A DNA stretch of 64,000 nt. Origin: Acidobacteriota bacterium. Its GTDB lineage: Bacteria > Acidobacteriota > Terriglobia > Acidiferrales > UBA7541. Shown in pieces: positions 1 to 64,000 of this stretch (position 1 is its first letter; every line of letters starts with the position of its first letter). Location of the stretch: NCBI GenBank assembly GCA_003225295.1, contig QHYZ01000062.1, positions 1-64,000 of the forward strand, read 5' to 3'. The position numbers and the translations under genes were made by a program. Below the pieces are notes generated by a model. That model was not told where the DNA came from. It saw nothing but the letters and a program-made list of their open reading frames with translations, and ran no database searches.

Positions 1-2228
1 CGGCGAAGATCATAGCGCTTATTCCGACCCTGGCTTCCGGAGCACCCAACACCGACAACTATTCCAAGTCGGCTACACAGAAACTGAATCGGAACAACTT
101 TGACGCCAAGGTGGATTGGAACCGGACGTCCAGGCACAGCATCTTTGCCAAGTACAGCGCCATGAAGTCCGTGTTTCATGGTGAGCCAAGCCTGGGCCAG
201 GCCATTGGAGACTGTGCCTGTGATGGCGGACTTGGTGACTTCCATGATTTGGTGCAACTAGTCACCGTGGGCCACACCTGGACCCTTTCGCCCACTTTGG
301 TCGTCGACGGTAACGTAGGCTTTACACGGATGAGCGAGTACGGCCAAACTCCAGACTTTGGCAAGAACATTGGGTCGGACGTGCTGGGGATTCCCGGTAC
401 CAACAACGGCTCGGACCTGCGCAGCAGCGGAATTCCGTTCTTCTCTGTTACTGGCTTTGCGGGCCTTGGCAACCCCGAGGGATGGAACCCCGCTTATCGC
501 AATGACTGGAGCTTCACCAGTTCTCACAACGTTCGGTGGTCGCATGGCAAACACCAGATTAGCGCCGGGACGGACATCGTCCATCACCACCTGAACCACT
601 GGCAGCCGGAACTCGGCTCCGGCCCACGCGGAGAGTTTGACTTCGGCGGCAGCACGACGGCTCTCAATGGGGGAGCCACTCCCAACCTGTTTAACGCCTT
701 CGCGCAATTTGAGCTCGGACTCTTCGACGGAATGGGCAAGAGCGACCAATTTATCAAAGCAACGGCTAAGGAATGGCAGTTTGGATGGTTTGTTGGGGAC
801 CGTTATCGCATCACCAACAAGCTCACTGTCACACTGGGTCTCCGGTACGAATACTATCCGCTCATGACGCGCGACGGTGCTTTCAAATTCGATCGCTATG
901 ACTTCACGACAGGCAATGTGCTACTCGGCGGAATCGGTAGCAATCCCGATCATCTCGGTGTGACGACTAGCAAGAAGCTCTTCGCCCCTCGAGTTGGATT
1001 TGCGTATCAGATTAACAACGGCACCGTGGTGCGAGCAGGCTTTGGCATATCAGTCGATCCGCTGCCTCTGGCCAGACCCCTTCGCGGGTTCTACCCCCTT
1101 ACGGTAGGCTCGAACTTTGCCGGGGTAAACAGCTTTGTTCCGGCAGGATCATTCTCGACGCTAGCTGCGCCGCTTCCGGGCGGATCTCTCCCAGTCGGCA
1201 TTCCGCCCATCTGCTGTCCCGACATCAGCAGCGGGACCATTCCTCTTCCGCCCCAGGCATTGGAGCGGAGCGTTGGCCCTGGCGAACTGAAGAGGGGCTA
1301 CATCGAGTCCTGGAACCTGGTGGTGGAGCGGAAACTTCCAGCAAACTTCTTTTTCTCGGTGGGTTATGTGGGTACGCAGACGGTCCACCAGTTCGGTGAC
1401 ATCGACGTCAACGCGTCTCTACCCGGCACGGGTCAGGCGGGGCAGCCTTTCAACACTGCAAAGTTCAGCAACCGCACCGCCAGCACCTTGCTTTGGCAGG
1501 GCTTCCTAAGCTCCAATTACCACTCCCTCCAGGCTGCCATCACGCGGCAGTTCTCGAAGGGTCTCATGGTTAAGGGCGCCTACACGTACTCGAAGGCCAT
1601 CAATTGGACGGATGACGACGGGTGGGCCGGCCTTAACTGGAACGATCCCAACATCCTGCGGCGCAACCGCGCCCAGGCGGGTTTCAATACCCCGCAAATC
1701 TTCCAATTGGCATACGTCTATGAACTGCCGCTCGGGAAGGGCAAGCCGTGGGTGAGTGGTGGCGGAGCGGCCACGAAGATCCTCAGCGGTTGGCAAACCA
1801 GCGGCACCTTCAGCGCCGTTTCCGGCCAACCCTTTGGTCTTACGGCCTCAGGTGCTTCATTGAACGCAGTAGATCAGACCCAAACGCCGGACCAGGTCGG
1901 GCCCGCCAAGAAACTTGGCGGAGTCGGTCCCGGCAATCCCTACTATGACGCCGCGGCATTTGCGCCCGTGACTCGCGTTGGTTATGGCAACGTAGGGCGC
2001 AATCCTCTGTTGGGTCCTGGCGCCGTGAACCTGGACTTTAGCCTGTTCCGCACCGTCAACATCACCGAACGCTTGGGCGTGCAACTCCGTGTTGACGCTT
2101 CAAATCTTTTCAATTCACCACACTTCAACCCCCCCAATGGCGATATTACCAGTGGGAGCTTCCTGGAAATCAATAGCGCCAAGTTCGACGAGCGGCAGTT
2201 CCGCTTGGGCGTCCGCCTGGCGTTCTGA
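1..2228 (+). CDS. TonB-dependent receptor, Oar-like, 3' part
   Basis: The reading frame is open from the window start (first full codon at position 3), so this is the C-terminal part of a larger gene cut by the window edge. The roughly 740 visible residues hold alternating aromatic/hydrophobic strands typical of an outer-membrane beta-barrel, including strand-like segments such as LTVTLGLRYEYYP, and the protein ends in phenylalanine (RLAF), the usual barrel terminus. The text closely resembles the Oar-like receptors at 19487, 33135 and 48958, which carry an N-terminal carboxypeptidase-regulatory-like domain and plug; those parts lie outside the window here. Likely role: energy-dependent uptake of an unknown ligand across the outer membrane. 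Two strong hairpin terminators follow the stop. The GTG at 111 is internal, not the start. Substrate cannot be predicted. Confidence 0.9.
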   Translation, partial: AKIIALIPTLASGAPNTDNYSKSATQKLNRNNFDAKVDWNRTSRHSIFAKYSAMKSVFHGEPSLGQAIGDCACDGGLGDFHDLVQLVTVGHTWTLSPTLVVDGNVGFTRMSEYGQTPDFGKNIGSDVLGIPGTNNGSDLRSSGIPFFSVTGFAGLGNPEGWNPAYRNDWSFTSSHNVRWSHGKHQISAGTDIVHHHLNHWQPELGSGPRGEFDFGGSTTALNGGATPNLFNAFAQFELGLFDGMGKSDQFIKATAKEWQFGWFVGDRYRITNKLTVTLGLRYEYYPLMTRDGAFKFDRYDFTTGNVLLGGIGSNPDHLGVTTSKKLFAPRVGFAYQINNGTVVRAGFGISVDPLPLARPLRGFYPLTVGSNFAGVNSFVPAGSFSTLAAPLPGGSLPVGIPPICCPDISSGTIPLPPQALERSVGPGELKRGYIESWNLVVERKLPANFFFSVGYVGTQTVHQFGDIDVNASLPGTGQAGQPFNTAKFSNRTASTLLWQGFLSSNYHSLQAAITRQFSKGLMVKGAYTYSKAINWTDDDGWAGLNWNDPNILRRNRAQAGFNTPQIFQLAYVYELPLGKGKPWVSGGGAATKILSGWQTSGTFSAVSGQPFGLTASGASLNAVDQTQTPDQVGPAKKLGGVGPGNPYYDAAAFAPVTRVGYGNVGRNPLLGPGAVNLDFSLFRTVNITERLGVQLRVDASNLFNSPHFNPPNGDITSGSFLEINSAKFDERQFRLGVRLAF

Positions 2229-2248
2229 CCTGTGCGGAATCCACAGCC

Positions 2249-2278
2249 GGGGCACGCGCCGTCGCGTGCCCCGTTTTT
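2249..2278 (+). terminator. Rho-independent terminator of the TonB receptor
   Basis: A perfect 10-bp stem (GGGGCACGCG / CGCGTGCCCC, loop CCGT) is followed by G and five T. It starts 20 bases after the receptor stop codon. Confidence 0.85.
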
Positions 2279-2285
2279 CTCTTCG

Positions 2286-2318
2286 GGCGCAGGCATACCT
2301 GCCTGCGCCTTTGTTTTT
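2286..2318 (+). terminator. Second tandem hairpin terminator
   Basis: A perfect 10-bp stem (GGCGCAGGCA / TGCCTGCGCC, loop TACC) is followed by TTTGTTTTT. Together with the preceding hairpin it insulates the TPR gene from the receptor. The core CAGGCA-N4-TGCCTG recurs in the hairpin at 33095. Confidence 0.75.
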
Positions 2319-2402
2319 ACCTGTGTCTGCAATTGAATTGCGTACTGACGCCCGAGAACGCATCTGCCTATAATTGAGCTTAGTCGGAATATGGGGACTC
2401 GG

Positions 2403-3902
2403 ATGAAAGCAGCAGGCGCGCTCCTCTTTTGCCTGGTTTCGATCCTGACGCAATCAGGCAGCTCCAATGAGTCAGACGACTTAGCACTGAAATCGCAGCG
2501 CGCCAAGGAATTCATGGCACAGGGTAAGTTTGCGGAGGCCATTCCCCTCTACCGTGAATTGAATCAAGCGGTGCCCCGCAACCCCGGTCTACTGCTGAAC
2601 CTGGGCATGGCGCTTCACATGGCGGGAGACGACAGGGAATCCGTAGAGCCACTGGAAGTGGCGGTCCGGCTCGATCCCAAACTGACGCCCGCCTGGCTTT
2701 TCCTTGGTGCAGCTCGTCTCCAACTGGGCAAGGCGCCTGCAGCCGTCGAGGCCCTCAAGATGGTCCTGCACTTGCAGCCGGATCACCGCGGCGCACTTGA
2801 GATGCTCGCTGGTGCCTTCCTTTCGCTCGGCCGCCCCACCGAAGCAGCCCATCAGTACCAGAAGCTTGCAGAATTGGATCCCGAAAGTTCAGCGGCCTGG
2901 TATGGACTGGGGCGCAGCTACGAATCGCTCTCCGTTCGCGATTTCGATGAGTTGCAGAAGACGGCACCGGAATCTGAATACTGGCTGGCGCTGGTGGCAG
3001 ACGCTCGACTCAGGGAGCAGCAGTTCTCAAGCGCTTTCTATCTGTACCGTCGTGCACTAGAAAAAGCGCCTGCGATGCGAGGAGTGCACCGGGCGGTGGC
3101 GGAGATCTATCGTCAAACTGAGCATCTCGACTGGGCAAACATTGAAGAGGAGAAGGAAGTCAGTCTTCCACAACCGGATTGCCGTACCCCCACATTCGAG
3201 TGCCAGTTCCGGGAAGGACAGTTCCCTCAGCTGCTGGCGGCCACCCAGGGAGCGAATACTCCCGAGTCGCATTATTGGCGCTCGCGTGCCTACAATGAGC
3301 TGGCTCTCCAGTCCTTCACTCGCCTCGGTCAATTGCCGCCCTCTTTGGAGCAGCACCAACTGAAAGCCAATATCTACAACGGCAAGAAAAAGTACGCGGA
3401 CGCCGTTGAAGAATGGCGTGAAGCTCTTAAACTTTCGCCCACGGACAAGCAAATTCAGAAGCAACTGGCCATCAGCCTGAAATTCAGCCAAGACTACGGC
3501 GGGGCCTTAGCCATACTCCAAAAGCTGCTAGAAGGGCAGCCGGCCTCGGCGGAATTGAGTTTTCTCGTGGGTGAGACGCTCGTCGACCTGCAACGAGTGG
3601 AAGAGGCGATTCCCCTGCTCAACCGCGCCCTGGCCGGTGATCCCCAATTACTGGCGGCGCATAAGGCCTTGGCGCGCGCCTACCTGGCTGCAGGAAGAGC
3701 GGCCCAGGCTATACCGCATCTCCAGGCGGCGCTGGCCACCGATGAAGACGGCAGCTTGCATTACCAACTGGCAAGCGCATACCAGGCCAGTGGCCAGCCC
3801 AGTCTCTCCCAACAAGCACTCCTGAAGTACCAGAAGATTCAGGGCTCTGCCGTGGCCGCCAGAGAGGCGGCAAAACGAGAGGTGGAGATCACCGCTCCTT
3901 AA
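2403..3902 (+). CDS. Exported tetratricopeptide (TPR) repeat protein
   Basis: This 499-residue protein starts with a signal peptide (KAAGALLFCLVSILTQ). I chose ATG 2403 over the in-frame ATG 2391 because GGGGA lies 5 bases before 2403 while 2391 has no spaced ribosome site. The mature part is mostly TPR repeats with the A-xx-Y-xx-A/L-xxxx-P signature (for example FAEAIPLYRELNQAVPRNP, then further units across residues about 35-170 and 300-490). A middle stretch around residues 220-280 with three cysteines is not clearly TPR. TPR proteins are scaffolds, so the partner is unknown. It lies directly after a TonB receptor and converges with a CRTAC1-type protein only 19 bases away, an arrangement seen again elsewhere in the window. 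Confidence 0.88.
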   Translation: MKAAGALLFCLVSILTQSGSSNESDDLALKSQRAKEFMAQGKFAEAIPLYRELNQAVPRNPGLLLNLGMALHMAGDDRESVEPLEVAVRLDPKLTPAWLFLGAARLQLGKAPAAVEALKMVLHLQPDHRGALEMLAGAFLSLGRPTEAAHQYQKLAELDPESSAAWYGLGRSYESLSVRDFDELQKTAPESEYWLALVADARLREQQFSSAFYLYRRALEKAPAMRGVHRAVAEIYRQTEHLDWANIEEEKEVSLPQPDCRTPTFECQFREGQFPQLLAATQGANTPESHYWRSRAYNELALQSFTRLGQLPPSLEQHQLKANIYNGKKKYADAVEEWREALKLSPTDKQIQKQLAISLKFSQDYGGALAILQKLLEGQPASAELSFLVGETLVDLQRVEEAIPLLNRALAGDPQLLAAHKALARAYLAAGRAAQAIPHLQAALATDEDGSLHYQLASAYQASGQPSLSQQALLKYQKIQGSAVAAREAAKREVEITAP

Positions 3903-3921
3903 ACAGCCATCAATGTACCAG

Positions 3922-5604
3922 CTATTTCGAAGGCTCGTGGACCTCGAGAACTTGGTTGGTCCGAACGGTGGGCAACACCTGGACTACCCCACTTGGCCAG
4001 CGAATCTCAATGCGCTCGATCTTGTCGAGCTGGCCACATCCGAAGTGGACGCCTGCCGAACTGGAGGAAGCGTAGCCCACGGCGGTGGTCATATGGTTGA
4101 ACTGATTGCCTAACTGGATCTTCGCGCCGATCCCGTCGCGATTGCTTCTCGTGCCTATCAGCTTCAGGACGAGCCAATGGTTGACGTCGGGGCTGACGTT
4201 CTGCCAAAGCTCTGCGGGTTCTCCGAGGGCGCTAACGGCAATGTCGATTTTTCCGTCATTATTTAAATCAGCGAAGGCGCTGCCGCGGTGAGCGCGTGAG
4301 AGAGTAAAGCCAGCTTCCGCCGAAACGTCCTCAAACGTGCCGTTCCCAAGATTAACGAAGAGACTGTTGGGTTGCTTGTAGTGTGTGGATTGGAACAGGT
4401 CGATCAAATCATTGACATCGGAATTGGCAGTAAACAGATCTTTCCACCCATTGTTATTGAAATCAAAGAAGCCGTTACTCCAGCCACTACGCGTGGCAGT
4501 GAGAACGCCCAGCCGGCTTTGGTGGGTTGCGTCTTGGAACAGACCCTTTCCCAGATTCTTAAACAAAGGAAACGTTTCACCTGCCAAGGCAGTGACGTTG
4601 AGATCCGGCAAACCGTCGTTGTCGTAATCGCGAAAATCTGCCCCCATGCTGGCCACCGGCAGTCCATTGTTCGTAAGAGCCACTCCGGCCTGGAGCCCCA
4701 CCTCCTCGAATGTCCCGTCACCGCGATTGTGGAACAGGAAGTTCGGCAGGTTGTCGTTGGAGACAAACACATCCATTAAGCCGTCGTTATCATAATCGGC
4801 AAAAGCGACGCTCATACCGCGACCAATGTGCGCGCCGATGCCCGCCTTGGCAGTGACGTCCTCGAAAGTCCCATCGCGCCGGTTCCGGTAGAGGGTGTTG
4901 GATAACCCCTCGAAATATTTAGGATGGCAATAAACGCGCAAGTGGCGATCGCGATCACCACAAAAGCGATCAAAGTCGGGCGTCCAGTGGGCATAATTGA
5001 CCACGAACAGATCCAGCCAACCATCGTTGTCATAGTCGAACCAGCCGGCGGCAACGGACCACTTGTCGCTCTTGATGCCAGCGGCTTTGGTTACGTCCTC
5101 AAATCTGCCATTACCCAGATTGCGATAGAGAGTATTGCGGTACACACCGGCGACAAACAAATCCGTGTAGCCGTCATTGTCATAGTCCGCCGCTGCGGCG
5201 CCCATGGAATAGCCCGTCCCCGCCACTCCGGTTTCCCTGGTAACGTCAGTGAACTTCATTCCGCCGTCGTTGCGGTAAAGCCGGTTGAAAAACTTGGGTG
5301 AATCCTTTTCCAGAGAAGGAATCGACGCACCGTTGGTGAAGAAGATATCAGTCAGTCCATCCCCGTTGTAATCGAAAGCGGCAACCCCACCGGGCATGGT
5401 TTCGATCATGTGTTTGCGCGGCGTGGGATTGTTCTGAAGCACAAAATCCAACCCGGCTTGGCCGGCCATCTCGCGAAAACGAATGGGACTCGCCACGGAT
5501 GGCGGCGCGGGCGGGAGGCTCTTTCTGCGGGACTGCGGGAGCAGAAAAGCGCACGCTCCAATTAGAAAATCTCTTCGGGTTCCCACCAGCAGCGGACGGC
5601 CCAT
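3922..5604 (-). CDS. CRTAC1 family FG-GAP / ASPIC-UnbV exported protein
   Basis: The 560-residue product begins with a twin-arginine type signal (TRRDFLIGACAFLLP), so it is probably exported folded. The body is a series of FG-GAP/VCBS blades, each with a calcium-loop like D-x-D-N-D-G motif (FDYNGDGLTD, ADYDNDGYTD, FDYDNDGWLD, ADYDNDGLMD, RDYDNDGLPD, FDFNNNGWKD, ADLNNDGKID), which predicts a beta-propeller. The C-terminal 80 residues form the ASPIC/UnbV domain (DGIGAKIQLG... HFGCGQLDKIERIEIRWPSG). The biochemical role of bacterial members is not established; binding of calcium and a surface or periplasmic location are inferences. Three more members lie at 17194, 60838 and 62729. Confidence 0.9.
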   Translation of the reverse strand: MGRPLLVGTRRDFLIGACAFLLPQSRRKSLPPAPPSVASPIRFREMAGQAGLDFVLQNNPTPRKHMIETMPGGVAAFDYNGDGLTDIFFTNGASIPSLEKDSPKFFNRLYRNDGGMKFTDVTRETGVAGTGYSMGAAAADYDNDGYTDLFVAGVYRNTLYRNLGNGRFEDVTKAAGIKSDKWSVAAGWFDYDNDGWLDLFVVNYAHWTPDFDRFCGDRDRHLRVYCHPKYFEGLSNTLYRNRRDGTFEDVTAKAGIGAHIGRGMSVAFADYDNDGLMDVFVSNDNLPNFLFHNRGDGTFEEVGLQAGVALTNNGLPVASMGADFRDYDNDGLPDLNVTALAGETFPLFKNLGKGLFQDATHQSRLGVLTATRSGWSNGFFDFNNNGWKDLFTANSDVNDLIDLFQSTHYKQPNSLFVNLGNGTFEDVSAEAGFTLSRAHRGSAFADLNNDGKIDIAVSALGEPAELWQNVSPDVNHWLVLKLIGTRSNRDGIGAKIQLGNQFNHMTTAVGYASSSSAGVHFGCGQLDKIERIEIRWPSGVVQVLPTVRTNQVLEVHEPSK

Positions 5605-5730
5605 GTCTCAAATTGTCACTGGACCATGAGGAACTGTCCAGAATTTTCCGCTTTTTGGAAGCTTCCACCCGGCTCCGGCTATTTTCTGAGCTCCGCGCGG
5701 AAGGGAGATACGCCTATCCGGCGGCTGCGC

Positions 5731-6666
5731 TCAGGCACGCCCTATGATCAGCCGGTCCACGCGCCGGCTCACGTCGCGGAGGTAAGCCTCGTCACCCGCT
5801 TCGAGTTCGGTAATGGCGCTCCCCGCGTAGCCAATTTCGCGAAACGCCTCGCGCACCGCCTCCCAGTCCACGTCCCCATCACCTAGGTTCACCCACTGGT
5901 ACCCACTTTCCTTGCGTTTGAAGTCTTTCAGGTGGACCTTGACGATGCTCTTGCCAAGGGTGCGAATCCAGTCCTGCGGATAGCCGTAAAGCAGCACATT
6001 CCCAACGTCGAACCACGCCTGGATCCACGGGCTTTGAAACTCCTTGATGTATGCGGCCATCTCCAGCGGGCTAAGCAGAAACTTGTTCCACACCTCTTCG
6101 ATGGCGATCACAATTTTCAGTTCCTCAGCAAGAGGCAGGAGCTTGCGGATCTCCTTCTGCGAACGGCTCCAGGCCTCGCGGTAGGAAGTCTGTGGATTCA
6201 CCACCGCGGGAACCAACAACACGGCGTCTGATCCCCAGAGCTTGGCGTTGTGCAGTGACGTGCGCATCCCCGCCAGGCTCTTTTCCACCACTGCCGGATC
6301 GCTCGACGACAGCGGATCTTTCCAGTGGTCCATGTTCATCACCGAATCGATGCGCACCCCCGCGCCGTCAGCGGCCTTCTTGATCTCCTCGGCCTGGTGC
6401 TCGACGGGAGTCGTGGGCGCTTGGATCACCTCGAACCCCACGTCACGCGCCATTTTCATGCGCTCCGCATAGCTCAGCTTGGCGGGCAGCATTTCAAGAA
6501 GCACACCCTTCTTGATCGGCAACGGTGCGGAAGACGGCGTAGCGAACGTGCTGCGCGACGCGCGCGCGTCGGCAAAAAGTTCGCCAATGCCGCACACGCC
6601 GAGTCCCGCTGAACAAGCTGTGGTCACAGTGGTTTTCAGAAATTCACGGCGCGAAGAATTGCACAT
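5731..6666 (-). CDS. Exported TIM-barrel sugar isomerase/epimerase-like protein
   Basis: This 311-residue protein has a xylose-isomerase-like TIM barrel (AP endonuclease 2 family). I place the start at ATG 6666 because GAGGTG sits 5 bases upstream and the protein then opens with a twin-arginine signal (SSRREFLKTTVTTACSAG). Candidate metal-site residues are present: E in IAIEEVWN, D in WFDVGN, H in VKVHLKDF and E in AITELEAGD. It is the last gene of a five-gene minus-strand operon with a Gfo/Idh/MocA oxidoreductase and a DUF1080 protein, 98 bases after the oxidoreductase. In that setting such barrels may be epimerases or 3-keto-glycoside lyases. The precise reaction is not readable from sequence. 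Confidence 0.88.
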   Translation of the reverse strand: MCNSSRREFLKTTVTTACSAGLGVCGIGELFADARASRSTFATPSSAPLPIKKGVLLEMLPAKLSYAERMKMARDVGFEVIQAPTTPVEHQAEEIKKAADGAGVRIDSVMNMDHWKDPLSSSDPAVVEKSLAGMRTSLHNAKLWGSDAVLLVPAVVNPQTSYREAWSRSQKEIRKLLPLAEELKIVIAIEEVWNKFLLSPLEMAAYIKEFQSPWIQAWFDVGNVLLYGYPQDWIRTLGKSIVKVHLKDFKRKESGYQWVNLGDGDVDWEAVREAFREIGYAGSAITELEAGDEAYLRDVSRRVDRLIIGRA

Positions 6667-6764
6667 ATACACCTCAGAGGCTTTCAAATTTCGCCATTCC
6701 ACGCGGATTCCTTTCCGGCAGACCGGCGGCCGGAATCGCTTGAGAGAGATCCAGAATCGCGACC

Positions 6765-8072
6765 TCACCGCAACTTGTTCAGGTCAATCTTCGGGTCCCA
6801 CGCCTCCGTGGACTTCAGCGTCTCCTCCCAGCTGACCTCGCGCCCCGTGTACGCCGCAGTGCGGGCCATCATGCATGAAAGGGCGGATTCGGCGCCCTTG
6901 TCGGCTTGATTGTGGAAATTGCCGCTGGTGATGCTCTCAACGAACGCCTTCTTCTTCTCGCGGTCCGCAAATTCCAGGTTCGAGGTGAACTTCCCGGTCG
7001 CGGAAAACCCGGTCTGCTCAGCGTCTTTCGCAGGAGTGCCTTCAGCCTGCCACGGCTCATCGCCCCAAATCCCCAGCGGTCCGCTATAGGGAGACTGCGA
7101 GGTCCCTTTGGTGCCGAAGAATCGTTCGGTCACTTCCCACCAGCCTTTGGCAAACTGCGTCGAACTAAACGTGACGTCAACTCCCTCCGGATAATGGAAC
7201 AGCACGTCGTAGTTCCCATAGACGTCGCCATCCGTGGGACGTCCAGCGCGCCCCCCGCTCGCCGAAGCTTTCAGCGGATGCGCCTTTAACACCCAGTTGC
7301 AAATATCAACCACGTGAATGTTCTGCTCGACCAGGATGTCCCCGGAAAGAACTCGGTCATACACCCAGTTACGCAGGCGGCGCTCCACGGGTGTGGCGTC
7401 GGGCCAAGCCGGTCGGTCCAGGTACCCCGCGAAATAGTGCGATTCCCCACAAATGATTTTACCCAGCGCCCCGCCGTGAATCCGCTTCACCATTTCAACG
7501 AATGGAGGGCAGTCGCGAATCTGGAATCCCACGTCAAGACTCAGCTTCCCTGCGGCGCGCTTCCCGATTTCCATTACCTTCAGCGCGCCGGGCACATCCA
7601 CGGCCACCGGTTTTTCGAGATAAACGTGTTTGCCGGCGGCGACTACTGGCTCTAAATGCCATCGATGATAATAGGGCGGCGTGGCGATTACGATGGCGTC
7701 CACTTCCTTTGAAGCGGCAATCTGCTGGAAAGCGTTCGGTCCCACGAAAAGCTGTGCGGCGTCCAGCGCCGCGTAGCCTTTCGCTTGTTGCATTTTGTTG
7801 AAGTTCTCCCGCGCTTTGTCCAGTTGGTCTTGAAACAGATCGGCCAGCGCCACCACGCGCGCGCCGCCCGTATCGATCAAATTGGTAGCATCTTCGGTGC
7901 CGCGTCCCCCACACCCGAGCAGTCCAACGCGAACCGCGGAGTTTGCCGCTGTTCCGCGCACCAACTCCGGTTTGATGAACAGCATCCCGGCGGTGGCCGC
8001 CGCAACGCCAAGGAATTTCCGGCGGTCCACTTTCTCTGAACAACTCAATCCGTGCTTCGTGTCTTCTGACAT
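6765..8072 (-). CDS. TAT-exported Gfo/Idh/MocA family oxidoreductase
   Basis: The 435-residue protein has a twin-arginine signal (VDRRKFLGVAAATAGMLF), then an NAD(P)-binding Rossmann start (VRVGLLGCGGRGTED) and the family motif EKPVAVD, followed by the alpha/beta C-terminal domain with HVVDICNW. The start at ATG 8072 is supported by GGAGG 4 bases upstream, so the longer open frame to 8129 is not used. Exported members of this family carry a tightly bound cofactor and oxidise or reduce sugars, often at C3 of glycosides. It lies 49 bases after an upstream TIM-barrel gene and is the redox centre of the operon. Substrate is not known; glycoside 3-dehydrogenase activity is an inference from the DUF1080 neighbour. 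Confidence 0.92.
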   Translation of the reverse strand: MSEDTKHGLSCSEKVDRRKFLGVAAATAGMLFIKPELVRGTAANSAVRVGLLGCGGRGTEDATNLIDTGGARVVALADLFQDQLDKARENFNKMQQAKGYAALDAAQLFVGPNAFQQIAASKEVDAIVIATPPYYHRWHLEPVVAAGKHVYLEKPVAVDVPGALKVMEIGKRAAGKLSLDVGFQIRDCPPFVEMVKRIHGGALGKIICGESHYFAGYLDRPAWPDATPVERRLRNWVYDRVLSGDILVEQNIHVVDICNWVLKAHPLKASASGGRAGRPTDGDVYGNYDVLFHYPEGVDVTFSSTQFAKGWWEVTERFFGTKGTSQSPYSGPLGIWGDEPWQAEGTPAKDAEQTGFSATGKFTSNLEFADREKKKAFVESITSGNFHNQADKGAESALSCMMARTAAYTGREVSWEETLKSTEAWDPKIDLNKLR

Positions 8073-8121
8073 ATATCCTCCGTCCTCCTCGTGGTGCGCA
8101 GATCCCGCTTGACGCGGCAAC

Positions 8122-9099
8122 TTATCCAATCAGCTTCTCGAGATAGGCCTTCGCCGCTCGTACGTCTTCCACCTGCTGTGGGCCCGAAATTTCCCGCTCG
8201 ATCGTGACGGCCCCTCGGTAGTTCAGTTCTTTCAGCCGCCCGATGATCCGCGGAAAATCCACCTTGCCTTTCCCGATGGGAACTTCCTGCCCCAGCTCCT
8301 TGGGGTTCGTCGGCCACAGACCGTCCTTGGCGTGAATTCCCTGGACGTAGGGGCCGAGGAGTTCGATAGCGTCCACGGGATTCGCTTTGCCATAAAGAAT
8401 CAGGTTGGCGAGGTCGAAATTAACGCCCTGATTGTCCAGGCCGACGTCCTGAATGGCGCGCACCAGCGCGATAGGTGTCTCTTGCCCGGTCTCGTACCGG
8501 AAATTCTGGCCGTTGCGTTTGCAATATCCTGCTACGTCGCGCATAGCCGTAACCGTTTCCTTGTACACCGGGTCATTGGGATTCTCGGGAATGAATCCGC
8601 AGTGCGTCTGCACGGCGGCGATGCCGCACTGTTTGGCAAAGTCCGACGCCTTTTTGATGTGTGCGATGCGCGCTTCTCGCGTCTCCCGGGGAACCAATCC
8701 AATCGTCAGCGGCCCCCCGTAGAAGTCCCACACTTCCCGTCCCGGGCCGCCAACAACCAGGGAAGTCACCTCAATCTGATATTTGTTAAGCGCCTCGCGC
8801 AAGCGGCCCGCAAGCACGGGGTCGATCTCCTCCAGGAAAGCTTGGCATGTCGGAAAGCCAAGATCGTGAACCTTGGCGATAGCATCATGGGGGTCCCTGC
8901 CGATGCCCAGAATCAGCCCGAGGCGCAGCGGCTGCTTCCCCTCATTGGCGGGTACAGTGGGAGCAACTTGCGCGACGCTGAGATTCGACACCAAATCGTC
9001 GGCAGTAACACCACCCCGCAGGGCGGCAACTGGGCCCAGCCCGGATGCCAGAGCGACAGTAGAAACTTGAAGAAAGGCTCTACGGTTCTGTTTGTTCAT
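8122..9099 (-). CDS. Exported TIM-barrel sugar isomerase/epimerase-like protein (second copy)
   Basis: The 325-residue product has a twin-arginine like signal (NRRAFLQVSTVALASG) and a xylose-isomerase-like barrel. Putative metal ligands are E in FRYETGQETP, D in VNFDLANLILYG, H in GIHAKDG and E in AVTIEREISG. It is only distantly similar to the protein at 5731, so the operon holds two different barrels, probably acting in sequence or on different sugars. It sits 58 bases after the DUF1080 gene and 49 bases before the oxidoreductase. A role as epimerase, isomerase or beta-eliminating lyase acting on a keto-sugar is possible; I cannot choose between them. Confidence 0.88.
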   Translation of the reverse strand: MNKQNRRAFLQVSTVALASGLGPVAALRGGVTADDLVSNLSVAQVAPTVPANEGKQPLRLGLILGIGRDPHDAIAKVHDLGFPTCQAFLEEIDPVLAGRLREALNKYQIEVTSLVVGGPGREVWDFYGGPLTIGLVPRETREARIAHIKKASDFAKQCGIAAVQTHCGFIPENPNDPVYKETVTAMRDVAGYCKRNGQNFRYETGQETPIALVRAIQDVGLDNQGVNFDLANLILYGKANPVDAIELLGPYVQGIHAKDGLWPTNPKELGQEVPIGKGKVDFPRIIGRLKELNYRGAVTIEREISGPQQVEDVRAAKAYLEKLIG

Positions 9100-9157
9100 G
9101 ATGCTGGCTCAGAAAAGGAAATTTGCGGTCGCACCAGGAAAGTGCGCCTTCCGCCAT

Positions 9158-9787
9158 CTATTTCTCTTGGATGAAAATATCTTTCCACCTCATCTTCACG
9201 CCTCCGCCAGTGTGAATCTGCAAGCCAATCACGCCATCGGTGAATTTTGGCGCGGTATCGGTGTAATCCACAATCTTCGCGCCATTCAGCTGCGTCACAA
9301 TGTGATTGCCCGCGACGGCCACTTCGAGGTCATTCCACTGGCCGGCTTTCAAGGCCTGCTCACCTTCCACCGTGGGCATCTTTACCCAGCCGCGCCCTCC
9401 GCTTTCATACAGGCCGCCCGTGTGCTTGCCCACGCTGGGGTCCACCTCCACTTGCATCCCTTCAATGTCCGGTCCGTGTTCCGGGTCCATGCCGGTAATC
9501 CGCGCGCGGATAAACACGCCGCTGTTGCCCGCCGCTTCACCCTTGAACTTCAGGCGCAAGGTGAAGTCGCGATAGGTCTTCTCGGTCGTCAGATAGCCAT
9601 ACTTGTTAGCCGCACTTTCGCACAGAATGGTGCCCTGCTCAACGACCCACTTCTCCGCTCCGTTGTTTTTCCAGCCCGTCAAATCCTTTCCATTGAATAG
9701 CGACACCCATGCATCCTGCGGCGGGGCTTCGGCTGCTGCACCGAACCCCAGCAGTAACAAAACTGCCGCAATACCTTTCGTGGCCAT
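9158..9787 (-). CDS. DUF1080 (3-keto-disaccharide hydrolase type) secreted protein
   Basis: This 209-residue protein has a Sec signal (KGIAAVLLLLGFGAAAEA) and a single DUF1080 jelly-roll domain marked by WVSLFNGKDLTGWK, NSGVFIRAR, EVDPS...GGLYE, WNDLEVAVAGNHIVTQLNG and GVIGLQIHTGGGVKMRWKDIFI. The start at ATG 9787 has GGGAGG about 10 bases upstream and gives a clean signal peptide; a longer frame reaches 9844. Members of this domain family have been linked to hydrolysis or hydration of 3-keto-glycosides produced by Gfo/Idh/MocA oxidoreductases, and such an oxidoreductase is two genes downstream. That makes the operon a coherent keto-glycoside cleavage set, by inference. Confidence 0.9.
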   Translation of the reverse strand: MATKGIAAVLLLLGFGAAAEAPPQDAWVSLFNGKDLTGWKNNGAEKWVVEQGTILCESAANKYGYLTTEKTYRDFTLRLKFKGEAAGNSGVFIRARITGMDPEHGPDIEGMQVEVDPSVGKHTGGLYESGGRGWVKMPTVEGEQALKAGQWNDLEVAVAGNHIVTQLNGAKIVDYTDTAPKFTDGVIGLQIHTGGGVKMRWKDIFIQEK

Positions 9788-9916
9788 ACCTCCATTTCCT
9801 CCCGGTAAGGAATTACAGTATTCAGCCGGGAAAAAAGTTATCACAAACCGGGCACCAGAAAAACCGATTTCCTGCCATGCGACGCCCGCCGCAACCCCGC
9901 CCTTTGAATCGTCGGC

Positions 9917-10762
9917 CTATTTTCCTATGGAATCTGGCAGACCTTTATAATAACGGAACCCTTCGATGGGCTTCCCGTTTTTCATTCTCACCGACTCGCG
10001 TACCGATTCCTTCAATTGCTTCAACTCGGTTTCCGAGAGGTTCGGTTTATAGCTCTTCCAGCCCGGTCCGAACTGGCTGACATATTTTGCCCCCGCATTT
10101 ATCCTCTTCTCCACAAACTCGCTGATGTCCACCCAAGTGTTCTCATCCTCTTTGGCACTGTCGTAGAACAGATACTCGGGAATCATATATTCCCGCAGAC
10201 CCTCCTGGATGATCTGCCCTTCAAACAGGAGTCGCCACATGGCGGCCCGCGCTGCATCCGCTGCCAGGTAGGCGGCTGTCCGGTGATCCGACTTGTGCCA
10301 GCGTTGATAGCGCTTGCCCGGATCAAACGCGAACAATATATCCGGTCGGATCTTCCGAATCGAGCGCACCAGATTTTCCACCACCGCCTTGCGATCTTCA
10401 AATTCGAGAAGCCCGTCGTCGTATCCAAGATTGATGTAGTGCCCTCCCGGGATACCCAGCTCGCCCAGCGCGGCCAATTCCTCTTCCCGCCGAATCTGGG
10501 CAAGCTGGGTTCGCGACAAATTCGGGTCCTGTGTGCCCACATTTCCCGTCGTAAGAGTCACAATGTAAATCTGGTTTCCGTGCGCCTGAAGCATCGCCAG
10601 CGTGCCATGCGACATTGCGTCATCGTCCGCATGGGCGCCGATCAGCAAGATCGTCTTGGCGGTCCATTTCTCCACTGGGACTTCCGGCTTCTGCACGCTC
10701 TCCTGGGCAAGGACCACAGCCGGGAGCAGCGAGACAAGCCAAGCAACTAACATCTTCTTCAT
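9917..10762 (-). CDS. Secreted PIG-L family deacetylase
   Basis: The 281-residue protein has a signal peptide (KKMLVAWLVSLLPAVVLA) and starts at ATG 10762 with GGGAGG 4 bases upstream. It carries the PIG-L zinc motif in the form GAHADDDAMSHG (usual AHPDDE; here P is A and E is D) and the downstream histidine in HKSDHRTA. PIG-L enzymes remove N-acetyl groups from N-acetylglucosamine-type sugars or related glycoconjugates. It is the first gene of the minus-strand sugar operon, 129 bases before DUF1080, so its substrate may be an amino-sugar glycoside processed by the downstream redox enzymes. The AHADDD variant keeps the first histidine and the middle aspartate pair, so activity is likely retained. 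Confidence 0.9.
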   Translation of the reverse strand: MKKMLVAWLVSLLPAVVLAQESVQKPEVPVEKWTAKTILLIGAHADDDAMSHGTLAMLQAHGNQIYIVTLTTGNVGTQDPNLSRTQLAQIRREEELAALGELGIPGGHYINLGYDDGLLEFEDRKAVVENLVRSIRKIRPDILFAFDPGKRYQRWHKSDHRTAAYLAADAARAAMWRLLFEGQIIQEGLREYMIPEYLFYDSAKEDENTWVDISEFVEKRINAGAKYVSQFGPGWKSYKPNLSETELKQLKESVRESVRMKNGKPIEGFRYYKGLPDSIGK

Positions 10763-11466
10763 AGAACCTCCCGAATCAGTTCGGCTCCTTCTTCTAACTT
10801 GCAGCATCCTACCCGTGCTGGCGGTGTCACATAGATTCTCACTGGTGGGGGCGTTTAGAAAAGGTTTTCAGATAAATGACTGCATCGCTTGAAAGGCTCC
10901 GGTGAATTGACGCGCCGTTTGTTGAAGCTCCCTGGCCCACACAGAGCCATGGAATGTCTTCGCCGGGGAGGAGTTGGCGGTCATAACCGGCGTAGCCTGA
11001 GATGAAGATGTTTCTAAGCCAAGGGACTTGTTCTTCGACTTCTGATTTTGCTTCCAAAAACGAGCGATCCTGCACCTAATTTTCCCCTCCCAAGGACTCG
11101 CAGCAAAACTGCATCCCCCACCATAACGCAATGAGTCTAAACGAGAAAGATTTGTTGCGTCCGAAGGAATTTCAAACAAAATGGTGCGCTATACAAAAAG
11201 GCTTACAGCTGAATTTGGTCGGGGCGCATCGATTTTGAACCATCGACCTCCTGGTCCCTGAGCTGGGGAGTCGAAAAATCGAACGCCTTCTAGGTGTCGC
11301 ACGTACCGCGAAGAACACCTGGAATCCTGCCTAACCTCCGGTACGAAGCTGCAACAAAACCAACGGGAAGCTTCGGCAAACCAGCCAAAACAAAAGCCCC
11401 TTATTCAGCCACGGATCACACACCACCGGGGCGTTCAGTAAAGGGGACTTGGCTCTGATTGGCTCC
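10763..11466. other. Intergenic region with possible gene debris
   Basis: No convincing gene is present in these 700 bases. A minus-strand open frame at 10839-11075 contains WLRNIFISGYAGYD, faintly like the end of a response-regulator receiver domain, but it lacks the rest of that fold and I treat it as possible debris. An eroded tRNA-Pro 3' half lies at 11216-11266. Confidence 0.5.
11216..11266 (-). pseudogene. Eroded 3' half of a tRNA-Pro gene
   Basis: Read on the minus strand, the segment ends in GCGCCCCGACCA (acceptor 3' strand, discriminator A and encoded CCA) preceded by a T-arm like GGTTCAAAA flanked by TCGAT/ATCGA and by GGGACCAGGAGGTCG, the 3' side of a tRNA-Pro anticodon arm. The matching 5' acceptor strand, D arm and 5' anticodon stem cannot be found upstream, so no functional tRNA is encoded. 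A 3' half alone is typical of an old attachment site or of a decayed tRNA. Confidence 0.6.
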
Positions 11467-13539
11467 CTACTGCTCGACGGGTTCAATTCTCGCGTACAAA
11501 TCCGCTGGGTCTACATTCAAGACCACCTGTTTGGTCGGCGAAATGATGTAGATCGTGGGGCCCTGCGTCAGCATTAACTTCCCATTGGGGCTAACCGCAT
11601 ACGTATAGGAGAAGGTCTGGTCAGGTTTTAAACTGGGATTCGAGGAGGTTGGGCCCACTAACGCCGTGTCACTGGTTCCAACAACTGTTCCCATGCCGTC
11701 GTAGGTGGCCACGCCAGACTCGTGAGTTATGCTCTGGTGCGTCACCCCGATTGAGCCGAAGACGTACGTCCCGTTCGCGGACTGATTCGTGAACGGGCCT
11801 CCGGATTGCGGCTCCGCGAAGCCCGCGTAGACCCCTCCGTCCACGAGCATCACAAACGCCCTACACGGGCTCACCAGATAAAAGAGCGGAGGTCGCGCTC
11901 CCCCCTGTGCAATTACCCGGCCGTTAGGAGCTACGTTGACGGTGGCCGTGTCATTGACCGATGAAATGCTCCCGGCTTTGCTTTCGTCTCCATTAAAAGA
12001 GTAGCTGCCGGAATTCGAGACCGTGAAAATACCTGCGATCAGGTCCGAAGCTATGGTCGAACCCGGCCCGCAGTTTACACACAGTCCACTCACGTAGAGA
12101 ACGCTTGGGCCGCTCATCGACGAAGTCGAAAATGGACCTCCGGATTGCTCTAGCGCCGAGCCCATGAACGGAGCGACGCTGGACTGCGGGTCGACGCTGA
12201 TAAACAGTGCTTCGCTTGCGGAAATCATGTACAAGCTCATGTTGACGGTTTGCGTTCCGACCGTGAAAATCATGGTGCCTCGGCCATTCGATGACACCGT
12301 ATAGCTCCCCGTAAAAGGCAGACCGCTGGTCGGATAATTCAGTCCGCCACTCTTATTCATGTCACCGTTATCATTGGCGTCCAGCTCGCCGTTGGTGATG
12401 CTCCCGCTTCCGCTCGCGGCAAACGCGCCTACCATGGCGAACCTGTTTCGCATGCTGGTGATAAGAGTGCTTGTCGAATCTGCGCCAAAGGCGTAGGCGC
12501 GGTTAAATTGGGACGTCGAGAAGGCGCTGGGATCCTGCTTCTCGAAGAGCCCCGACCCCAGCGTTCCCGTATTATCAAACTCGATGAAGCGACCCTTGCT
12601 GGCCACACCGGCGTTGATCACCCCGAGGGCAAAACGATAGATCGATGTCCCGGCGGCAGTGGTGATGGCCATACACCCGCGGTTGTCTCCTCCTACGGAA
12701 TACGAGCTGCTGGCACTGCTTATGGGAACATTTGTTTCGACCGCTCTGCTGCTGTTAACGTCTTCTACGCCCACGACCCGGGCGATGTGTCCCGCGCCGT
12801 CGGCATCGAACATGCCGCCCAGCGTCACCGCCCCGTTGGCATCGAAACCTTGCATGGTGAATGCGTATTGGCCGTTCAAGAGCGACTCGCGACCAGATCC
12901 ACAAGTCATGGCTGGCACGGAGCTGTTGATGGTGATGCTCAGATTCCACTGGGAGGACTGCGCGCCCGCGCTGCTGGAGTCCCGGGCCATTACCGCGAAA
13001 GCGCTGGTGCCGCTAGGTCCCGTTGGCGTGCCCGTGATGTGCCCCGAAGAATCCATGCTCAACCCCGCGGCCAGGCTTCCGCTGCTGACCGTGAGCGTCA
13101 CCGTCCCGGCCCCTCCCGAAGTTGCCACCGTCTGGCTGTACGCCGTGCCTTGTGTCCCGGCAGGAAGCGAAGTTGTGGTCACCGACGGAGGGGGTGTGAC
13201 GTTGATGGTTACCGACGCGGACTTTGTGGAATCGGACGCGGAGGTAGCAGTGACGGTTGCGGTTCCCGCATTGCCGGACGTGGGTGCGTTATAAATAGCG
13301 GCCGTTGGCGTCTCTCCCGAGAGGGACCCTGCACCACTTAGCGTCCAAGCGACACCCTTACTCGAGTTGCCGCCGGTAATTGACGCGTTAAGACTCAGGC
13401 TCTGCGCGAAGTCGATGGCCTGAGCACTGCCCGGCGTGACCATGACTTCAGAAGGTGGATTCACTGCATCTGGTTTGACGGCGCATCCTCCCAATAGTGC
13501 AACTACGGCAAGCAACAAGCACACGGATGATACTTTCAT
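11467..13539 (-). CDS. Large repeat lipoprotein with Ig-like domains
   Basis: The 690-residue protein has a lipoprotein signal (LLAVVALLGGC, lipobox LGGC with Cys19). Residues about 30-115 form a bacterial Ig-like (Big-2 like) domain ending VTINVTPP; residues about 118-205 form a putative Ig domain of the He_PIG type (LPAGTQGTAYSQTV... GLSMDSSGHITGTPTG). The rest holds about four degenerate repeats of 110-130 residues, each with a start like NGQYAF or NGTYVF, a glycine-rich D-x-D-G-x-G segment, an NGRGTM-like turn, a YMIS/YLVS/YIIS strand and an SGGPF end. The fold and role of these repeats are unknown to me; surface display or adhesion is a guess. The gene stands alone, with a promoter-sized gap upstream. 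Confidence 0.85.
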   Translation of the reverse strand: MKVSSVCLLLAVVALLGGCAVKPDAVNPPSEVMVTPGSAQAIDFAQSLSLNASITGGNSSKGVAWTLSGAGSLSGETPTAAIYNAPTSGNAGTATVTATSASDSTKSASVTINVTPPPSVTTTSLPAGTQGTAYSQTVATSGGAGTVTLTVSSGSLAAGLSMDSSGHITGTPTGPSGTSAFAVMARDSSSAGAQSSQWNLSITINSSVPAMTCGSGRESLLNGQYAFTMQGFDANGAVTLGGMFDADGAGHIARVVGVEDVNSSRAVETNVPISSASSSYSVGGDNRGCMAITTAAGTSIYRFALGVINAGVASKGRFIEFDNTGTLGSGLFEKQDPSAFSTSQFNRAYAFGADSTSTLITSMRNRFAMVGAFAASGSGSITNGELDANDNGDMNKSGGLNYPTSGLPFTGSYTVSSNGRGTMIFTVGTQTVNMSLYMISASEALFISVDPQSSVAPFMGSALEQSGGPFSTSSMSGPSVLYVSGLCVNCGPGSTIASDLIAGIFTVSNSGSYSFNGDESKAGSISSVNDTATVNVAPNGRVIAQGGARPPLFYLVSPCRAFVMLVDGGVYAGFAEPQSGGPFTNQSANGTYVFGSIGVTHQSITHESGVATYDGMGTVVGTSDTALVGPTSSNPSLKPDQTFSYTYAVSPNGKLMLTQGPTIYIISPTKQVVLNVDPADLYARIEPVEQ

Positions 13540-14040
13540 GACCTTTCCCCTCGGCGGTCGAATTCTTCGGTTGTTTTTTTTGGACTAACCGCGCCCTCAG
13601 GTGGGATGAAGGCGCAACAGTGTCCACGGGCCGGTTTACGCTACGACACTTATCTAAGGGCGGGATGAAGTCGAAAAAATAGCCCAGACCGGGAAAAACC
13701 CTATCCCTGCCAGGAAACATGAAACAGCATTTCCCGTTGAAAAGCAACGCGCTTCCATGCTCCCAAAAATGGAGGGGAGGGCAGGAAGCAACCAAACAGT
13801 AGGACGTTGCGCGTTCGGCATCAATTTAGGACCGCGAGTCGTTCCGCAAGGGGATTTTGCCAGGGCGATCGGGATGGAGTAAGCTCTGCGCACCTTTTCT
13901 ATCACCATCAGACGCACCGCGTTTTCTTGCTGAGAAGAAGGTTGTTGGCCCGGACCGCTGCACGGGTGTTCTGGCATGAGTTCGAAACTCTGTGAATGAG
14001 AGCGACAAGATTCTTGGAGCGAATGATCGATTCTCTTCAA
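13540..14040. other. Intergenic region upstream of the broken oxidase
   Basis: Between the divergent lipoprotein and the oxidase remnant I see no gene. Open frames here are short, lack ribosome sites and have no recognisable family. Sequence encoding the missing oxidase N-terminal domain is not found here. Confidence 0.5.
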
Positions 14041-15808
14041 ATGACTACAAAGAATGATGGAGATGGAGAAGCCATCGTCGGGCCAAGACCTTCTCGCCGG
14101 ACCTTTTGTGCGGCCGCGGTTGGCGCGTTTGTGCCGCCCCGTACACGGCTCCAGTTTCATCAACGGCGACGTCCCGGGGTCGGCCATCTACAATTATCCG
14201 AACGACCAGAGCGCCCGGATGATCTGGTATCATGACCACGCCTACGCGCTCACACGCACCAACGCCTATGCTGGCATCGCCAGCGCCTATTTGATTACCG
14301 ATGACGCCGAGTCGCTATTGATCAACGCCGGGGTTCTCCCCGACGTTGACGGTTATCCGCTCGGGATTCCGCTGGTGATTCAAGATAAGTCGTTTTGGGA
14401 CGGCGAGAGGGGCCAGGATCCAGGCTACGGCTCAATCCCACCGGCAGGGGCAAAAGTTGGCAGCCTGTGGTATCCGCACACGTATGAAGGTCCGCCCCTA
14501 GCAGCGCAGACGCTGCCACCGGACTGCGGCAGCGGTTCCGGCAGGTGGGACAGCATGGGCGGCACTCCCCCTCCCGTTTCTGGGGTCCCGGAGTTTTTCT
14601 CCGACACCATCCTGGTGAACGGTGCGCCCTATCCCGTGCTCCCGGTGGAGCGCCGGAGGTACCGCTTCCGTCTGCTAAACGGCTCCCAAGCCCGGTTCTA
14701 CAATCTGCAGTTGTACGTCAGCGACGGGAGTGCCGACGGCATAACGCTCAAGGATAGCGGCCAAGTGGACAGCAACGGCAACCCGCTCCTGGTTCCTGCG
14801 AACGCGTCGGGACCCAGGATGATCCAGATCGGAAACGAGGCTGGATTCCTCCCGGCGCCGGCGGTGCTCAACAATCCGGCGATGCCCATCGGCTACAAAC
14901 TCGTCGGCTCTAGCGCCTTCGACCCCACCATCGGAAACGCGAACCGCTACACGCTTCTGATGGCCCCAGCGGAACGCCCGGACATCATTGTCGATTTCAG
15001 GGAGGTCCCCGCAGGCACCGAGGTTATCCTTTACAATGATGCGCCCGCACCATTCCCGGGGGGCGAGATTCGTAACGACTACTACGTAGGCCGTGCGGAT
15101 CTCACCTGCATCGGCGGCGCTCCAGCGACAGTTCCTGGCTATGGCCCGGATACCCGGGTCATCATGAAGTTCGTGGTGGGCAATGCCACCGTGCAGGAAT
15201 TGACCTTCGATCAAACCCTGGCGGCCCTGAAGACCGCTTTGCCCATAACGTTCCAAGCCACACAGCCTGGAACGTCGATACAACCCGACAACGGCACCAA
15301 GGCTAAGACCCTCAACGAGGATTTTGACACCTATGGGCGCCTGAGGCAGAGGCTAGGCATTCCCACGCGCACGGGCGACGGGGCCTCGGACTATCTTGAA
15401 ACTCCCAAGGATATTGCCCAGGCGGGCGAGGTTCAGCGCTGGACGATCTTCAACCTTACGGGCGACACGCACCCCATGCACTTCCACTTGGTGAACGTTG
15501 TTGTCAGAAAGCGGGAAGCCTGGAAATTCGATCCGAACACAGGCGGTCCGGTTTTCCCACTCAGCGTAATTCCGGGCAGCGCTCGCCTGCCGGACGCCAA
15601 CGAGAAAGGCTGGAAAGAAACCGTGCGGATGAACCCCGGAGAGGCGGTTACTGTGGACATGAAGTTCGATCTGCCGCCGGGCAAGCCGGCAGCGCCGAGT
15701 CCGCGACTTCTGTCCAAGTACGGCATTCGGGGAGCTGAGTACGTCTGGCACTGCCACATTTTGGAACACGAAGAGCACGACATGATGCACGTGATGGCGG
15801 TTATGTAG
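14041..15808 (+). pseudogene. Multicopper oxidase, N-terminal domain deleted and frame-shifted
   Basis: The main frame (14054-15808) encodes a multicopper oxidase from just before the second copper motif: WYHDHA at residues 58-63, then THPMHFH near residue 474 and WHCHILEHEEHDMMH near 565, the C-terminal type 1/2/3 ligand cluster. The first cupredoxin copper motif (HxH) and about 120-150 residues before it are absent. A twin-arginine signal (PSRRTFCAAAVGAF) is encoded at about 14092-14133, but in another frame that starts at ATG 14041. The simplest reading is an internal deletion with a frameshift joining the signal to the middle of the enzyme. Without the first HxH the trinuclear copper site would be incomplete, so the gene is probably dead. 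A start at ATG 14054 giving a shortened active protein is less likely. Confidence 0.75.
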
Positions 15809-15902
15809 GCCGAAGGGCGCGGAGCTTGCAGGAACATTTGCCGAATGGAAGGTTGGCCAAGCGCATGCAAGCGCGTCTGGCATCCATCTAATCGCAGGTC
15901 AT

Positions 15903-15937
15903 GGGAAAATCCAACTTTGCCGAAGTTGGATTTTCCC
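15903..15937. terminator. Bidirectional hairpin terminator
   Basis: A perfect 15-bp inverted repeat (GGGAAAATCCAACTT / AAGTTGGATTTTCCC, 5-base loop) lies between the convergent oxidase remnant and the RpiR gene. It has A/T-rich arms, so it could serve both directions. Confidence 0.75.
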
Positions 15938-16036
15938 TTGCCCACCACAAAGACTTGTCACTCTTCCTCCGACAATCCCTGCCCCGAACCAGGAAAATCC
16001 GCAATGCTTTACGTGATCTAGTACCTCCCGATTTGC

Positions 16037-16939
16037 TCATGAGTGATACCAGCGGTGGTCGGCGAGGTCTTCCACTTCGCTCCGCCGCAACAATTCCAGG
16101 GAACGCGCAGTCTGTGTGTGTGCGCAGGCGATCAGAATTGTTCCCAGCAAACTCAAGGGAGCGACGTAGGAGCCGCCAAAGGAGGGGCTGGCGACTGACG
16201 CCATACAGCTGTCATCGCAAATGCGAGCAATGGGAGTCGTTTCGCTGTCGGTGACGCCAAACGTTGGCACCCCGAGTTTCTTGGCGCGCAGCGCCGCCTC
16301 CACCGTGTCGCGCAAGCACTGGCCAAAGCTGATGGCGATGAGCAGGTCCTCGCGCGTCAGGGTTCTTACTCTTCTCTGGACATTTCCGGTGCTGCCAACG
16401 GGTGCCTCGGCGGCAAATCCCAGGGTCATCAGGCCGTAAGCCAAGTGCCAGCTCAACCCCGCGGCCAGGTCGATTCCTACAATGAGAATCCGGCGGGCAC
16501 GCTTCACTTGCTTGGACAGGGCGATAATTTTTTCCGCATTGAGCGACGACTGTAGGGCTTGTAGATTTCGCAAGTCCATATCCATGGCGTGGCGAATGCG
16601 GTCCGCAACGGTGCGCTTCTCCTTCGATGCCGCTTTCAAGACGGCGTAGGGAGTAATCTGGGTTACAAAATGTGCGCGTAAATCGGCGGTGAATTCCGCA
16701 TACTTCTTGTACCCCAGAGCCTGGATGGTTCGGACGATTGTGGCTGCGTCCACTTCGTAGCGTTTGGCCAATTCTCGCGAGGACAGGAAAAAGGTATCCC
16801 CAGTATTTTCGAGGATCAATCGAAGGAGTTTTCGCCGACTTGCATTTAGATTTTCTCCTGCGGCTGCAAAGCGCCTTTCCAGCGTAGTCTGGCCCTGGCG
16901 GCGCTCGGTGGACGGCCGCACCGCACTCGCGAGACGCAT
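16037..16939 (-). CDS. RpiR/MurR family transcriptional regulator (HTH + SIS)
   Basis: The protein has an N-terminal HTH_6 domain (SSRELAKRYEVDAATIVRTIQALGYKKYAEF) and a C-terminal SIS phosphosugar-binding domain (RILIVGIDLAAGLSWHLAYGL... LLIAISFGQCLRDTVEA). Members repress or activate sugar genes in response to a phosphosugar. The start is uncertain: ATG 16939 gives 300 residues but has no good ribosome site; a GGGAGG sits about 25 bases upstream and the frame continues to a TTG at 16996. The gene has a good promoter with two copies of TGTTGCAT (see 17018-17068), suggesting autoregulation. Neighbours do not reveal the regulated pathway; nearest sugar clusters are the keto-sugar operon and the xylan operon. 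Confidence 0.9.
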   Translation of the reverse strand: MRLASAVRPSTERRQGQTTLERRFAAAGENLNASRRKLLRLILENTGDTFFLSSRELAKRYEVDAATIVRTIQALGYKKYAEFTADLRAHFVTQITPYAVLKAASKEKRTVADRIRHAMDMDLRNLQALQSSLNAEKIIALSKQVKRARRILIVGIDLAAGLSWHLAYGLMTLGFAAEAPVGSTGNVQRRVRTLTREDLLIAISFGQCLRDTVEAALRAKKLGVPTFGVTDSETTPIARICDDSCMASVASPSFGGSYVAPLSLLGTILIACAHTQTARSLELLRRSEVEDLADHRWYHS

Positions 16940-17017
16940 TCGATCTGATCTAATCAGGAACAAACCTCCCGAGAGAAAATCCGATTTACGGAACAATCAG
17001 CGCTAGTATCGGCTAAG

Positions 17018-17068
17018 CGAATACAACGAATGTTGCATGTTGTCAAGAGATTTCAATATTTGTTGCAT
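17018..17068 (-). promoter_or_regulatory. Promoter and repeated operator of the RpiR gene
   Basis: On the minus strand TTGACA (17046-17041) and TATTCG (17023-17018) are separated by exactly 17 bases. Two direct copies of TGTTGCAT (plus-strand 17031-17038 and 17061-17068) are 30 bases apart, one inside the promoter spacer and one just upstream of the -35 box. This geometry suits repression by a protein binding on one face of the DNA. Confidence 0.6.
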
Positions 17069-17193
17069 AGCCGCGATGCATGCTTCTGGATAAGTGCAGC
17101 GCAGGCCGTGTGCGCGCCGTGCACGGTATCAGGCAAGGAGAAATGCTGGCAAAACGAAAGTAACAGGACTGCGAGAAGGGTCAACTCTTCTGG

Positions 17194-19239
17194 CTATCGC
17201 CGGCCGTGCCAGAATTTCCGGAATGAGGAATGCCAGATTTTTCTGATGATGTTTGACTCATCCGTCTTAGGGCGTTGGCAAAATAGGAACCGCGGGGAGC
17301 TAGATCGGCTTCCTGTCGAAGGGGCGCTGCTCGAATCCCGACGACTGGGAGGCCGGTCACCATAAATTCTTTCCGCCGTAATTTTCCCTTCTTCAATGAT
17401 CACAATGCGATCGACACCCGGGACGGTCGCTTTCTGCCGTGTCCCGCTCGGCCAATGAATCTCTATTTTGTCCACCTCGGTAGCCGAACCCAATCCGAAG
17501 TGCACACGAGGGTCGGAACTCGAACTGTAACTTCCACCACTCACCACCTCTGCTCGCTGCCGGACTCCCCCCGCAGTAAGGAAGACCTTTGCTCCGATTG
17601 CGTCCCTCGGGCTCTTGGGACCACCGATAAGTTTCAGGGTCAGCCAATGATTACCGTTCTTGACGACATTGCCGAGAAGCGTCGGCGTTGAATCAATATT
17701 GTTGATGACCACGTCGATTTGTCCAGTATTGAAAAGATCTCCGAATGCTGCTCCGCGGCCGGTGATGACATCGGCCAAACCGCTGCCGGTTGCTGGCGGC
17801 ACTTCTTCAAATCTGGAACCGTCAAGATTCCGGAACAGCTGCGGCCGTTCCGCCCAGGTTGTTCCCCAATCTTGCCGGTCTACTTCCGGGTACACGTGAC
17901 CGTTGACGATGAAAATGTCCAGCAAGCTGTCATTGTCAAAATCGAGGAAACCGGTTCCCCAAGCCAAAAAAGGGATGGTTGGGCCTGCCAGACCGACCCG
18001 ATAGGTAACATCGGTGAAATTGTTCGCGCCGTCATTCCGGTAGAGGGTCTTGTAGTCATCGGAAAAGGTAGTCGTGAAAAGATCGACTTTTCCGTCGCGA
18101 TTGTAGTCACCGACGGCGATACCCATGGACGCTTGCTCGCGTCCGTCCTCGCTTAGGGCAAATCCGGAGGCATAACTTATATCTTCAAATGCGCCGTTGC
18201 GCCGATTGCGGTAAAGATAGTTGGGTACGGAATCATTGGCCACTGCCAAGTCCACCCATCCGTCATCATCCACATCCACAAAAACAGCGGCCAAGCCGTA
18301 GTAGCCGCTGGGATCAGACACCCCCGCTCGGACGCTCACATCCGTAAAAGTACCATCGCCATTGTTATGGAATAGATGGTCAGGCTCTCCCGGCAGACCT
18401 CGCGGCCCACACATCACGGCAATGCCTCGAAATTGGCAAAAATTCGCAGGAATGAGGGCCTGTCCTGCGATCGGTGGATGTTCAAGATCAAACTTCAGGT
18501 AACCTGGAACAAACAAATCGAGCAGCCCGTCGTGGTCATAATCACCCCAGGTAGGTCCGGTCGACCATCCCCCCAGTGCTACCCCGGCCTTCTCGGCGAC
18601 GTCGGTGAAAGTGCCGTCGTGGTTGTTGTGATATAGGCGGTTCTTGCCGTAGTTGGCGACGTAGATGTCCGGCCAACCATCATTATCGTAGTCCCCCACG
18701 GCCACACCAAATCCCCAACGTTGGTTTGCAACACCGGCCTTTTCGGTGACCTCGCTAAAAGTGCCGTCATGGTTGTTGTGGAATAGCATGGCACGAGGCG
18801 GAGTCTCCTTCCCTTTTAATGCCGCTATCGTGGAGCCGTTCAGGAAATAAATGTCGAGCCATCCGTCGTTGTCATAGTCGAGCAGCGCCACACCCGAACC
18901 AACCGTTTCTAAGATGGTCTTCTTGTCTGGACTTCCAGAGCGATGCAAAAACTTTTCGAGACCAGCTTGTTTGGTTATGTCGCTGAACACGATGGGGGCA
19001 TCGTCCACGAATCCGCCTGCCGTGATGGGCCGGGAATGGGAATCCTTGATCGCGGCATGCGCAGCGCCGGTGGCCACACCCATACGGGGAGGCGCCTGTT
19101 TGGTCTTTGGATGGGAAGCCTGTTGACCGAGTACGCCAATCGCGGAGAGCAAAATCAGAAGTAGCGCCAGGATCTGGGTGCCTCGAAAACCCAGCGCCAA
19201 ATACCAGGCGCTACCCTGCTTGGGATGGGGTGAGGTCAT
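17194..19239 (-). CDS. CRTAC1 family FG-GAP / ASPIC-UnbV protein with extra C-terminal tail
   Basis: The 681-residue product has a Sec signal (ILALLLILLSAIGVLG), then FG-GAP/VCBS blades with D-x-D-N-D-G motifs (LDYDNDGWLD, GDYDNDGWPD, GDYDHDGLLD, VDVDDDGWVD, GDYNRDGKVD, LDFDNDSLLD) and a C-terminal ASPIC/UnbV domain (RDAIGAKVFLT... HFGLGSATEVDKIEIHWPSG). Family members normally end soon after IVIIEEG; this one continues about 60 residues in a basic, serine-rich tail (RRDSSSAPSTGSRSSS and so on), which looks like read-through after loss of the original stop. It lies upstream of the RpiR gene and divergent from a TonB receptor. Function is unknown; export and calcium binding are inferred. Confidence 0.88.
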   Translation of the reverse strand: MTSPHPKQGSAWYLALGFRGTQILALLLILLSAIGVLGQQASHPKTKQAPPRMGVATGAAHAAIKDSHSRPITAGGFVDDAPIVFSDITKQAGLEKFLHRSGSPDKKTILETVGSGVALLDYDNDGWLDIYFLNGSTIAALKGKETPPRAMLFHNNHDGTFSEVTEKAGVANQRWGFGVAVGDYDNDGWPDIYVANYGKNRLYHNNHDGTFTDVAEKAGVALGGWSTGPTWGDYDHDGLLDLFVPGYLKFDLEHPPIAGQALIPANFCQFRGIAVMCGPRGLPGEPDHLFHNNGDGTFTDVSVRAGVSDPSGYYGLAAVFVDVDDDGWVDLAVANDSVPNYLYRNRRNGAFEDISYASGFALSEDGREQASMGIAVGDYNRDGKVDLFTTTFSDDYKTLYRNDGANNFTDVTYRVGLAGPTIPFLAWGTGFLDFDNDSLLDIFIVNGHVYPEVDRQDWGTTWAERPQLFRNLDGSRFEEVPPATGSGLADVITGRGAAFGDLFNTGQIDVVINNIDSTPTLLGNVVKNGNHWLTLKLIGGPKSPRDAIGAKVFLTAGGVRQRAEVVSGGSYSSSSDPRVHFGLGSATEVDKIEIHWPSGTRQKATVPGVDRIVIIEEGKITAERIYGDRPPSRRDSSSAPSTGSRSSSPRFLFCQRPKTDESNIIRKIWHSSFRKFWHGRR

Positions 19240-19378
19240 GTGATCATATTTTGGTCAGCAGGGCAGCGCACGAAGTATAGCATCGTTAGCTTCGAGAGCT
19301 CGCGATGCCCGATTCCTGGTTTTTCTTTCATTCCGGGCTAAATCCGCGGCGTTTCCCGATCAACGATCAAAAATCTGC

Positions 19379-19432
19379 TTGACAAGTATCGATGAAAGGA
19401 ATAAAAGCAGTTTAACCGTTAACGTTAACGGT
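19379..19432 (+). promoter_or_regulatory. Promoter with LacI-type operator for the TonB receptor
   Basis: TTGACA (19379-19384), a 17-base spacer and TAAAAG (19402-19407) form a good sigma-70 type promoter. Immediately downstream lies ACCGTTAACGTTAACGGT (19415-19432), a perfect 18-bp palindrome with the TTAACGTTAA core of LacI-family operators. It would cover the transcription start and block the receptor gene that begins at 19487. Confidence 0.75.
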
Positions 19433-19486
19433 CGGGTGGTAGTTGGGTCCGTGAGAAATCTTGTCATGGTGCAAGAGGAGTGAAAG

Positions 19487-22400
19487 ATGCCATCTCTCTC
19501 GTCGAAGTGTGTGGGGAGGCCTATGGTTGCCTTAAGAAAGATGTCCAATCCGCGCTATCTGCTGATTCTTGTTGTGCTTCTGGCCGGTTTGCCATTCCGC
19601 GCATCGGCCCAGGATGCCACCATCGTGGGCACCGTCACCGACCAATCGGGATCGGTTATGGCGAACGTTAAGATTACCATTACGAATGCGGAGACTAGTC
19701 TGGCACGCACGATTACCACTAACGACTCGGGCCAGTATGTCGCGGTCGATCTGCGCATTGGCCACTACAGCGTTAAGGCCGAGGCTGCGGGATTCAAAGT
19801 TGCCGAAGAGAAGGGCCTGGTGCTAAACGTTGGCGACCGAAGGCGCGTGGATTTCCAGATGGCGCTGGGCGCAGCACAGGAGACGGTGACCGTCGAAGCC
19901 AACGTCGTCCATGTGCAAGCGGATTCTGGCGAGGCCAGCAACCTCATCACCGGCCAGCAGCTGTCGCAGCTTTCTGTGAACGGCCGCGGCATTTACCAGC
20001 TTGCTGCTCTGACGCCGGGAGGGTCGAGTCAGATCAATGCCTCCGCACCCAACGTGCCGGTCGGTGGAGATGCCGGCGTGGAGTTTAACGGCATGCGTCA
20101 AAACCACAACATCTATTTGCTCGACGGTGGCGAGGATGACGATCGCGGCGGTGCCGGCGGCATGAGCATCGCGCCATCCTTGGACGCCATCGCAGAGTTC
20201 CGTGCGCTTACTTCCAACTACAGCGCCGATTATGGTCTGTCCTCCGGGGGAACCATGACCATGGTCCTCAAGTCCGGGACGACCCAGCTGCATGGTTCGG
20301 CGTGGGAGTTCGTGCGTAACGACGCCTTGGACGCCCGCAACTTCTTCAACCCGCCTCCACAAAAAGTCGCTGAGCTGAGACAGAACGTGTTCGGCTTCAA
20401 CGTTGCCGGCCCGGTCACATTCGGCAAACTGTACAATCCAAATAGGACAAAGACCTTCTTTTTCTACAACATGGAGTGGCGCAGGTATGTCAATGGTGGC
20501 CTCACGAACCAGACGGTTCCAGATCCCGCCTCATATGGCGGTGATTTCAGCACCAATTCCACGGTGATCAATGTTCCGACTAGCGCACAAGTCACCCCGA
20601 GCGTTCTGTTTGCCAATTGCCCGGGTGGCGCTGCTCCCGCAGGAGTCGTGCAAGGATCACCGTTCCCCGGCAACAAGATTCCGTCTTGCATGATCGCTCC
20701 GAACGCGACGGCTTTGCTCAGCGCAGGAATTTTCCCCAAGAGTAATGCCCTGGATGCCAACGGACGTCCCACGTTTATCGGTGGCAACAACTCTCCCACG
20801 AATCTGAAGGAAGAGATCGCTCGAATTGACCACAACTTCACCAGCAAGTTCTCCGTTTTCGGCCACTATGTTGCGGAACAGGTCACGCAGAACTACGGGA
20901 TCAGTCAATGGAGCGGCGCCAACGTCCCGACCGTGGGCGACACATTTGGCAATCCCTCCTATAGCGGCGTAATCCACGCGACGTACACCATCAGTCCAAC
21001 ACTGCTCAACGAGACCGCGTTCAACTACAACGGCAACCGCATCAACATTCTTCCTTTTGCAGGTTCTGGCTTGGCCAGCTTGGCGCTCCCCACGAGCTAC
21101 GTCAGTGCGAATTCAAGACTATTCACCGGGCCAAACAACCTGAGCCGCATCCCGAATATTGATTTGAACGGCGGGATTAATTCGCATTTCGAAATCTCCA
21201 GTTGGCCGTGGCGCAACAAGGCGGACGATTACCAAATCCGCGACGACATTTCGCTGACCAAGGGAGCGCACCAGCTTAAGTTCGGGGCGAGCTGGGCGAT
21301 CTACAAAAAAGTCCAGGACCTGTTCGGTACCACCCAGGGTTCCTTTAACTTTGACGGGACGTTTACCACCCCTGCCGGTCTCAAGTCCAAGCCCGGCAAT
21401 GACCTTGCCGATTTTCTGCTCGGCACTGCCAAAAGCTATTCAGAACTCGCCGTGCAAGACAAAGGCTTCTGGAACAACGTATCTTGGGCCGCGTATGTAC
21501 AGGATAACTGGCGCGTGAACCGTCGGCTGACCCTCAACCTCGGCTTGCGCTGGGACGGCGTGCCACACACGTACGAAGCAAACAACCGCATGGGTAATTT
21601 CTATCCCTCGCTCTACGACCCAGCCAAAAGGGCCATCATGCTCCCGGATGGCACGGTTAGCCCCCTCAGCCCGGGCTTAGGCACCAGCCCAAATCCGATT
21701 CTGGCAGGCGTTCAGCTGTACTTGAACGGGATCGGCATCCCCGGCCAGAACGGCGTGCCCCAAGGTCTGGTGAACAATCATTGGGCGGCCTTCGGCCCAC
21801 GACTGGGATTTGCCTACGATGTGAGCGGCAACGCCAAGACGGTCGTCCGCGGCGGATTCGGCATCATGTACGAGCGCATCCAGGGCAACGACATGTACGA
21901 CGCCGGCCCCAATATCCCGTTTAGCTTGGGCGTCACGAACAACAGCGTGACATTGGCTGACCCGGGCATCTTGCTTGCGACCGGTGCGGCAGCCAGCCGG
22001 CCGATTAACCCCGCGGACCTAACTGGGCTTGCCGTGGACAATTACAAGCTTCCCGCGAGCTACCAGTACAGCGTTGGCGTACAGCACTCGCTGAATGCTA
22101 AATCTGTTCTGTCCGTTTCCTACGTGGGAAACCAGAACCGCCACCAGAACGACCGTAGCCAATACAATCTCCCGGATCCCAGCGCGCTGCCAGCACTCAT
22201 CGGCGGTGCCCAATACACCTTGGCGCCGGGCCTGACCTATCCGGGTTTCCATGCCATTCGGCTGACGGCCAACGAGGCTAACTCGCATTACAACGCATTT
22301 CAGGTTGACCTCAACTCGCAGGTAGGCCGTGACCTTCAGCTGCGAGCCTACTACACGCTGTCGCGCACCATCGACCCGACCACTGCCGGCAACGGCGGAG

Positions 22401-22996
22401 GCGACCTGGGCAACGTTTCGAATCCTTATGCTGGGTGGCGACACGACGTCGGGCCGGGCGGCTATGACCGCACGCACAACGTGGCATTCAACTTCATCTA
22501 CGACATTCCGGTTTTCCGGAGCAGCCAGAGCCGGCTCGTGAAGACCGCTCTAGGCGGATGGCAAGTGTCGGGAATCGTGACGATGTCGTCCGGTCTGCCG
22601 ATCAACATCGGACTTAGCGGCAACCAGAGCGGCAACGGCCTCCCTGCTGCCGCGAACCGGCCAAACCTGACCGGCAGCGTCGCTTATCCACACACCGTCG
22701 CCCAGTGGTTCGATCCCACCGCGTTTACTGCTCCGGCAGTCGGTACCTTCGGTACGCTGGGCCACAACGCCCTGCGGGGACCAGGCCGCGATAACTGGAA
22801 CATGTCGCTCTTCAAGAGCTTCGTCTTCAGCGAAGCGCGCGGCAGTCGCCTGGAGTTCCGCGCGGAAAGCTTTAACACCTGGAACCACACCCAATTCCAC
22901 GACGTCAGCACCAACCTCGGCGACAGTAAATTTGGCCAGGTCACTTCTGCCTTCGAACCTCGAATCTTCCAGCTGGGGATGAAGATCGTCTTCTAG
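19487..22996 (+). CDS. TonB-dependent receptor, Oar-like, LacI-controlled
   Basis: This 1169-residue outer-membrane receptor starts at ATG 19487 with GAGGAG 6 bases upstream. A signal peptide (YLLILVVLLAGLPFRASA) is followed by a carboxypeptidase-regulatory-like domain (residues about 43-130, ATIVGTVTDQSGSVMANVKI), a plug (SVNGRGIYQLAALTPGG... EFRALTSNYSADYG... GSAWEFVRNDALDARNFF) and a long beta-barrel ending in KIVF. Receptors of this type take up sugars or other nutrients with TonB energy. A perfect LacI operator at its transcription start argues for a carbohydrate ligand whose presence relieves repression. It is followed by a strong terminator and two TPR genes. A related regulator and operator occur near 30179 and 29735, beside the xylan genes, so xylo-oligosaccharide or glucuronoxylan fragments are a reasonable but untested ligand guess. 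Confidence 0.92.
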   Translation: MPSLSSKCVGRPMVALRKMSNPRYLLILVVLLAGLPFRASAQDATIVGTVTDQSGSVMANVKITITNAETSLARTITTNDSGQYVAVDLRIGHYSVKAEAAGFKVAEEKGLVLNVGDRRRVDFQMALGAAQETVTVEANVVHVQADSGEASNLITGQQLSQLSVNGRGIYQLAALTPGGSSQINASAPNVPVGGDAGVEFNGMRQNHNIYLLDGGEDDDRGGAGGMSIAPSLDAIAEFRALTSNYSADYGLSSGGTMTMVLKSGTTQLHGSAWEFVRNDALDARNFFNPPPQKVAELRQNVFGFNVAGPVTFGKLYNPNRTKTFFFYNMEWRRYVNGGLTNQTVPDPASYGGDFSTNSTVINVPTSAQVTPSVLFANCPGGAAPAGVVQGSPFPGNKIPSCMIAPNATALLSAGIFPKSNALDANGRPTFIGGNNSPTNLKEEIARIDHNFTSKFSVFGHYVAEQVTQNYGISQWSGANVPTVGDTFGNPSYSGVIHATYTISPTLLNETAFNYNGNRINILPFAGSGLASLALPTSYVSANSRLFTGPNNLSRIPNIDLNGGINSHFEISSWPWRNKADDYQIRDDISLTKGAHQLKFGASWAIYKKVQDLFGTTQGSFNFDGTFTTPAGLKSKPGNDLADFLLGTAKSYSELAVQDKGFWNNVSWAAYVQDNWRVNRRLTLNLGLRWDGVPHTYEANNRMGNFYPSLYDPAKRAIMLPDGTVSPLSPGLGTSPNPILAGVQLYLNGIGIPGQNGVPQGLVNNHWAAFGPRLGFAYDVSGNAKTVVRGGFGIMYERIQGNDMYDAGPNIPFSLGVTNNSVTLADPGILLATGAAASRPINPADLTGLAVDNYKLPASYQYSVGVQHSLNAKSVLSVSYVGNQNRHQNDRSQYNLPDPSALPALIGGAQYTLAPGLTYPGFHAIRLTANEANSHYNAFQVDLNSQVGRDLQLRAYYTLSRTIDPTTAGNGGGDLGNVSNPYAGWRHDVGPGGYDRTHNVAFNFIYDIPVFRSSQSRLVKTALGGWQVSGIVTMSSGLPINIGLSGNQSGNGLPAAANRPNLTGSVAYPHTVAQWFDPTAFTAPAVGTFGTLGHNALRGPGRDNWNMSLFKSFVFSEARGSRLEFRAESFNTWNHTQFHDVSTNLGDSKFGQVTSAFEPRIFQLGMKIVF

Positions 22997-23363
22997 AAAC
23001 AACGCCGCAGGATTGCACCTTGCCCCGCTGGTACGCTGTGCCAGCGGGGCATTTGTTTTGTCCCATTTTATTTGCGGCAAGTTCCGCGAAACTTCTAACC
23101 CGCTCACTTGCAACTCCTAGGCAGCTTTTATTTGCACCAAGGAGACGGCGCTCTTATCCTGAGGCAATCCGATGAGCATGGCGGAAGGATCCTGAGGGTG
23201 TCCTGCAACAGTAGCGTAAGGGTCGAGCGTTTCATCGAACATTTTCGCGCCACATATCCCGCCGCACGGTGCTGCACACCACGCAGGGGCTGGTCAGGAA
23301 TCGAGACTAATTGTTCTCCGACCAGCAGCGTCGGGTTACCATATCACTAGCCGTGATTCGCTT
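22997..23363. other. Gap with terminator only
   Basis: Apart from the hairpin at 23022-23058 I see no gene or clear promoter in this stretch. Confidence 0.5.
23022..23058 (+). terminator. Terminator of the TonB receptor
   Basis: A perfect 10-bp stem (GCCCCGCTGG / CCAGCGGGGC, 9-base loop) followed by ATTTGTTTT lies 26 bases after the stop codon. Confidence 0.85.
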
Positions 23364-24500
23364 ATGACCGACTGGAGACGTCGACTGCTGGCCATCGCGC
23401 TGTGCTGGCCGGCGAATGCGGGCGCGCAAGCGTCCAGCCCCTCCGAGGCGCTGACCCTCGAACAAAAGGGAGACCTCGAACATGCGGCGCGGGTTTGGCA
23501 AGCCGTCACGGAGCAAAATCCCCGCGACGCCGGGGCATTTGCGAGTCTGGGAGTGGTCCTTTCGAAGGAACAGAAGTATCCGGAGGCGGCTTCAGCTTAT
23601 AAAAAGGCTCTCGCCCTGAATCCAAGACTGCCGGGAATCCAGTTGAATCTGGGCTTGGCGGAGTTCAAGCAGGGGCGATTCGAAGCAGCCGTGGCTCCGC
23701 TCTGTGCCGCTTTAGCGGTGGATCCAAATAACATGCAGGCGCGTACTCTGCTGGGCTTGAGCTACTACGGAACGAAGCGATTTGCCGAGGCATCGAAGCA
23801 TCTCGAATTGGCCGCCAATTCTGATCCGGCAAATACCGAGCTGCGCCAGGTGTTGGCGCAGAGCTGCTTGTGGGCGAAGAAATATTCCTGCGCCTTGGAC
23901 CAGTTCCGCCAAATCCTCGAACAGAATCCCGATTCCGCCGCTGCTCATGTGCTGACGGGAGAGGCTCTGGACGGTCTGGGTAGAACTCCCGAAGCCATCG
24001 TCGAGTTCCAGGCTGCCGCGAAGGCTGCGCCAGCGGAAGCCAACGTAAATTTTGGACTCGGCTATCTGTACTGGAAGCTGCTTCAATATGATGACGCAAA
24101 ACCCGCGTTCGAGAGCGCGTTATCGGTCGATCCTGAGCACGCCCAGGCGCTGGCCTATCTTGGCGACATCGAATTGAAAAGGAACGACTTGGAGAGGGCC
24201 GTTACCTTGCTGAAAAAAGCTGTCCAGCTGAAGGACGACATGCGCATCGCCTATGCTGACTTGGGAGCTATCTACAGGGAGCAGAAGCATTATAAGGATG
24301 CACTCGCGGCGCTCCAGCGAGCCGTGAAACTAGATCCCGCGCAGCCCGACACACACTTTCAACTGGGGCGATTGTATCAAGCCATGGGCAACAGGGCGGC
24401 CGCCCAGCAGGAATTCTCCAAAGTTCGCGAACTCCACAAGAAGGCGGACGACGATCTCCTTGAGAAGATGTCGGGCTCGCCTCCACCCATACAACCCTAA
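23364..24500 (+). CDS. Exported TPR repeat protein
   Basis: The 378-residue protein has a signal peptide (RRLLAIALCWPANAGAQA) and about nine TPR units filling nearly all of the mature chain (for example AGAFASLGVVLSKEQKYPEAASAYKKALALNP is represented by the A-x-L-G-x-x-L pattern repeated every 34 residues). It ends in a proline-rich SPPPIQP. Such proteins are periplasmic or outer-membrane scaffolds. It lies 104 bases upstream of another TPR gene in the same direction and follows the LacI-controlled TonB receptor, separated by a terminator. No strong ribosome site is visible at ATG 23364, so the start is moderately certain. Confidence 0.88.
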   Translation: MTDWRRRLLAIALCWPANAGAQASSPSEALTLEQKGDLEHAARVWQAVTEQNPRDAGAFASLGVVLSKEQKYPEAASAYKKALALNPRLPGIQLNLGLAEFKQGRFEAAVAPLCAALAVDPNNMQARTLLGLSYYGTKRFAEASKHLELAANSDPANTELRQVLAQSCLWAKKYSCALDQFRQILEQNPDSAAAHVLTGEALDGLGRTPEAIVEFQAAAKAAPAEANVNFGLGYLYWKLLQYDDAKPAFESALSVDPEHAQALAYLGDIELKRNDLERAVTLLKKAVQLKDDMRIAYADLGAIYREQKHYKDALAALQRAVKLDPAQPDTHFQLGRLYQAMGNRAAAQQEFSKVRELHKKADDDLLEKMSGSPPPIQP

Positions 24501-24604
24501 CTTCCTCATTTCCTTGCTTCCAGCATGGCTTTCCGGAGCGCCTCGTAGTTCTTGACGCACCCAACGCGCGGGACTACTCTTCCAGCAGATCTTCACGAGC
24601 GTTT

Positions 24605-25627
24605 ATGTGCCTTCCCAAGCTACACGCGCCGCTTCGGATCGTGCGGTTCCTGCTACCTATAGTTCCCTGCCTTTTCTTGCCTGCTCCGCCAGCCCTATGC
24701 CAGGACAGCGCGAGTGAAGGAACCGTTTTCCGGGGAGACAAAGCAGAAATCTCGGTGACCGTGCGCGACAGTTCCGGAGAGCCCATCTCCGCGCCCGCGA
24801 GCGTGAAGGTTTACAAGGAAGGGATGCCCACCGATCGCAAGGAAGCGTCACACGGACGCGCATTCTTCATTCTGCGAAGTCTAGGGGATTATACCGTGGT
24901 CGTGGATGCAACCGGTTACAAGAGCGCCCAAAAGGAAGTGTCGGTACCCGTCAGCGTGAGGGCCGAAGTGGACGTCTATGTGCAAAAGGAATCGGCTACG
25001 GAAGATAACACGGGTATCCCTGGTAAGCCGCTGCTCGCGCCGAAGGCAAAAGAAGCTCTAGACAAAGGATTGCAAGCGCTAAACGCGAACAAAATGGCGG
25101 AGGCACAGAGGTTCGTGGGCGAAGCGATGACGCTCGCCCCCGGGCACCCGGACGTGCTCTTTGTACAAGGGGTGCTGTACCTCAGCCTGCGCGATTGGAC
25201 GCAAGCACAAAGCGTTCTTGAAAAGGCTACGCAGATGGATCCAAGTAATGCGCGGGCTTTGGCCGCACTGGGAATGACCCTCACCAACCAGAAGAAATAC
25301 CAGGCAGCCATCGCACCGCTCGAGAAATCGCTGCAGATGGACCCTGGCGGGTGGGAGACTCATTGGGAGTTGGCCAAAGCCTATTACTATCAAGAACGAT
25401 ATGGCCAAGCGCTGAAGGCGTCCGAGCAAGCGCTCGCTGAGTCAAACGGCAAGGCGCCCCAAATCGAGCTTCTTGTCGCGCAGTCGCTCACGGCGGTGGG
25501 GCGGTACGAGGATTCGGCCGAGGCTCTGCGTCAGTTCTTGAAGAGCCACGGCGATCGCCCTGAAGCCATGACCGCGAGGCGCTGGCTGGAGGGCTTAGCG
25601 AAGAACGGAAAAATTCGCCAAGACTAG
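24605..25627 (+). CDS. Exported protein: carboxypeptidase-regulatory-like domain plus TPR
   Basis: The 340-residue product has a signal peptide ending near FLPAPPALCQ, an N-terminal Ig-like/carboxypeptidase-regulatory-like domain (residues about 40-125; EISVTVRDSSGEPISAPASV... GDYTVVVDATGYKSAQKEV) and a TPR region (residues about 145-335). The same two-part architecture is found in the protein at 59268, and the N-terminal domain resembles that of the TonB receptors, hinting that these proteins interact with a common partner or the same surface. It is probably co-transcribed with the TPR gene upstream. Confidence 0.87.
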   Translation: MCLPKLHAPLRIVRFLLPIVPCLFLPAPPALCQDSASEGTVFRGDKAEISVTVRDSSGEPISAPASVKVYKEGMPTDRKEASHGRAFFILRSLGDYTVVVDATGYKSAQKEVSVPVSVRAEVDVYVQKESATEDNTGIPGKPLLAPKAKEALDKGLQALNANKMAEAQRFVGEAMTLAPGHPDVLFVQGVLYLSLRDWTQAQSVLEKATQMDPSNARALAALGMTLTNQKKYQAAIAPLEKSLQMDPGGWETHWELAKAYYYQERYGQALKASEQALAESNGKAPQIELLVAQSLTAVGRYEDSAEALRQFLKSHGDRPEAMTARRWLEGLAKNGKIRQD

Positions 25628-25713
25628 AATCTGTCTTTGGCGTGGCATCCGCTGGACGACCTACCTTCTGCTCCGAAGAAGAGTGGACAGAAGACTTTGC
25701 GATTGGTTCGAGC

Positions 25714-28242
25714 TCATTCCCTGGAGGCGTGAATCTCGACATAGTCGAGTGGCGCATGCTCTTCTCTGTCCGGAATCCCCACAATGCGAATGTCGTCCCC
25801 CGGGCGCAGCGCCAATCCAGGAATGTGCCGTCGCTTCGAAGAATCACCTCCAATTTTTGTGGCCGGGAGGGTGTCGTTGGCCATCCATTCATCCACTACC
25901 TGATCGCCCACCACGACCCGAAAATCTGAGTTGCCATTGTTCTGATCGAAGTACACGACGTCTATGTCGTACCACCCGGCGTCGCCTTCAAACCGCAAGG
26001 AAGCCGTACATCCGAGTGGCTGCGCGCATTCGACCGCTTGGCCGCCGGAAGCATTTTCTCGCGGGACGACATCCACGGCCGAGTAGCCTTGAAGCCGCAT
26101 GGCTTCAGCTTCGATGCGATCAGGATAAATACCCACACGGCGCTGCTCATCAGGTATGCCGGACATGCCAAAGAACCAGTTACAGACGGCATCCCGCCAG
26201 ACGATGGCGTGTCCCGCTTGATATTCAAGTCGTGTCAAAACGTCAGAGTAACGCTGCTCATCTATGCGGCCGCTGAGCGATTCCCATTGATGGACGTACT
26301 GCGCGGCGCGTTCCGCACCTTCGTAATGGGAGTCGTAAATGTGCTGGATCACGGTTTTGCCGGACTTCAGCACGCGCGTGTAAGGAACATGGTGGAAGAA
26401 AAGGAGCAACTCGTCCGGAGTGGATTCCGAAGACTCATACAGCTTGGCTACAGGCGGAGGATATTGCCCGACATAGCCCGTGCCGGTGGCCACGGTGCGA
26501 TCCATCCCCACCCCCTCATGGTCAGCGCGGTGCCACTGGCCCCAGCCGTTGTGCTCGGACGATTCCACTCCGGGGCCGTAGTGACTTCCGAGAATGTCCG
26601 TCAATGTTTGAGCCCCCAGCGGACCCGTGTAGCTCTCATAGACCTTCCACGAATTGACTTGCATGTCGGCAATGGTGCTTAACAGGGCCGGATCGTTTCC
26701 AAAGGTCAGCCGTGTCCATTCTTCGGCGATGGTTCTCGGACTTAGATCGGGATTCCACGCCAGGCGGCCAAACCCATAGAGATTTGCCATCGCCAGCGGG
26801 TGACCGAGCCAACTCGCATCGCTACCGACATTTGCCACGCCGACGAATCCGCCCATCGGACGACGAAACGTCTTGCCGGAGGCCAGGTCCTTTACCATTG
26901 CCCCGTCCCCGTTCAGATGCAGGTCGAAGTCCAGCACTTCTTTCCACATAGACGGGAGGAAACATAAATGTCGTTGCTGGCCGGTGTATTCCTGTGAGAT
27001 TTGCAGCTCCATCGCCACGTTCGTGCCTGGCAATCCGGCAAAGAGCGGAGAAACAGGTTCGCGGACCTGAAAGTCAATGGGCCCGTTTTTGATTTGGACA
27101 ACGACGTTGTCATCGAATTTGCCGTCTAGCGGATGGAATATATCGTAGGCGGCTCGCGCGCGATCACTCCTAGGATCTTGCCAGTTGAGATGATGGTCGT
27201 ATACAAAGGCCCGGTAGAAAACGATGCCCCCGTGGGGTTGGAGCGCGCGGGCGATCACGTTGGCGGCGTCCGCCGGTGTTCTGCCATAGGCGGACGGGCC
27301 AGGCCGACCTTCAGAGTCCGCCTTGACAACAAATCCCCCGAAGTCCGGAATCCAACGATAGATCGCGTCTACTTTCTTGCGCCACCATTGCCCGAGACGA
27401 GGATCAAGCGGATCAAAAGTATCCAGCCCTCCAACGACCTTGGGAGCGCTCAAATCAATAGCTACGGCCATCCGAATACCCCATTCGCGGAAGGTGTCAG
27501 CGATGCGAGCAAGTTGCGGCAGAAAATCTTCTTCAAGAAAGTGCGGATTCGCGTTGACATTATTGACGGAGCAGCCGTTGATCCCAATGGAAGCGAGCAA
27601 GCGTGCGTACTCGCGGACGCGCGTCAGATCGGTGCGCACCTTCCCGTTGTCGAAAAAGATGGAGCGTCCGCCGTATCCTCGCTCGATTCCACCATCGATG
27701 TTGTCCCACTGGTCCACCCAGCGTAGCCGAGCGTAGGGCTCTTGGATTTCGTCAAGGGGGGTGACCTCCGTACTTTGAGCAATCTTGCTCAATAGCGCGA
27801 ACACCCCATACAGGACGCCACGATCAGTCATTGCCGTAACGATAAGACACCCCATTCCTCGTACTTGTCCGGAGGTCAGCCAAAAACCTTCTGCACTCAA
27901 GGGATGGGGGGCGTGAAATCCTGGGACCACCGCCTGAATCGATGCCAACGTACCCAAAACAATGGCCTTCTCCCGAGGCGGGCCCTTCCCGGTGCGCAGC
28001 GTCTTTCCCAGCATGCCCTTAACGCCGCGAATGAGCTCCCCTTGCGCGGTGCCCAGCGTCGAAGAATCTCCCAGCACAACTACGGCCGCGGGAAGCGACG
28101 CGTATTTTCCCCGCGCCATCTCCCCGATTGACGCGTACCGCAGCCAGGCATCGTGGCTCGATTCACCAAGCGTGGGATTCGTATAGGCGACTGCGAATAT
28201 CACACCAGCCGAAACCAGCACGCGTAACTTCGGTGTTTTCAT
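25714..28242 (-). CDS. aguA: GH67 alpha-glucuronidase
   Basis: This 842-residue enzyme has a signal-like N-terminus ([21 protein letters not shown]) and the full GH67 catalytic TIM barrel. Expected catalytic residues are visible: Glu311 ([10 protein letters not shown]) as acid, and Asp390 ([10 protein letters not shown]) and Glu418 (QISQEYTGQ) as base pair. The spacing 390-418 equals the family value. A C-terminal domain of about 130 residues ([18 protein letters not shown]... [10 protein letters not shown]) resembles a carbohydrate-binding beta-sandwich of the CBM35 kind. GH67 enzymes release 4-O-methyl-glucuronic acid from the non-reducing end of aldouronic acids from xylan. It overlaps the upstream xylose isomerase gene by 4 bases (ATGA), so the two are translationally coupled. 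An exported form suggests periplasmic action. Confidence 0.95.
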
Positions 28243-29411
28243 CGCAGGCCAGCGAGAAGATCGACCGTGAGTTGGTCCAAGCGCTCGTAGGGCAAGCGTT
28301 TCTTACTGATCGCATCCTTGTCGAAAACATGGGCCAGCAGTCTTGTCGCGCTCTCTGTCGAATACGGACCTGCCTGGAAAGAGCCATTGCCCCCACCGGA
28401 GATCTCCTGGAGGATGGCATGAATCTCTTTGTCTCGGTTCCAACACGCAGCTTTCTCTTTCAGGATCAGATAGGTGCGCATGCAGCCACGCGCAAAGTCC
28501 TTCACCCCGCAGTAATCCTCGGTGCGATAGGCATGCGCATCAAAATGACGCGGTCCGTCGTACCCGACGTCTTCCAAGAATTTTACCAGCCAGAACGAGG
28601 ACTTGAAGTTCGCGGAACCAAAGCGCAAGTCCTGATCGAAACGCCCCGGCATTTGATCGTTGAGGTCGATGTGAAAAAGTTTTCCAGCTTCCCAGGCTTG
28701 CGCGACTCCGTGCATGGAATTCAAGCCCGCCATTTGCTCGTGAGCGACCTCCGGATTGACGCCCACGATCTCGGGATGATCGAGCGTGGGAATGAAGCCG
28801 AGGTAGTGGCCGGTGGTGGCCATGTAGATATCCCCGCGGGGCTCATTGGGTTTGGCTTCCAGCGCGAACCTGAACCCGTACTTTTGGTCAATGTTGTACT
28901 CGCAAAGATAGTTGACCGCGTGGCGGAGGCGCTTTACGGCCTCGTCCGCACGACGGCAGGCGTCGGTTTCGACACCCTCACGGCCGCCCCACAACACAAA
29001 AATCCTTGCGCCTAACTCCGCCCCGAGGTCCATGGCCCGCATGGTTTTTTGCAAGGCGTAGGCGCGCACCTCCGGATCGTTGGCGGTAAAAGCACCGTCA
29101 CGAAAAACGGGGTGAAAGAACAGCGAAACGGTGGCCATCGGAACGACCAGTCCGTTTTCGGCGCAGGCTCTTTTGAACTCTCGCACGATCGCGTCGCGCT
29201 CCCGAGGAGTGGCGTCGATTGGTACCAAGTCATTGTCATGAAGATTGACGCCCCAGGCTCCCACTTCGCCGAGGGTCCTAACGATTTCGATGGGAGAAAT
29301 GACCGGACGAACGAAATCGCCGAACGGATCGCGGCCCCGGTTCCCCAGCGTCCAGAGCCCGAAAGAGAACTTGTGTTCGGCTTGTGGTTCGTACTGTTCA
29401 TTGTTCTTCAT
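28239..29411 (-). CDS. xylA: Xylose isomerase
   Basis: The 390-residue protein is a class I xylose isomerase close in length to actinobacterial enzymes. Catalytic and metal residues are in place: His58 and Asp61 (NLHDND), Glu185 and Lys187 ([10 protein letters not shown]), Glu221 and His224 (PEVAHEQ), Asp249 and Asp252 (FHIDLNDQ) and Asp291 (RHFDAHAYR), plus VLWGGREG. It converts D-xylose to D-xylulose in the cytoplasm. The start at ATG 29411 has GGGAGA 5 bases upstream. The stop overlaps the start of the glucuronidase gene, forming a xylA-aguA operon for glucuronoxylan fragments. A LacI-type operator lies 320 bases upstream, between this gene and a divergent LacI regulator. Confidence 0.96.
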
Positions 29412-29734
29412 GGACTTCTCCCTGGCATCAAGAGGGATGCCTCGATGACCTGAAAATGGATTTCATCGCCAGCTAGCGGCGGAGGCCAAGACTCGTTGGT
29501 CGCTCCATGATCAAGTAACGCATGCCGTCAGTGCCAACATTGTTTTCGAGACCGTAGTTTTGCATAGATTTCAGGCGCGTTATTACGGTCTCCAAACGTT
29601 AGCACCGGGAAGCGCAACTGAAGGTAGCACCAGGACGAATGAAGAGACCGCAGGACCACAGACCTGCCTAACCATGGCAACACAAAAGTGTCCTCGGTGC
29701 GACCAGAACGGAGCGAAAGGAAACGGAAATGATC

Positions 29735-29750
29735 TTAACGTGTACGTTAA
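29735..29750. promoter_or_regulatory. LacI-type operator
   Basis: TTAACGTGTACGTTAA consists of two perfect 7-base half sites (TTAACGT / ACGTTAA) around GT. The half site matches that of the 19415 palindrome. It lies between xylA (minus) and the LacI gene (plus), and a ribosome site with ATG follows at 29817. Confidence 0.65.
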
Positions 29751-29816
29751 CGGCAGTGTTATAGTACCACACGCTTTTCGAATTGCAAGGATTCCTACTC
29801 CTTCTGGAGGCGGCCA

Positions 29817-30058
29817 TGCAGTCTCTTTCTCCATGCGCATTCTTCGGTTCTTTTTCTTTTGGCCCTTGCTTGTGCCCGTGTTCTGGCGCAAAGCTGCCTT
29901 ACCCAAAAGCCCGGGACTTCACGCCGGGGATATACAAGGTCCTCCAAAACGTCAGCGCGGCTTCTTCTACGGGCTCGCATTGGATCCGTTCGTTAGCGTA
30001 CACGGTAAAACTCAAGTCCAGGGCACACCAGTGTTTGCCGTGCCCGCGGATGACGTAA
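29817..30058 (+). pseudogene. Possible remnant of a small exported protein gene
   Basis: ATG 29817 has an excellent GGAGG 5 bases upstream and lies 67 bases after the LacI operator. The direct frame gives an 80-residue cysteine-rich product without a family. In a neighbouring frame the same region encodes LALACARVLAQ, a normal signal-peptide end, so a frameshift in the T-rich run near 29840-29865 may have broken a small exported protein. This is a suggestion only. Confidence 0.25.
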
Positions 30059-30178
30059 GATGGGCTCTCCGGTGTAGTCAACGGGCTCCGGGAAAATTAG
30101 GGTGCCACGACGGCAGGGTCGTCGCGAGCTGGGCTAGTTTTCTCGAGCCATGCACCCGCGGAAGTGTGGGCAGCAAGT

Positions 30179-31279
30179 ATGACCAAACCAAGAAGCGGAA
30201 TCCACTTGATCGCCCACATGGCGAACGTCTCCATTGGAACTGTGGATCGCGCCTTGCACGGGCGCGGAGGGATAAAGGAATCCACGCGCCAGCGGATTCT
30301 GCAAGTTGCGCGACAGATCGGCTATACGCCCAATCTGGCGGCGCGTGCTTTATCGGTTGCTAAAGCCAGCGCTCGAGTTGGAGTGTGCATACCCCGGGAA
30401 ATACACTTTTTCTATGACCAGCTTTGGAGCGGAGTCCTGGATGAAGCTCGTCGCGTCGCACAGCTGGGGCTTCAGTTCCTGAATCGACCCGTTCACGCGC
30501 TCGGAGAAGGAGATACGGCGGTCTTCAAGGAACTCGTACAATGCGGCGTCGACGGAATTATTCTCACCGCAGGAAATCCCAAAGCTCTGACACCTCTCAT
30601 TGACGAAGCGGAAGCGAATGGTATTCGTGTGGTTTGCGTATCTACCGATGCCCCGGAGAGCCGTCGTTCAAGCATTGTCTGCGTGGAACCGTCATTGAAT
30701 GGCAGCCTCGCCGGTGAACTGATGGGCAAGCTCGTTCCGCGAGCTTCGAAGGTGGCGGTTGTTGCCGGCATGCTCACCGCCGAGGATCACCGCAAGAAAA
30801 CCGATGGTTTTTCGGAAGCGTTCCCGCGACACTGCACTGGCGGGAAGATCGCGGGCATCATTGAAGGGCACGAAGATGAAGATGAAAGTTTCCAAAAAAC
30901 GTTCGACCTCCTGCGCCGTGTCCCGAACCTTGCGGGTCTCTACGTAAACACTGTAAATTGCTTGCCGGTGTGCCGTGCGCTTGGAGCGCGGGGCCTGGCC
31001 GGAAAAGTAAAGCTAATAACCACGGATCTCTTCGCCGAGATGTCCCCGTACTTCCAAAAGGGCACCATTACAGCGTCGATTTACCAACAACCACATCGCC
31101 AAGGTCAGATAGCCGTCCGGGTCATGGCCGACAACCTCACCAACAAAATACACTTCCCTCCCGCTGTGCACCTGAGCCCCGGAGTAGTGATGTCGTCCAA
31201 TTTACATCTGTTCCGAGAAATGAGATCGGCGGATTCCAAACTCGATGAGCCAGGTCTGAAGAGCCGCCTCATCCTTTAG
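30179..31279 (+). CDS. LacI family transcriptional regulator
   Basis: The 366-residue protein opens with a LacI-type helix-turn-helix (GIHLIAHMANVSIGTVDRALHGR, hinge ARALSVAK) and continues with a periplasmic-binding-protein-like sensor domain (residues about 65-335; GVCIPREIHFFYDQLWSGVLDEA, DGIILTAGNPKALTPLIDEA, VAVVAGMLTAEDHRKKTDGF, GLYVNTVNCLPVCRALG). ATG 30179 aligns better with family starts than the in-frame GTG 30164. It lies divergent from xylA-aguA with an operator in between, so control of xylan or xylose use is probable. The second, perfect copy of the operator upstream of the TonB receptor at 19487 may be another target. Confidence 0.92.
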   Translation: MTKPRSGIHLIAHMANVSIGTVDRALHGRGGIKESTRQRILQVARQIGYTPNLAARALSVAKASARVGVCIPREIHFFYDQLWSGVLDEARRVAQLGLQFLNRPVHALGEGDTAVFKELVQCGVDGIILTAGNPKALTPLIDEAEANGIRVVCVSTDAPESRRSSIVCVEPSLNGSLAGELMGKLVPRASKVAVVAGMLTAEDHRKKTDGFSEAFPRHCTGGKIAGIIEGHEDEDESFQKTFDLLRRVPNLAGLYVNTVNCLPVCRALGARGLAGKVKLITTDLFAEMSPYFQKGTITASIYQQPHRQGQIAVRVMADNLTNKIHFPPAVHLSPGVVMSSNLHLFREMRSADSKLDEPGLKSRLIL

Positions 31280-31413
31280 GTGAACGTACAGCGTTAGCAA
31301 GGGAGTTTCCTCCTATTTATTTCCCGCTTGTTCGCTTTTTGCTGCGCTTGACCGCAATTAATACTACGTGGCCAGCAGCAGAGGAGTGTTGGTGACGCGG
31401 TGGACATCATTCC

Positions 31414-33072
31414 TTACCGGTGGGAAACGTTTCTCAACCCCGGCGAAATCTCGTAGGCTTTCTCGAACTCTGCGCGGGATTGCTCCTCTTTTCCTTCCTG
31501 ATGCAGCGCCAATGCAAGATTGTAGTGCGCTTCCGCATAGAGCGGCTTGAGGCGCACAGCCTCGATAAACTCCGCCTGCGCCATGCGAACATCGCCCGCC
31601 TGCAACAGTACCAGCCCGAGATTGTTGTGCGCTTCCGCGAAATTCCGGTCCCGGCGCACGAGTTCACGGAAGACATTGGCCGCGCCAGCGGTATCGTTCT
31701 CCTGGCTGAGGACCAATCCCAATTGTATCCGGGCGTCAGTGTATTGGGGATCGAGACTGATGGCTTCATGCAGCTCTCGAGCGGCTTCCTCGAGACGCCC
31801 CGTTTGCTCCAGCGCGAGGCCCAGATTGTAGTGTGCCTCCGCCAGATCAGGATCGGACATCACCGCCTGCCGGAACTCCTCGAGCGCGCGTTTGCTATCG
31901 TTCTGGCGCCAATAGAGCAGTCCGAGGCTCGAGTGGGCCTGCGCATAGTCCGGTTTCAGCTCCAGCGCTTTCTCATAGGCCGCCAAGGCACGTGCTGCAT
32001 CTTGCTTGCGCTCCCAAATTACGCCCAGATAATAATGGCCGGTCGGCAGCTCGGGACTTTGCTCGATGGAGGTCTGAAAAAGTGCCAGCGCATCGTCGAG
32101 CTTTTGCTGCTTCAGCGCTTCCACGCCCTGGAGAGTGAGATATTTCGATTGCGCCAGGCGCGCCCGGAACTCATGCAGGGCGTTCAGATCATCCAGCTCC
32201 TTTTTCGCCGCGCTGGTTTCGCCCTGAGCGCGCAAAGCGATACCCAGGCTGTAGTGCGCCTTTTCGAAATCAGGCTTCAGCTCGATGGCTCGCCGGAATG
32301 CTGCGGTCGCGCCGGCTATGTCGCCGCCGGATTTGAGCTCCATGCCCAGGTTATATTGCGCCTCTGGATCTTGGGGATCGATTTCGACAGCTTTGCGGAA
32401 CTGGGCGAAGGCGCCCGCGTGATCGCCCTGACGGCGCAGCGTCACTCCCAGCAGCGAGTGCGCCCGTGCGAACTGGGGATTAAGTCGGAGGGCGCGGCGA
32501 AACTCAGCCGCGGCGCCATCCAGATTGCCGAGCTGTCCCTCGGTCAGCCCCAACTCTAAATGCATCTCGGCAGAGGGCTTCGATTGTAGCGCCCGCCGTA
32601 GCTCGCGCTCAGCGGCCGAAGGATCGTTCTGTTGCAAATAAATGCGCGCCAGGAGGCGGCGTGCTGCGGCGTTCGCGGGATCGAGGTCTACCGCCGTGCG
32701 TAGTTCCTTGAGCGCGGCGGCCTGATCGTTCAGATCGTACAAGGTCGCGCCTAATCCGTAGTGCGCATCGGCCCACTTCGGTTTGAGCCGCAGCGTGGCT
32801 TCGAACTCTGCAGCGGCCTGTTTGGCGTCACCCTTGTATTTCAGCGTCAGCGCCAAATTGTAATGCGTATCCGGGTCGTTGGGTTTGAGGTCCAGGGCCT
32901 TGTGATAACTCGCGATGGCTTGATCCCAGGACTTGTGGCGCGAAAGCTCGATGGCCTGTTGACGGTAACTCTCGACAGTCTGCCCAAAAGAAGGTGCTGC
33001 GAGCCAGAGGCCCAGAAGTAGCAGAAACACCTTGGGCCTACACCCTGTCCGAAGTTGAGGGAATTGTTTCAT
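31414..33072 (-). CDS. Exported TPR repeat protein (large)
   Basis: The 552-residue protein has a signal peptide (KVFLLLLGLWLAAPSFG) and about fourteen TPR units covering almost the whole chain (repeated DPDTHYNLALTLKYKGDAKQ-like units; a short break near residues 290-305 with FRARLAQSKYL). It lies 62 bases after a TonB receptor gene in the same direction, separated by a hairpin at 33095. As in other places in this window a receptor is followed by a TPR protein. Its role is unknown; scaffolding of envelope complexes is likely. Confidence 0.88.
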   Translation of the reverse strand: MKQFPQLRTGCRPKVFLLLLGLWLAAPSFGQTVESYRQQAIELSRHKSWDQAIASYHKALDLKPNDPDTHYNLALTLKYKGDAKQAAAEFEATLRLKPKWADAHYGLGATLYDLNDQAAALKELRTAVDLDPANAAARRLLARIYLQQNDPSAAERELRRALQSKPSAEMHLELGLTEGQLGNLDGAAAEFRRALRLNPQFARAHSLLGVTLRRQGDHAGAFAQFRKAVEIDPQDPEAQYNLGMELKSGGDIAGATAAFRRAIELKPDFEKAHYSLGIALRAQGETSAAKKELDDLNALHEFRARLAQSKYLTLQGVEALKQQKLDDALALFQTSIEQSPELPTGHYYLGVIWERKQDAARALAAYEKALELKPDYAQAHSSLGLLYWRQNDSKRALEEFRQAVMSDPDLAEAHYNLGLALEQTGRLEEAARELHEAISLDPQYTDARIQLGLVLSQENDTAGAANVFRELVRRDRNFAEAHNNLGLVLLQAGDVRMAQAEFIEAVRLKPLYAEAHYNLALALHQEGKEEQSRAEFEKAYEISPGLRNVSHR

Positions 33073-33094
33073 TCAGGCATAAGTTAACCGGGCA

Positions 33095-33116
33095 GGACAG
33101 GCATTCCTGCCTGTCC
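33095..33116 (-). terminator. Hairpin between TonB receptor and TPR gene
   Basis: A perfect 9-bp stem (GGACAGGCA / TGCCTGTCC, loop TTCC on the plus strand) lies in the 62-base gap. There is no long T-run, so it may be a partial terminator or mRNA stabiliser. It shares the core CAGGCA-N4-TGCCTG with the hairpin at 2286. Confidence 0.55.
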
Positions 33117-33134
33117 CACTTGGCGCCGCACACT

Positions 33135-36100
33135 TTACCAGGTGAACTTCGCGCTGATTTGACCTTCGCGCAAGCCGCTACCAGTGTCTCCGAATGACCT
33201 GGTACTGGTCACTCTGCCGAACGTGTCGGTGTTGTTGAAATTGCCGTGCGGGTTGTTGAAATTAGCGTGGTTAAATAAATTGAAAAATTCCGCTCGAATT
33301 TCGAACCCCATGGCCTCTCTGATCATCGTCCTCTTAGAGATCCCGAAGTCGGTGACGTTGATTCCCGGGCCGTGGAAGAACTGGCGGTTGGCGTTGCCAA
33401 ATCCGCCGTTTGGACCACTGGCAAATGCGTCCGGTAGGAAGTAGGTGTTCGCTCCATTGGGACCATCCTTGCGGGGATTTTGGATCACGACCTTCCCCAC
33501 AATGTTGGGTACATCGGTGTTCCCACCTCCAACCAGCGAGTAATCCCCGCCCTGGCTGAGCCCGACGGGCAGACCGCCGGAGAGCCGAGTAACACCGTTC
33601 AGGCTCCAGCCTTGCGTCAAGCGCTTCGGCAGTTTGCCGAAGGCCCGCTCGAAGGGAACGGCCCAGATGTAACTCACCACGAAGTTGTGGGTGATGTCGT
33701 ATGCAGAGAGCGAGCGGCTGAGCCGGGGGTTCAAGAAGTTCACCCACTGGCCGAAGCCGGAAGAATTGTCCATCGCCTTGGAGAACGTGTAGGCCGCCAG
33801 GAAGGTAAAATCCGCGGCTTTGCGCTCCACTGTGATCTGTCCGGCGGAGTAGCTCGAATTGGCGATGTTGGCCGTGAAGCTGTTGTCCTGACTGAAGTCC
33901 GGCCCCAGATGATCACGCGTGCCGGCTATGCAGGTGCTGCCAGCTGGGGTTCCCGACGGACATGGGGTGGTAAACGCCTTAGCCGGGGCGGGCGTGCCTG
34001 GAGACAGAGTATACGTCTGGTTCTCGCCGTTGCGCCCACATGTAGGCGTGGCGCCCAATTGGTTGAGCTGCAGGCAAAGAGCGAAGTCGCCGGGATTGGC
34101 GTCGTATTGGGAGATTAGCTTGTGGCCCTGCGTTCCGACATAAGCCAGCGTCAGCACCGTCGATTTACTCAGCTCCCGCTGAATGGACAAATTGTAGTGT
34201 TCCGCATAGGGCGGCCGATTGTGAATGTCGTAGCCCGGCGAAAACGAGATGGGCAGATAAATTGAATAGTCTAGCGTTTTATTAGCCGGGCTTCCCGGCT
34301 TCGGTAACACAAACGGGAAGCGCTGGGTTTCTGACATTCCGTTAGCGACTTCCTGGAACGGCTGGTCGAAGTTGACTGGGTTCGGCGATACCCAATACAG
34401 CCCAAAGGGAGCATCTCCAACCTCGTAGAACAGGTTCAGGTCTTCGATCGACGTGTAGTAGATGCCATAAGACGCTCGGATGCTGGACTTGCCGGGGCCA
34501 CCGAAGATCTTGGCCGCAATCCCATCCTTGAAGCCGGGCGAGTAAGCTATGCCGAGCCGCGGAGAGAAGTCGTTATACCGAGTGGGAGCGAGTGTGCTCG
34601 GAATGCCCGGGTCCCCCGGCACCACCCACCCTAGCGGGGCAGTCGGGAACTGTGTGGACTGCAAGCCAGGCACGATGGTCTCAATCTTGCCCTGAGTGTC
34701 ATACCACGGCATGCTTACTTCCCAGCGTACACCGAGATTTAGCGTGACGTTCGGCTTGACCTTGTAGGTGTCCTCAGCGAACGCTCCGCCATAACGCGAC
34801 CGTGAATCTAGGAACTGCTGGCTGCACTGGTTATAGTTTTGCGCTGCGCCGAGCAGGAAGTCTGCGAAATCTGAGCCGCTTATGCTGCCATCGAAGGTGA
34901 AGTCTCCGTTTGGCGCGCACGTATTGCGCTCATTGATCTGCAGGTAGCGGAACTCACCGCCAAACTTGAGTGTGTGCCGGCCTCGCGCTTTCGAGAAAGT
35001 GTCGGAGACGTGCCAAGTGTTGTTAGGCTGAAACGTCGTCAGCGTATTCACTCCCAGGGAGAAGTTATTGAAGTATATCGGCGGCACCGTCTGTGGAAAT
35101 CCAGGAGGGCCCGAGGGGATGATGCCGAGAGTTCCTGGGCCCGTTGCGAAACCGAGATCCGAGAGTTTTGCGAAGCTACTACTTGGCTCGTCCGTGTGCG
35201 TAGCTGTCCGGAAGAAGCTCAAACGAAATTGATTCACCGCGCTTGCACCGTGAGTTTTGTTGTTACTGAGGACGACCTGCTGTGCACGGGTTACCGTGAC
35301 GCTCGAAAAGCCTGGCACGCTGGCGTCCAGCGCGTTAAAGTTATTGGAGTCGTCGAAGTGATAATAAAACGACCAGTCGCCGGTCATCTTGTTGATAAAG
35401 TCCACGCGTTGTCCGGCCTTGTCATCCTTTATCTTGTTCCTTTGGCTGGCGTCGGCGAAATTGCCATTACCATCGCCTATCGGGATGTAGGGTAGTATTT
35501 TGGTTGCCGGCAAGGAAAAGGCGGCGGACGGTATCGTAACCGTTTGTGAGACCGGGTCAGTCGGAAACACGCACTGGGTGGTGTTGGCGCAGGTTGGTGT
35601 GGAATAAGGTTCCCCATCGACGACCGTCTGACCGGTGGTGGCGGCGAGCCGTTGCGTCAGCGTATCCGCCCAATTTAATCCACACGTAGCACCGCCGGGG
35701 CAGGGTTGACTGCTCACGAGTAGTGGCTTGCCGCTGGAATCCGCAAAGTCAGCCGGGGTGAAGGTGCCACTCCGCTGGTCCGCTGTCGGCACCGTCACCG
35801 AACCCGTGCTGGCTCCCCTAACCTCTCGCGTTCCCTGATAGTCCGTGAACCAGAAGAGCTTGTTCTTCCAGAAAGGCCCTCCCACGGCGTAGCCGAACTG
35901 GTTACGCCGCAGTTCCGCTTTCGGTTGATCGATCGGGTCGAAGAAACCTCGCGCGTCGAATTTGTCGTTGCGCAAGAATTCGAACGCAGATCCATGAATG
36001 CCATTGGTGCCGGACTTGGTAATCGTGTTCATTACTGCGCCGCTGAATTTTCCGTACTCGGCATCAAAACTATTGGTGATCAGTCGGAATTCCTCCACCG

Positions 36101-36776
36101 AATCGAGATTGGGGACCAACCCGGCACCCAGGTTGCGTCCTTCGCTCACGTCGCCGCCGTTCACCAGGAATGCGTTGGCCGTCTCCCGCTGGCCGTTTAC
36201 CGAAAGGTTGCCGGCGTTCGGCGAGTATCCTCCGGAAACTGACCGGTCCTGCTGCATGGTGCCGGACGTAACGGGCACCACTCCCGCTTGCAGGCCGAGA
36301 AGATCTAAGTAGCTGCGGCCATTCAATGGCAGCGCCAGCATTTTCTTTGTTTCAATAACGTCACCCAGCTGCGTGCTTTCCGTCTGCACTTGCACCGCGT
36401 TGGCGGTAACGCTGACCTCTTGTTGCATGCTGCCAACTTCGAGCGTAACGTCAATGCGCAATTGGTCGTTCACTTTCAAGTCGATATCTGTGGTGATGAA
36501 CTGTTGGAATCCGGGGGCGCTGGCGGTGAGCGTGTAGTTTCCGGCCGGTAGAGCCAGTATCCGGTAGGAACCGTCAGCGGCCGAAGTGGTATCCTTCTTG
36601 AAATTGGTTTGCACATTCGTGGCTACGATGCGCGCGCCCGCAACCACAGCTTGCGTACGGTCGTGCACCACACCCAGAATCGATCCGGTTACGTCCGCGC
36701 GCAGCGCAGTCGGGCCAAAAATTATTGCCAGAACAAGCAGGAGAGCTGAAGCCACACGGCTATGGCGATTTTGCAT
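33135..36776 (-). CDS. TonB-dependent receptor, Oar-like
   Basis: The 1213-residue outer-membrane protein starts at ATG 36776 (a longer frame to 36806 would precede the signal). It has a signal peptide (RVASALLLVLAIIFGPTALRA), a carboxypeptidase-regulatory-like domain (residues about 28-110, TGSILGVVHDRTQAVVAGARI), plug (PLNGRSYLDLLGLQAGVVPVTSG, EFRLITNSFDAEYGKFSG, GSAFEFLRNDKFDARGFFDP) and barrel ending in KFTW. It belongs to a minus-strand run with an alpha-galactosidase-like enzyme and a DUF4380 protein upstream and a TPR protein downstream, which suggests carbohydrate uptake. The ligand is not predictable from the barrel. Confidence 0.92.
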   Translation of the reverse strand: MQNRHSRVASALLLVLAIIFGPTALRADVTGSILGVVHDRTQAVVAGARIVATNVQTNFKKDTTSAADGSYRILALPAGNYTLTASAPGFQQFITTDIDLKVNDQLRIDVTLEVGSMQQEVSVTANAVQVQTESTQLGDVIETKKMLALPLNGRSYLDLLGLQAGVVPVTSGTMQQDRSVSGGYSPNAGNLSVNGQRETANAFLVNGGDVSEGRNLGAGLVPNLDSVEEFRLITNSFDAEYGKFSGAVMNTITKSGTNGIHGSAFEFLRNDKFDARGFFDPIDQPKAELRRNQFGYAVGGPFWKNKLFWFTDYQGTREVRGASTGSVTVPTADQRSGTFTPADFADSSGKPLLVSSQPCPGGATCGLNWADTLTQRLAATTGQTVVDGEPYSTPTCANTTQCVFPTDPVSQTVTIPSAAFSLPATKILPYIPIGDGNGNFADASQRNKIKDDKAGQRVDFINKMTGDWSFYYHFDDSNNFNALDASVPGFSSVTVTRAQQVVLSNNKTHGASAVNQFRLSFFRTATHTDEPSSSFAKLSDLGFATGPGTLGIIPSGPPGFPQTVPPIYFNNFSLGVNTLTTFQPNNTWHVSDTFSKARGRHTLKFGGEFRYLQINERNTCAPNGDFTFDGSISGSDFADFLLGAAQNYNQCSQQFLDSRSRYGGAFAEDTYKVKPNVTLNLGVRWEVSMPWYDTQGKIETIVPGLQSTQFPTAPLGWVVPGDPGIPSTLAPTRYNDFSPRLGIAYSPGFKDGIAAKIFGGPGKSSIRASYGIYYTSIEDLNLFYEVGDAPFGLYWVSPNPVNFDQPFQEVANGMSETQRFPFVLPKPGSPANKTLDYSIYLPISFSPGYDIHNRPPYAEHYNLSIQRELSKSTVLTLAYVGTQGHKLISQYDANPGDFALCLQLNQLGATPTCGRNGENQTYTLSPGTPAPAKAFTTPCPSGTPAGSTCIAGTRDHLGPDFSQDNSFTANIANSSYSAGQITVERKAADFTFLAAYTFSKAMDNSSGFGQWVNFLNPRLSRSLSAYDITHNFVVSYIWAVPFERAFGKLPKRLTQGWSLNGVTRLSGGLPVGLSQGGDYSLVGGGNTDVPNIVGKVVIQNPRKDGPNGANTYFLPDAFASGPNGGFGNANRQFFHGPGINVTDFGISKRTMIREAMGFEIRAEFFNLFNHANFNNPHGNFNNTDTFGRVTSTRSFGDTGSGLREGQISAKFTW

Positions 36777-36927
36777 GACACACCCCGAATGAGGGTAGCA
36801 TGTCACAAAACGCTAGCGGCAATCAAGATGGTCGTTTAGGTCGTTTATTCGGCGGCTCTGGAGTGTGGTGTAGATCTCGGGCCGCGGAACGGAAAAATTC
36901 GCCGGAAGTAGCTTTTTGGGTCGTGGG

Positions 36928-39210
36928 CTAGCGCTTCGCCTCCGCCGGTGCGGGCGTGGCCTCAAGCAAGAGGTTCTCGCTGAATTCCGCCTTCAGCTTT
37001 GCTGTCGGTCCCGTCACCACGCCATAAGCTGTCTTGTTCACGTAATCCATGATCCTGTAATTCTTCCCCGCTGCCAGACCGCGCAATTCCAGTTCGCCCT
37101 TCCAAATCCCTTCAGGAGACTTCTGCTTGAGCACCTTCATTGGCTTTTCCGGCGCGTAGAACGCGTAGAACATCCTTCCGTCCTTCTCGATGGCATAGGC
37201 CTCCGGGGAATCGTAGCCATAAACGTAAAGGTCGAGAAAATTCCCCTTTGAAAGCATCTTCTCGTTGTACAGGGCGATCCACTTTTTCCAGTGCGCCTCT
37301 TTGCCAGGTTTCAAATATACATTTTTCAGTTGTGGCCCGTATTCAGGCCAGGTGAATTTCGTGCCCAGCACGCCGCCGGTCCCCAGGGTCGACGCGAAAT
37401 CATCCCCCAGATCTTCTTCTTTGTCGCCTTCACCACTAATTCGTGTCAGTTCAACATGATCACCATAAATAGCCGCCCGCGGCCCAAGAAGAGCCTTGTA
37501 CATCTTGATCCGTCTGCGCACCTGCACCGAGCCCACGGGATCAGCCGTCACGGCCTGGTCCATGTAGCGAAACCACGCCAAGCTCGGCGGCGTGCCGCAC
37601 GGGCAGCTCTGCGTCACACTGTTCGGCTTCAGCGCCCGCGTGGTCTCGAAAATCGTTTTGTATACTTCACCCATCGCGTATACCGAATCCAGCGGAGACT
37701 TGTGGTGGTGCTTCGGGTTATAGCATGGGGGCGTTGCGTAAACGTTGTCCAGCTTGTGCCCGTCGAATCCCCAATCACGAATGAAGCGCTCCGTCAGCCC
37801 TTGGTAATAAGCTTGCACTTCCGGTACCGCCGGACAAAGTGTCGCCAGATTGCGCGTCATCCGCGCCGGTTTCCCGTTTTTATCAAGTGCCAGCCAGTCC
37901 GGATGCTCTCTGACTACTTCTGAAACGACGAATTTGTGGCCGCCATATCCGTTGTGCCCGTCTTCGACCGCCAGCGGCAGCCACCACAACTGCACGTTGA
38001 TCCCTTGCGCGTGAAAATCCCTCGCCATGTTCTGAATCGCATCATCCGCAAAGGTATCCTTCCGCGGCTTCCAGTCGCCGTAATTGTCGAACCACCGGTC
38101 GTCCAGCGTCGCCCAATGAATGCCCAGCTCCTTTAGTTTCGGGATGGTCCCCAGCATCTGTTTGGGCGTCACTTCGGATTCATAGCCCCAACCGCACCAG
38201 CTGACCGCGTAGTTTTCCTCATTGTTTCTGGGCCGGGTCAATCCCTCGCGCTCCACCGCGTTTGACCACAGGCTCAGCGGTTCGTAATAGTCGCCTTTGT
38301 ATACCGCGAGGAACGTGCGCGGGGTCGAATATACGTCTCCCGTTTTCAGCTTCCTATTCGCCGGCAAGCGTACCGACGCCAACACGCGCTGATCTCTGGT
38401 CGTTTCCACGGGAATCGAGAGAACCAATGGCAGCGTTTCAATGTGTCCGATTGCTTCTCCAACACTCCGCGTCCAGAACGCCACCACTGGAATGCCCCCG
38501 CCCACGCGCCCCAAATCTCCCTGTACCTCCACGGGCGCCCCGAATGGGTTCTCTTGTGAAAATTTTGCTGGCACCCGAAGCACATCGTCCTTGCCCCAGT
38601 TCAGGCTGGACCCGAAGAACGACCACATCTCATGGGGGGCAGCTCGCCAATCACTCCGTTGGGCATTCAGTCGGTGCCTCTGGAGCGAGATGCTGTCGAG
38701 CACAACGTCTTTCCGTCCCGCATTGCGCAGTGCAGCCGAGAGCAGCGCCATCGTCGGAGAGTCGTCGTACACTTCAATGGTCAAGATCTCTTCGAGACCG
38801 GTGCTCGCGCTCGTCCCAGGAACGTCCAGGTGTTTTCCGACTCGTCCAAGCTTGCCGGTGGCCTCGGCTACCTTCGCGTGCGTCAAATCAAATATCAAGT
38901 CGCGCACTTCGGCGCGCCCAGCGATCAGCTGCTGTCCCGCTTCCTTTCCCGGATCTTCCAGCGTGAGCATCTGGCCGGCACTCTGCAGGCTTGCCTGCAA
39001 GTAACCGGAAGGCCGCAGCAAAAACTCCGCTGCTCGCGTATGCATGTGGATGCCATCGCTCTCCGTGCTGACGGTGATCGCTGATGTTTCGACCGTCACG
39101 GATGCAGCCGCCGGTTGCGCTTCCTTGTTCTTACAGCCGGCGCATTGCACCAGCCCCGCGGCTAGCAGCATCGCGAGTGTTCGTCCCCACGACGTCCGGT
39201 TATTTCCCAC
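36928..39210 (-). CDS. Exported GH36/GH27-like alpha-galactosidase (clan GH-D)
   Basis: The 760-residue enzyme is taken from GTG 39210, with GGTGG about 7 bases upstream, followed by a signal peptide (TLAMLLAAGLVQCAGC, weak lipobox). An N-terminal beta-sandwich domain (to about residue 320) precedes a TIM barrel. The nucleophile is probably Asp488 in FDGHKLDNVY (GH36/27 K-x-D motif) and the acid/base Asp557 in MDQAVTADPVG. YAVSWCGWGYESEV and HWATLDDRWF are typical barrel starts. It likely removes alpha-linked galactose or a similar sugar outside the cytoplasm. Neighbours are DUF4380 (upstream) and a TonB receptor (downstream) in the same direction. The exact GH family and specificity cannot be fixed by eye. 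Confidence 0.82.
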   Translation of the reverse strand: MGNNRTSWGRTLAMLLAAGLVQCAGCKNKEAQPAAASVTVETSAITVSTESDGIHMHTRAAEFLLRPSGYLQASLQSAGQMLTLEDPGKEAGQQLIAGRAEVRDLIFDLTHAKVAEATGKLGRVGKHLDVPGTSASTGLEEILTIEVYDDSPTMALLSAALRNAGRKDVVLDSISLQRHRLNAQRSDWRAAPHEMWSFFGSSLNWGKDDVLRVPAKFSQENPFGAPVEVQGDLGRVGGGIPVVAFWTRSVGEAIGHIETLPLVLSIPVETTRDQRVLASVRLPANRKLKTGDVYSTPRTFLAVYKGDYYEPLSLWSNAVEREGLTRPRNNEENYAVSWCGWGYESEVTPKQMLGTIPKLKELGIHWATLDDRWFDNYGDWKPRKDTFADDAIQNMARDFHAQGINVQLWWLPLAVEDGHNGYGGHKFVVSEVVREHPDWLALDKNGKPARMTRNLATLCPAVPEVQAYYQGLTERFIRDWGFDGHKLDNVYATPPCYNPKHHHKSPLDSVYAMGEVYKTIFETTRALKPNSVTQSCPCGTPPSLAWFRYMDQAVTADPVGSVQVRRRIKMYKALLGPRAAIYGDHVELTRISGEGDKEEDLGDDFASTLGTGGVLGTKFTWPEYGPQLKNVYLKPGKEAHWKKWIALYNEKMLSKGNFLDLYVYGYDSPEAYAIEKDGRMFYAFYAPEKPMKVLKQKSPEGIWKGELELRGLAAGKNYRIMDYVNKTAYGVVTGPTAKLKAEFSENLLLEATPAPAEAKR

Positions 39211-39260
39211 TGTTTCACCACCAACGCTTGCCGGTCGCCAAGTCCCACGACCGATGAAAG

Positions 39261-39309
39261 CCCCGGCCCTTCTGCGCCGGGGACGGGGATCAGAGGCAAG
39301 CGCAGAAGG
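39261..39309 (-). promoter_or_regulatory. Mutually exclusive hairpins between DUF4380 and GH genes
   Basis: In the minus-strand transcript CCTTCTGCGC (39309-39300) can pair perfectly with GCGCAGAAGG (39277-39268). The second arm also overlaps the stem edge and forms the loop of another hairpin, CCCCGGC / GCCGGGG (39282-39276 with 39267-39261). The two structures exclude each other, as in an attenuator, but no T-run follows the short hairpin. Confidence 0.4.
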
Positions 39310-39348
39310 CTCCCCGGACCCCGCACCTTTAACCAACACGTTCGCGTC

Positions 39349-40749
39349 TCATTGAATTCCGGCGGAAGTTTCTACCGCCACTTCTCCTAGTGCTCCGCGA
39401 TCCAGCCCATGGGAATCGACCAGGTGCAGAGAAATCCTGCCCACCCGGCCCGGAACGGCCGCTGTAGTTTGCAACAAAAGGAGGTTCCTGGGATCGACTT
39501 GCGTAATCGGTTGGGTACCCATGGCCATGCCCCCAGCCCCGTAGAAATGGACTACCAGTTTCCCGGAAAAGAAAACTCCAAAAGCGCCAACGAGTCTGAT
39601 CTTGCCGGCGCCAGCATCCTGCACTGCATGAAGGGGTTGGAGGATCACTCCTGCGTCCGTCACACCTTGGAAGTCCTTGTCGGCCCGGGTGGGAAACCAC
39701 TGCGTGTCGAAATGGTATGACTCCCCAGGGTCGAGCCGCACCATCGGCGAGTTAAGCTCGGCCTCCATATACAGAGCTGGCGGCTCTTTATCGGGAGATC
39801 CGAAACTGGCTGTACCATCAGGGTGCTGCCGCAGTTGAGAACCATTCGTCCAAAATATGACCGAGGCCTTTCCGGGGTATGGTTTCGTTTCGTCGTACCG
39901 AAATCGCTCTACCATCGCGTAGCGGCTGTCGCCATCCACGGCAGCCAACCAGCCGTCCTTTGAATCGAGCCACAACTCTGCTGCCAGAGGAACATAATGT
40001 AGAGCGAAGAGCCCATTCTCGCGCACCTCTGCCGCGGCATTCTCTGCGGGACCGAATTTCACATGATACCGGTTGAGGTAGCTACTCGATGAATTCGTTC
40101 TGCTGAAGGCCCAGAAATTCTGATTGTGGCGCGTGGCATCCCGGGCGTCAGCGGTATTGTACTGAGAGACCGATTGCACGGACCACGCGATGGGATGCCC
40201 GCTCGCGTTCTTTATCACCGCGTGAAAGTTGATGCGCGGCGACTCCGCCTCGAGACTCACCATGCGCGTAAACTGCAACCCCGTCTGAGGATCAGCTGGC
40301 CCGGTCAAGGAAATTTCGCAGCGCTGCCCTTGCGAGAGAATTTGGAACTCAAACAGACCATCATCCAGCAAATCAGAATTGCCTGCCCAGTGCTGCTCGT
40401 CCTCGCTTCCCTCCGGGAGCACCCACAGCTTGTCGCCGCCATAGTTAAACCATTCGCTGTTGGAGGGCGGGAGATGTTTCCCGGCATACCGCGGATTCAC
40501 AAACAAATAGGGATGGCCATCGAAGATGACTTGCATCAGCCTGCCGCCGTTCTGCGGCACAAAAATTAGTTTTACCCATGGATTGGAAACCTGCTGCGCT
40601 TGCCAGCCCAGATACTTGATTTCCTCGACCTGGCAAGCGGCGGCGGCCACCTCGGGCTTGTGTGGCGCGCGAACGCCGAAGTGAACAAAGGTCGTCGGAT
40701 AAAGCGTGAGTACCGCCGCCAAACGCCGGAGCAACATGATCTTTTTCAT
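39349..40749 (-). CDS. Secreted DUF4380 domain protein
   Basis: The 466-residue product has a signal-like N-terminus (LLRRLAAVLTLYPTTFVHFG) and the DUF4380 beta-sandwich, recognisable from NPWVKLIFVPQNGGRLMQVIFDGHPYLFVNP and WFNYGGDKLWVLPEG. The fold resembles galactose-mutarotase-like domains that bind sugars. The remaining C-terminal part (residues about 370-466) is another beta-rich region. It precedes the alpha-galactosidase-like gene by 138 bases in the same direction and is divergent from the PLP enzyme gene. Function is unknown; a carbohydrate-binding or modifying role is inferred from fold and context. Confidence 0.75.
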   Translation of the reverse strand: MKKIMLLRRLAAVLTLYPTTFVHFGVRAPHKPEVAAAACQVEEIKYLGWQAQQVSNPWVKLIFVPQNGGRLMQVIFDGHPYLFVNPRYAGKHLPPSNSEWFNYGGDKLWVLPEGSEDEQHWAGNSDLLDDGLFEFQILSQGQRCEISLTGPADPQTGLQFTRMVSLEAESPRINFHAVIKNASGHPIAWSVQSVSQYNTADARDATRHNQNFWAFSRTNSSSSYLNRYHVKFGPAENAAAEVRENGLFALHYVPLAAELWLDSKDGWLAAVDGDSRYAMVERFRYDETKPYPGKASVIFWTNGSQLRQHPDGTASFGSPDKEPPALYMEAELNSPMVRLDPGESYHFDTQWFPTRADKDFQGVTDAGVILQPLHAVQDAGAGKIRLVGAFGVFFSGKLVVHFYGAGGMAMGTQPITQVDPRNLLLLQTTAAVPGRVGRISLHLVDSHGLDRGALGEVAVETSAGIQ

Positions 40750-41103
40750 TGCCGATCGCTTTTCACCCTGTTTTCTTTCCGAGCTTTAGAATGGATATTG
40801 CATCTCGCACGCTCTGCGCGCAATGGCCTTTCCTATCTTCGCTTGCCACCCTATCCCCGCCGCAAAGAGTTCATTGCAAAACAGTTCGTAATGAAACGAA
40901 ATAAATTGCTACACATCAAGAAATATGTGATAAGAACGCCAAATGCGCGGGGAATTCCAAACTCGTTGAGTGCTCCATCCGCCGGACGCCGGCGAGCGCA
41001 ATGGCATTGACAAACGAAGCGGGCGGATTCTATTGCACGGTATGACTAGCTCCATCGAACCTGGCAAGACCTATTAACCTTTCTACCACACGGAGGTTCT
41101 TGA
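40750..41103. promoter_or_regulatory. Divergent promoter region
   Basis: The 354-base gap separates the divergent DUF4380 and PLP-enzyme genes, so it must hold promoters for both. It includes TTCGT-N6-ACGAA (40885-40900), an inverted repeat inside an A/T-rich stretch, as a possible regulator site. No small gene is visible. Confidence 0.4.
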
Positions 41104-42399
41104 ATGTCGTTCATGCCTGATTTCAGCCGTAGGGGTTTTATTCGCTTAGCCGCTGCCGCGCCGCTCCTGGGCCAGATTGCCGCTAGAAATGTGCTGGCAA
41201 GTGCTGCCACTGCGCTCGGCAAAGATTCACGCCAGAACGTCTACACGCGTCTCGGCGTAAAGACCATCATTAATTGCCGGGGCACCTGGACATACTTGAG
41301 CGGTTCGCTGGAATTTCCCGAAGTGCGGGCGGCGCAGCGAGAGGCTTCGGAATACTTCGTAAACATGTTTGAATTGCAGCATGCGGCCAGCCGGCGTCTT
41401 GCTGAATTGACCGGTGCCGAAGCTGGCATGGTCACTTCCGGGGCGGCTGGCGCGATGGCCTCCGCTGCCGCTGCGTGCATGGCCGGCAGCGATCCAAAAA
41501 ATATCTGGCAGCTTCCCGACACTACGGGACTGAAGCAGGAAGTCATCATGGTGGGCGGCAGGAGTGCATTTGACAATGCTATTCGGCTGACGGGCGCCAA
41601 GCTGGTTCTCGTCGGAACAGCCGAGGAACTGGCTAACGCCATCAACCAGAACACCGCGATGATCTACACCACTCATCTGGGATCCGACTTGCAGACAGAA
41701 AATGCCGTAGCAAAAAAATATAGTATTCCCATGCTTCTCGATGACGCGGCCGGTATTCCCCCCATAGCCAACATCAAGTTATACGCACAAATGGGTCTGG
41801 ACATGTACACCTTCTCGGGCGGGAAGGGGCTCCGTGGCCCACAATGCAGCGGTCTTTTACTTGGCCGTAAGGATCTGATTGAAGCCGCGATGCTGAACAC
41901 CAGCCCGTGGGAAGGTGCTGTCTGTCGTGCCATGAAAGTTGGCAAGGAAGAAATAGTAGGTCTGCTCCTGGCAGTCGAGACCTGGCTGAAAACCGATTTT
42001 GATGCTCTCAATCGCGAATGGAATGCTCGCGTCGAGCGCATCGCGAAACTCGTGAAGACGGTGTCGGGCGTTGAAACCGACATTTCAATACCCAAGGATG
42101 GCAATCGCTATCCGACTCTTTACATTTCATGGGATGAAGAAAAGTGGGGTTTTACGGTGAGGGACTGTGTACAAAAACTGCGCGCCGGCGATCCGGTAAT
42201 TGAGGTTGCTGGCGCGGATAATCCCAGCATTGTTCCGGCCGTTCGGGAAGGAAATCCAAAGCAAAGTTCGAAGGAATCGGCACAACGCCGCAGGTTGGAG
42301 CTGGTCTCTTCAACTATTCAGCCCCATGAAGCAATCATCGTGGGCCAGCGTATTCGTGAACTTCTAAGTGTCGCTCGAAAGGCTGCACCTGCCGCTTAG
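41104..42399 (+). CDS. TAT-exported SelA-like PLP-dependent enzyme
   Basis: The 431-residue protein begins with a twin-arginine signal (FSRRGFIRLAAAAPLLG) and then a fold-type I PLP domain of the SelA / D-glucosaminate-6-phosphate ammonia-lyase kind. The Schiff-base lysine is Lys241 in FSGGKGLRGPQ, and Asp213/Asp214 (LLDDAAG) is the pyridine-nitrogen ligand. VTSGAAGAMASAAAACMAGSD forms the cofactor phosphate region. Such enzymes act on hydroxy-amino or amino-sugar acids and can release ammonia through enamine/imine intermediates. Export of a PLP enzyme is unusual. Its stop overlaps the start region of the following triple-RidA gene, which would dispose of enamine/imine products. Confidence 0.9.
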   Translation: MSFMPDFSRRGFIRLAAAAPLLGQIAARNVLASAATALGKDSRQNVYTRLGVKTIINCRGTWTYLSGSLEFPEVRAAQREASEYFVNMFELQHAASRRLAELTGAEAGMVTSGAAGAMASAAAACMAGSDPKNIWQLPDTTGLKQEVIMVGGRSAFDNAIRLTGAKLVLVGTAEELANAINQNTAMIYTTHLGSDLQTENAVAKKYSIPMLLDDAAGIPPIANIKLYAQMGLDMYTFSGGKGLRGPQCSGLLLGRKDLIEAAMLNTSPWEGAVCRAMKVGKEEIVGLLLAVETWLKTDFDALNREWNARVERIAKLVKTVSGVETDISIPKDGNRYPTLYISWDEEKWGFTVRDCVQKLRAGDPVIEVAGADNPSIVPAVREGNPKQSSKESAQRRRLELVSSTIQPHEAIIVGQRIRELLSVARKAAPAA

Positions 42400-42404
42400 T
42401 GATC

Positions 42405-43676
42405 ATGAGGATTCGCGAAGTGCCAAACCAGAGAAAATCTCACTTCCGGCAATGTTTGCTGGGAACCTTGATATTCGCAGCCGGTAGCACACAGGCCCAG
42501 GTGCACCCGGTCGAAGTTCCCCAGCGGGGACAGCCCTTGAGCTCCCCGCGCTCCGCCGCAGTGGACGCGGGTGACTACGTGTACCTTTCGGGACAGGGGG
42601 CACAACGTGCAGACCATAGTATGCCTGACAAATTTGAAGAACAGGCCAGCCAGGCGCTCGAAAATATCAAAACGATTGTCGAGGCCGCCGGCTTGAATAT
42701 GGAGCATATTGTCTATGTCCAGGTTTATCTCGAAGACCTAGGCAACTACGAGAAACTGAACGACGTCTTCGCAAAATACTTTCCCGGCACTCCCCCGGCC
42801 CGCGCGGTGCTTGGAGTTTACCGCTTATCTCCATCGTCCATCGAGATCAACGCTGTTGCCGTTCGCGATCTCACCGGACGCAAGGCGGTTATCCCCCCCC
42901 ATTACAAATCCGGCGAACCATTTTCGCCCGGCATATTAACGCATGACCGTTTGTTTGTTTCTGCGATCGAGGGGCGCGACCCACTCGCCAACACGGTCCC
43001 CGATGATGCCGCGGTTCAAACGGATCTCGCCCTTGATGGACTCCAGGCGGTTGTCGAGGCAGCTGGCTTGAAACTCAGCCATATGGTCTTCGTGAATCCC
43101 TACTTGACCCAGAAAGTACCGATGCGGCTGATGAACGAACGTTACGCTCGTCGATTTGAATTTGGTAACACCCCGGCGCGAGCCACCATAGAAGTCACCG
43201 CTTTGCCTCACCATGCCCAAATCGAATACACCGGGGTGGCCGTGCGCGACTTGAGCCTTCGTCGTGCCGTGCGTCCCAAAAACATGCCGCCAAGCCCCAC
43301 TGCCAGCCCCTGTGTCTTCGCTGGCGAAACGTTGTACTGTTCCGCGAAGAGTGGATTTATCCCCGGGCCAAACGGCGGCGTCTATGGTGCTACAACGGCA
43401 GTACAACTCCGCCAGACCATGCGAAACCAGCTTGATAACCTGGAAGAGGCCTCCCTGGATTTCAGCCAGGTCGTCTCCACAACTGTTTATCTCGACAACC
43501 TCTCCGATAGTGAAGCGTTCAACAAGGTCTATGCGCAATACTTCAAGGCGGCTCTCCCCGCCCAAACGATGGTGCAGCAGCTTCCATCTTCTAACCGCCC
43601 ACCCGATGCGGAAGGGCACTTCCCTGACCTGGAGCAGATGTCGCTGATAGCGGTAAAACAGGTCCCTAAGAACTAA
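42405..43676 (+). CDS. Exported triple RidA-domain protein
   Basis: The 423-residue protein has a signal peptide (CLLGTLIFAAGSTQA) and three tandem RidA (YjgF/UK114) domains at about 35-160, 165-285 and 295-420. The catalytic arginine of RidA, which binds imine carboxylates, is present in domain 1 (PPARAVLGV) and domain 2 (TPARATIEV), but is glutamine in domain 3 (LPAQTMVQQ). RidA proteins hydrolyse reactive enamines and imines to ketoacids and ammonia. ATG 42405 follows the PLP gene stop by 5 bases; an in-frame GTG 42399 overlaps that stop. The tight coupling and shared export argue for joint action. Fused triple RidA proteins are unusual to my knowledge. Confidence 0.92.
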   Translation: MRIREVPNQRKSHFRQCLLGTLIFAAGSTQAQVHPVEVPQRGQPLSSPRSAAVDAGDYVYLSGQGAQRADHSMPDKFEEQASQALENIKTIVEAAGLNMEHIVYVQVYLEDLGNYEKLNDVFAKYFPGTPPARAVLGVYRLSPSSIEINAVAVRDLTGRKAVIPPHYKSGEPFSPGILTHDRLFVSAIEGRDPLANTVPDDAAVQTDLALDGLQAVVEAAGLKLSHMVFVNPYLTQKVPMRLMNERYARRFEFGNTPARATIEVTALPHHAQIEYTGVAVRDLSLRRAVRPKNMPPSPTASPCVFAGETLYCSAKSGFIPGPNGGVYGATTAVQLRQTMRNQLDNLEEASLDFSQVVSTTVYLDNLSDSEAFNKVYAQYFKAALPAQTMVQQLPSSNRPPDAEGHFPDLEQMSLIAVKQVPKN

Positions 43677-43878
43677 AGAAACGTTTGCGGAGGCCAGCAC
43701 ATGGCAGTTCGACATTCCAGAGAAGCACGTTCATGTTTTACCGAGTTAAGAACAACGGTACAACCGCGGGCCTTATCGCAAATGATTTCACCGTTGCGGC
43801 TGCTCCTCTCAGTTGATCAGTAGTCAAGGAACGCCCTCACAAATGGCGTAACTAGCCGATTACTGCTGGCACGAAGCA

Positions 43879-46548
43879 TCACTGCTGGTGCAACGCCACC
43901 GCGGGGTCAATGCGCGTAGCCCGGCGCGCGGGAATGTAGGTTGCTAACATGGCCACCACCATGATCGCCATGGGCATGAGCAAGTAGAGCCACGGCTCTC
44001 GAAGGTGGAGGCCATAGAACAAGGCGTCAAAGAGTTTGGGCAGGGGCAGCGCCAACGCCAGTCCGACGGCCGCTCCGACGGCAGTCATTTTCATGCCTTC
44101 CCACACAAGCATACGCAGCACGTCCGGGTGGCGGGCTCCCATCGCCATGCGTATGCCAATTTCATGCGTTCGTTGGCCCACGGAGTAAGCAATAAGGCCG
44201 TATATCCCGATAGCCGCAAGGATCAGGGCTAGAAGTGCGAAGCTGCCCAGCACACGCACAAAAAATGGGTCACCGCCCTTCTGGCGTTCAATCAGAGCTG
44301 GCATGCTCATGACACCAGCCAGCGGGAGCTCGGAATCCACTTGCGCAACCGCGCCGCGCAGGGCGGAGGCTAAGCTACTTGGATCGGAAGTTGCCCGAAT
44401 CATTAGAGAGAAGGAAGATAGAGGCCGCTGAAGGAATGGCTCGTAGACTTCCGGGTCATCGCGAGTTTCTTCGGAGTAGGTTTTCACGTTGGCGACAACT
44501 CCGACGATCTCGCTCCACTCTGGGGTGGCGCCGTTTACATCCAAGCGGATCTGTTTCCCAAGCGCCTCCTGATCCTTCAAATGGCGATCGACAAACTCCT
44601 GGTTTACGACGACTACCCGCGGCGCGGTGGCGTCATCGGTTTCTGTGAACGTCCGGCCGCGCAGCAGCGGGATGCTCGCGGCCTGGAAGTAGTCCGGGCT
44701 AACGACGGCATCGAGAGCGCTGAGTCGCAGGTCCGCAGGCAATTCGGGCTGGCCTTTGATTCGGAAAGTAACGCTGCCAGGTCCAGATGCCGGCAACTCG
44801 GAGGCCACTGCTACGGCCTGGGCACTCGGAAGGTGCTGGAGGCGGGCAAGCAAATCTCTGACCAAGAGGGTCTTTTGGGAGGCATCCTGATATCGTGCGT
44901 TGTCTAAGGTCACGCTGGCGGTAAGGAGATGGTCTGCTCGGAAACCCAGATTCTGATGCTCTACAAGAAAAATTCCGCGGAAAAGCAGTCCGGTCCCGAG
45001 CAGGAGAAACAAAGCCAGCGCGATTTCGCCCGTAACCATCACCCTCCGGAGACGGCTCAGTGAGCGGCTCGGCGAAGCCGCGCGACTTTCATCCTTGAGG
45101 TTCGCGTTGATGTCGGTTCGCGAGGCGTTCAGTGCCGGCGCCAGTCCGCACAGCACCGCGCAAGCCAACGAGACGGCAAGAGCGAAAAGCAAAACGTTCC
45201 AATCCAAGCTCAACGGAACGGCGCTGATTGCTTCGTTGAAGGTCATACTGGCCCGAACAAAATTGATGCCCCAATAAGCAAGCAGAAGACCCGCACTGCC
45301 TCCGAGAAGGGCAAGCAGCAGGCCTTCACTCAGCAGCTGCAGGATGATGCGCAGGCGACCGGCTCCCAGGGCGATGCGGATGGCCAGCTCCTTCCGGCGT
45401 CCAGCGGCGCGAGCCAGGAGCAAGCCGGCTACATTGGCGCAGGCGATCATCAGAACAAACCCTACCGTGGTCATCATCACGGCTAGGGCGCTGCGAATTC
45501 CAAAATCGTAGATCAGGAAATCGGGCAGCAGGCGCACCGCGGCGCCCCAACCTTTTTCGGTCGCGGGAAACTCTTCCTCGGCGCGGCGGGCCAGCGCGGC
45601 GAACTCGGCGCGGGCCTGTTCGAGCGTTATGCCGGGTTTCAATCGTGCGAACAGGTGCAAAGAACGATCCGTGCGGGCGGCCGCAGTTTGATCTGCCGCG
45701 GACAAAACGAGCGGTGTCCATACTTGCGGCGTGAAGCCCAGCAAACGGTAACTCGCAGGCATCACCCCGATCACCACGTAGTTTGCGCGGTTTAGCCGGA
45801 TGGTGCGGCCGATGAGGGAAGCGTCGGAACCAAAGCGCCGCTCCCAGAGCTCCCAACTAAGAATGACAACATTCTCCCGTCCAGGCTGGTCTTCGCCGGC
45901 TTCGAAGGTACGCCCGAATTGCGGGGAGACGCCCAGCACGGTGAAATAGTTGAGAGACACGGCCGCTGAACGGAGCGCCTCCGGGTGGCCCTGCGCGGTC
46001 AAACTGACGGTTCGATACTCGTCCGCGGCGGCCATGTCCGCGAAAACGTGGTTTGCGTCGCGCCAGGCGAGATAGTTGGGGGCCGAGACCAGACTCGCGT
46101 CGGCGTGGAAAGCCGGCGCGGGGTTCACGGAACTAACCACTGCCACGCCCTCGGGGTCGCGACCCGGCGGACGCCGCAAGAGAAAAGCGCTCACGAGACT
46201 AAACATCGTGGCGTTCACGGCGATACCCAGCGCCAATGTGAGAACCGCAGCGGCTGTGAATCCTGGGCTCTTCAGTAACTGGCGCACCGCGTAACGCAGG
46301 TCCTGTAAAAAAATATCCAGCACGGGCAGTCCACGCGCTTCCCGATGCTGCTGTTTCGCCTGTTCCGTTCCGCCGAAGCGAATCAGCGCCTGACGCCGAG
46401 CTTCCTCCGCGGACATCCCGCGCCGGAGGTTTTCTTCGATGGCTAAGTCCAAGTGAGCAGCCAATTCTGCTTCCAGCTCGTGATCCATCTCGGCGCGACG
46501 AAAAGTGGAAGTCAGGCGGTGGAACGATTGTCGCAGCCAGTCAGTCAT
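43879..46548 (-). CDS. ADOP family ABC-type permease (FtsX/MacB-like)
   Basis: The 889-residue membrane protein matches the acidobacterial duplicated orphan permease family. Residues 1-75 form the soluble ADOP head (HELEAELAAHLDLAIEENLRRGMSAEEARRQALIRFGG), then a first transmembrane helix (AAVLTLALGIAVNATMFSLV), a periplasmic MacB-PCD domain, three helices, a second periplasmic domain and a final FtsX block with VGQRTHEIGIRMAMGARHPDVLRML. No ATPase gene is adjacent, as usual for these orphans. Its start overlaps the PadR stop by 4 bases (ATGA), the standard PadR-ADOP arrangement. Function is unknown, possibly efflux of a toxic compound sensed by PadR. Confidence 0.93.
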   Translation of the reverse strand: MTDWLRQSFHRLTSTFRRAEMDHELEAELAAHLDLAIEENLRRGMSAEEARRQALIRFGGTEQAKQQHREARGLPVLDIFLQDLRYAVRQLLKSPGFTAAAVLTLALGIAVNATMFSLVSAFLLRRPPGRDPEGVAVVSSVNPAPAFHADASLVSAPNYLAWRDANHVFADMAAADEYRTVSLTAQGHPEALRSAAVSLNYFTVLGVSPQFGRTFEAGEDQPGRENVVILSWELWERRFGSDASLIGRTIRLNRANYVVIGVMPASYRLLGFTPQVWTPLVLSAADQTAAARTDRSLHLFARLKPGITLEQARAEFAALARRAEEEFPATEKGWGAAVRLLPDFLIYDFGIRSALAVMMTTVGFVLMIACANVAGLLLARAAGRRKELAIRIALGAGRLRIILQLLSEGLLLALLGGSAGLLLAYWGINFVRASMTFNEAISAVPLSLDWNVLLFALAVSLACAVLCGLAPALNASRTDINANLKDESRAASPSRSLSRLRRVMVTGEIALALFLLLGTGLLFRGIFLVEHQNLGFRADHLLTASVTLDNARYQDASQKTLLVRDLLARLQHLPSAQAVAVASELPASGPGSVTFRIKGQPELPADLRLSALDAVVSPDYFQAASIPLLRGRTFTETDDATAPRVVVVNQEFVDRHLKDQEALGKQIRLDVNGATPEWSEIVGVVANVKTYSEETRDDPEVYEPFLQRPLSSFSLMIRATSDPSSLASALRGAVAQVDSELPLAGVMSMPALIERQKGGDPFFVRVLGSFALLALILAAIGIYGLIAYSVGQRTHEIGIRMAMGARHPDVLRMLVWEGMKMTAVGAAVGLALALPLPKLFDALFYGLHLREPWLYLLMPMAIMVVAMLATYIPARRATRIDPAVALHQQ

Positions 46549-46898
46549 TTGGTGCCACCTTCTTCCGGCATGGCCAGAACTCGACCCATCACGTCCGACA
46601 GCCTTTGCCAGTTCGCCGCATTCTCAGAGAGCTGTTTACGGCCAGTTTTCGTGATGCTATAAAACTTGGCCTTGCGGTTGTTGGACGAAGTTCCCCACTC
46701 GGCAGCGATCCATCCTCGCTGCTGCAGCCTCACGAGCGACGCATAGATCGTTCCCTGATTAAGGAGGACTTTATCCCCGCTTACCTGCTCGATGCGTCGC
46801 GCAATGCCGTAGCCATGGAGCGAGCCCAAGGCCGCGAGGGTCCGCAAGACCATAAGGTCCAAGGTCCCCTGTAATAGATCGAGCTTCGATTCCGCCAT
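46545..46898 (-). CDS. PadR family transcriptional regulator
   Basis: The 117-residue protein is a PadR winged-helix regulator (KLDLLQGTLDLMVLRTLAALGSLHGYGIARRI, then LNQGTIYASLVRLQQRGWI and the wing KAKFYSITKTGRKQL). The start at ATG 46898 has AGGAGG 6 bases upstream; a longer frame reaches 46955. It is translationally coupled to the ADOP permease and probably represses both genes. Two identical palindromes occur right upstream (46908-46957), with the first one only 9 bases before the start codon. Confidence 0.94.
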   Translation of the reverse strand: MAESKLDLLQGTLDLMVLRTLAALGSLHGYGIARRIEQVSGDKVLLNQGTIYASLVRLQQRGWIAAEWGTSSNNRKAKFYSITKTGRKQLSENAANWQRLSDVMGRVLAMPEEGGTK

Positions 46899-47278
46899 GT
46901 GGCCCTCCTGTGGCATGACCACAGTAGAATGCCACAACTTCTGTGGGGATACCACAGGAAGTGGAGCGTGAGCATGGTCTCGCTTTCGTTTCTGAGGATG
47001 GCTTCGACCGCCGGCTTACCGGTGGAATGCAACACGGCTAGGGAGATCGATGCTGGTGAACATCGAGCCGATATATATATTTGGCGTAGTTCATGTGGGT
47101 AGTCCTTGCACGCCGTCGCTTGAGCAGTTAACAGGAGCAATCCTCAATCGGAAGGACATGACTGATGAGCGGGTCGCTGCTAAACGTATAGACAGCCACC
47201 TGATTTACAATCACACTGGACTCGTGGTGTTGCCGTCTGTCTGGGATGACCGATTCGCACACACAGTGGACCTTATCT
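46899..47278. other. Intergenic region with PadR operators
   Basis: Apart from the twin palindromes at 46908-46957 no gene is seen. Short open frames have no family resemblance. Confidence 0.5.
46908..46957. promoter_or_regulatory. Twin palindromic operator of PadR
   Basis: CTGTGG-N5-CCACAG occurs twice, at 46908-46924 and 46941-46957, with identical arms and centres 33 bases apart (about three helical turns). It directly precedes the padR start codon, so autorepression is likely. Confidence 0.7.
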
Positions 47279-48364
47279 ATGAAGTCCATTTGCACTTTGA
47301 TTCTCCTGCTTTGCTTCACCGCTGTCGGTATTGCCCAACAGGGCGATACCGGCCAGCCGAAACTGACGGTACATTCCACCCTAGTTGTGGCTCCGGTGTT
47401 CGTGACCACTAAGGAAGGACGTGTGGTCTTGGACCTCAAGGCTGACGACTTCCTGCTCACCGACAACGGCGTACCGCAACTTCTTACACTAGAGCAGGAC
47501 ACTGATTCAGAGCCGCTGGCGTTGGCAATCGTGGTTGAGACGGGCGGCGCGGGGGCACGCCATCTCATTGACTACCGAGAACTGGACTCCATCCTTGACG
47601 CGCTGATCGGTAACATAGAGCACCGTGTTGCCGTCATCGGTTTCGACAGTATGCCGCACCTGATAGTGCCTTTCACGTCAGAAACACAGGAAGCTTCCAG
47701 TCGGCTTGCCACGCTTTCCGAAGGCGACCAGGGTGCGGCCATTTTGGATGGGGTGGCATTCGCCGTCCGGCAGCTGCGGGCACAGCCCCCGCGCTTCCGG
47801 CGCGCGATTCTGATGCTCAGCGAAACCATTGACCAAGGGAGCAAAACAACCCTGGATGACGCTCTGCGCTTTAGCAGCGATACGAATACGACTATATACA
47901 GCTTCGGTTTTTCGAGTACGCGCTCGGCGGTCTCCCACGAAGCATCAAAGTTTAGTAGCAAGAACCCCGGTCCCGAGCACGGCTGCTTCAGCCGTACTGG
48001 CGCCAATTCCGAGTACGAAGGTCACTACAGTAAGCAGGTGCTCGACTGCATCAGCCAGCTTGCTCCGCCCCTGCGGCTGGCCACCATGACCTTTCTGACC
48101 GCACGCAATGCGCTCCGCACGGAGACCGCTGAATCCATCGCACAACTCTCGGGAGGCGAGTTCTTTCGCTTCCACGATGCCAAGGATTTGAAGGCAGGCC
48201 TTATCGCCGTCTCGAACGACGTACCTAATTACTATGTACTTAGTTTCCGCCCGACGTCGCCTACGCCCGGCCTGCACGCGCTACATGTGGTGACCAAGGA
48301 TCATCCACAATTCGTGATGAGATCCCGACGCGAGTATTGGATCGACGATAACACCGAGCGCTAG
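47279..48364 (+). CDS. Secreted VWFA-related acidobacterial protein
   Basis: The 361-residue protein has a signal peptide (KSICTLILLLCFTAVGIAQ) starting at ATG 47279 and follows the acidobacterial VWFA-related pattern: STLVVAPVFVTTKEGRVVLDLKADDFLLTDNGVPQ, then a von Willebrand A-like fold (LALAIVVETGG... HRVAVIGFDS... AILDGVAFAVRQL... RAILMLSETIDQGS... IYSFGFSS). The expected metal-site motif DxSxS after the first strand is replaced by VETGGAG, so the MIDAS is degenerate. These proteins are secreted and of unknown role. The gene is monocistronic and converges with the broken small gene. Confidence 0.85.
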   Translation: MKSICTLILLLCFTAVGIAQQGDTGQPKLTVHSTLVVAPVFVTTKEGRVVLDLKADDFLLTDNGVPQLLTLEQDTDSEPLALAIVVETGGAGARHLIDYRELDSILDALIGNIEHRVAVIGFDSMPHLIVPFTSETQEASSRLATLSEGDQGAAILDGVAFAVRQLRAQPPRFRRAILMLSETIDQGSKTTLDDALRFSSDTNTTIYSFGFSSTRSAVSHEASKFSSKNPGPEHGCFSRTGANSEYEGHYSKQVLDCISQLAPPLRLATMTFLTARNALRTETAESIAQLSGGEFFRFHDAKDLKAGLIAVSNDVPNYYVLSFRPTSPTPGLHALHVVTKDHPQFVMRSRREYWIDDNTER

Positions 48365-48564
48365 GCACCGAGAGAACCAAGGCCGGGAATAGTCGAAATT
48401 CTTTTTGCTCCACAGAGTCTTCTGGATTCGCCGAGATGCGCACCTTGAAATTTGCACGGACGGCATCCAACTGCTTTTTGGTCACCTGAGCCTGGACGAC
48501 GGCAGCACTGAACAGCCCGATTAAGAGCACGGGAATTGCAACACCCTAGTTTCATCCTATTCAT
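48365..48564 (-). pseudogene. Frameshifted small exported protein
   Basis: ATG 48564 has AAGGAG 6 bases upstream and encodes NRMKLG, but the frame then fails near 48545; shifting by one base restores a signal peptide (VAIPVLLIGLFSAAVVQA) followed by VTKKQLDAVRANFKVRISANPEDSVEQ. The intact start and ribosome site with a broken signal peptide suggest a recent single-base indel. The restored frame runs into the VWFA gene, so the 3' end is unclear. Function unknown. Confidence 0.5.
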
Positions 48565-48957
48565 CGTTGTCTCCTTATTGGCATTTTGTCGGTTCGCAGC
48601 GCGAAATCTCGGCGCCATCAAGGGTTGAGGGGACGGGATGGAACAACATATTTTCACAGGCGCCGCGAATCGGCCGAATTTGAATGAATTTGTCCTTGAC
48701 ACCTGTCTGGTTGGCAGTGTATGGCAGACCCACAGTTTGTACGAGTGGAGCCCGCGAGTGGTCTTACATTGCTGTTCCTCTCCGGCCGCACGCCTGTCTT
48801 TCTCTCCAATTTGGGTGTGTGACTCGAGTGAGGATTCCTCAAATCTTCATGAAAAATGCTCTCAGACTCGTGGCGCCGCTTTTATTTTCGGCGCGTCTGC
48901 CCATTCCTGCTGGAACTTCAATCCTGCTCGCAAGCTGATTCTGTGGTGGGAGGTTCC
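48565..48957. other. Upstream region of the TonB receptor
   Basis: I see no gene in this 393-base stretch. An in-frame extension of the receptor reaches 48856 but lacks signal character; the GGGAGG site supports the start at 48958. Confidence 0.5.
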
Positions 48958-51900
48958 ATGAAATTCTTTACCAGAATCTTGGTCGCAAGTGTTTTGTTCG
49001 TCGCGTTTATATCTGCCGCTCCAGCGTGGGCGCAGACCGCCAACTCGGCCATTGTCTTGGGGATGGTGACGGATCCGGGCGGCGCCGTCGTTCCGGACGC
49101 CACCGTCAGCCTGACGAACACAGCCACCAATGAAATCAAGACCACGGCCACGAACTCCTCGGGACAATACGTTTTCCCCAACGTGTCCCCTGGCATCTAT
49201 ACCCTCAAAATCTCCAAGGTGGGATTCGCCACCACCACCTTTTCCAGTATTCAATTCAACGTCTCCAAGAGTTACACCTACGACGCCAAGCTGGAGGTAA
49301 GTTCAACTAAAGAGATTATCGAGGTCACCGCAGGAGCCGTCGCCGAACTCCAAACCACCGACGCGGTCATGGGAAACGTGGTTGGGGGCACAATGCTGAT
49401 GCGCCTGCCAACCCTGGGCCGCGACGCCAGCGAACTGTTGACCCTCCAGCCCGGCTCGACTCCTTATGACAGCTCCCAAGTTGGTTTTGGAAATAATGGC
49501 GGCACGATCGCCGGCGCGCGCAGCGATCAGAACAGCATCGTGATGGACGGCATCGACGTCACCGACAACGTGATCTCCGGCGGCGCCACCGAGAAGCCCA
49601 TCATCCCGATCGGCGTTGGGAGTGTGGATGAGTTTCGTGCGGAGATAACCAACGAAAACGTAACGTTTTTGCGCTCTTCTGGCGGCCAGGTTGCCATCGT
49701 CAGTAAGAGCGGGGGAAACACTTATCATGGCTCAGTGTATTGGCTCCATCAGAACTCCGCGCTGAACGCCAACTCCTGGGATAACAATCGAAACAAGATC
49801 AAGAAGCCCCCTACACACGACAACCGCGGCGGTGTCTGGATTGGCGGGCCGATCCGCAAGGATAAAACCTTCTTCTTTGCGAACTACGAAATCCGCCGCT
49901 TCCCGCAGTCTCTTCAGGACACCCGCATTATGCCAAGCGATCTATTGCGCCAGGGGACTCTACAATTCCAGGACTGCGCCATGGGATTCGACCCCACCAC
50001 GGGTAACTGTCAGGGCGGAAATCTAATCCAGTACCCCCTTGCGACGTCCACGAATTGCGGTGCCAATGCCAATCTGGCGTGTGATCCGCGCGCCCTCGGC
50101 ATCAGTCCGACCATCAAAGCGCTGTGGGGAATGATGCCCCAAGGGACGGACACGACCATCGGTGACGGCCACAACACCTTAGGGGATCGCTTGAACTTGG
50201 CGGCCCCCCTCAAGACCGACTTTATCTCGTTCCGCTTGGATCACAAGTTCACCGACAAAGTTCAATTCTTTGGACGGTACATGTACTCGCGGAACGTCCA
50301 GCCAAACGACGTTCAGGTGGATCTGCGCGGCTCGCGTCCCAGCACTCCCAGCAGTTCCAACCTTCGAGGAGACGGCGAATACGGCGGACTGGATTGGCAA
50401 GTGCGCCCCAACCTCACGAACAGTTTTCGCGCCGGCTGGATCCGCGCCCGGCAGGACTTTACCGTCGTCAAGCCCAGCGTATCGGCCGCCCAACTCGCTT
50501 TTCCCGGAGCGGCTTCTGCCGATGGGCCCGTCGCGCTGGCGCCGGGTCTCGCAGCGACTGGCTTTATCGACACGGTCGTAGACGTAGATACGCAACGCGC
50601 ACGGCACCAGGCTATCTACGACAGCAGCAAGCAATACAATGACATGTTGACCTGGACGAAGGGCAAGCACACCGTGTCGGCGGGGGTGGACCTCCGCTGG
50701 CTGCCGACCATCCACGACCGGGACGACAAAGTGGTCGGCTCTTTGAACTCTCTAGTCGCTGCCATGGATGCTGACGTGAACTTGCTTGCCGGCTCCTCAG
50801 TCAACCGGCCACCCACGTGCGGCGGCGTGGTTCTTACCAATTGTCTTCTTTCTTCCGACGTACAACGGTGGGATCGTTTCTACGCAGCATCGCTCGGGTT
50901 GATTGACAACGTCGGCATCCTGGCGGTGCGAGACGGCAGCCTCAATCCCAAGCCCCTGGGCGCTTCCCTGATTGCCAAAACAACTCTTCGCATGAACGAG
51001 TTCTTCGCGCAAGACACTTGGCGTATGACGCCATCCTTCACCTTGACCTACGGTCTCGGCTATGGCTGGCAGACCACACCCCACGAACTGAACAATCAGC
51101 AGACCCTCATCGCCAATCATGACGACGGCGATAAGATCCTCGATACCACTGCTTACTTTGCTGCGAAAGCGGCGGCGGCCAAGGCTGGCCAGTTCTATGA
51201 CCCCACCCTCTCCTACATTCCCATCTCGAAATCCGGTCGCAGCAACGTCTTTAACGTGGACTTCGGCAACGTGGCGCCGCGCGTTGCGGTGGCCTGGAAT
51301 CCCAGCTACAAGAGTGGCCCTTGGAGACATCTTTTCGGGGACAAGAAGACCGTCGTGCGCGCAGGTTATGGGATCGGCTACGACCGAGTCAACACCGTCC
51401 AGAGCGTTATCATTCCGATGCTTGGTGTGGGCTTCGCGCAAACCATCAACTTGGTAACCCCCCTTTGCAACGCAAGTGGCACCGGCGGAACAGGCTGCAA
51501 CGCAGCCGCGGGCTTGGCCAATCCCGGGCTTGCTAGCTTCCGCGTGGGTGTGGACGGACAGATACCGGTCCCCGCCTCTCCTGGGCCCCTAACATCACCC
51601 ATAGTTCCAGATCTTGTCTACAGCGAACTGCTGAGCTTCCAGAACGACCCGGACTTCAAAGTCGGTCGCAGTCACATGATTGACTTCACCATCCAGCGCG
51701 AACTGCCGGGGCAGAACATCCTGGAAGTCGGCTATGTCGGCCGCCTGGCACGCGATCTGGCGGGAAGTTTCAACCTCAATTCGGCACCATACTTCTTCAA
51801 GGACAACGTGAGCGGTCAGACTTTTGCTCAGGCGTTTGACGCCACGGCGACACAGATCCGGACCAGCGTTCCCATATTCCTTGCCAACGGAAATGAGAAC

Positions 51901-53010
51901 CCGGCTTTCCAAACTCAACAGTGGTTCGAAAACCTGCTCCCGGGGTTAGGCGTCGGCTGCGGACCTAACAACAATAATATCTCATCCACTGCATGCCTTG
52001 CTGCCGGGAATTCGGCTTCCTTCCAGAACGGAAACGTCACCAACCTGTTCATCACCATGGATATTTATCGGAAATTCCAGAGTGGCTTGAACCTGCCGAC
52101 TTTCAACAATCTGCAAGTGTTTGACCTGTTCATGCGTTCGCATAAGGACTATTCGAACTACCACGCCTTGGTGGTCACCTTGCGCAACCGGCCCTGGCAT
52201 GGCTTGCTCTACGACCTGAACTATACCTTCTCCAAGTCACTGGACACCGTCGGAGCGGTGCAGAATTCCGCAAGCTACTATGGCACCAGCTTCAACCCCA
52301 GCATCGAGTATGGGCCTTCGCTCTTTGACCGCACGCATGTGCTCAATACCGTGTTCAACTACGACTTGCCTCTTGGCCGCGGCCACCGTCTGGGGAGCAG
52401 CCACGAAGCCGTCAATAAGTTCATCGGCGGATGGTACACTGCTGGCATCGTTCGCTTCAGCAGCGGAATCCCGCTACTGGTCCAGGAAAGCAATCAGGTT
52501 TTCGGTGGCGGCGCAATCTTTGCGTTTCCCACGGGCGAAATACCGCTCGTCAATCCCAGCTCCCTCGGCGGCGGCGTTAACAGAGGCGTCTGCGCGCCAT
52601 CGGGCGGAACCGGTTCCGGAAGTAATGGGCCGAACTGCCCACACCCGGCGGGGACACCCCCATCAGAAGGTTCGGGGATCAATTACTTCAAGGATCCTGC
52701 AGCCGCCTTGAAACAATTTCGCCCCATTCTCCTCGCTTCCGATACGACGACGGGCCGTTCCCGGCCGCTGCGCGGCTTCTGGTTCAAGAATGTCGATCTG
52801 CGCCTCGGAAAAGTCACCAGTTTCCGCGAAAAACTAAAGGTCGAGTATTCGTTTGACTTCTTTAACGCGTTTAACCACCCGACGTTTCTCGACCCGACCC
52901 TGGATACCACCAACCTGGCGAACTTCGGCGTGGTGACCACGCAACTCATCCCGGCGAATCGCAATACGGGCTCCCGCTGGATTCAATTTGGCTTGAGTGT
53001 GGAGTTCTAA
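48958..53010 (+). CDS. TonB-dependent receptor, Oar-like (largest)
   Basis: The 1350-residue receptor starts at ATG 48958 (GGGAGG 4 bases upstream) with a signal peptide (RILVASVLFVAFISAAPAWA). A carboxypeptidase-regulatory-like domain (IVLGMVTDPGGAVVPDATVSLTN), a plug with RLPTLGRDASELLTLQPGS and SVDEFRAEITNENVTF and a long barrel ending in LSVEF follow. Near residues 1200-1240 a G/N/P-rich loop (GSGSNGPNC) is a likely extracellular loop. It stands alone, convergent with the BlaR1-like gene 33 bases away. The carried TonB protein at 56159 could energise it. Ligand unknown. Confidence 0.92.
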   Translation: MKFFTRILVASVLFVAFISAAPAWAQTANSAIVLGMVTDPGGAVVPDATVSLTNTATNEIKTTATNSSGQYVFPNVSPGIYTLKISKVGFATTTFSSIQFNVSKSYTYDAKLEVSSTKEIIEVTAGAVAELQTTDAVMGNVVGGTMLMRLPTLGRDASELLTLQPGSTPYDSSQVGFGNNGGTIAGARSDQNSIVMDGIDVTDNVISGGATEKPIIPIGVGSVDEFRAEITNENVTFLRSSGGQVAIVSKSGGNTYHGSVYWLHQNSALNANSWDNNRNKIKKPPTHDNRGGVWIGGPIRKDKTFFFANYEIRRFPQSLQDTRIMPSDLLRQGTLQFQDCAMGFDPTTGNCQGGNLIQYPLATSTNCGANANLACDPRALGISPTIKALWGMMPQGTDTTIGDGHNTLGDRLNLAAPLKTDFISFRLDHKFTDKVQFFGRYMYSRNVQPNDVQVDLRGSRPSTPSSSNLRGDGEYGGLDWQVRPNLTNSFRAGWIRARQDFTVVKPSVSAAQLAFPGAASADGPVALAPGLAATGFIDTVVDVDTQRARHQAIYDSSKQYNDMLTWTKGKHTVSAGVDLRWLPTIHDRDDKVVGSLNSLVAAMDADVNLLAGSSVNRPPTCGGVVLTNCLLSSDVQRWDRFYAASLGLIDNVGILAVRDGSLNPKPLGASLIAKTTLRMNEFFAQDTWRMTPSFTLTYGLGYGWQTTPHELNNQQTLIANHDDGDKILDTTAYFAAKAAAAKAGQFYDPTLSYIPISKSGRSNVFNVDFGNVAPRVAVAWNPSYKSGPWRHLFGDKKTVVRAGYGIGYDRVNTVQSVIIPMLGVGFAQTINLVTPLCNASGTGGTGCNAAAGLANPGLASFRVGVDGQIPVPASPGPLTSPIVPDLVYSELLSFQNDPDFKVGRSHMIDFTIQRELPGQNILEVGYVGRLARDLAGSFNLNSAPYFFKDNVSGQTFAQAFDATATQIRTSVPIFLANGNENPAFQTQQWFENLLPGLGVGCGPNNNNISSTACLAAGNSASFQNGNVTNLFITMDIYRKFQSGLNLPTFNNLQVFDLFMRSHKDYSNYHALVVTLRNRPWHGLLYDLNYTFSKSLDTVGAVQNSASYYGTSFNPSIEYGPSLFDRTHVLNTVFNYDLPLGRGHRLGSSHEAVNKFIGGWYTAGIVRFSSGIPLLVQESNQVFGGGAIFAFPTGEIPLVNPSSLGGGVNRGVCAPSGGTGSGSNGPNCPHPAGTPPSEGSGINYFKDPAAALKQFRPILLASDTTTGRSRPLRGFWFKNVDLRLGKVTSFREKLKVEYSFDFFNAFNHPTFLDPTLDTTNLANFGVVTTQLIPANRNTGSRWIQFGLSVEF

Positions 53011-53043
53011 TTCGCGAATCAAATCAAACTTATGCTGGTTAGC

Positions 53044-54786
53044 TCAGCGGCTAGACAGGTGTTTCTCGTCGGTGAGGCGGATGCGGTTGGCGTGGTCATA
53101 GCTGGACATGTCGGAGAGGATGACCTTATCGCCGACTTGTAAGCCGTCGAGGACCTCGATCGTGTTTACGGACGAGCGCCCAAACTTCACCTCGACGCGC
53201 GCCGCTTCTTTGCCGTCATTAACAATCTTGAACAGAGAAACCGTGGAATTTGCAGTAGCGTGCACTGGGCGTCCGACGTAGAGAACGTTCTCAAGCTTTT
53301 CGATGTCAATGGTGGCATCGATTTCGAGACCTGCGCTGACCCCTGGGGGCACGGCATCCAGGGCAAGGTCCACGCTGCGCGTGTCGTTTGATGGGGACGG
53401 GCTAATGCCGCTGACATGCCCGTTCGCGAGGGGGCCCTTTCGTGTAGCTATTGCGGCGTTTTGGTTAGGCCGCACGTCGACCGTCATGAAGGCCGGGAGG
53501 GTCACTCGGCCGACTAAGTTCGTGGAACCTTCTGCACGAACGAGCCTTCCCAGGCCACGAACCTGCCGCAGCATCGGGCCTTTCTTTGTGGTGTCAACCC
53601 AAATGGTGGTTTGGTCTACCGTGGGTTCATCGACGTGTTGGCGTTTTGCAGAGTCACCGCTGACGCCGCCTCCGATTCCGCCGGTTACTCCACCCGAAGG
53701 TCCACCAGAAGGGGCACCGGGGCCGCCTGAAGGTGCGGACCTGACCCCGCCGGAGACGCCGGGGGCGACGATCCCACGTTGCGGAGGATATGGCCCGAAA
53801 TGGGGCGCGGCTTTGAGAGGGAAACTCCATACGGCAAAAATTATGGCCAGGGCGATACAGCACGAACTTGCGGTCAGTGAAGCAACGAGTCTTGTTCGGG
53901 ACATTCGAACCTCCTTTAGCATGAGAGTGACGCGCTCGACGAGCTGACGCTCGGCGAGAAAAGGCGGCGCAGGAATGGTTGCGAGGGATCGGCGGGCATT
54001 CGCAAATTCAAGCAGGGCTTCCAGATAGGGCTTGCGCGCGTTCGTGAGTCGCACGACCTCCAGATCAACGACTTGCTCGCGCGCGAGGCGGACACGCGCG
54101 ATGAGCCAGGCGATGGCGGGATGAAACCAGAGGGCGGCATCGATGGTTTCTTCGGCCAAGTGATGCGCCCAATCGTGGCGTCGGACATGGAGCAATTCAT
54201 GACAGGCAATCGCGGCTTGGGACTGCGCGTTCATGGCCAGGAACCGCTCGGGCAAGAGAATCACTGGCGCCGCGAGGCCGAAAGTGACGGGCGAATCTAC
54301 ATCGGTGGAAAGGCGAAACTCGGCGCGGGCCCTCAACTGAGCGCGCATTTGATCGAGAGCGGCGGCGGATTCAGCCGATAGCGAGTTCGGCGAAGAAGCC
54401 CGGCGAAATTGTCGAAGTTTCAGGAGTCCCAGTGCGAGGATTACAAACCTAGCGGCGATTCCGGCCAGAATTGCGACGCCGAGAATCTCGGCGATGATTG
54501 GGAAGCTGGAGAAATGCCAGTGGGTAACTGCCGGATTGGATGCTGGGATGGCACTGATGTTCCCCAGGCGAGGCGTGGAGGCAATCGAGCCACTGCTTTG
54601 CATCCGATGCCAGGGCTCCACAAATGGAAGCACCAGACTGAGGCCAAGAATTGCCCGCCAATACGCCAGTAGTACTCGGGGCTGACGAATTTGGAAAAGG
54701 CCCGGGAGAAATCCGGCGGCGAGGGCGAGCAGCGCTACTTGGGCGCTCCAAAACAGGAGGTTGGAAAACCACAAAGGCATATTCAT
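53044..54786 (-). CDS. BlaR1-type M56 metallopeptidase fused to efflux-adaptor-like domain
   Basis: The 580-residue protein begins with several membrane helices and a BlaR1/MecR1-type M56 peptidase domain with the zinc motif HELLH (residues about 196-200, CHELLHVRRHDW). A further helix near 305-325 leads to a Gly/Pro/Ser-rich linker (about 335-380). Instead of a penicillin-binding sensor, the C-terminus (about 395-580) resembles the periplasmic adaptor of MacA/HlyD efflux pumps: IWVDTTKKGPMLRQVRGLGRLVRAEG, then GLEIDATIDIEKLENVLYVGRPV and VEVKFGRSSVNTIEVLDGLQVGDKVILSD. Most of the adaptor's coiled-coil hairpin is missing. It lies 37 bases after blaI. I infer a signalling protease that inactivates BlaI when the adaptor-like domain senses an envelope signal. 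Confidence 0.9.
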   Translation of the reverse strand: MNMPLWFSNLLFWSAQVALLALAAGFLPGLFQIRQPRVLLAYWRAILGLSLVLPFVEPWHRMQSSGSIASTPRLGNISAIPASNPAVTHWHFSSFPIIAEILGVAILAGIAARFVILALGLLKLRQFRRASSPNSLSAESAAALDQMRAQLRARAEFRLSTDVDSPVTFGLAAPVILLPERFLAMNAQSQAAIACHELLHVRRHDWAHHLAEETIDAALWFHPAIAWLIARVRLAREQVVDLEVVRLTNARKPYLEALLEFANARRSLATIPAPPFLAERQLVERVTLMLKEVRMSRTRLVASLTASSCCIALAIIFAVWSFPLKAAPHFGPYPPQRGIVAPGVSGGVRSAPSGGPGAPSGGPSGGVTGGIGGGVSGDSAKRQHVDEPTVDQTTIWVDTTKKGPMLRQVRGLGRLVRAEGSTNLVGRVTLPAFMTVDVRPNQNAAIATRKGPLANGHVSGISPSPSNDTRSVDLALDAVPPGVSAGLEIDATIDIEKLENVLYVGRPVHATANSTVSLFKIVNDGKEAARVEVKFGRSSVNTIEVLDGLQVGDKVILSDMSSYDHANRIRLTDEKHLSSR

Positions 54787-54823
54787 TGGCAACTCCGGAC
54801 CCCTTTGACCACATCACGGACGC

Positions 54824-55198
54824 TCATTTTATTTCCTCGATCATGCGCACAATTCCTTGCAAATCTTTTTCGCGGATGTGACGCGCTTTGACGAGATGGA
54901 CGAGAAGCGGTTCAGCTGAGCCGTTGAAGACGCGATCGATGAACTCGCGGATCATACCGCCGATTACCTGGTTCTTCGGACGGGTGGGGCGGTAGAGGAA
55001 GGCGCGGTCCTGGCGGCGCTTCTTCAAATAGTCTTTGGTTTCGAGGATTTTCATCATCGTCATCACCGTCGTGTAGGCGATTTTGCGACGCTCCCGCAAG
55101 GCTTCATAAATATCGCGGACGGTGGCGCTCTCACGCTGCCAGACGAGTTTCATGATTTCGAGTTCCTGGGGGGTGAGCGTGGTGTGCTTTGGTCTCAT
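54824..55198 (-). CDS. blaI: BlaI/MecI family transcriptional repressor
   Basis: The 124-residue protein is a winged-helix repressor of the BlaI/MecI/CopY family (LTPQELEIMKLVWQRESATVRDIYEAL, IAYTTVMTMMKILETKDYL). BlaI proteins dimerise on operators and are cleaved by their partner BlaR protease on signal. The start at ATG 55198 is right behind a consensus promoter, which leaves a leader of only about 5 bases, so translation may be leaderless. The gene is co-transcribed with the fused protease. Targets probably include this operon itself and perhaps the divergent gene at 55532. Confidence 0.93.
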   Translation of the reverse strand: MRPKHTTLTPQELEIMKLVWQRESATVRDIYEALRERRKIAYTTVMTMMKILETKDYLKKRRQDRAFLYRPTRPKNQVIGGMIREFIDRVFNGSAEPLLVHLVKARHIREKDLQGIVRMIEEIK

Positions 55199-55531
55199 GG
55201 ATGAGAGTTTTATAGTACTAAGTAATTCGTATGTCAAGCGCAAAAAACACGTGACTCCGCTGGCCTCCGCCTCGGAGAAATCTGGAAACCACCCCGGCCT
55301 GGTGACCAGGGTAGTGCGAGCCATTCTCGTCTACGCACGACTGAACGGCCTCTTGAAGTGGGTCCCGTTCGAGGAGTCGTTTCCATCACTTCGTTCTCTA
55401 CGCGGATCGGCTGACAAAGACACATAACTTGGCAACCGAACTACACACAATTTTATTCCCGCCTCTTAGATGTCCCTGGATAGGGGAATTATCCGAGAGC
55501 ATGCGTGGTCTTACACGCTGAAGACAATAAA
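55199..55531. promoter_or_regulatory. Divergent intergenic region blaI / secreted protein
   Basis: It holds the blaI promoter (55210-55238) and, for the plus-strand gene at 55532, a weak candidate promoter TTGGCA (55429-55434), 17 bases, TTTATT (55452-55457). No gene is seen inside. Confidence 0.4.
55210..55238 (-). promoter_or_regulatory. blaI promoter with overlapping palindrome
   Basis: On the minus strand TTGACA (55238-55233), a 17-base spacer and TATAAA (55215-55210) form a near-consensus promoter. The palindrome TAGTACTA (55214-55221) overlaps the -10 box and is a plausible BlaI binding site. The transcript would start about 5 bases before the ATG. Confidence 0.7.
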
Positions 55532-56059
55532 ATGTTTCGAAATTCAAAACCTCGTCGAACAAGGAGATTTGATTTGATCTGGGCTCGATACTTGAAATTA
55601 TTTGCGAAGTTAGGCTTGTCTACTCTTGCGCTGGGCACATTGGCGACTGCCGGAAACGCGCAGAATGGGTACCAAGGGAAATTCACGCTGGCAGTTGAGA
55701 CTCACTGGGAGGGTGTCACCCTGCCGCCCGGCGATTACACTTTCGCTCTCCCATCCAACAGCGCTCCTTACAGACTATACATCTGGGGACAGGGAGTTGG
55801 TGCCATCATCACGGCGGCTACAGCCGATCAGGGAGTGGTTTCTGAACGCCCACAGTTTAACCTGGTGGACACCGCGGTGGGGTACACCGTCCAGACATTC
55901 GAGGTCCCGGAGCTAGGAGTGACCTTTAGCTACCTGACGCCCTCTCAAAAACACCCGGGACACCAGGAAGCCCGTCAAAAGACTGTGCCGCTGACCGCAC
56001 CTGCATCACCGGCCAGTGAAAACAAAACATCCATCGAAGTTCACTCTGCGGGTCGCTAA
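55532..56059 (+). CDS. Small secreted protein of unknown function
   Basis: The 175-residue protein (start ATG 55532) has a positively charged N-terminus and a signal peptide (KLFAKLGLSTLALGTLATAGNAQ). The mature chain is beta-rich (GKFTLAVETHWEGVTLPPGDYTFALPSNSAPYRLYIWGQG) with a low-complexity C-terminus (PLTAPASPASENKTS). I do not recognise its family, although similar short proteins are common beside TonB-related genes in Acidobacteriota. It precedes the TonB gene by 99 bases and may be in the same transcript. Confidence 0.75.
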   Translation: MFRNSKPRRTRRFDLIWARYLKLFAKLGLSTLALGTLATAGNAQNGYQGKFTLAVETHWEGVTLPPGDYTFALPSNSAPYRLYIWGQGVGAIITAATADQGVVSERPQFNLVDTAVGYTVQTFEVPELGVTFSYLTPSQKHPGHQEARQKTVPLTAPASPASENKTSIEVHSAGR

Positions 56060-56158
56060 GGAAAGCAGTCAAGCCAGGGTTACGCGAATCGAGATGGAGT
56101 CAGGCTCCATCCGGTATACGTGCGTTCAACAACGCTTGATATTGAAGAAGGAGAGAAA

Positions 56159-57055
56159 GTGATAGTTCCAAGGTTTCTGGTGCTCGTCGACGTCAAGTTG
56201 GCTGACATCGTGAGCGGTCAAGAAAGGTTGAAGGATGGGCCGATCGGAGGCACTCCGGCATTCGTTTGTGAGTCGGGGCCAGCTGGTCTTGCTCATGGTA
56301 AGGAGTTGTTCGCGGAGGCGATGCTGGAGAATAGTCCGACTAGACCACCGCGCCGCGCGGGTGATTTTGTTGTTTCTGCAACGGTACAACTCCTTCTTCT
56401 GGCAGTACTGCTTTTGCTTCCGCTTTACTTCAGCGAAGCGATCGATGTTCATCAGTTCAATAGGACGCTGCTCGCGGCACCTCCTCCCGCGCCTGCTCCA
56501 CCTCCGCCACCCGCGTCGGCACGGTCGGTGGCCCCGAAACGGAGGGCGTTATCCGCGGAAGGGAAGTTGGTGACGCCAAGAGTCATACCGAATCAGGTCG
56601 CGCGCCTCACCGAAGAACTGGGCGGAAACGATTTGGCGGCTGCCATTGTTCCAGGCGAGGGCGTTCCTGGTGGGGTTCCTGGAGGACAGCCTGGTGGCGT
56701 GATCGGCGGAGTCCTTTCGAGCATTGTCCCTACAGCGCCGATCGATTCGGCGCCGAAGGGTCCGATTCGCATCGGTAAGGGATATAAGGCACCGAGAGTT
56801 ATCTTTGGGCCAGACCCGGTCTATCCCCTCCTTGCCCGACAGGCTAGGGTCAACGGCGCGGTGGTGATCGATGCCGTGATCGACACGCAGGGAAATGTAG
56901 TGGAAATGCGGGCGGTGTCCGGAAACCCGCTCCTCGTAATGGCGGCAATGCAAGCCCTCCGCCAATGGAAGTACGAGCCGACCATCATCAGCGGCCAGGC
57001 TTTTCCCGTGCGATTGCTCGTGACCATTACGTTCGAATTGAAGGGCCACCCATAG
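56159..57055 (+). CDS. tonB: TonB family energy transducer
   Basis: The 298-residue protein starts at GTG 56159 with AAGGAG 5 bases upstream. After an unusual cytoplasmic N-terminus of about 70 residues comes one transmembrane helix (VVSATVQLLLLAVLLLLPLYF), a proline-rich stretch (APPPAPAPPPPPASA), a glycine-rich linker (GEGVPGGVPGGQPGGVIGG) and a TonB C-terminal domain (DPVYPLLARQARVNGAVVIDAVIDTQGNV... GNPLLVMAAMQALRQWKYEP). It passes energy from ExbBD to TonB-dependent receptors, several of which are in this window. No exbBD genes are adjacent. Its glycine-rich linker resembles the one in the nearby BlaR1 fusion. Confidence 0.92.
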   Translation: MIVPRFLVLVDVKLADIVSGQERLKDGPIGGTPAFVCESGPAGLAHGKELFAEAMLENSPTRPPRRAGDFVVSATVQLLLLAVLLLLPLYFSEAIDVHQFNRTLLAAPPPAPAPPPPPASARSVAPKRRALSAEGKLVTPRVIPNQVARLTEELGGNDLAAAIVPGEGVPGGVPGGQPGGVIGGVLSSIVPTAPIDSAPKGPIRIGKGYKAPRVIFGPDPVYPLLARQARVNGAVVIDAVIDTQGNVVEMRAVSGNPLLVMAAMQALRQWKYEPTIISGQAFPVRLLVTITFELKGHP

Positions 57056-57065
57056 TGGCAGAATC

Positions 57066-58343
57066 ATGAAAAAGAGAAATCTCTTCTTTCCTAGAATGGT
57101 TTGGATATTCAGCCTGTTCCTGGCATTGCTCCCCTTCTCGGTGAAGGCAGGGGAGATGAGATGGTTCTTTCGCTACGCAGCAATTTTCACTCGCGGAGTC
57201 GATTTCGGTGGATCAGCCCGGATTCTTCGGCTGCACTACGCCACAACAATCAATGCACAAAGCGCCAACGGCCGGCCAGTCGTAACCGGCAAGAAGGTTG
57301 TTTTGGCTTTAGCGGCTGCCAGCGAGCGGCCTGAGGCTCTGATCGATGCGAACAACAGCAAATGCTCGGGAGACAGCTCCCAGACAAGCACCTCCGAAGC
57401 CCAATTGCAAATGCATATCGCATCCGGCCACTCCGCAGCCAGCGGAGGGATTCCGCGCTCTCACTCGATCTCGGACGCCATTTCCGCGCCGATTTATTTT
57501 CAGCTCGCGGACAGTCTGATCTACATGCAGGCAAGCCTCAACGGCTCACAGCCTCTCTGGATGATGTTGGACACGGGTTCGAGTGTCACGGTCTTCGACG
57601 AGCCGGTATCGAAGACCCTGGGGATTCGGTTCCTTGGTGAAGGGAATGCTTATGGACCCGGGCAAGGGTCCGCCCAAAAGTTGGCATTCGCCAGCCACGC
57701 CACCATCAGTTTTGCTGGGGCAGAGCTCGGCGATCAAACTGTGGCGACGCTGCCTCTAGAGTGGTTCTCGCGTGAAGTGGGCCGAAGTACTGATGGATTC
57801 CTCGGCTCCAATGTATTCCGCAACTATGTTGTTGAAATCGATTACGCAAACCAAGTCCTTCATCTCCACGATCCGACAACCTACTCGTACTCCGGCTCGG
57901 GTCAGCGTTTGCCACTCCAGTTTATCTGGGACAACATACCGAGTGTTCGGGCGCAGGTAGTGGCGCAAGACGGGACAGCAATCACCGGTATCTTCTTGAT
58001 CGATTCCGGCGCGACGACCGCGCTTTGGCTCACGAAGGCCTTCAGCGAAGCACATCCAGAGTTTCTATCGGCACAGGAGACCATGGAAGTCCCCAATGTG
58101 GTTGCCGTGGGAGGCGAGCTCAGTGCCCGCCTTGGATGGGTGCCGGCTATTAGGTTCGGAGGATTCCTGGTCTCCATGCCACTCACGCAATTTTCCCAAA
58201 ATACTTCGGGCATTTTGGCCACGCCTGGCCTAGCAGGGATCATCGGGGCGCAACTGCTGCGGCGATTTACAGTCATCTTCGACTACCCGCACGGGGTGAT
58301 GATTCTCGAACCTAACGAGCACTTTGGCGACCCATCCGAGTAG
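57066..58343 (+). CDS. Secreted pepsin/retropepsin-like aspartyl protease
   Basis: The 425-residue protein has a signal peptide (MVWIFSLFLALLPFSVKA). It carries two aspartyl protease active-site motifs, DTGSS at 169-173 and DSGATT at 313-318, each followed by a hydrophobic strand, so both halves of the active site lie in one chain. Residues 30-140 are Ser/Ala-rich and low in predicted structure and may be a pro-region or linker. It follows the tonB gene by 10 bases and is probably co-transcribed. The substrate is not known; a link with envelope signalling through the BlaIR neighbours is speculative. Confidence 0.87.
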   Translation: MKKRNLFFPRMVWIFSLFLALLPFSVKAGEMRWFFRYAAIFTRGVDFGGSARILRLHYATTINAQSANGRPVVTGKKVVLALAAASERPEALIDANNSKCSGDSSQTSTSEAQLQMHIASGHSAASGGIPRSHSISDAISAPIYFQLADSLIYMQASLNGSQPLWMMLDTGSSVTVFDEPVSKTLGIRFLGEGNAYGPGQGSAQKLAFASHATISFAGAELGDQTVATLPLEWFSREVGRSTDGFLGSNVFRNYVVEIDYANQVLHLHDPTTYSYSGSGQRLPLQFIWDNIPSVRAQVVAQDGTAITGIFLIDSGATTALWLTKAFSEAHPEFLSAQETMEVPNVVAVGGELSARLGWVPAIRFGGFLVSMPLTQFSQNTSGILATPGLAGIIGAQLLRRFTVIFDYPHGVMILEPNEHFGDPSE

Positions 58344-58455
58344 GGAAAAAAGAAGCTTTGAGGAGCCGCACGCGGATCTAACTAACTAAGTTTCCGGCCA
58401 GATATCTGCCGGCCCTTGAACTGACCGCTGCATGCTAACTGAGGCGTGTTGACGT

Positions 58456-58734
58456 GTGATCCAGAGCTTTGGCTCGAGGGAAACAGACAAGCTTTTCCAC
58501 TATCATCACCGCAAGCGTTTCCGCGCCATCGAGCGCGTTGCCTTGCGGAAGTTGCTCCAACTCCACGCGGCGACAGAATTGCGGGTCTTGGCTTCGCCTC
58601 CGGGGAACCAATGGGAGGCGCTGCGAGGAGATCGGAAAGGGCAACACTCGATCCGAATCAGTGATCAATGGCGCATCTGCTTTGTCTGGCGCGATAGCCA
58701 TTGCTACGACGTGGAAATCGTCGACTATCACTAA
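58456..58734 (+). CDS. higB: HigB/RelE family toxin
   Basis: The 92-residue protein is a RelE-superfamily mRNA interferase of the HigB type (RKRFRAIERVALRKLLQLHAA, SPPGNQWEALRGDRKGQHSIRISDQWRICFVW, then YDVEIVDYH). The start is GTG 58456. It lies 14 bases before the antitoxin gene, in the toxin-first order of higBA. It cleaves mRNA on ribosomes when the antitoxin is lost. The pair stands alone without other mobile-element features. Confidence 0.93.
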   Translation: MIQSFGSRETDKLFHYHHRKRFRAIERVALRKLLQLHAATELRVLASPPGNQWEALRGDRKGQHSIRISDQWRICFVWRDSHCYDVEIVDYH

Positions 58735-58748
58735 GCAAGGAGCTAGAG

Positions 58749-59066
58749 ATGAACAAGACCGAAACGCTTATGCCTCCTGTGCATCCCGGTGAAATCCTGC
58801 GTGAAGATTTCATGAAGCCGCTTGGCTTGACAGTCAACAAGCTTGCGCTCGAACTGCATGTTCCCGCGACGCGCGTAGGGGAAATCGTGCATGAGCGCCG
58901 CCGGATCACTGCGGAGACTGCCCTGCGTCTGGCGCGATACTTCCATACGAACGCTGAGTTTTGGCTCAATCTTCAGAACTTCTACGATCTAGAAGTGTCC
59001 AGACGTTCGGGAAAGGTTTCCGAGATCGAGCGCCAAGTACATCCTCGACCATCACTGGCCTCCTGA
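58749..59066 (+). CDS. higA: HigA antitoxin, XRE-type DNA-binding protein
   Basis: The 105-residue protein starts at ATG 58749 (AAGGAG 6 bases upstream) and has the HigA pattern MPPVHPGEILREDFMKPLGLTVNKLALELHVPATRVGEIVHERRRI-like helix-turn-helix, then LARYFHTNAEFWLNLQNFYDL. It neutralises HigB and represses the operon. The conserved HPGEIL motif and the HTH core are complete, so the pair should be functional. Confidence 0.94.
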   Translation: MNKTETLMPPVHPGEILREDFMKPLGLTVNKLALELHVPATRVGEIVHERRRITAETALRLARYFHTNAEFWLNLQNFYDLEVSRRSGKVSEIERQVHPRPSLAS

Positions 59067-59267
59067 ACTCTCCTCAACGATTTCGCGGCGTGTTGGGTGC
59101 AGATCGAGTTGCCAGCTGGATTAACCTGTAATCGGAGCTTCGGGGGAGAGTTTGCCTGTAACACGCGCCCCACGGCCCGTCTGAGACCCTTTGCGGGCGG
59201 TAATAACCGGGGATAGAATGCCTTCAAATGCGCAAACGAGGTAGGACGCTGGTTCCCCACAAGTGAG

Positions 59268-60824
59268 ATGGTCTGCATGATGAATTTCTCGCGCAAAGTC
59301 CTCGACGCAACTAATCCACTGAAAAAGCAATTTCTTGTGGCCCTCATCGCTGAAGTTGGCGTGCTGCTGGGCATTTTTAGTGGGGTGGTCTGGGCGCAAA
59401 GTGCTTCCCTACCGCAGGGAGAGGCGAACATTGTGGAGGGCACGGTCCGCAGCTCGGCCGGCAAGCTGCTTAAGGGGGCATCTGTTCTGCTGGAGGAAAA
59501 GGAGCGGTCGAACTCTCTTGAGACGAAGACCAAGGCAGATGGGAGTTTTGTTTTTTCGGGAGTGCGCCCAGGAGTATATACGCTGAGGGCGAAAATATCG
59601 GGATGGTGCGAGGGCGTCTCGAATCCCTTGGTTCTAATCGCGGGAGACAAGAAGCGCGTAGATCTGGTCTTAGAATTGACAGCGGATCATCCTGGCGGTT
59701 CAGGCACACCCTCTTCTTCGGGCTCTGCGGCGGGAGCGATGGAATTTGAAGACAAGCCGAGCTTCACGGTTGCAGGAGTCACGGATTGGAATAATACGGG
59801 GATGCATGGGTCGGACGTGAATGCAAGAACTAGTGAAGCGCTGGCAAAGGAAACGGTGGCGCTCAAAAACGGAGGGTTGGTTGAAAAATCGACAGGGGAT
59901 ACCAAAGCCGGGGCGCCGTCACTGAACTACGGCGAATCTCAGGAAAGACTGCTTGCAGCTCGTGAGCAAGTGCGAACGATGCTGGCGAAGGCGGATACTG
60001 CCAACGGGCATCGGTTGATGGGCGAACTCAACGAACGATTGGGTGATCCACTGGAAGCGGTACGGGAATATGAGCGGGCGGCTCTGATGGATCCTAGCGA
60101 GCAGAATCACTTCGAGTGGGGCACGGAGTTGTTGCTTCACCGAGCGGATGGACCGGCGGTAGAAGTTTTCACCAAGGGATCTCACGCGCATCCGGACTCC
60201 GCGAGAATGCTGGCGGGGCTTGGCGCAGCGCTGTACGCCGAGGGCAAAAGGGCGGAGGCAGCGGGGCGGCTCTGCGAAGCTTCAGATTTGAAGCCCGCGG
60301 ATCCTGCGCCTTACGTTTTCCTGGGAAAAATGGAGAAGGCGGCGACCGGAGTGCTGGCGTGTGTGGAACAAAAGCTAGCACGATTTGCGCAGGAACAGCC
60401 TGGGAATGCTCTCGCAAATTATTATTACGGAGTGACGCTGTGGAAACGCGACCGGGGATCGGAGAAAAATGCCGCGGGCTTGCAGCAGGCTGAAGCGTTG
60501 CTCGAAAAAGCGGTGAACATTGATCCCCAACTTGGCGAGGCATATTTACAGCTTGGGATTTTGCATTCCGAGCGGGGCGATTTCGAGCAGGCCATTCGCG
60601 ATTACAAGAAGGCCATCGAAGTAAACCCCCAGCTCGGCGAAGCCCACTACCGTCTGGGTTCCGCCTACAAACGGATTGGCGAAGAATCGAAAGCACAGCA
60701 GGAATTTCGGGCGTACGAGAAGATTGAAAAAGCGCAAACCGCTGCAATCGAGAGCCGCAGGCGGGAACTTCGACAATTCCTGATTATTTTACAGGACCAG
60801 CCGGCAGCCCTTTCACCACCTTGA
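59268..60824 (+). CDS. Exported protein: carboxypeptidase-regulatory-like domain plus TPR
   Basis: The 518-residue protein starts at ATG 59268 or at ATG 59277/59280 (no decisive ribosome site). A signal peptide (FLVALIAEVGVLLGIFSGVVWAQ) leads to a carboxypeptidase-regulatory-like domain (residues about 45-140; IVEGTVRSSAGKLLKGASVLLEE... SGVRPGVYTLRAKISGW), a Ser/Thr-rich linker and TPR units in residues about 215-500 (for example QLGEAYLQLGILHSERGDFEQAI). It has the same architecture as the protein at 24605. It lies 13 bases from a convergent CRTAC1 gene, repeating the TPR-CRTAC1 pairing of the 2403/3922 locus. Confidence 0.87.
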   Translation: MVCMMNFSRKVLDATNPLKKQFLVALIAEVGVLLGIFSGVVWAQSASLPQGEANIVEGTVRSSAGKLLKGASVLLEEKERSNSLETKTKADGSFVFSGVRPGVYTLRAKISGWCEGVSNPLVLIAGDKKRVDLVLELTADHPGGSGTPSSSGSAAGAMEFEDKPSFTVAGVTDWNNTGMHGSDVNARTSEALAKETVALKNGGLVEKSTGDTKAGAPSLNYGESQERLLAAREQVRTMLAKADTANGHRLMGELNERLGDPLEAVREYERAALMDPSEQNHFEWGTELLLHRADGPAVEVFTKGSHAHPDSARMLAGLGAALYAEGKRAEAAGRLCEASDLKPADPAPYVFLGKMEKAATGVLACVEQKLARFAQEQPGNALANYYYGVTLWKRDRGSEKNAAGLQQAEALLEKAVNIDPQLGEAYLQLGILHSERGDFEQAIRDYKKAIEVNPQLGEAHYRLGSAYKRIGEESKAQQEFRAYEKIEKAQTAAIESRRRELRQFLIILQDQPAALSPP

Positions 60825-60837
60825 AAATCGGAATACT

Positions 60838-62640
60838 CTATTTAGTCTTGGAGTTGAGGGGTGCTACGATCCCGCTGCCTTCGCGGATGGTCAATATCTG
60901 ATTCACCTTCACCTGCTTGAGCTGCTCGACTTTCTGCGTGGTCGGCCATTTGACTTCGATGAGCTCTACCGTTTGAGCTTTTCCCAAACCGAAGTGCAGG
61001 CGCAGATCGCTCTGCGACATAACGCTTGAGCCGCTGTGGACTTCATCCATCTGGGCATGCTTGCCGGTGACAACCCGCACGCGCGCGCCGATGGCGGTGC
61101 GATTGCACTTTGTGCCGATCAGCTTGATCTTGATCCAATTCTGCTGGTTGCCGCCGTCGTTGCGAAGCAGTGAAGGCGGGTCGTTCATGTTCAGAACCAG
61201 AGCGTCGATGTCGCCATCGTTGTCATAGTCCCCGAAGGCTGCGCCGCGGCTGGAGAAGCGCTCGCTGATACCAGGTCCCATTTCTGACGAGACATCCTTG
61301 AAGCGGCCTTCACCCATGTTCTTGTAGACCAAGCGTGGATTTTTGTAGGTCTGCCCAAGCTCATGCCCCTCGATTTCGGGATAGACGTGTCCATTGATCT
61401 GCAGGATGTCCGGCCAGCCGTCATTATCGTAATCAATGAAGCCGCAACCCCAAGCAACGTACTGGTTGTTGATGCCGATGCCCGAGGAGAATGTAACGTC
61501 ACTAAAGGTTCCGTCGCCGTTGTTGTGATAGAGGTTGCACGTGTCGTCGGCGAAGTTGGTCTTGAAAATATCAAGCCATCCGTCGCCGTCATAATCGGCG
61601 ACGGCAACGCCCATTCCGGCTTGTTCGTGGCCGTTCTCGCTGTAGGCGCAGCCGGCGATGACCGCGACATCGGTGAAAGTACCGTCGTGGTTGTTGTGGA
61701 AGAGCATACTGGGTTCGGAATCCACGGCGACATATATATCGGGCCAGCCGTCATTATCAAAATCATAGGAGACGGCTGTGATGGAATACCGAGGGCCGGG
61801 CTTGAGGATTCCGGACTTCGCGGAGACATCGGTAAAGGTGCCGTCGCCGTTGTTGTGGAAGAGAACGTTGGTGTCGCCGGTTAAACCGCGCGGACCGCAC
61901 ATTACGGGAACGCCTTTCCACTGACACTGCGGCGGGTCAGTCTTGGAGGGAGTTTTTTCCGGATCGAGCTTGATGTAATTGCAGACAAAGAGATCGAGAC
62001 GGCCGTCGCGGTCGTAGTCCAGCCACGTACATCCGGCTCCCCAGCGGATTTGGTCGTCGTAGACGCCGGCTTTGCGCGTGACATCAGTGAAGGTGCCGTC
62101 GCCACTGTTGTGAAAAAGGATGTTGTGTCCCCAGAAGCAGCAGAAGAGATCGTCCCAGCCATCGTTGTCGTAATCGCCGACGCAGACGCCTGTCTGCCAG
62201 CCGGTGCGGGCGAGGCCGGACTTTTCTGTGACGTCGGTGAAGGTTCCATCGCGATTGTTCTTGTAAAGATGCGAGGTGGGAGCTTTGCCGGGTGGCCAGT
62301 CGGTATTGATGCGGGTTCCGTTCGTGAGATAGATGTCGAGCCAGCCGTCATTGTCATAATCGAAAAAAGCCAGTCCGCTGCCCTTCGCTTCGATGATGTA
62401 TTTTTTGTGCTCGGCGCCGCCCCAGACATTAGGAACGGTTAGGCCGGCCTCGCGAGCTACGTCGACGAACTGGACCGGCGAGGCTGCCGGTGAATTTGAA
62501 GTGGATGGAATTGGAAGAGTTGCCGCTTCGAGGCGCTTCGTGCCAGGCCATCTCCAGAGCGGAGTTGCGAGCGCCTCTAATAGTGAACTGCCAAGAACGA
62601 TTAAGGACGAGCCGAGAAATCGGCGGCGCAAGAGATTCAT
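60838..62640 (-). CDS. CRTAC1 family FG-GAP / ASPIC-UnbV exported protein
   Basis: The 600-residue protein has a twin-arginine type signal (LLRRRFLGSSLIVLGSSLLEALA), FG-GAP/VCBS blades with repeated FDYDNDGWLD, GDYDNDGWDD, LDYDRDGRLD, YDFDNDGWPD, ADYDGDGWLD, IDYDNDGWPD and GDYDNDGDID motifs, and a C-terminal ASPIC/UnbV domain (NRTAIGARVRVVTG... HFGLGKAQTVELIEVKWPTTQ). The blades also hold HNNxDGTFTDVT after each motif, a long regular propeller repeat. It is tandem to another member (62729) 88 bases upstream in the same direction. Role unknown. Confidence 0.9.
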   Translation of the reverse strand: MNLLRRRFLGSSLIVLGSSLLEALATPLWRWPGTKRLEAATLPIPSTSNSPAASPVQFVDVAREAGLTVPNVWGGAEHKKYIIEAKGSGLAFFDYDNDGWLDIYLTNGTRINTDWPPGKAPTSHLYKNNRDGTFTDVTEKSGLARTGWQTGVCVGDYDNDGWDDLFCCFWGHNILFHNSGDGTFTDVTRKAGVYDDQIRWGAGCTWLDYDRDGRLDLFVCNYIKLDPEKTPSKTDPPQCQWKGVPVMCGPRGLTGDTNVLFHNNGDGTFTDVSAKSGILKPGPRYSITAVSYDFDNDGWPDIYVAVDSEPSMLFHNNHDGTFTDVAVIAGCAYSENGHEQAGMGVAVADYDGDGWLDIFKTNFADDTCNLYHNNGDGTFSDVTFSSGIGINNQYVAWGCGFIDYDNDGWPDILQINGHVYPEIEGHELGQTYKNPRLVYKNMGEGRFKDVSSEMGPGISERFSSRGAAFGDYDNDGDIDALVLNMNDPPSLLRNDGGNQQNWIKIKLIGTKCNRTAIGARVRVVTGKHAQMDEVHSGSSVMSQSDLRLHFGLGKAQTVELIEVKWPTTQKVEQLKQVKVNQILTIREGSGIVAPLNSKTK

Positions 62641-62728
62641 AGTCAGTGATCACCCGGGGCGCAAGTTGCCGAGCTGCAATTTGGCGACCGAACCAATTCG
62701 CTTGCAGAGCGTCTTCGGCTGTCTCTCT

Positions 62729-64000
62729 TCATTTACCTGGCACCTTGGGAAAATTGCGAGGCACAATTCCCGCGCCCTCCTTGACGGCGATGATCTTGTC
62801 GATGGGCACAGTCGTCAGCCTGTCTATCTGCCCGCTCGGCCAAGTGATTTCCAGAGATTCGATCTTCGCGCGCTTGCCCAAGCCAAAATGAATTCGTGGA
62901 TCGCTTGCCGACATGTAGCTCATGCCGCCTTTGGACTGTTCGACGTGGGTGACGCCTTCGGAAGTGAGCTTCAGAGAAGTGCCAATTCCATCGCGATTCG
63001 ATTTTGTACCAATGAGCAGAATTTCCAGCCAATGATTGGCGTTGCCGCCATTGTTGACAAGAAGCTCCGGATAGTCACCGCGATTATTGATGGCGATGTC
63101 CATGTCCCCGTCATTGTCGAAATCAGCCGTAGCCAGGCCCCGGCCAGCGATGGGGCGGATGAAGTCTGGGCCTAAAGAATCCGAAACTTTTTCAAACCGA
63201 CCCTGTCCCAAATTCCGGAGCATCAACAGCGGTTCCTGGTAGGACACTTCGCTGTGGTACAGATTCACGTTGTCCAGCATGGCGCCGTTCAACTGCAGAA
63301 TATCGGGCCAGCCGTCGTTATCGTAATCCAGAAACTTCGTGGACACACCGCTCAACAGCATGGCTTTGTTGCCGATGCCGGAGCGATAGGTGCAGTCGTC
63401 GAACGTTCCATCACGGTTGTTGTGGTAGAGACGATTCAATTCAAAATCGAGGTGCGTGACATAGACATCCTGCCAACCATCACCGTCCACGTCCGCGGCG
63501 TCAATGCCCATGCCCGCTTCGTAGCGGCCGTCTTCGCTCGCCGCCAAACCGGAGACGAAGGAAGCATCCTGAAACGTTCCGTCGTGCTTATTGAGGAAAA
63601 GAAAATTCGGCCAAGTATCATTGGCGATAGCGATGTCTCCCCAGCCGTCATTGTTAAAATCGGCGAGAACGACCCCCATGCCCTTGGATTCGGGCTTGCC
63701 AACACCGGACACATCGCTGACGTCGGTAAACGTGCCGTCGTGATTATTGTGATAAAGCTTGGTCTTCTGCCCTTTGTAGTTGCCGGGATTGCAGTAAGAG
63801 CGGTAACCAGGGCGGCGCTCGCCACACCACAGATTTGTCTTAGGCGTCCACTCGATGTAATTCGTTACCACCAGGTCGAGCCAGCCATCCTTATCGTAAT
63901 CGAACCATCCGGCGCTGGTTGACCACTGGCCTTCGTCGGCGACACGGGCTTTGAAAGTGACGTCGGTAAATGTTCCGTCGCCGTTGTTGTGATAAAGGAT
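62729..64000 (-). CDS. CRTAC1 family FG-GAP / ASPIC-UnbV protein, 5' end outside the window
   Basis: The frame stays open to the window end, so the N-terminus is missing; the GTG at 63871 is internal. About 423 residues are visible: FG-GAP/VCBS blades (YHNNGDGTFTDVT, FDYDKDGWLDLVVTNY, ADFNNDGWGD, ADVDGDGWQD, LDYDNDGWPD, ADFDNDGDMD) and a C-terminal ASPIC/UnbV domain (RDGIGTSLKLTSEGV... HFGLGKRAKIESLEITWPSG). It is a tandem partner of the gene at 60838 but not a recent copy, since the blade sequences differ. A role in the same envelope module is inferred. Confidence 0.9.
   Translation of the reverse strand: MLYHNNGDGTFTDVTFKARVADEGQWSTSAGWFDYDKDGWLDLVVTNYIEWTPKTNLWCGERRPGYRSYCNPGNYKGQKTKLYHNNHDGTFTDVSDVSGVGKPESKGMGVVLADFNNDGWGDIAIANDTWPNFLFLNKHDGTFQDASFVSGLAASEDGRYEAGMGIDAADVDGDGWQDVYVTHLDFELNRLYHNNRDGTFDDCTYRSGIGNKAMLLSGVSTKFLDYDNDGWPDILQLNGAMLDNVNLYHSEVSYQEPLLMLRNLGQGRFEKVSDSLGPDFIRPIAGRGLATADFDNDGDMDIAINNRGDYPELLVNNGGNANHWLEILLIGTKSNRDGIGTSLKLTSEGVTHVEQSKGGMSYMSASDPRIHFGLGKRAKIESLEITWPSGQIDRLTTVPIDKIIAVKEGAGIVPRNFPKVPGK

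Follow-up and report, generated by a model that had tools for sequence, protein, structure and literature searches.

The question raised by this locus is whether an exported PLP protein and an exported protein with three RidA domains, encoded by two adjacent genes in a 64,000-nucleotide stretch of Acidobacteriota DNA (hereafter the window), form a module that works outside the cytoplasm. RidA chemistry is usually discussed as cytoplasmic damage control, and here it is apparently exported with a PLP enzyme repeatedly across Acidobacteriota, a major soil group. The original prediction, made from the letters of the window, had read the two genes as a PLP lyase coupled to a triple-RidA protein in the periplasm. 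Our results indicate a real and conserved exported PLP/RidA module, for which the proposed mechanism is plausible.

The exported PLP protein

Both predicted open reading frames were recovered at their positions. The first (41104–42399, + strand), preceded by a Shine-Dalgarno-like GGAGG (41092–41096, +) read from the sequence, encodes a SelA/DgaE-like fold-type I PLP protein of 431 aa, as indicated by PF03841, TIGR01437 and an AF2 model (pLDDT 85). Its N-terminus, MSFMPDFSRRGFIRLAAAAPLLG, includes a twin-arginine (Tat) leader, SRRGFIRLAAAAPLLG (41104 to approximately 41202, +), which combines the twin-arginine motif with a hydrophobic stretch as in Tat substrates. R9 and R10 of this leader, together with Lys241 (codon 41824–41826, +; within SGGKGLRGPQ), the expected Schiff base for PLP, were invariant across all 24 aligned relatives, even if these include paralogues of only 35–45% identity, and most further relatives display SRRxF[IVFM]K in the leader. 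In addition, Lys241 aligned with the lysine of 7lc0 and of 8t7j. The Tat-type SelA-like protein with its Lys241, as well as the conservation of this lysine in homologues, was thus borne out.

Concerning its family, the PLP protein scored above the gathering cut-off of PF03841, the SelA superfamily (37.9 vs 22.8 bits), and displayed the SelA-like fold with a PLP lysine that characterizes DgaE-type lyases. Scores for the DgaE-type models were highly significant and below their cut-offs, with 169.9 bits (E 7e-50; cut-off 385.3) for the ammonia lyase model TIGR01437 and 142.9 bits (E 1e-41; cut-off 600) for NF047797. Selenocysteine synthase SelA proper was ruled out, since TIGR00474 gave 34.2 bits against an equivalog cut-off of 267.9. 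The original prediction of PLP lyase and RidA chemistry in the periplasm fits the gene context described below, whereas the ammonia-lyase reaction itself can only be inferred, because the PLP protein does not reach the DgaE cut-offs and the solved structure closest to it is that of an O2-dependent enzyme. Indeed, structure comparison of the model ranked Cap15 first (8t7j, Z 36.7), then DgaE (7lc0, Z 35.4) and threonine aldolase (Z 25), and the modelled match to Cap15 could suggest that the PLP protein is a periplasmic O2-dependent oxidase or monooxygenase-decarboxylase, the imine of which would be hydrolysed by RidA; PvdN, a Tat-exported and oxygen-using PLP enzyme, would be a precedent. However, the two leading Z values are close, the sequence score is slightly better for DgaE (110.6 bits) than for Cap15 (104.2 bits), and an elimination agrees better with neighbours encoding a deacetylase, a lactonase and a keto-deoxy aldolase, so that we consider an oxygenase fairly unlikely and retain a DgaE-like elimination as the preferred reading. 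Note that, at residues 150–153, the PLP subfamily of the window displays a one-residue gap where paralogues have a His, and that DgaE and Cap15 also carry a His in this stretch; judging from the alignment, a shift in reaction is possible.

The exported triple-RidA protein

The second gene (42399–43676, +) may start at GTG 42399 (425 aa), which overlaps the TAG stop of the PLP gene by one base, or six bases on at ATG 42405 (423 aa); the overlapping stop/start region noticed earlier therefore exists with the GTG start. Its product is an exported triple-RidA (3x-RidA) protein, with three PF01042 matches (190.9 bits vs a cut-off of 27.3), a TIGR00004 score of 195.6 bits (above the cut-off of 106.25) and an AF2 model of pLDDT 87 and pTM 0.86. 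The PF01042 stretches and this model together place three RidA domains in one chain, presumably as a pseudo-trimer, and the best Foldseek matches of the model were single-chain chorismatases (~365 columns, TM ~0.5) and RidA monomers. The chorismatase match over ~365 columns agrees with a covalent trimer, as presumed for 3x-RidA proteins.

A Sec-type leader, MRIREVPNQRKSHFRQCLLGTLIFAAGSTQA (42405 to approximately 42497, +), consists of a hydrophobic stretch before AQ and has equivalents in relatives, being modest in the window and strong in the relatives. The catalytic Arg of imine-hydrolysing RidA proteins, taken as Arg105 of TdcF, is kept in domain 1 (42552–42863, +; Arg135, codon 42801–42803) and domain 2 (42915–43244, +; Arg261, codon 43179–43181), whereas domain 3 (43305–43577, +) carries Gln389 instead (codon 43563–43565). 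The three domains, the Sec-type leader and the two catalytic arginines correspond to the original prediction, which had also proposed that the third domain lost its Arg and might serve for binding only. The loss holds for the window; at this position, the five closest sequences (window included) have E or Q in four cases and R in one. A generally binding-only third domain was ruled out, since the Arg is present in nearly all other triple-RidA relatives, including that of the isolate Acidobacteriaceae bacterium KBS 96. From these alignments, the Arg loss appears recent and confined to near relatives.

Export leaders and selection on both genes

Export was judged from motif, hydropathy and conservation. 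Leaders are found in both partners across relatives: the triple-RidA relatives have clear hydrophobic ones, and twin-arginine leaders are frequent among single-domain RidA partners; the ordinary RidA of the host genome (G000:C143) is devoid of a leader. Both genes are under purifying selection, with dN/dS of 0.08–0.18 against the close relatives L163 and L164, values that rule out pseudogene decay.

Linkage of the PLP and RidA genes

A RidA-alignment scan of 84,980 species genomes provided 211 loci, of which the best 80, as triple-RidA loci, were kept. All titles among these best 80 of 211 were acidobacterial except L227, labelled Acidimicrobiia, and in 49 of the 80 a relative of the PLP gene lay no more than 3.5 kb away, in most cases immediately upstream and in the same orientation. 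In the reciprocal direction, 37 of 95 exported-PLP loci from the genomes of the class had a RidA gene within 3 kb, when ~3 were expected from the RidA density farther off in the same 95 loci (51 per Mb near vs 6 far). This enrichment rules out chance adjacency, and the predicted pair is indeed conserved in related genomes. Neighbours were counted by tblastn, as ORF-based labels had missed genes in GC-rich contigs. In addition, the PLP and RidA genes of 8 pairs overlap by ATGA, and within the genus of the window a close PLP orthologue occurs in five genomes, each with a triple RidA directly downstream, while sampled members devoid of this orthologue also lack the triple RidA. The genes, their leaders, conservation, linkage and neighbours were all established by computation.

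The pairing is a strong tendency and not an obligatory one. The tree of 93 PLP proteins required at least 15 changes of the RidA-neighbour label, meaning that the pairing was gained or lost repeatedly (labels of L052 and L053 were set to RIDA3 by total span, L052 actually having two single-domain RidA genes). Neither partner was nearby for 48 of the 93 PLP genes, and in two genomes (G129 and G036) the triple RidA is located elsewhere, away from the PLP gene. That about half of the PLP genes have no adjoining RidA and that some triple-RidA genes stand alone would be expected if no pathway were shared, with RidA scavenging imines generally in the periplasm or acting like a chaperone, and with the PLP enzyme serving envelope metabolism; such independence appears very unlikely to us given the strong enrichment, the repeated pairing and the translational overlap. 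We consider it probable that the two proteins act together as an exported module.

Some arrangements deserve mention in their own right. Two loci, L071 (G077:C254) and L072 (G053:C383), have a triple RidA between two different Tat-type PLP genes. In L052 (6869–7908; G042:C17), the tandem single-domain RidA genes lie opposite a PLP orthologue, and one of them or both carry a Tat-like leader.

Gene neighbourhood in the window and in the host genome

In the window, the divergent neighbour of the pair encodes a DUF4380/TTE1925-mutarotase-like protein (39349–40749, −), for which the family matches are weak and below cut-off. It is adjoined by a Melibiase-like glycoside hydrolase (36928–39339, −; PF02065, 57.5 bits), followed by a TonB-dependent/Oar-like outer-membrane protein (33135–36806, −), the class of which was named from sequence and size, and by a TPR protein (31414–33072, −). 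Near genomes have Oar-like relatives upstream of the pair, with TPR relatives in the interval. Genes for a quinoprotein, an amidohydrolase, a lactonase and an MFS carrier are absent beside the pair in the window locus. A second exported pair, the paralogue on C334, lies in a run of consecutive mutarotase-like, quinoprotein, Tat RidA, Tat PLP and MFS genes. The pathway of the window pair is thus borrowed from relatives and from the C334 paralogue. The only two long EF_0837-like matches of the host genome adjoin other SelA-like genes, and PqqC is present.

Elsewhere in the window, a GH67 alpha-glucuronidase, a xylose-isomerase-like protein and a LacI-type regulator (25714–31279) look like a glucuronoxylan-type cluster upstream of the pair, and FG-GAP/UnbV_ASPIC repeat proteins lie near both window ends (3922–5604 and 60838–62640). 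In the host genome, one SelA-like PLP gene beside an EF_0837-like gene (L057, G000:C354, 17310–18459) is broken into separate open frames of 173 and 288 aa, and is either a pseudogene or an assembly error.

Pathway neighbours in relatives and proposed mechanism

Several gene types recur around the pair in relatives. Among the 80 triple-RidA loci (the best 80 of 211), a mutarotase-like relative lies within 3.5 kb in divergent orientation in 27, and a quinoprotein dehydrogenase within 3.5 kb in 11, with more just beyond. An EF_0837-type amidohydrolase occurs within 3 kb of 22 of the 95 PLP loci, where its density is 30 per Mb near vs 2 far; genes for a cupin and for an MFS carrier of the galactonate family also recur. 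Around the same 95 loci, the quinoprotein (13 near vs 8 far per Mb) and MFS genes (10 near vs 9 far per Mb) were not denser near, and their support comes from gene order conserved in the genus and in triple-RidA loci. As an example, a single run in KBS 96 (L226) holds both partners, with enolase-family, IolE-like, PLP, lactonase-like, EF_0837-like, lactonase-like, 3x-RidA, HpcH/HpaI aldolase and galactonate-family MFS genes.

The quinoprotein of relatives keeps a TPHDxxDxD motif, has no Cys-Cys pair, carries an Asp at a position that is Glu in its nearest solved relative, and resembles the acido-empty-quinoprotein model TIGR04528. The quinoprotein near the pair in L191 (2668–4290, −) combines a high acido-empty-quinoprotein score and the TPHDxxDxD motif with a score above the PQQ alcohol dehydrogenase cut-off. 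In another locus (L062, 7366–10274; G121:C29), a PLP paralogue follows imidazolonepropionase-like and glutamate formimidoyltransferase-like genes, which from their sequences read like histidine breakdown.

Taken together, the recurrent neighbours fit a route in which an amino sugar is oxidized in the periplasm to an aldonic acid, which is deacetylated and deaminated, and a 2-keto-3-deoxy acid is imported. On this basis we infer the location in the cell, the reaction, the substrate and the order of steps. The PLP enzyme would fold around its cofactor in the cytoplasm before Tat export, and the 3x-RidA would follow the Sec route. In the periplasm, the PLP enzyme would eliminate water from a 2-amino-2-deoxy-aldonic acid such as D-glucosaminate, leading to deamination, and RidA would hydrolyse the released enamine/imine to a 2-keto-3-deoxy acid and ammonia, thereby protecting the neighbouring PLP enzyme and driving the reaction. 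In relatives, the route would run from an aldose through mutarotase, quinoprotein dehydrogenase, lactonase, N-deacetylase, PLP enzyme and RidA, after which a galactonate-type MFS carrier would import the product and an HpcH/HpaI aldolase would cleave it. For this whole periplasmic (acetylated) amino-sugar pathway, with PLP deamination of the 2-amino aldonic acid and RidA clean-up, we see the chances as evenly balanced. Its widest form, in which Acidobacteriota use exported proteins in the periplasm to oxidize the sugar, open the lactone, deacetylate, deaminate by PLP and hydrolyse the enamine/imine with a dedicated protein, and import only the 2-keto-3-deoxy acid, is proposed more tentatively, as a possible but somewhat doubtful extension.

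The enolase-family neighbour opens another route, as its score of 276 lies above the cut-off of 200.65 for the o-succinylbenzoate synthase model; N-acylamino-acid racemases belong to this family. With the EF_0837-like genes close to the 22 PLP loci, it could point to the breakdown of N-acyl D-amino acids by an N-acylamino-acid racemase, an EF_0837-like deacylase, a PLP ammonia lyase and RidA. However, the enolase-family protein has no leader, and the mutarotase-like, quinoprotein, lactonase-like, galactonate-type carrier and aldolase genes point to sugar acids, so that N-acyl D-amino acids seem an unlikely substrate class and a 2-amino aldonic acid remains our preferred one.

If the periplasmic amino-sugar-acid pathway is true, RidA would for the first time have an exported function linked to a specific PLP partner. 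The conserved pair in related soil bacteria suggests that nitrogen-sugar breakdown occurs outside the cytoplasm. The role of RidA in amino-sugar-acid catabolism, where OngD is essential yet unexplained, can now be tested, as well as whether amino sugars are deaminated by soil bacteria prior to import.

Comparison with known systems

A literature search, chiefly outside subscription papers, found no report of a periplasmic RidA or of an exported PLP/RidA pair. The original prediction that no periplasmic PLP/triple-RidA pair had been described therefore agrees with the literature found, but the triple-RidA form itself was known (PMC4433059). Indeed, 3x-RidA proteins (such as EF_0115) were named by Niehaus et al. 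2015 and read as covalent trimers, in a paper that mentions neither signal peptides nor the periplasm (PMC4433059). The window protein shares with this subset three fused RidA domains and a presumed covalent trimer, and differs in having a leader and in its recurrent association with a PLP protein.

A cytoplasmic precedent for the proposed route is the oxidative chitin (ong) pathway of marine Pseudoalteromonas for N-acetylglucosaminate, which likewise combines a deacetylase (OngB), a PLP deaminase (OngC, fold III) and an essential, single-domain RidA of 127 aa (OngD), OngB and OngC being reported as cytoplasmic (PMC9537276). In contrast, the PLP fold of OngC is unrelated to the fold-type I SelA-like enzyme of the window, and no cluster with both an OngC-type fold-III deaminase and OngB was found beside the window pair.

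For the PLP protein itself, DgaE (7lc0; TIGR01437, NF047797) shares the SelA-like fold type I and the PLP lysine, with 29% identity over 349 aligned residues. DgaE is cytoplasmic and acts on a phosphorylated substrate, whereas the window protein has a Tat leader and lower scores than the DgaE models require. Cap15, the nearest solved fold (28% identity), is a cytosolic O2- and PLP-dependent monooxygenase-decarboxylase acting on 5′-C-glycyluridine in capuramycin biosynthesis (PMC7497351), whereas the gene context of the window PLP protein and its relatives is catabolic. PvdN of Pseudomonas is likewise a PLP enzyme exported to the periplasm by Tat, but it serves pyoverdine maturation and has no named RidA partner. 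Altogether, the parts themselves are known, 3x-RidA proteins since 2015 and the Tat export of a PLP enzyme from PvdN, and their exported pairing appears to be new.
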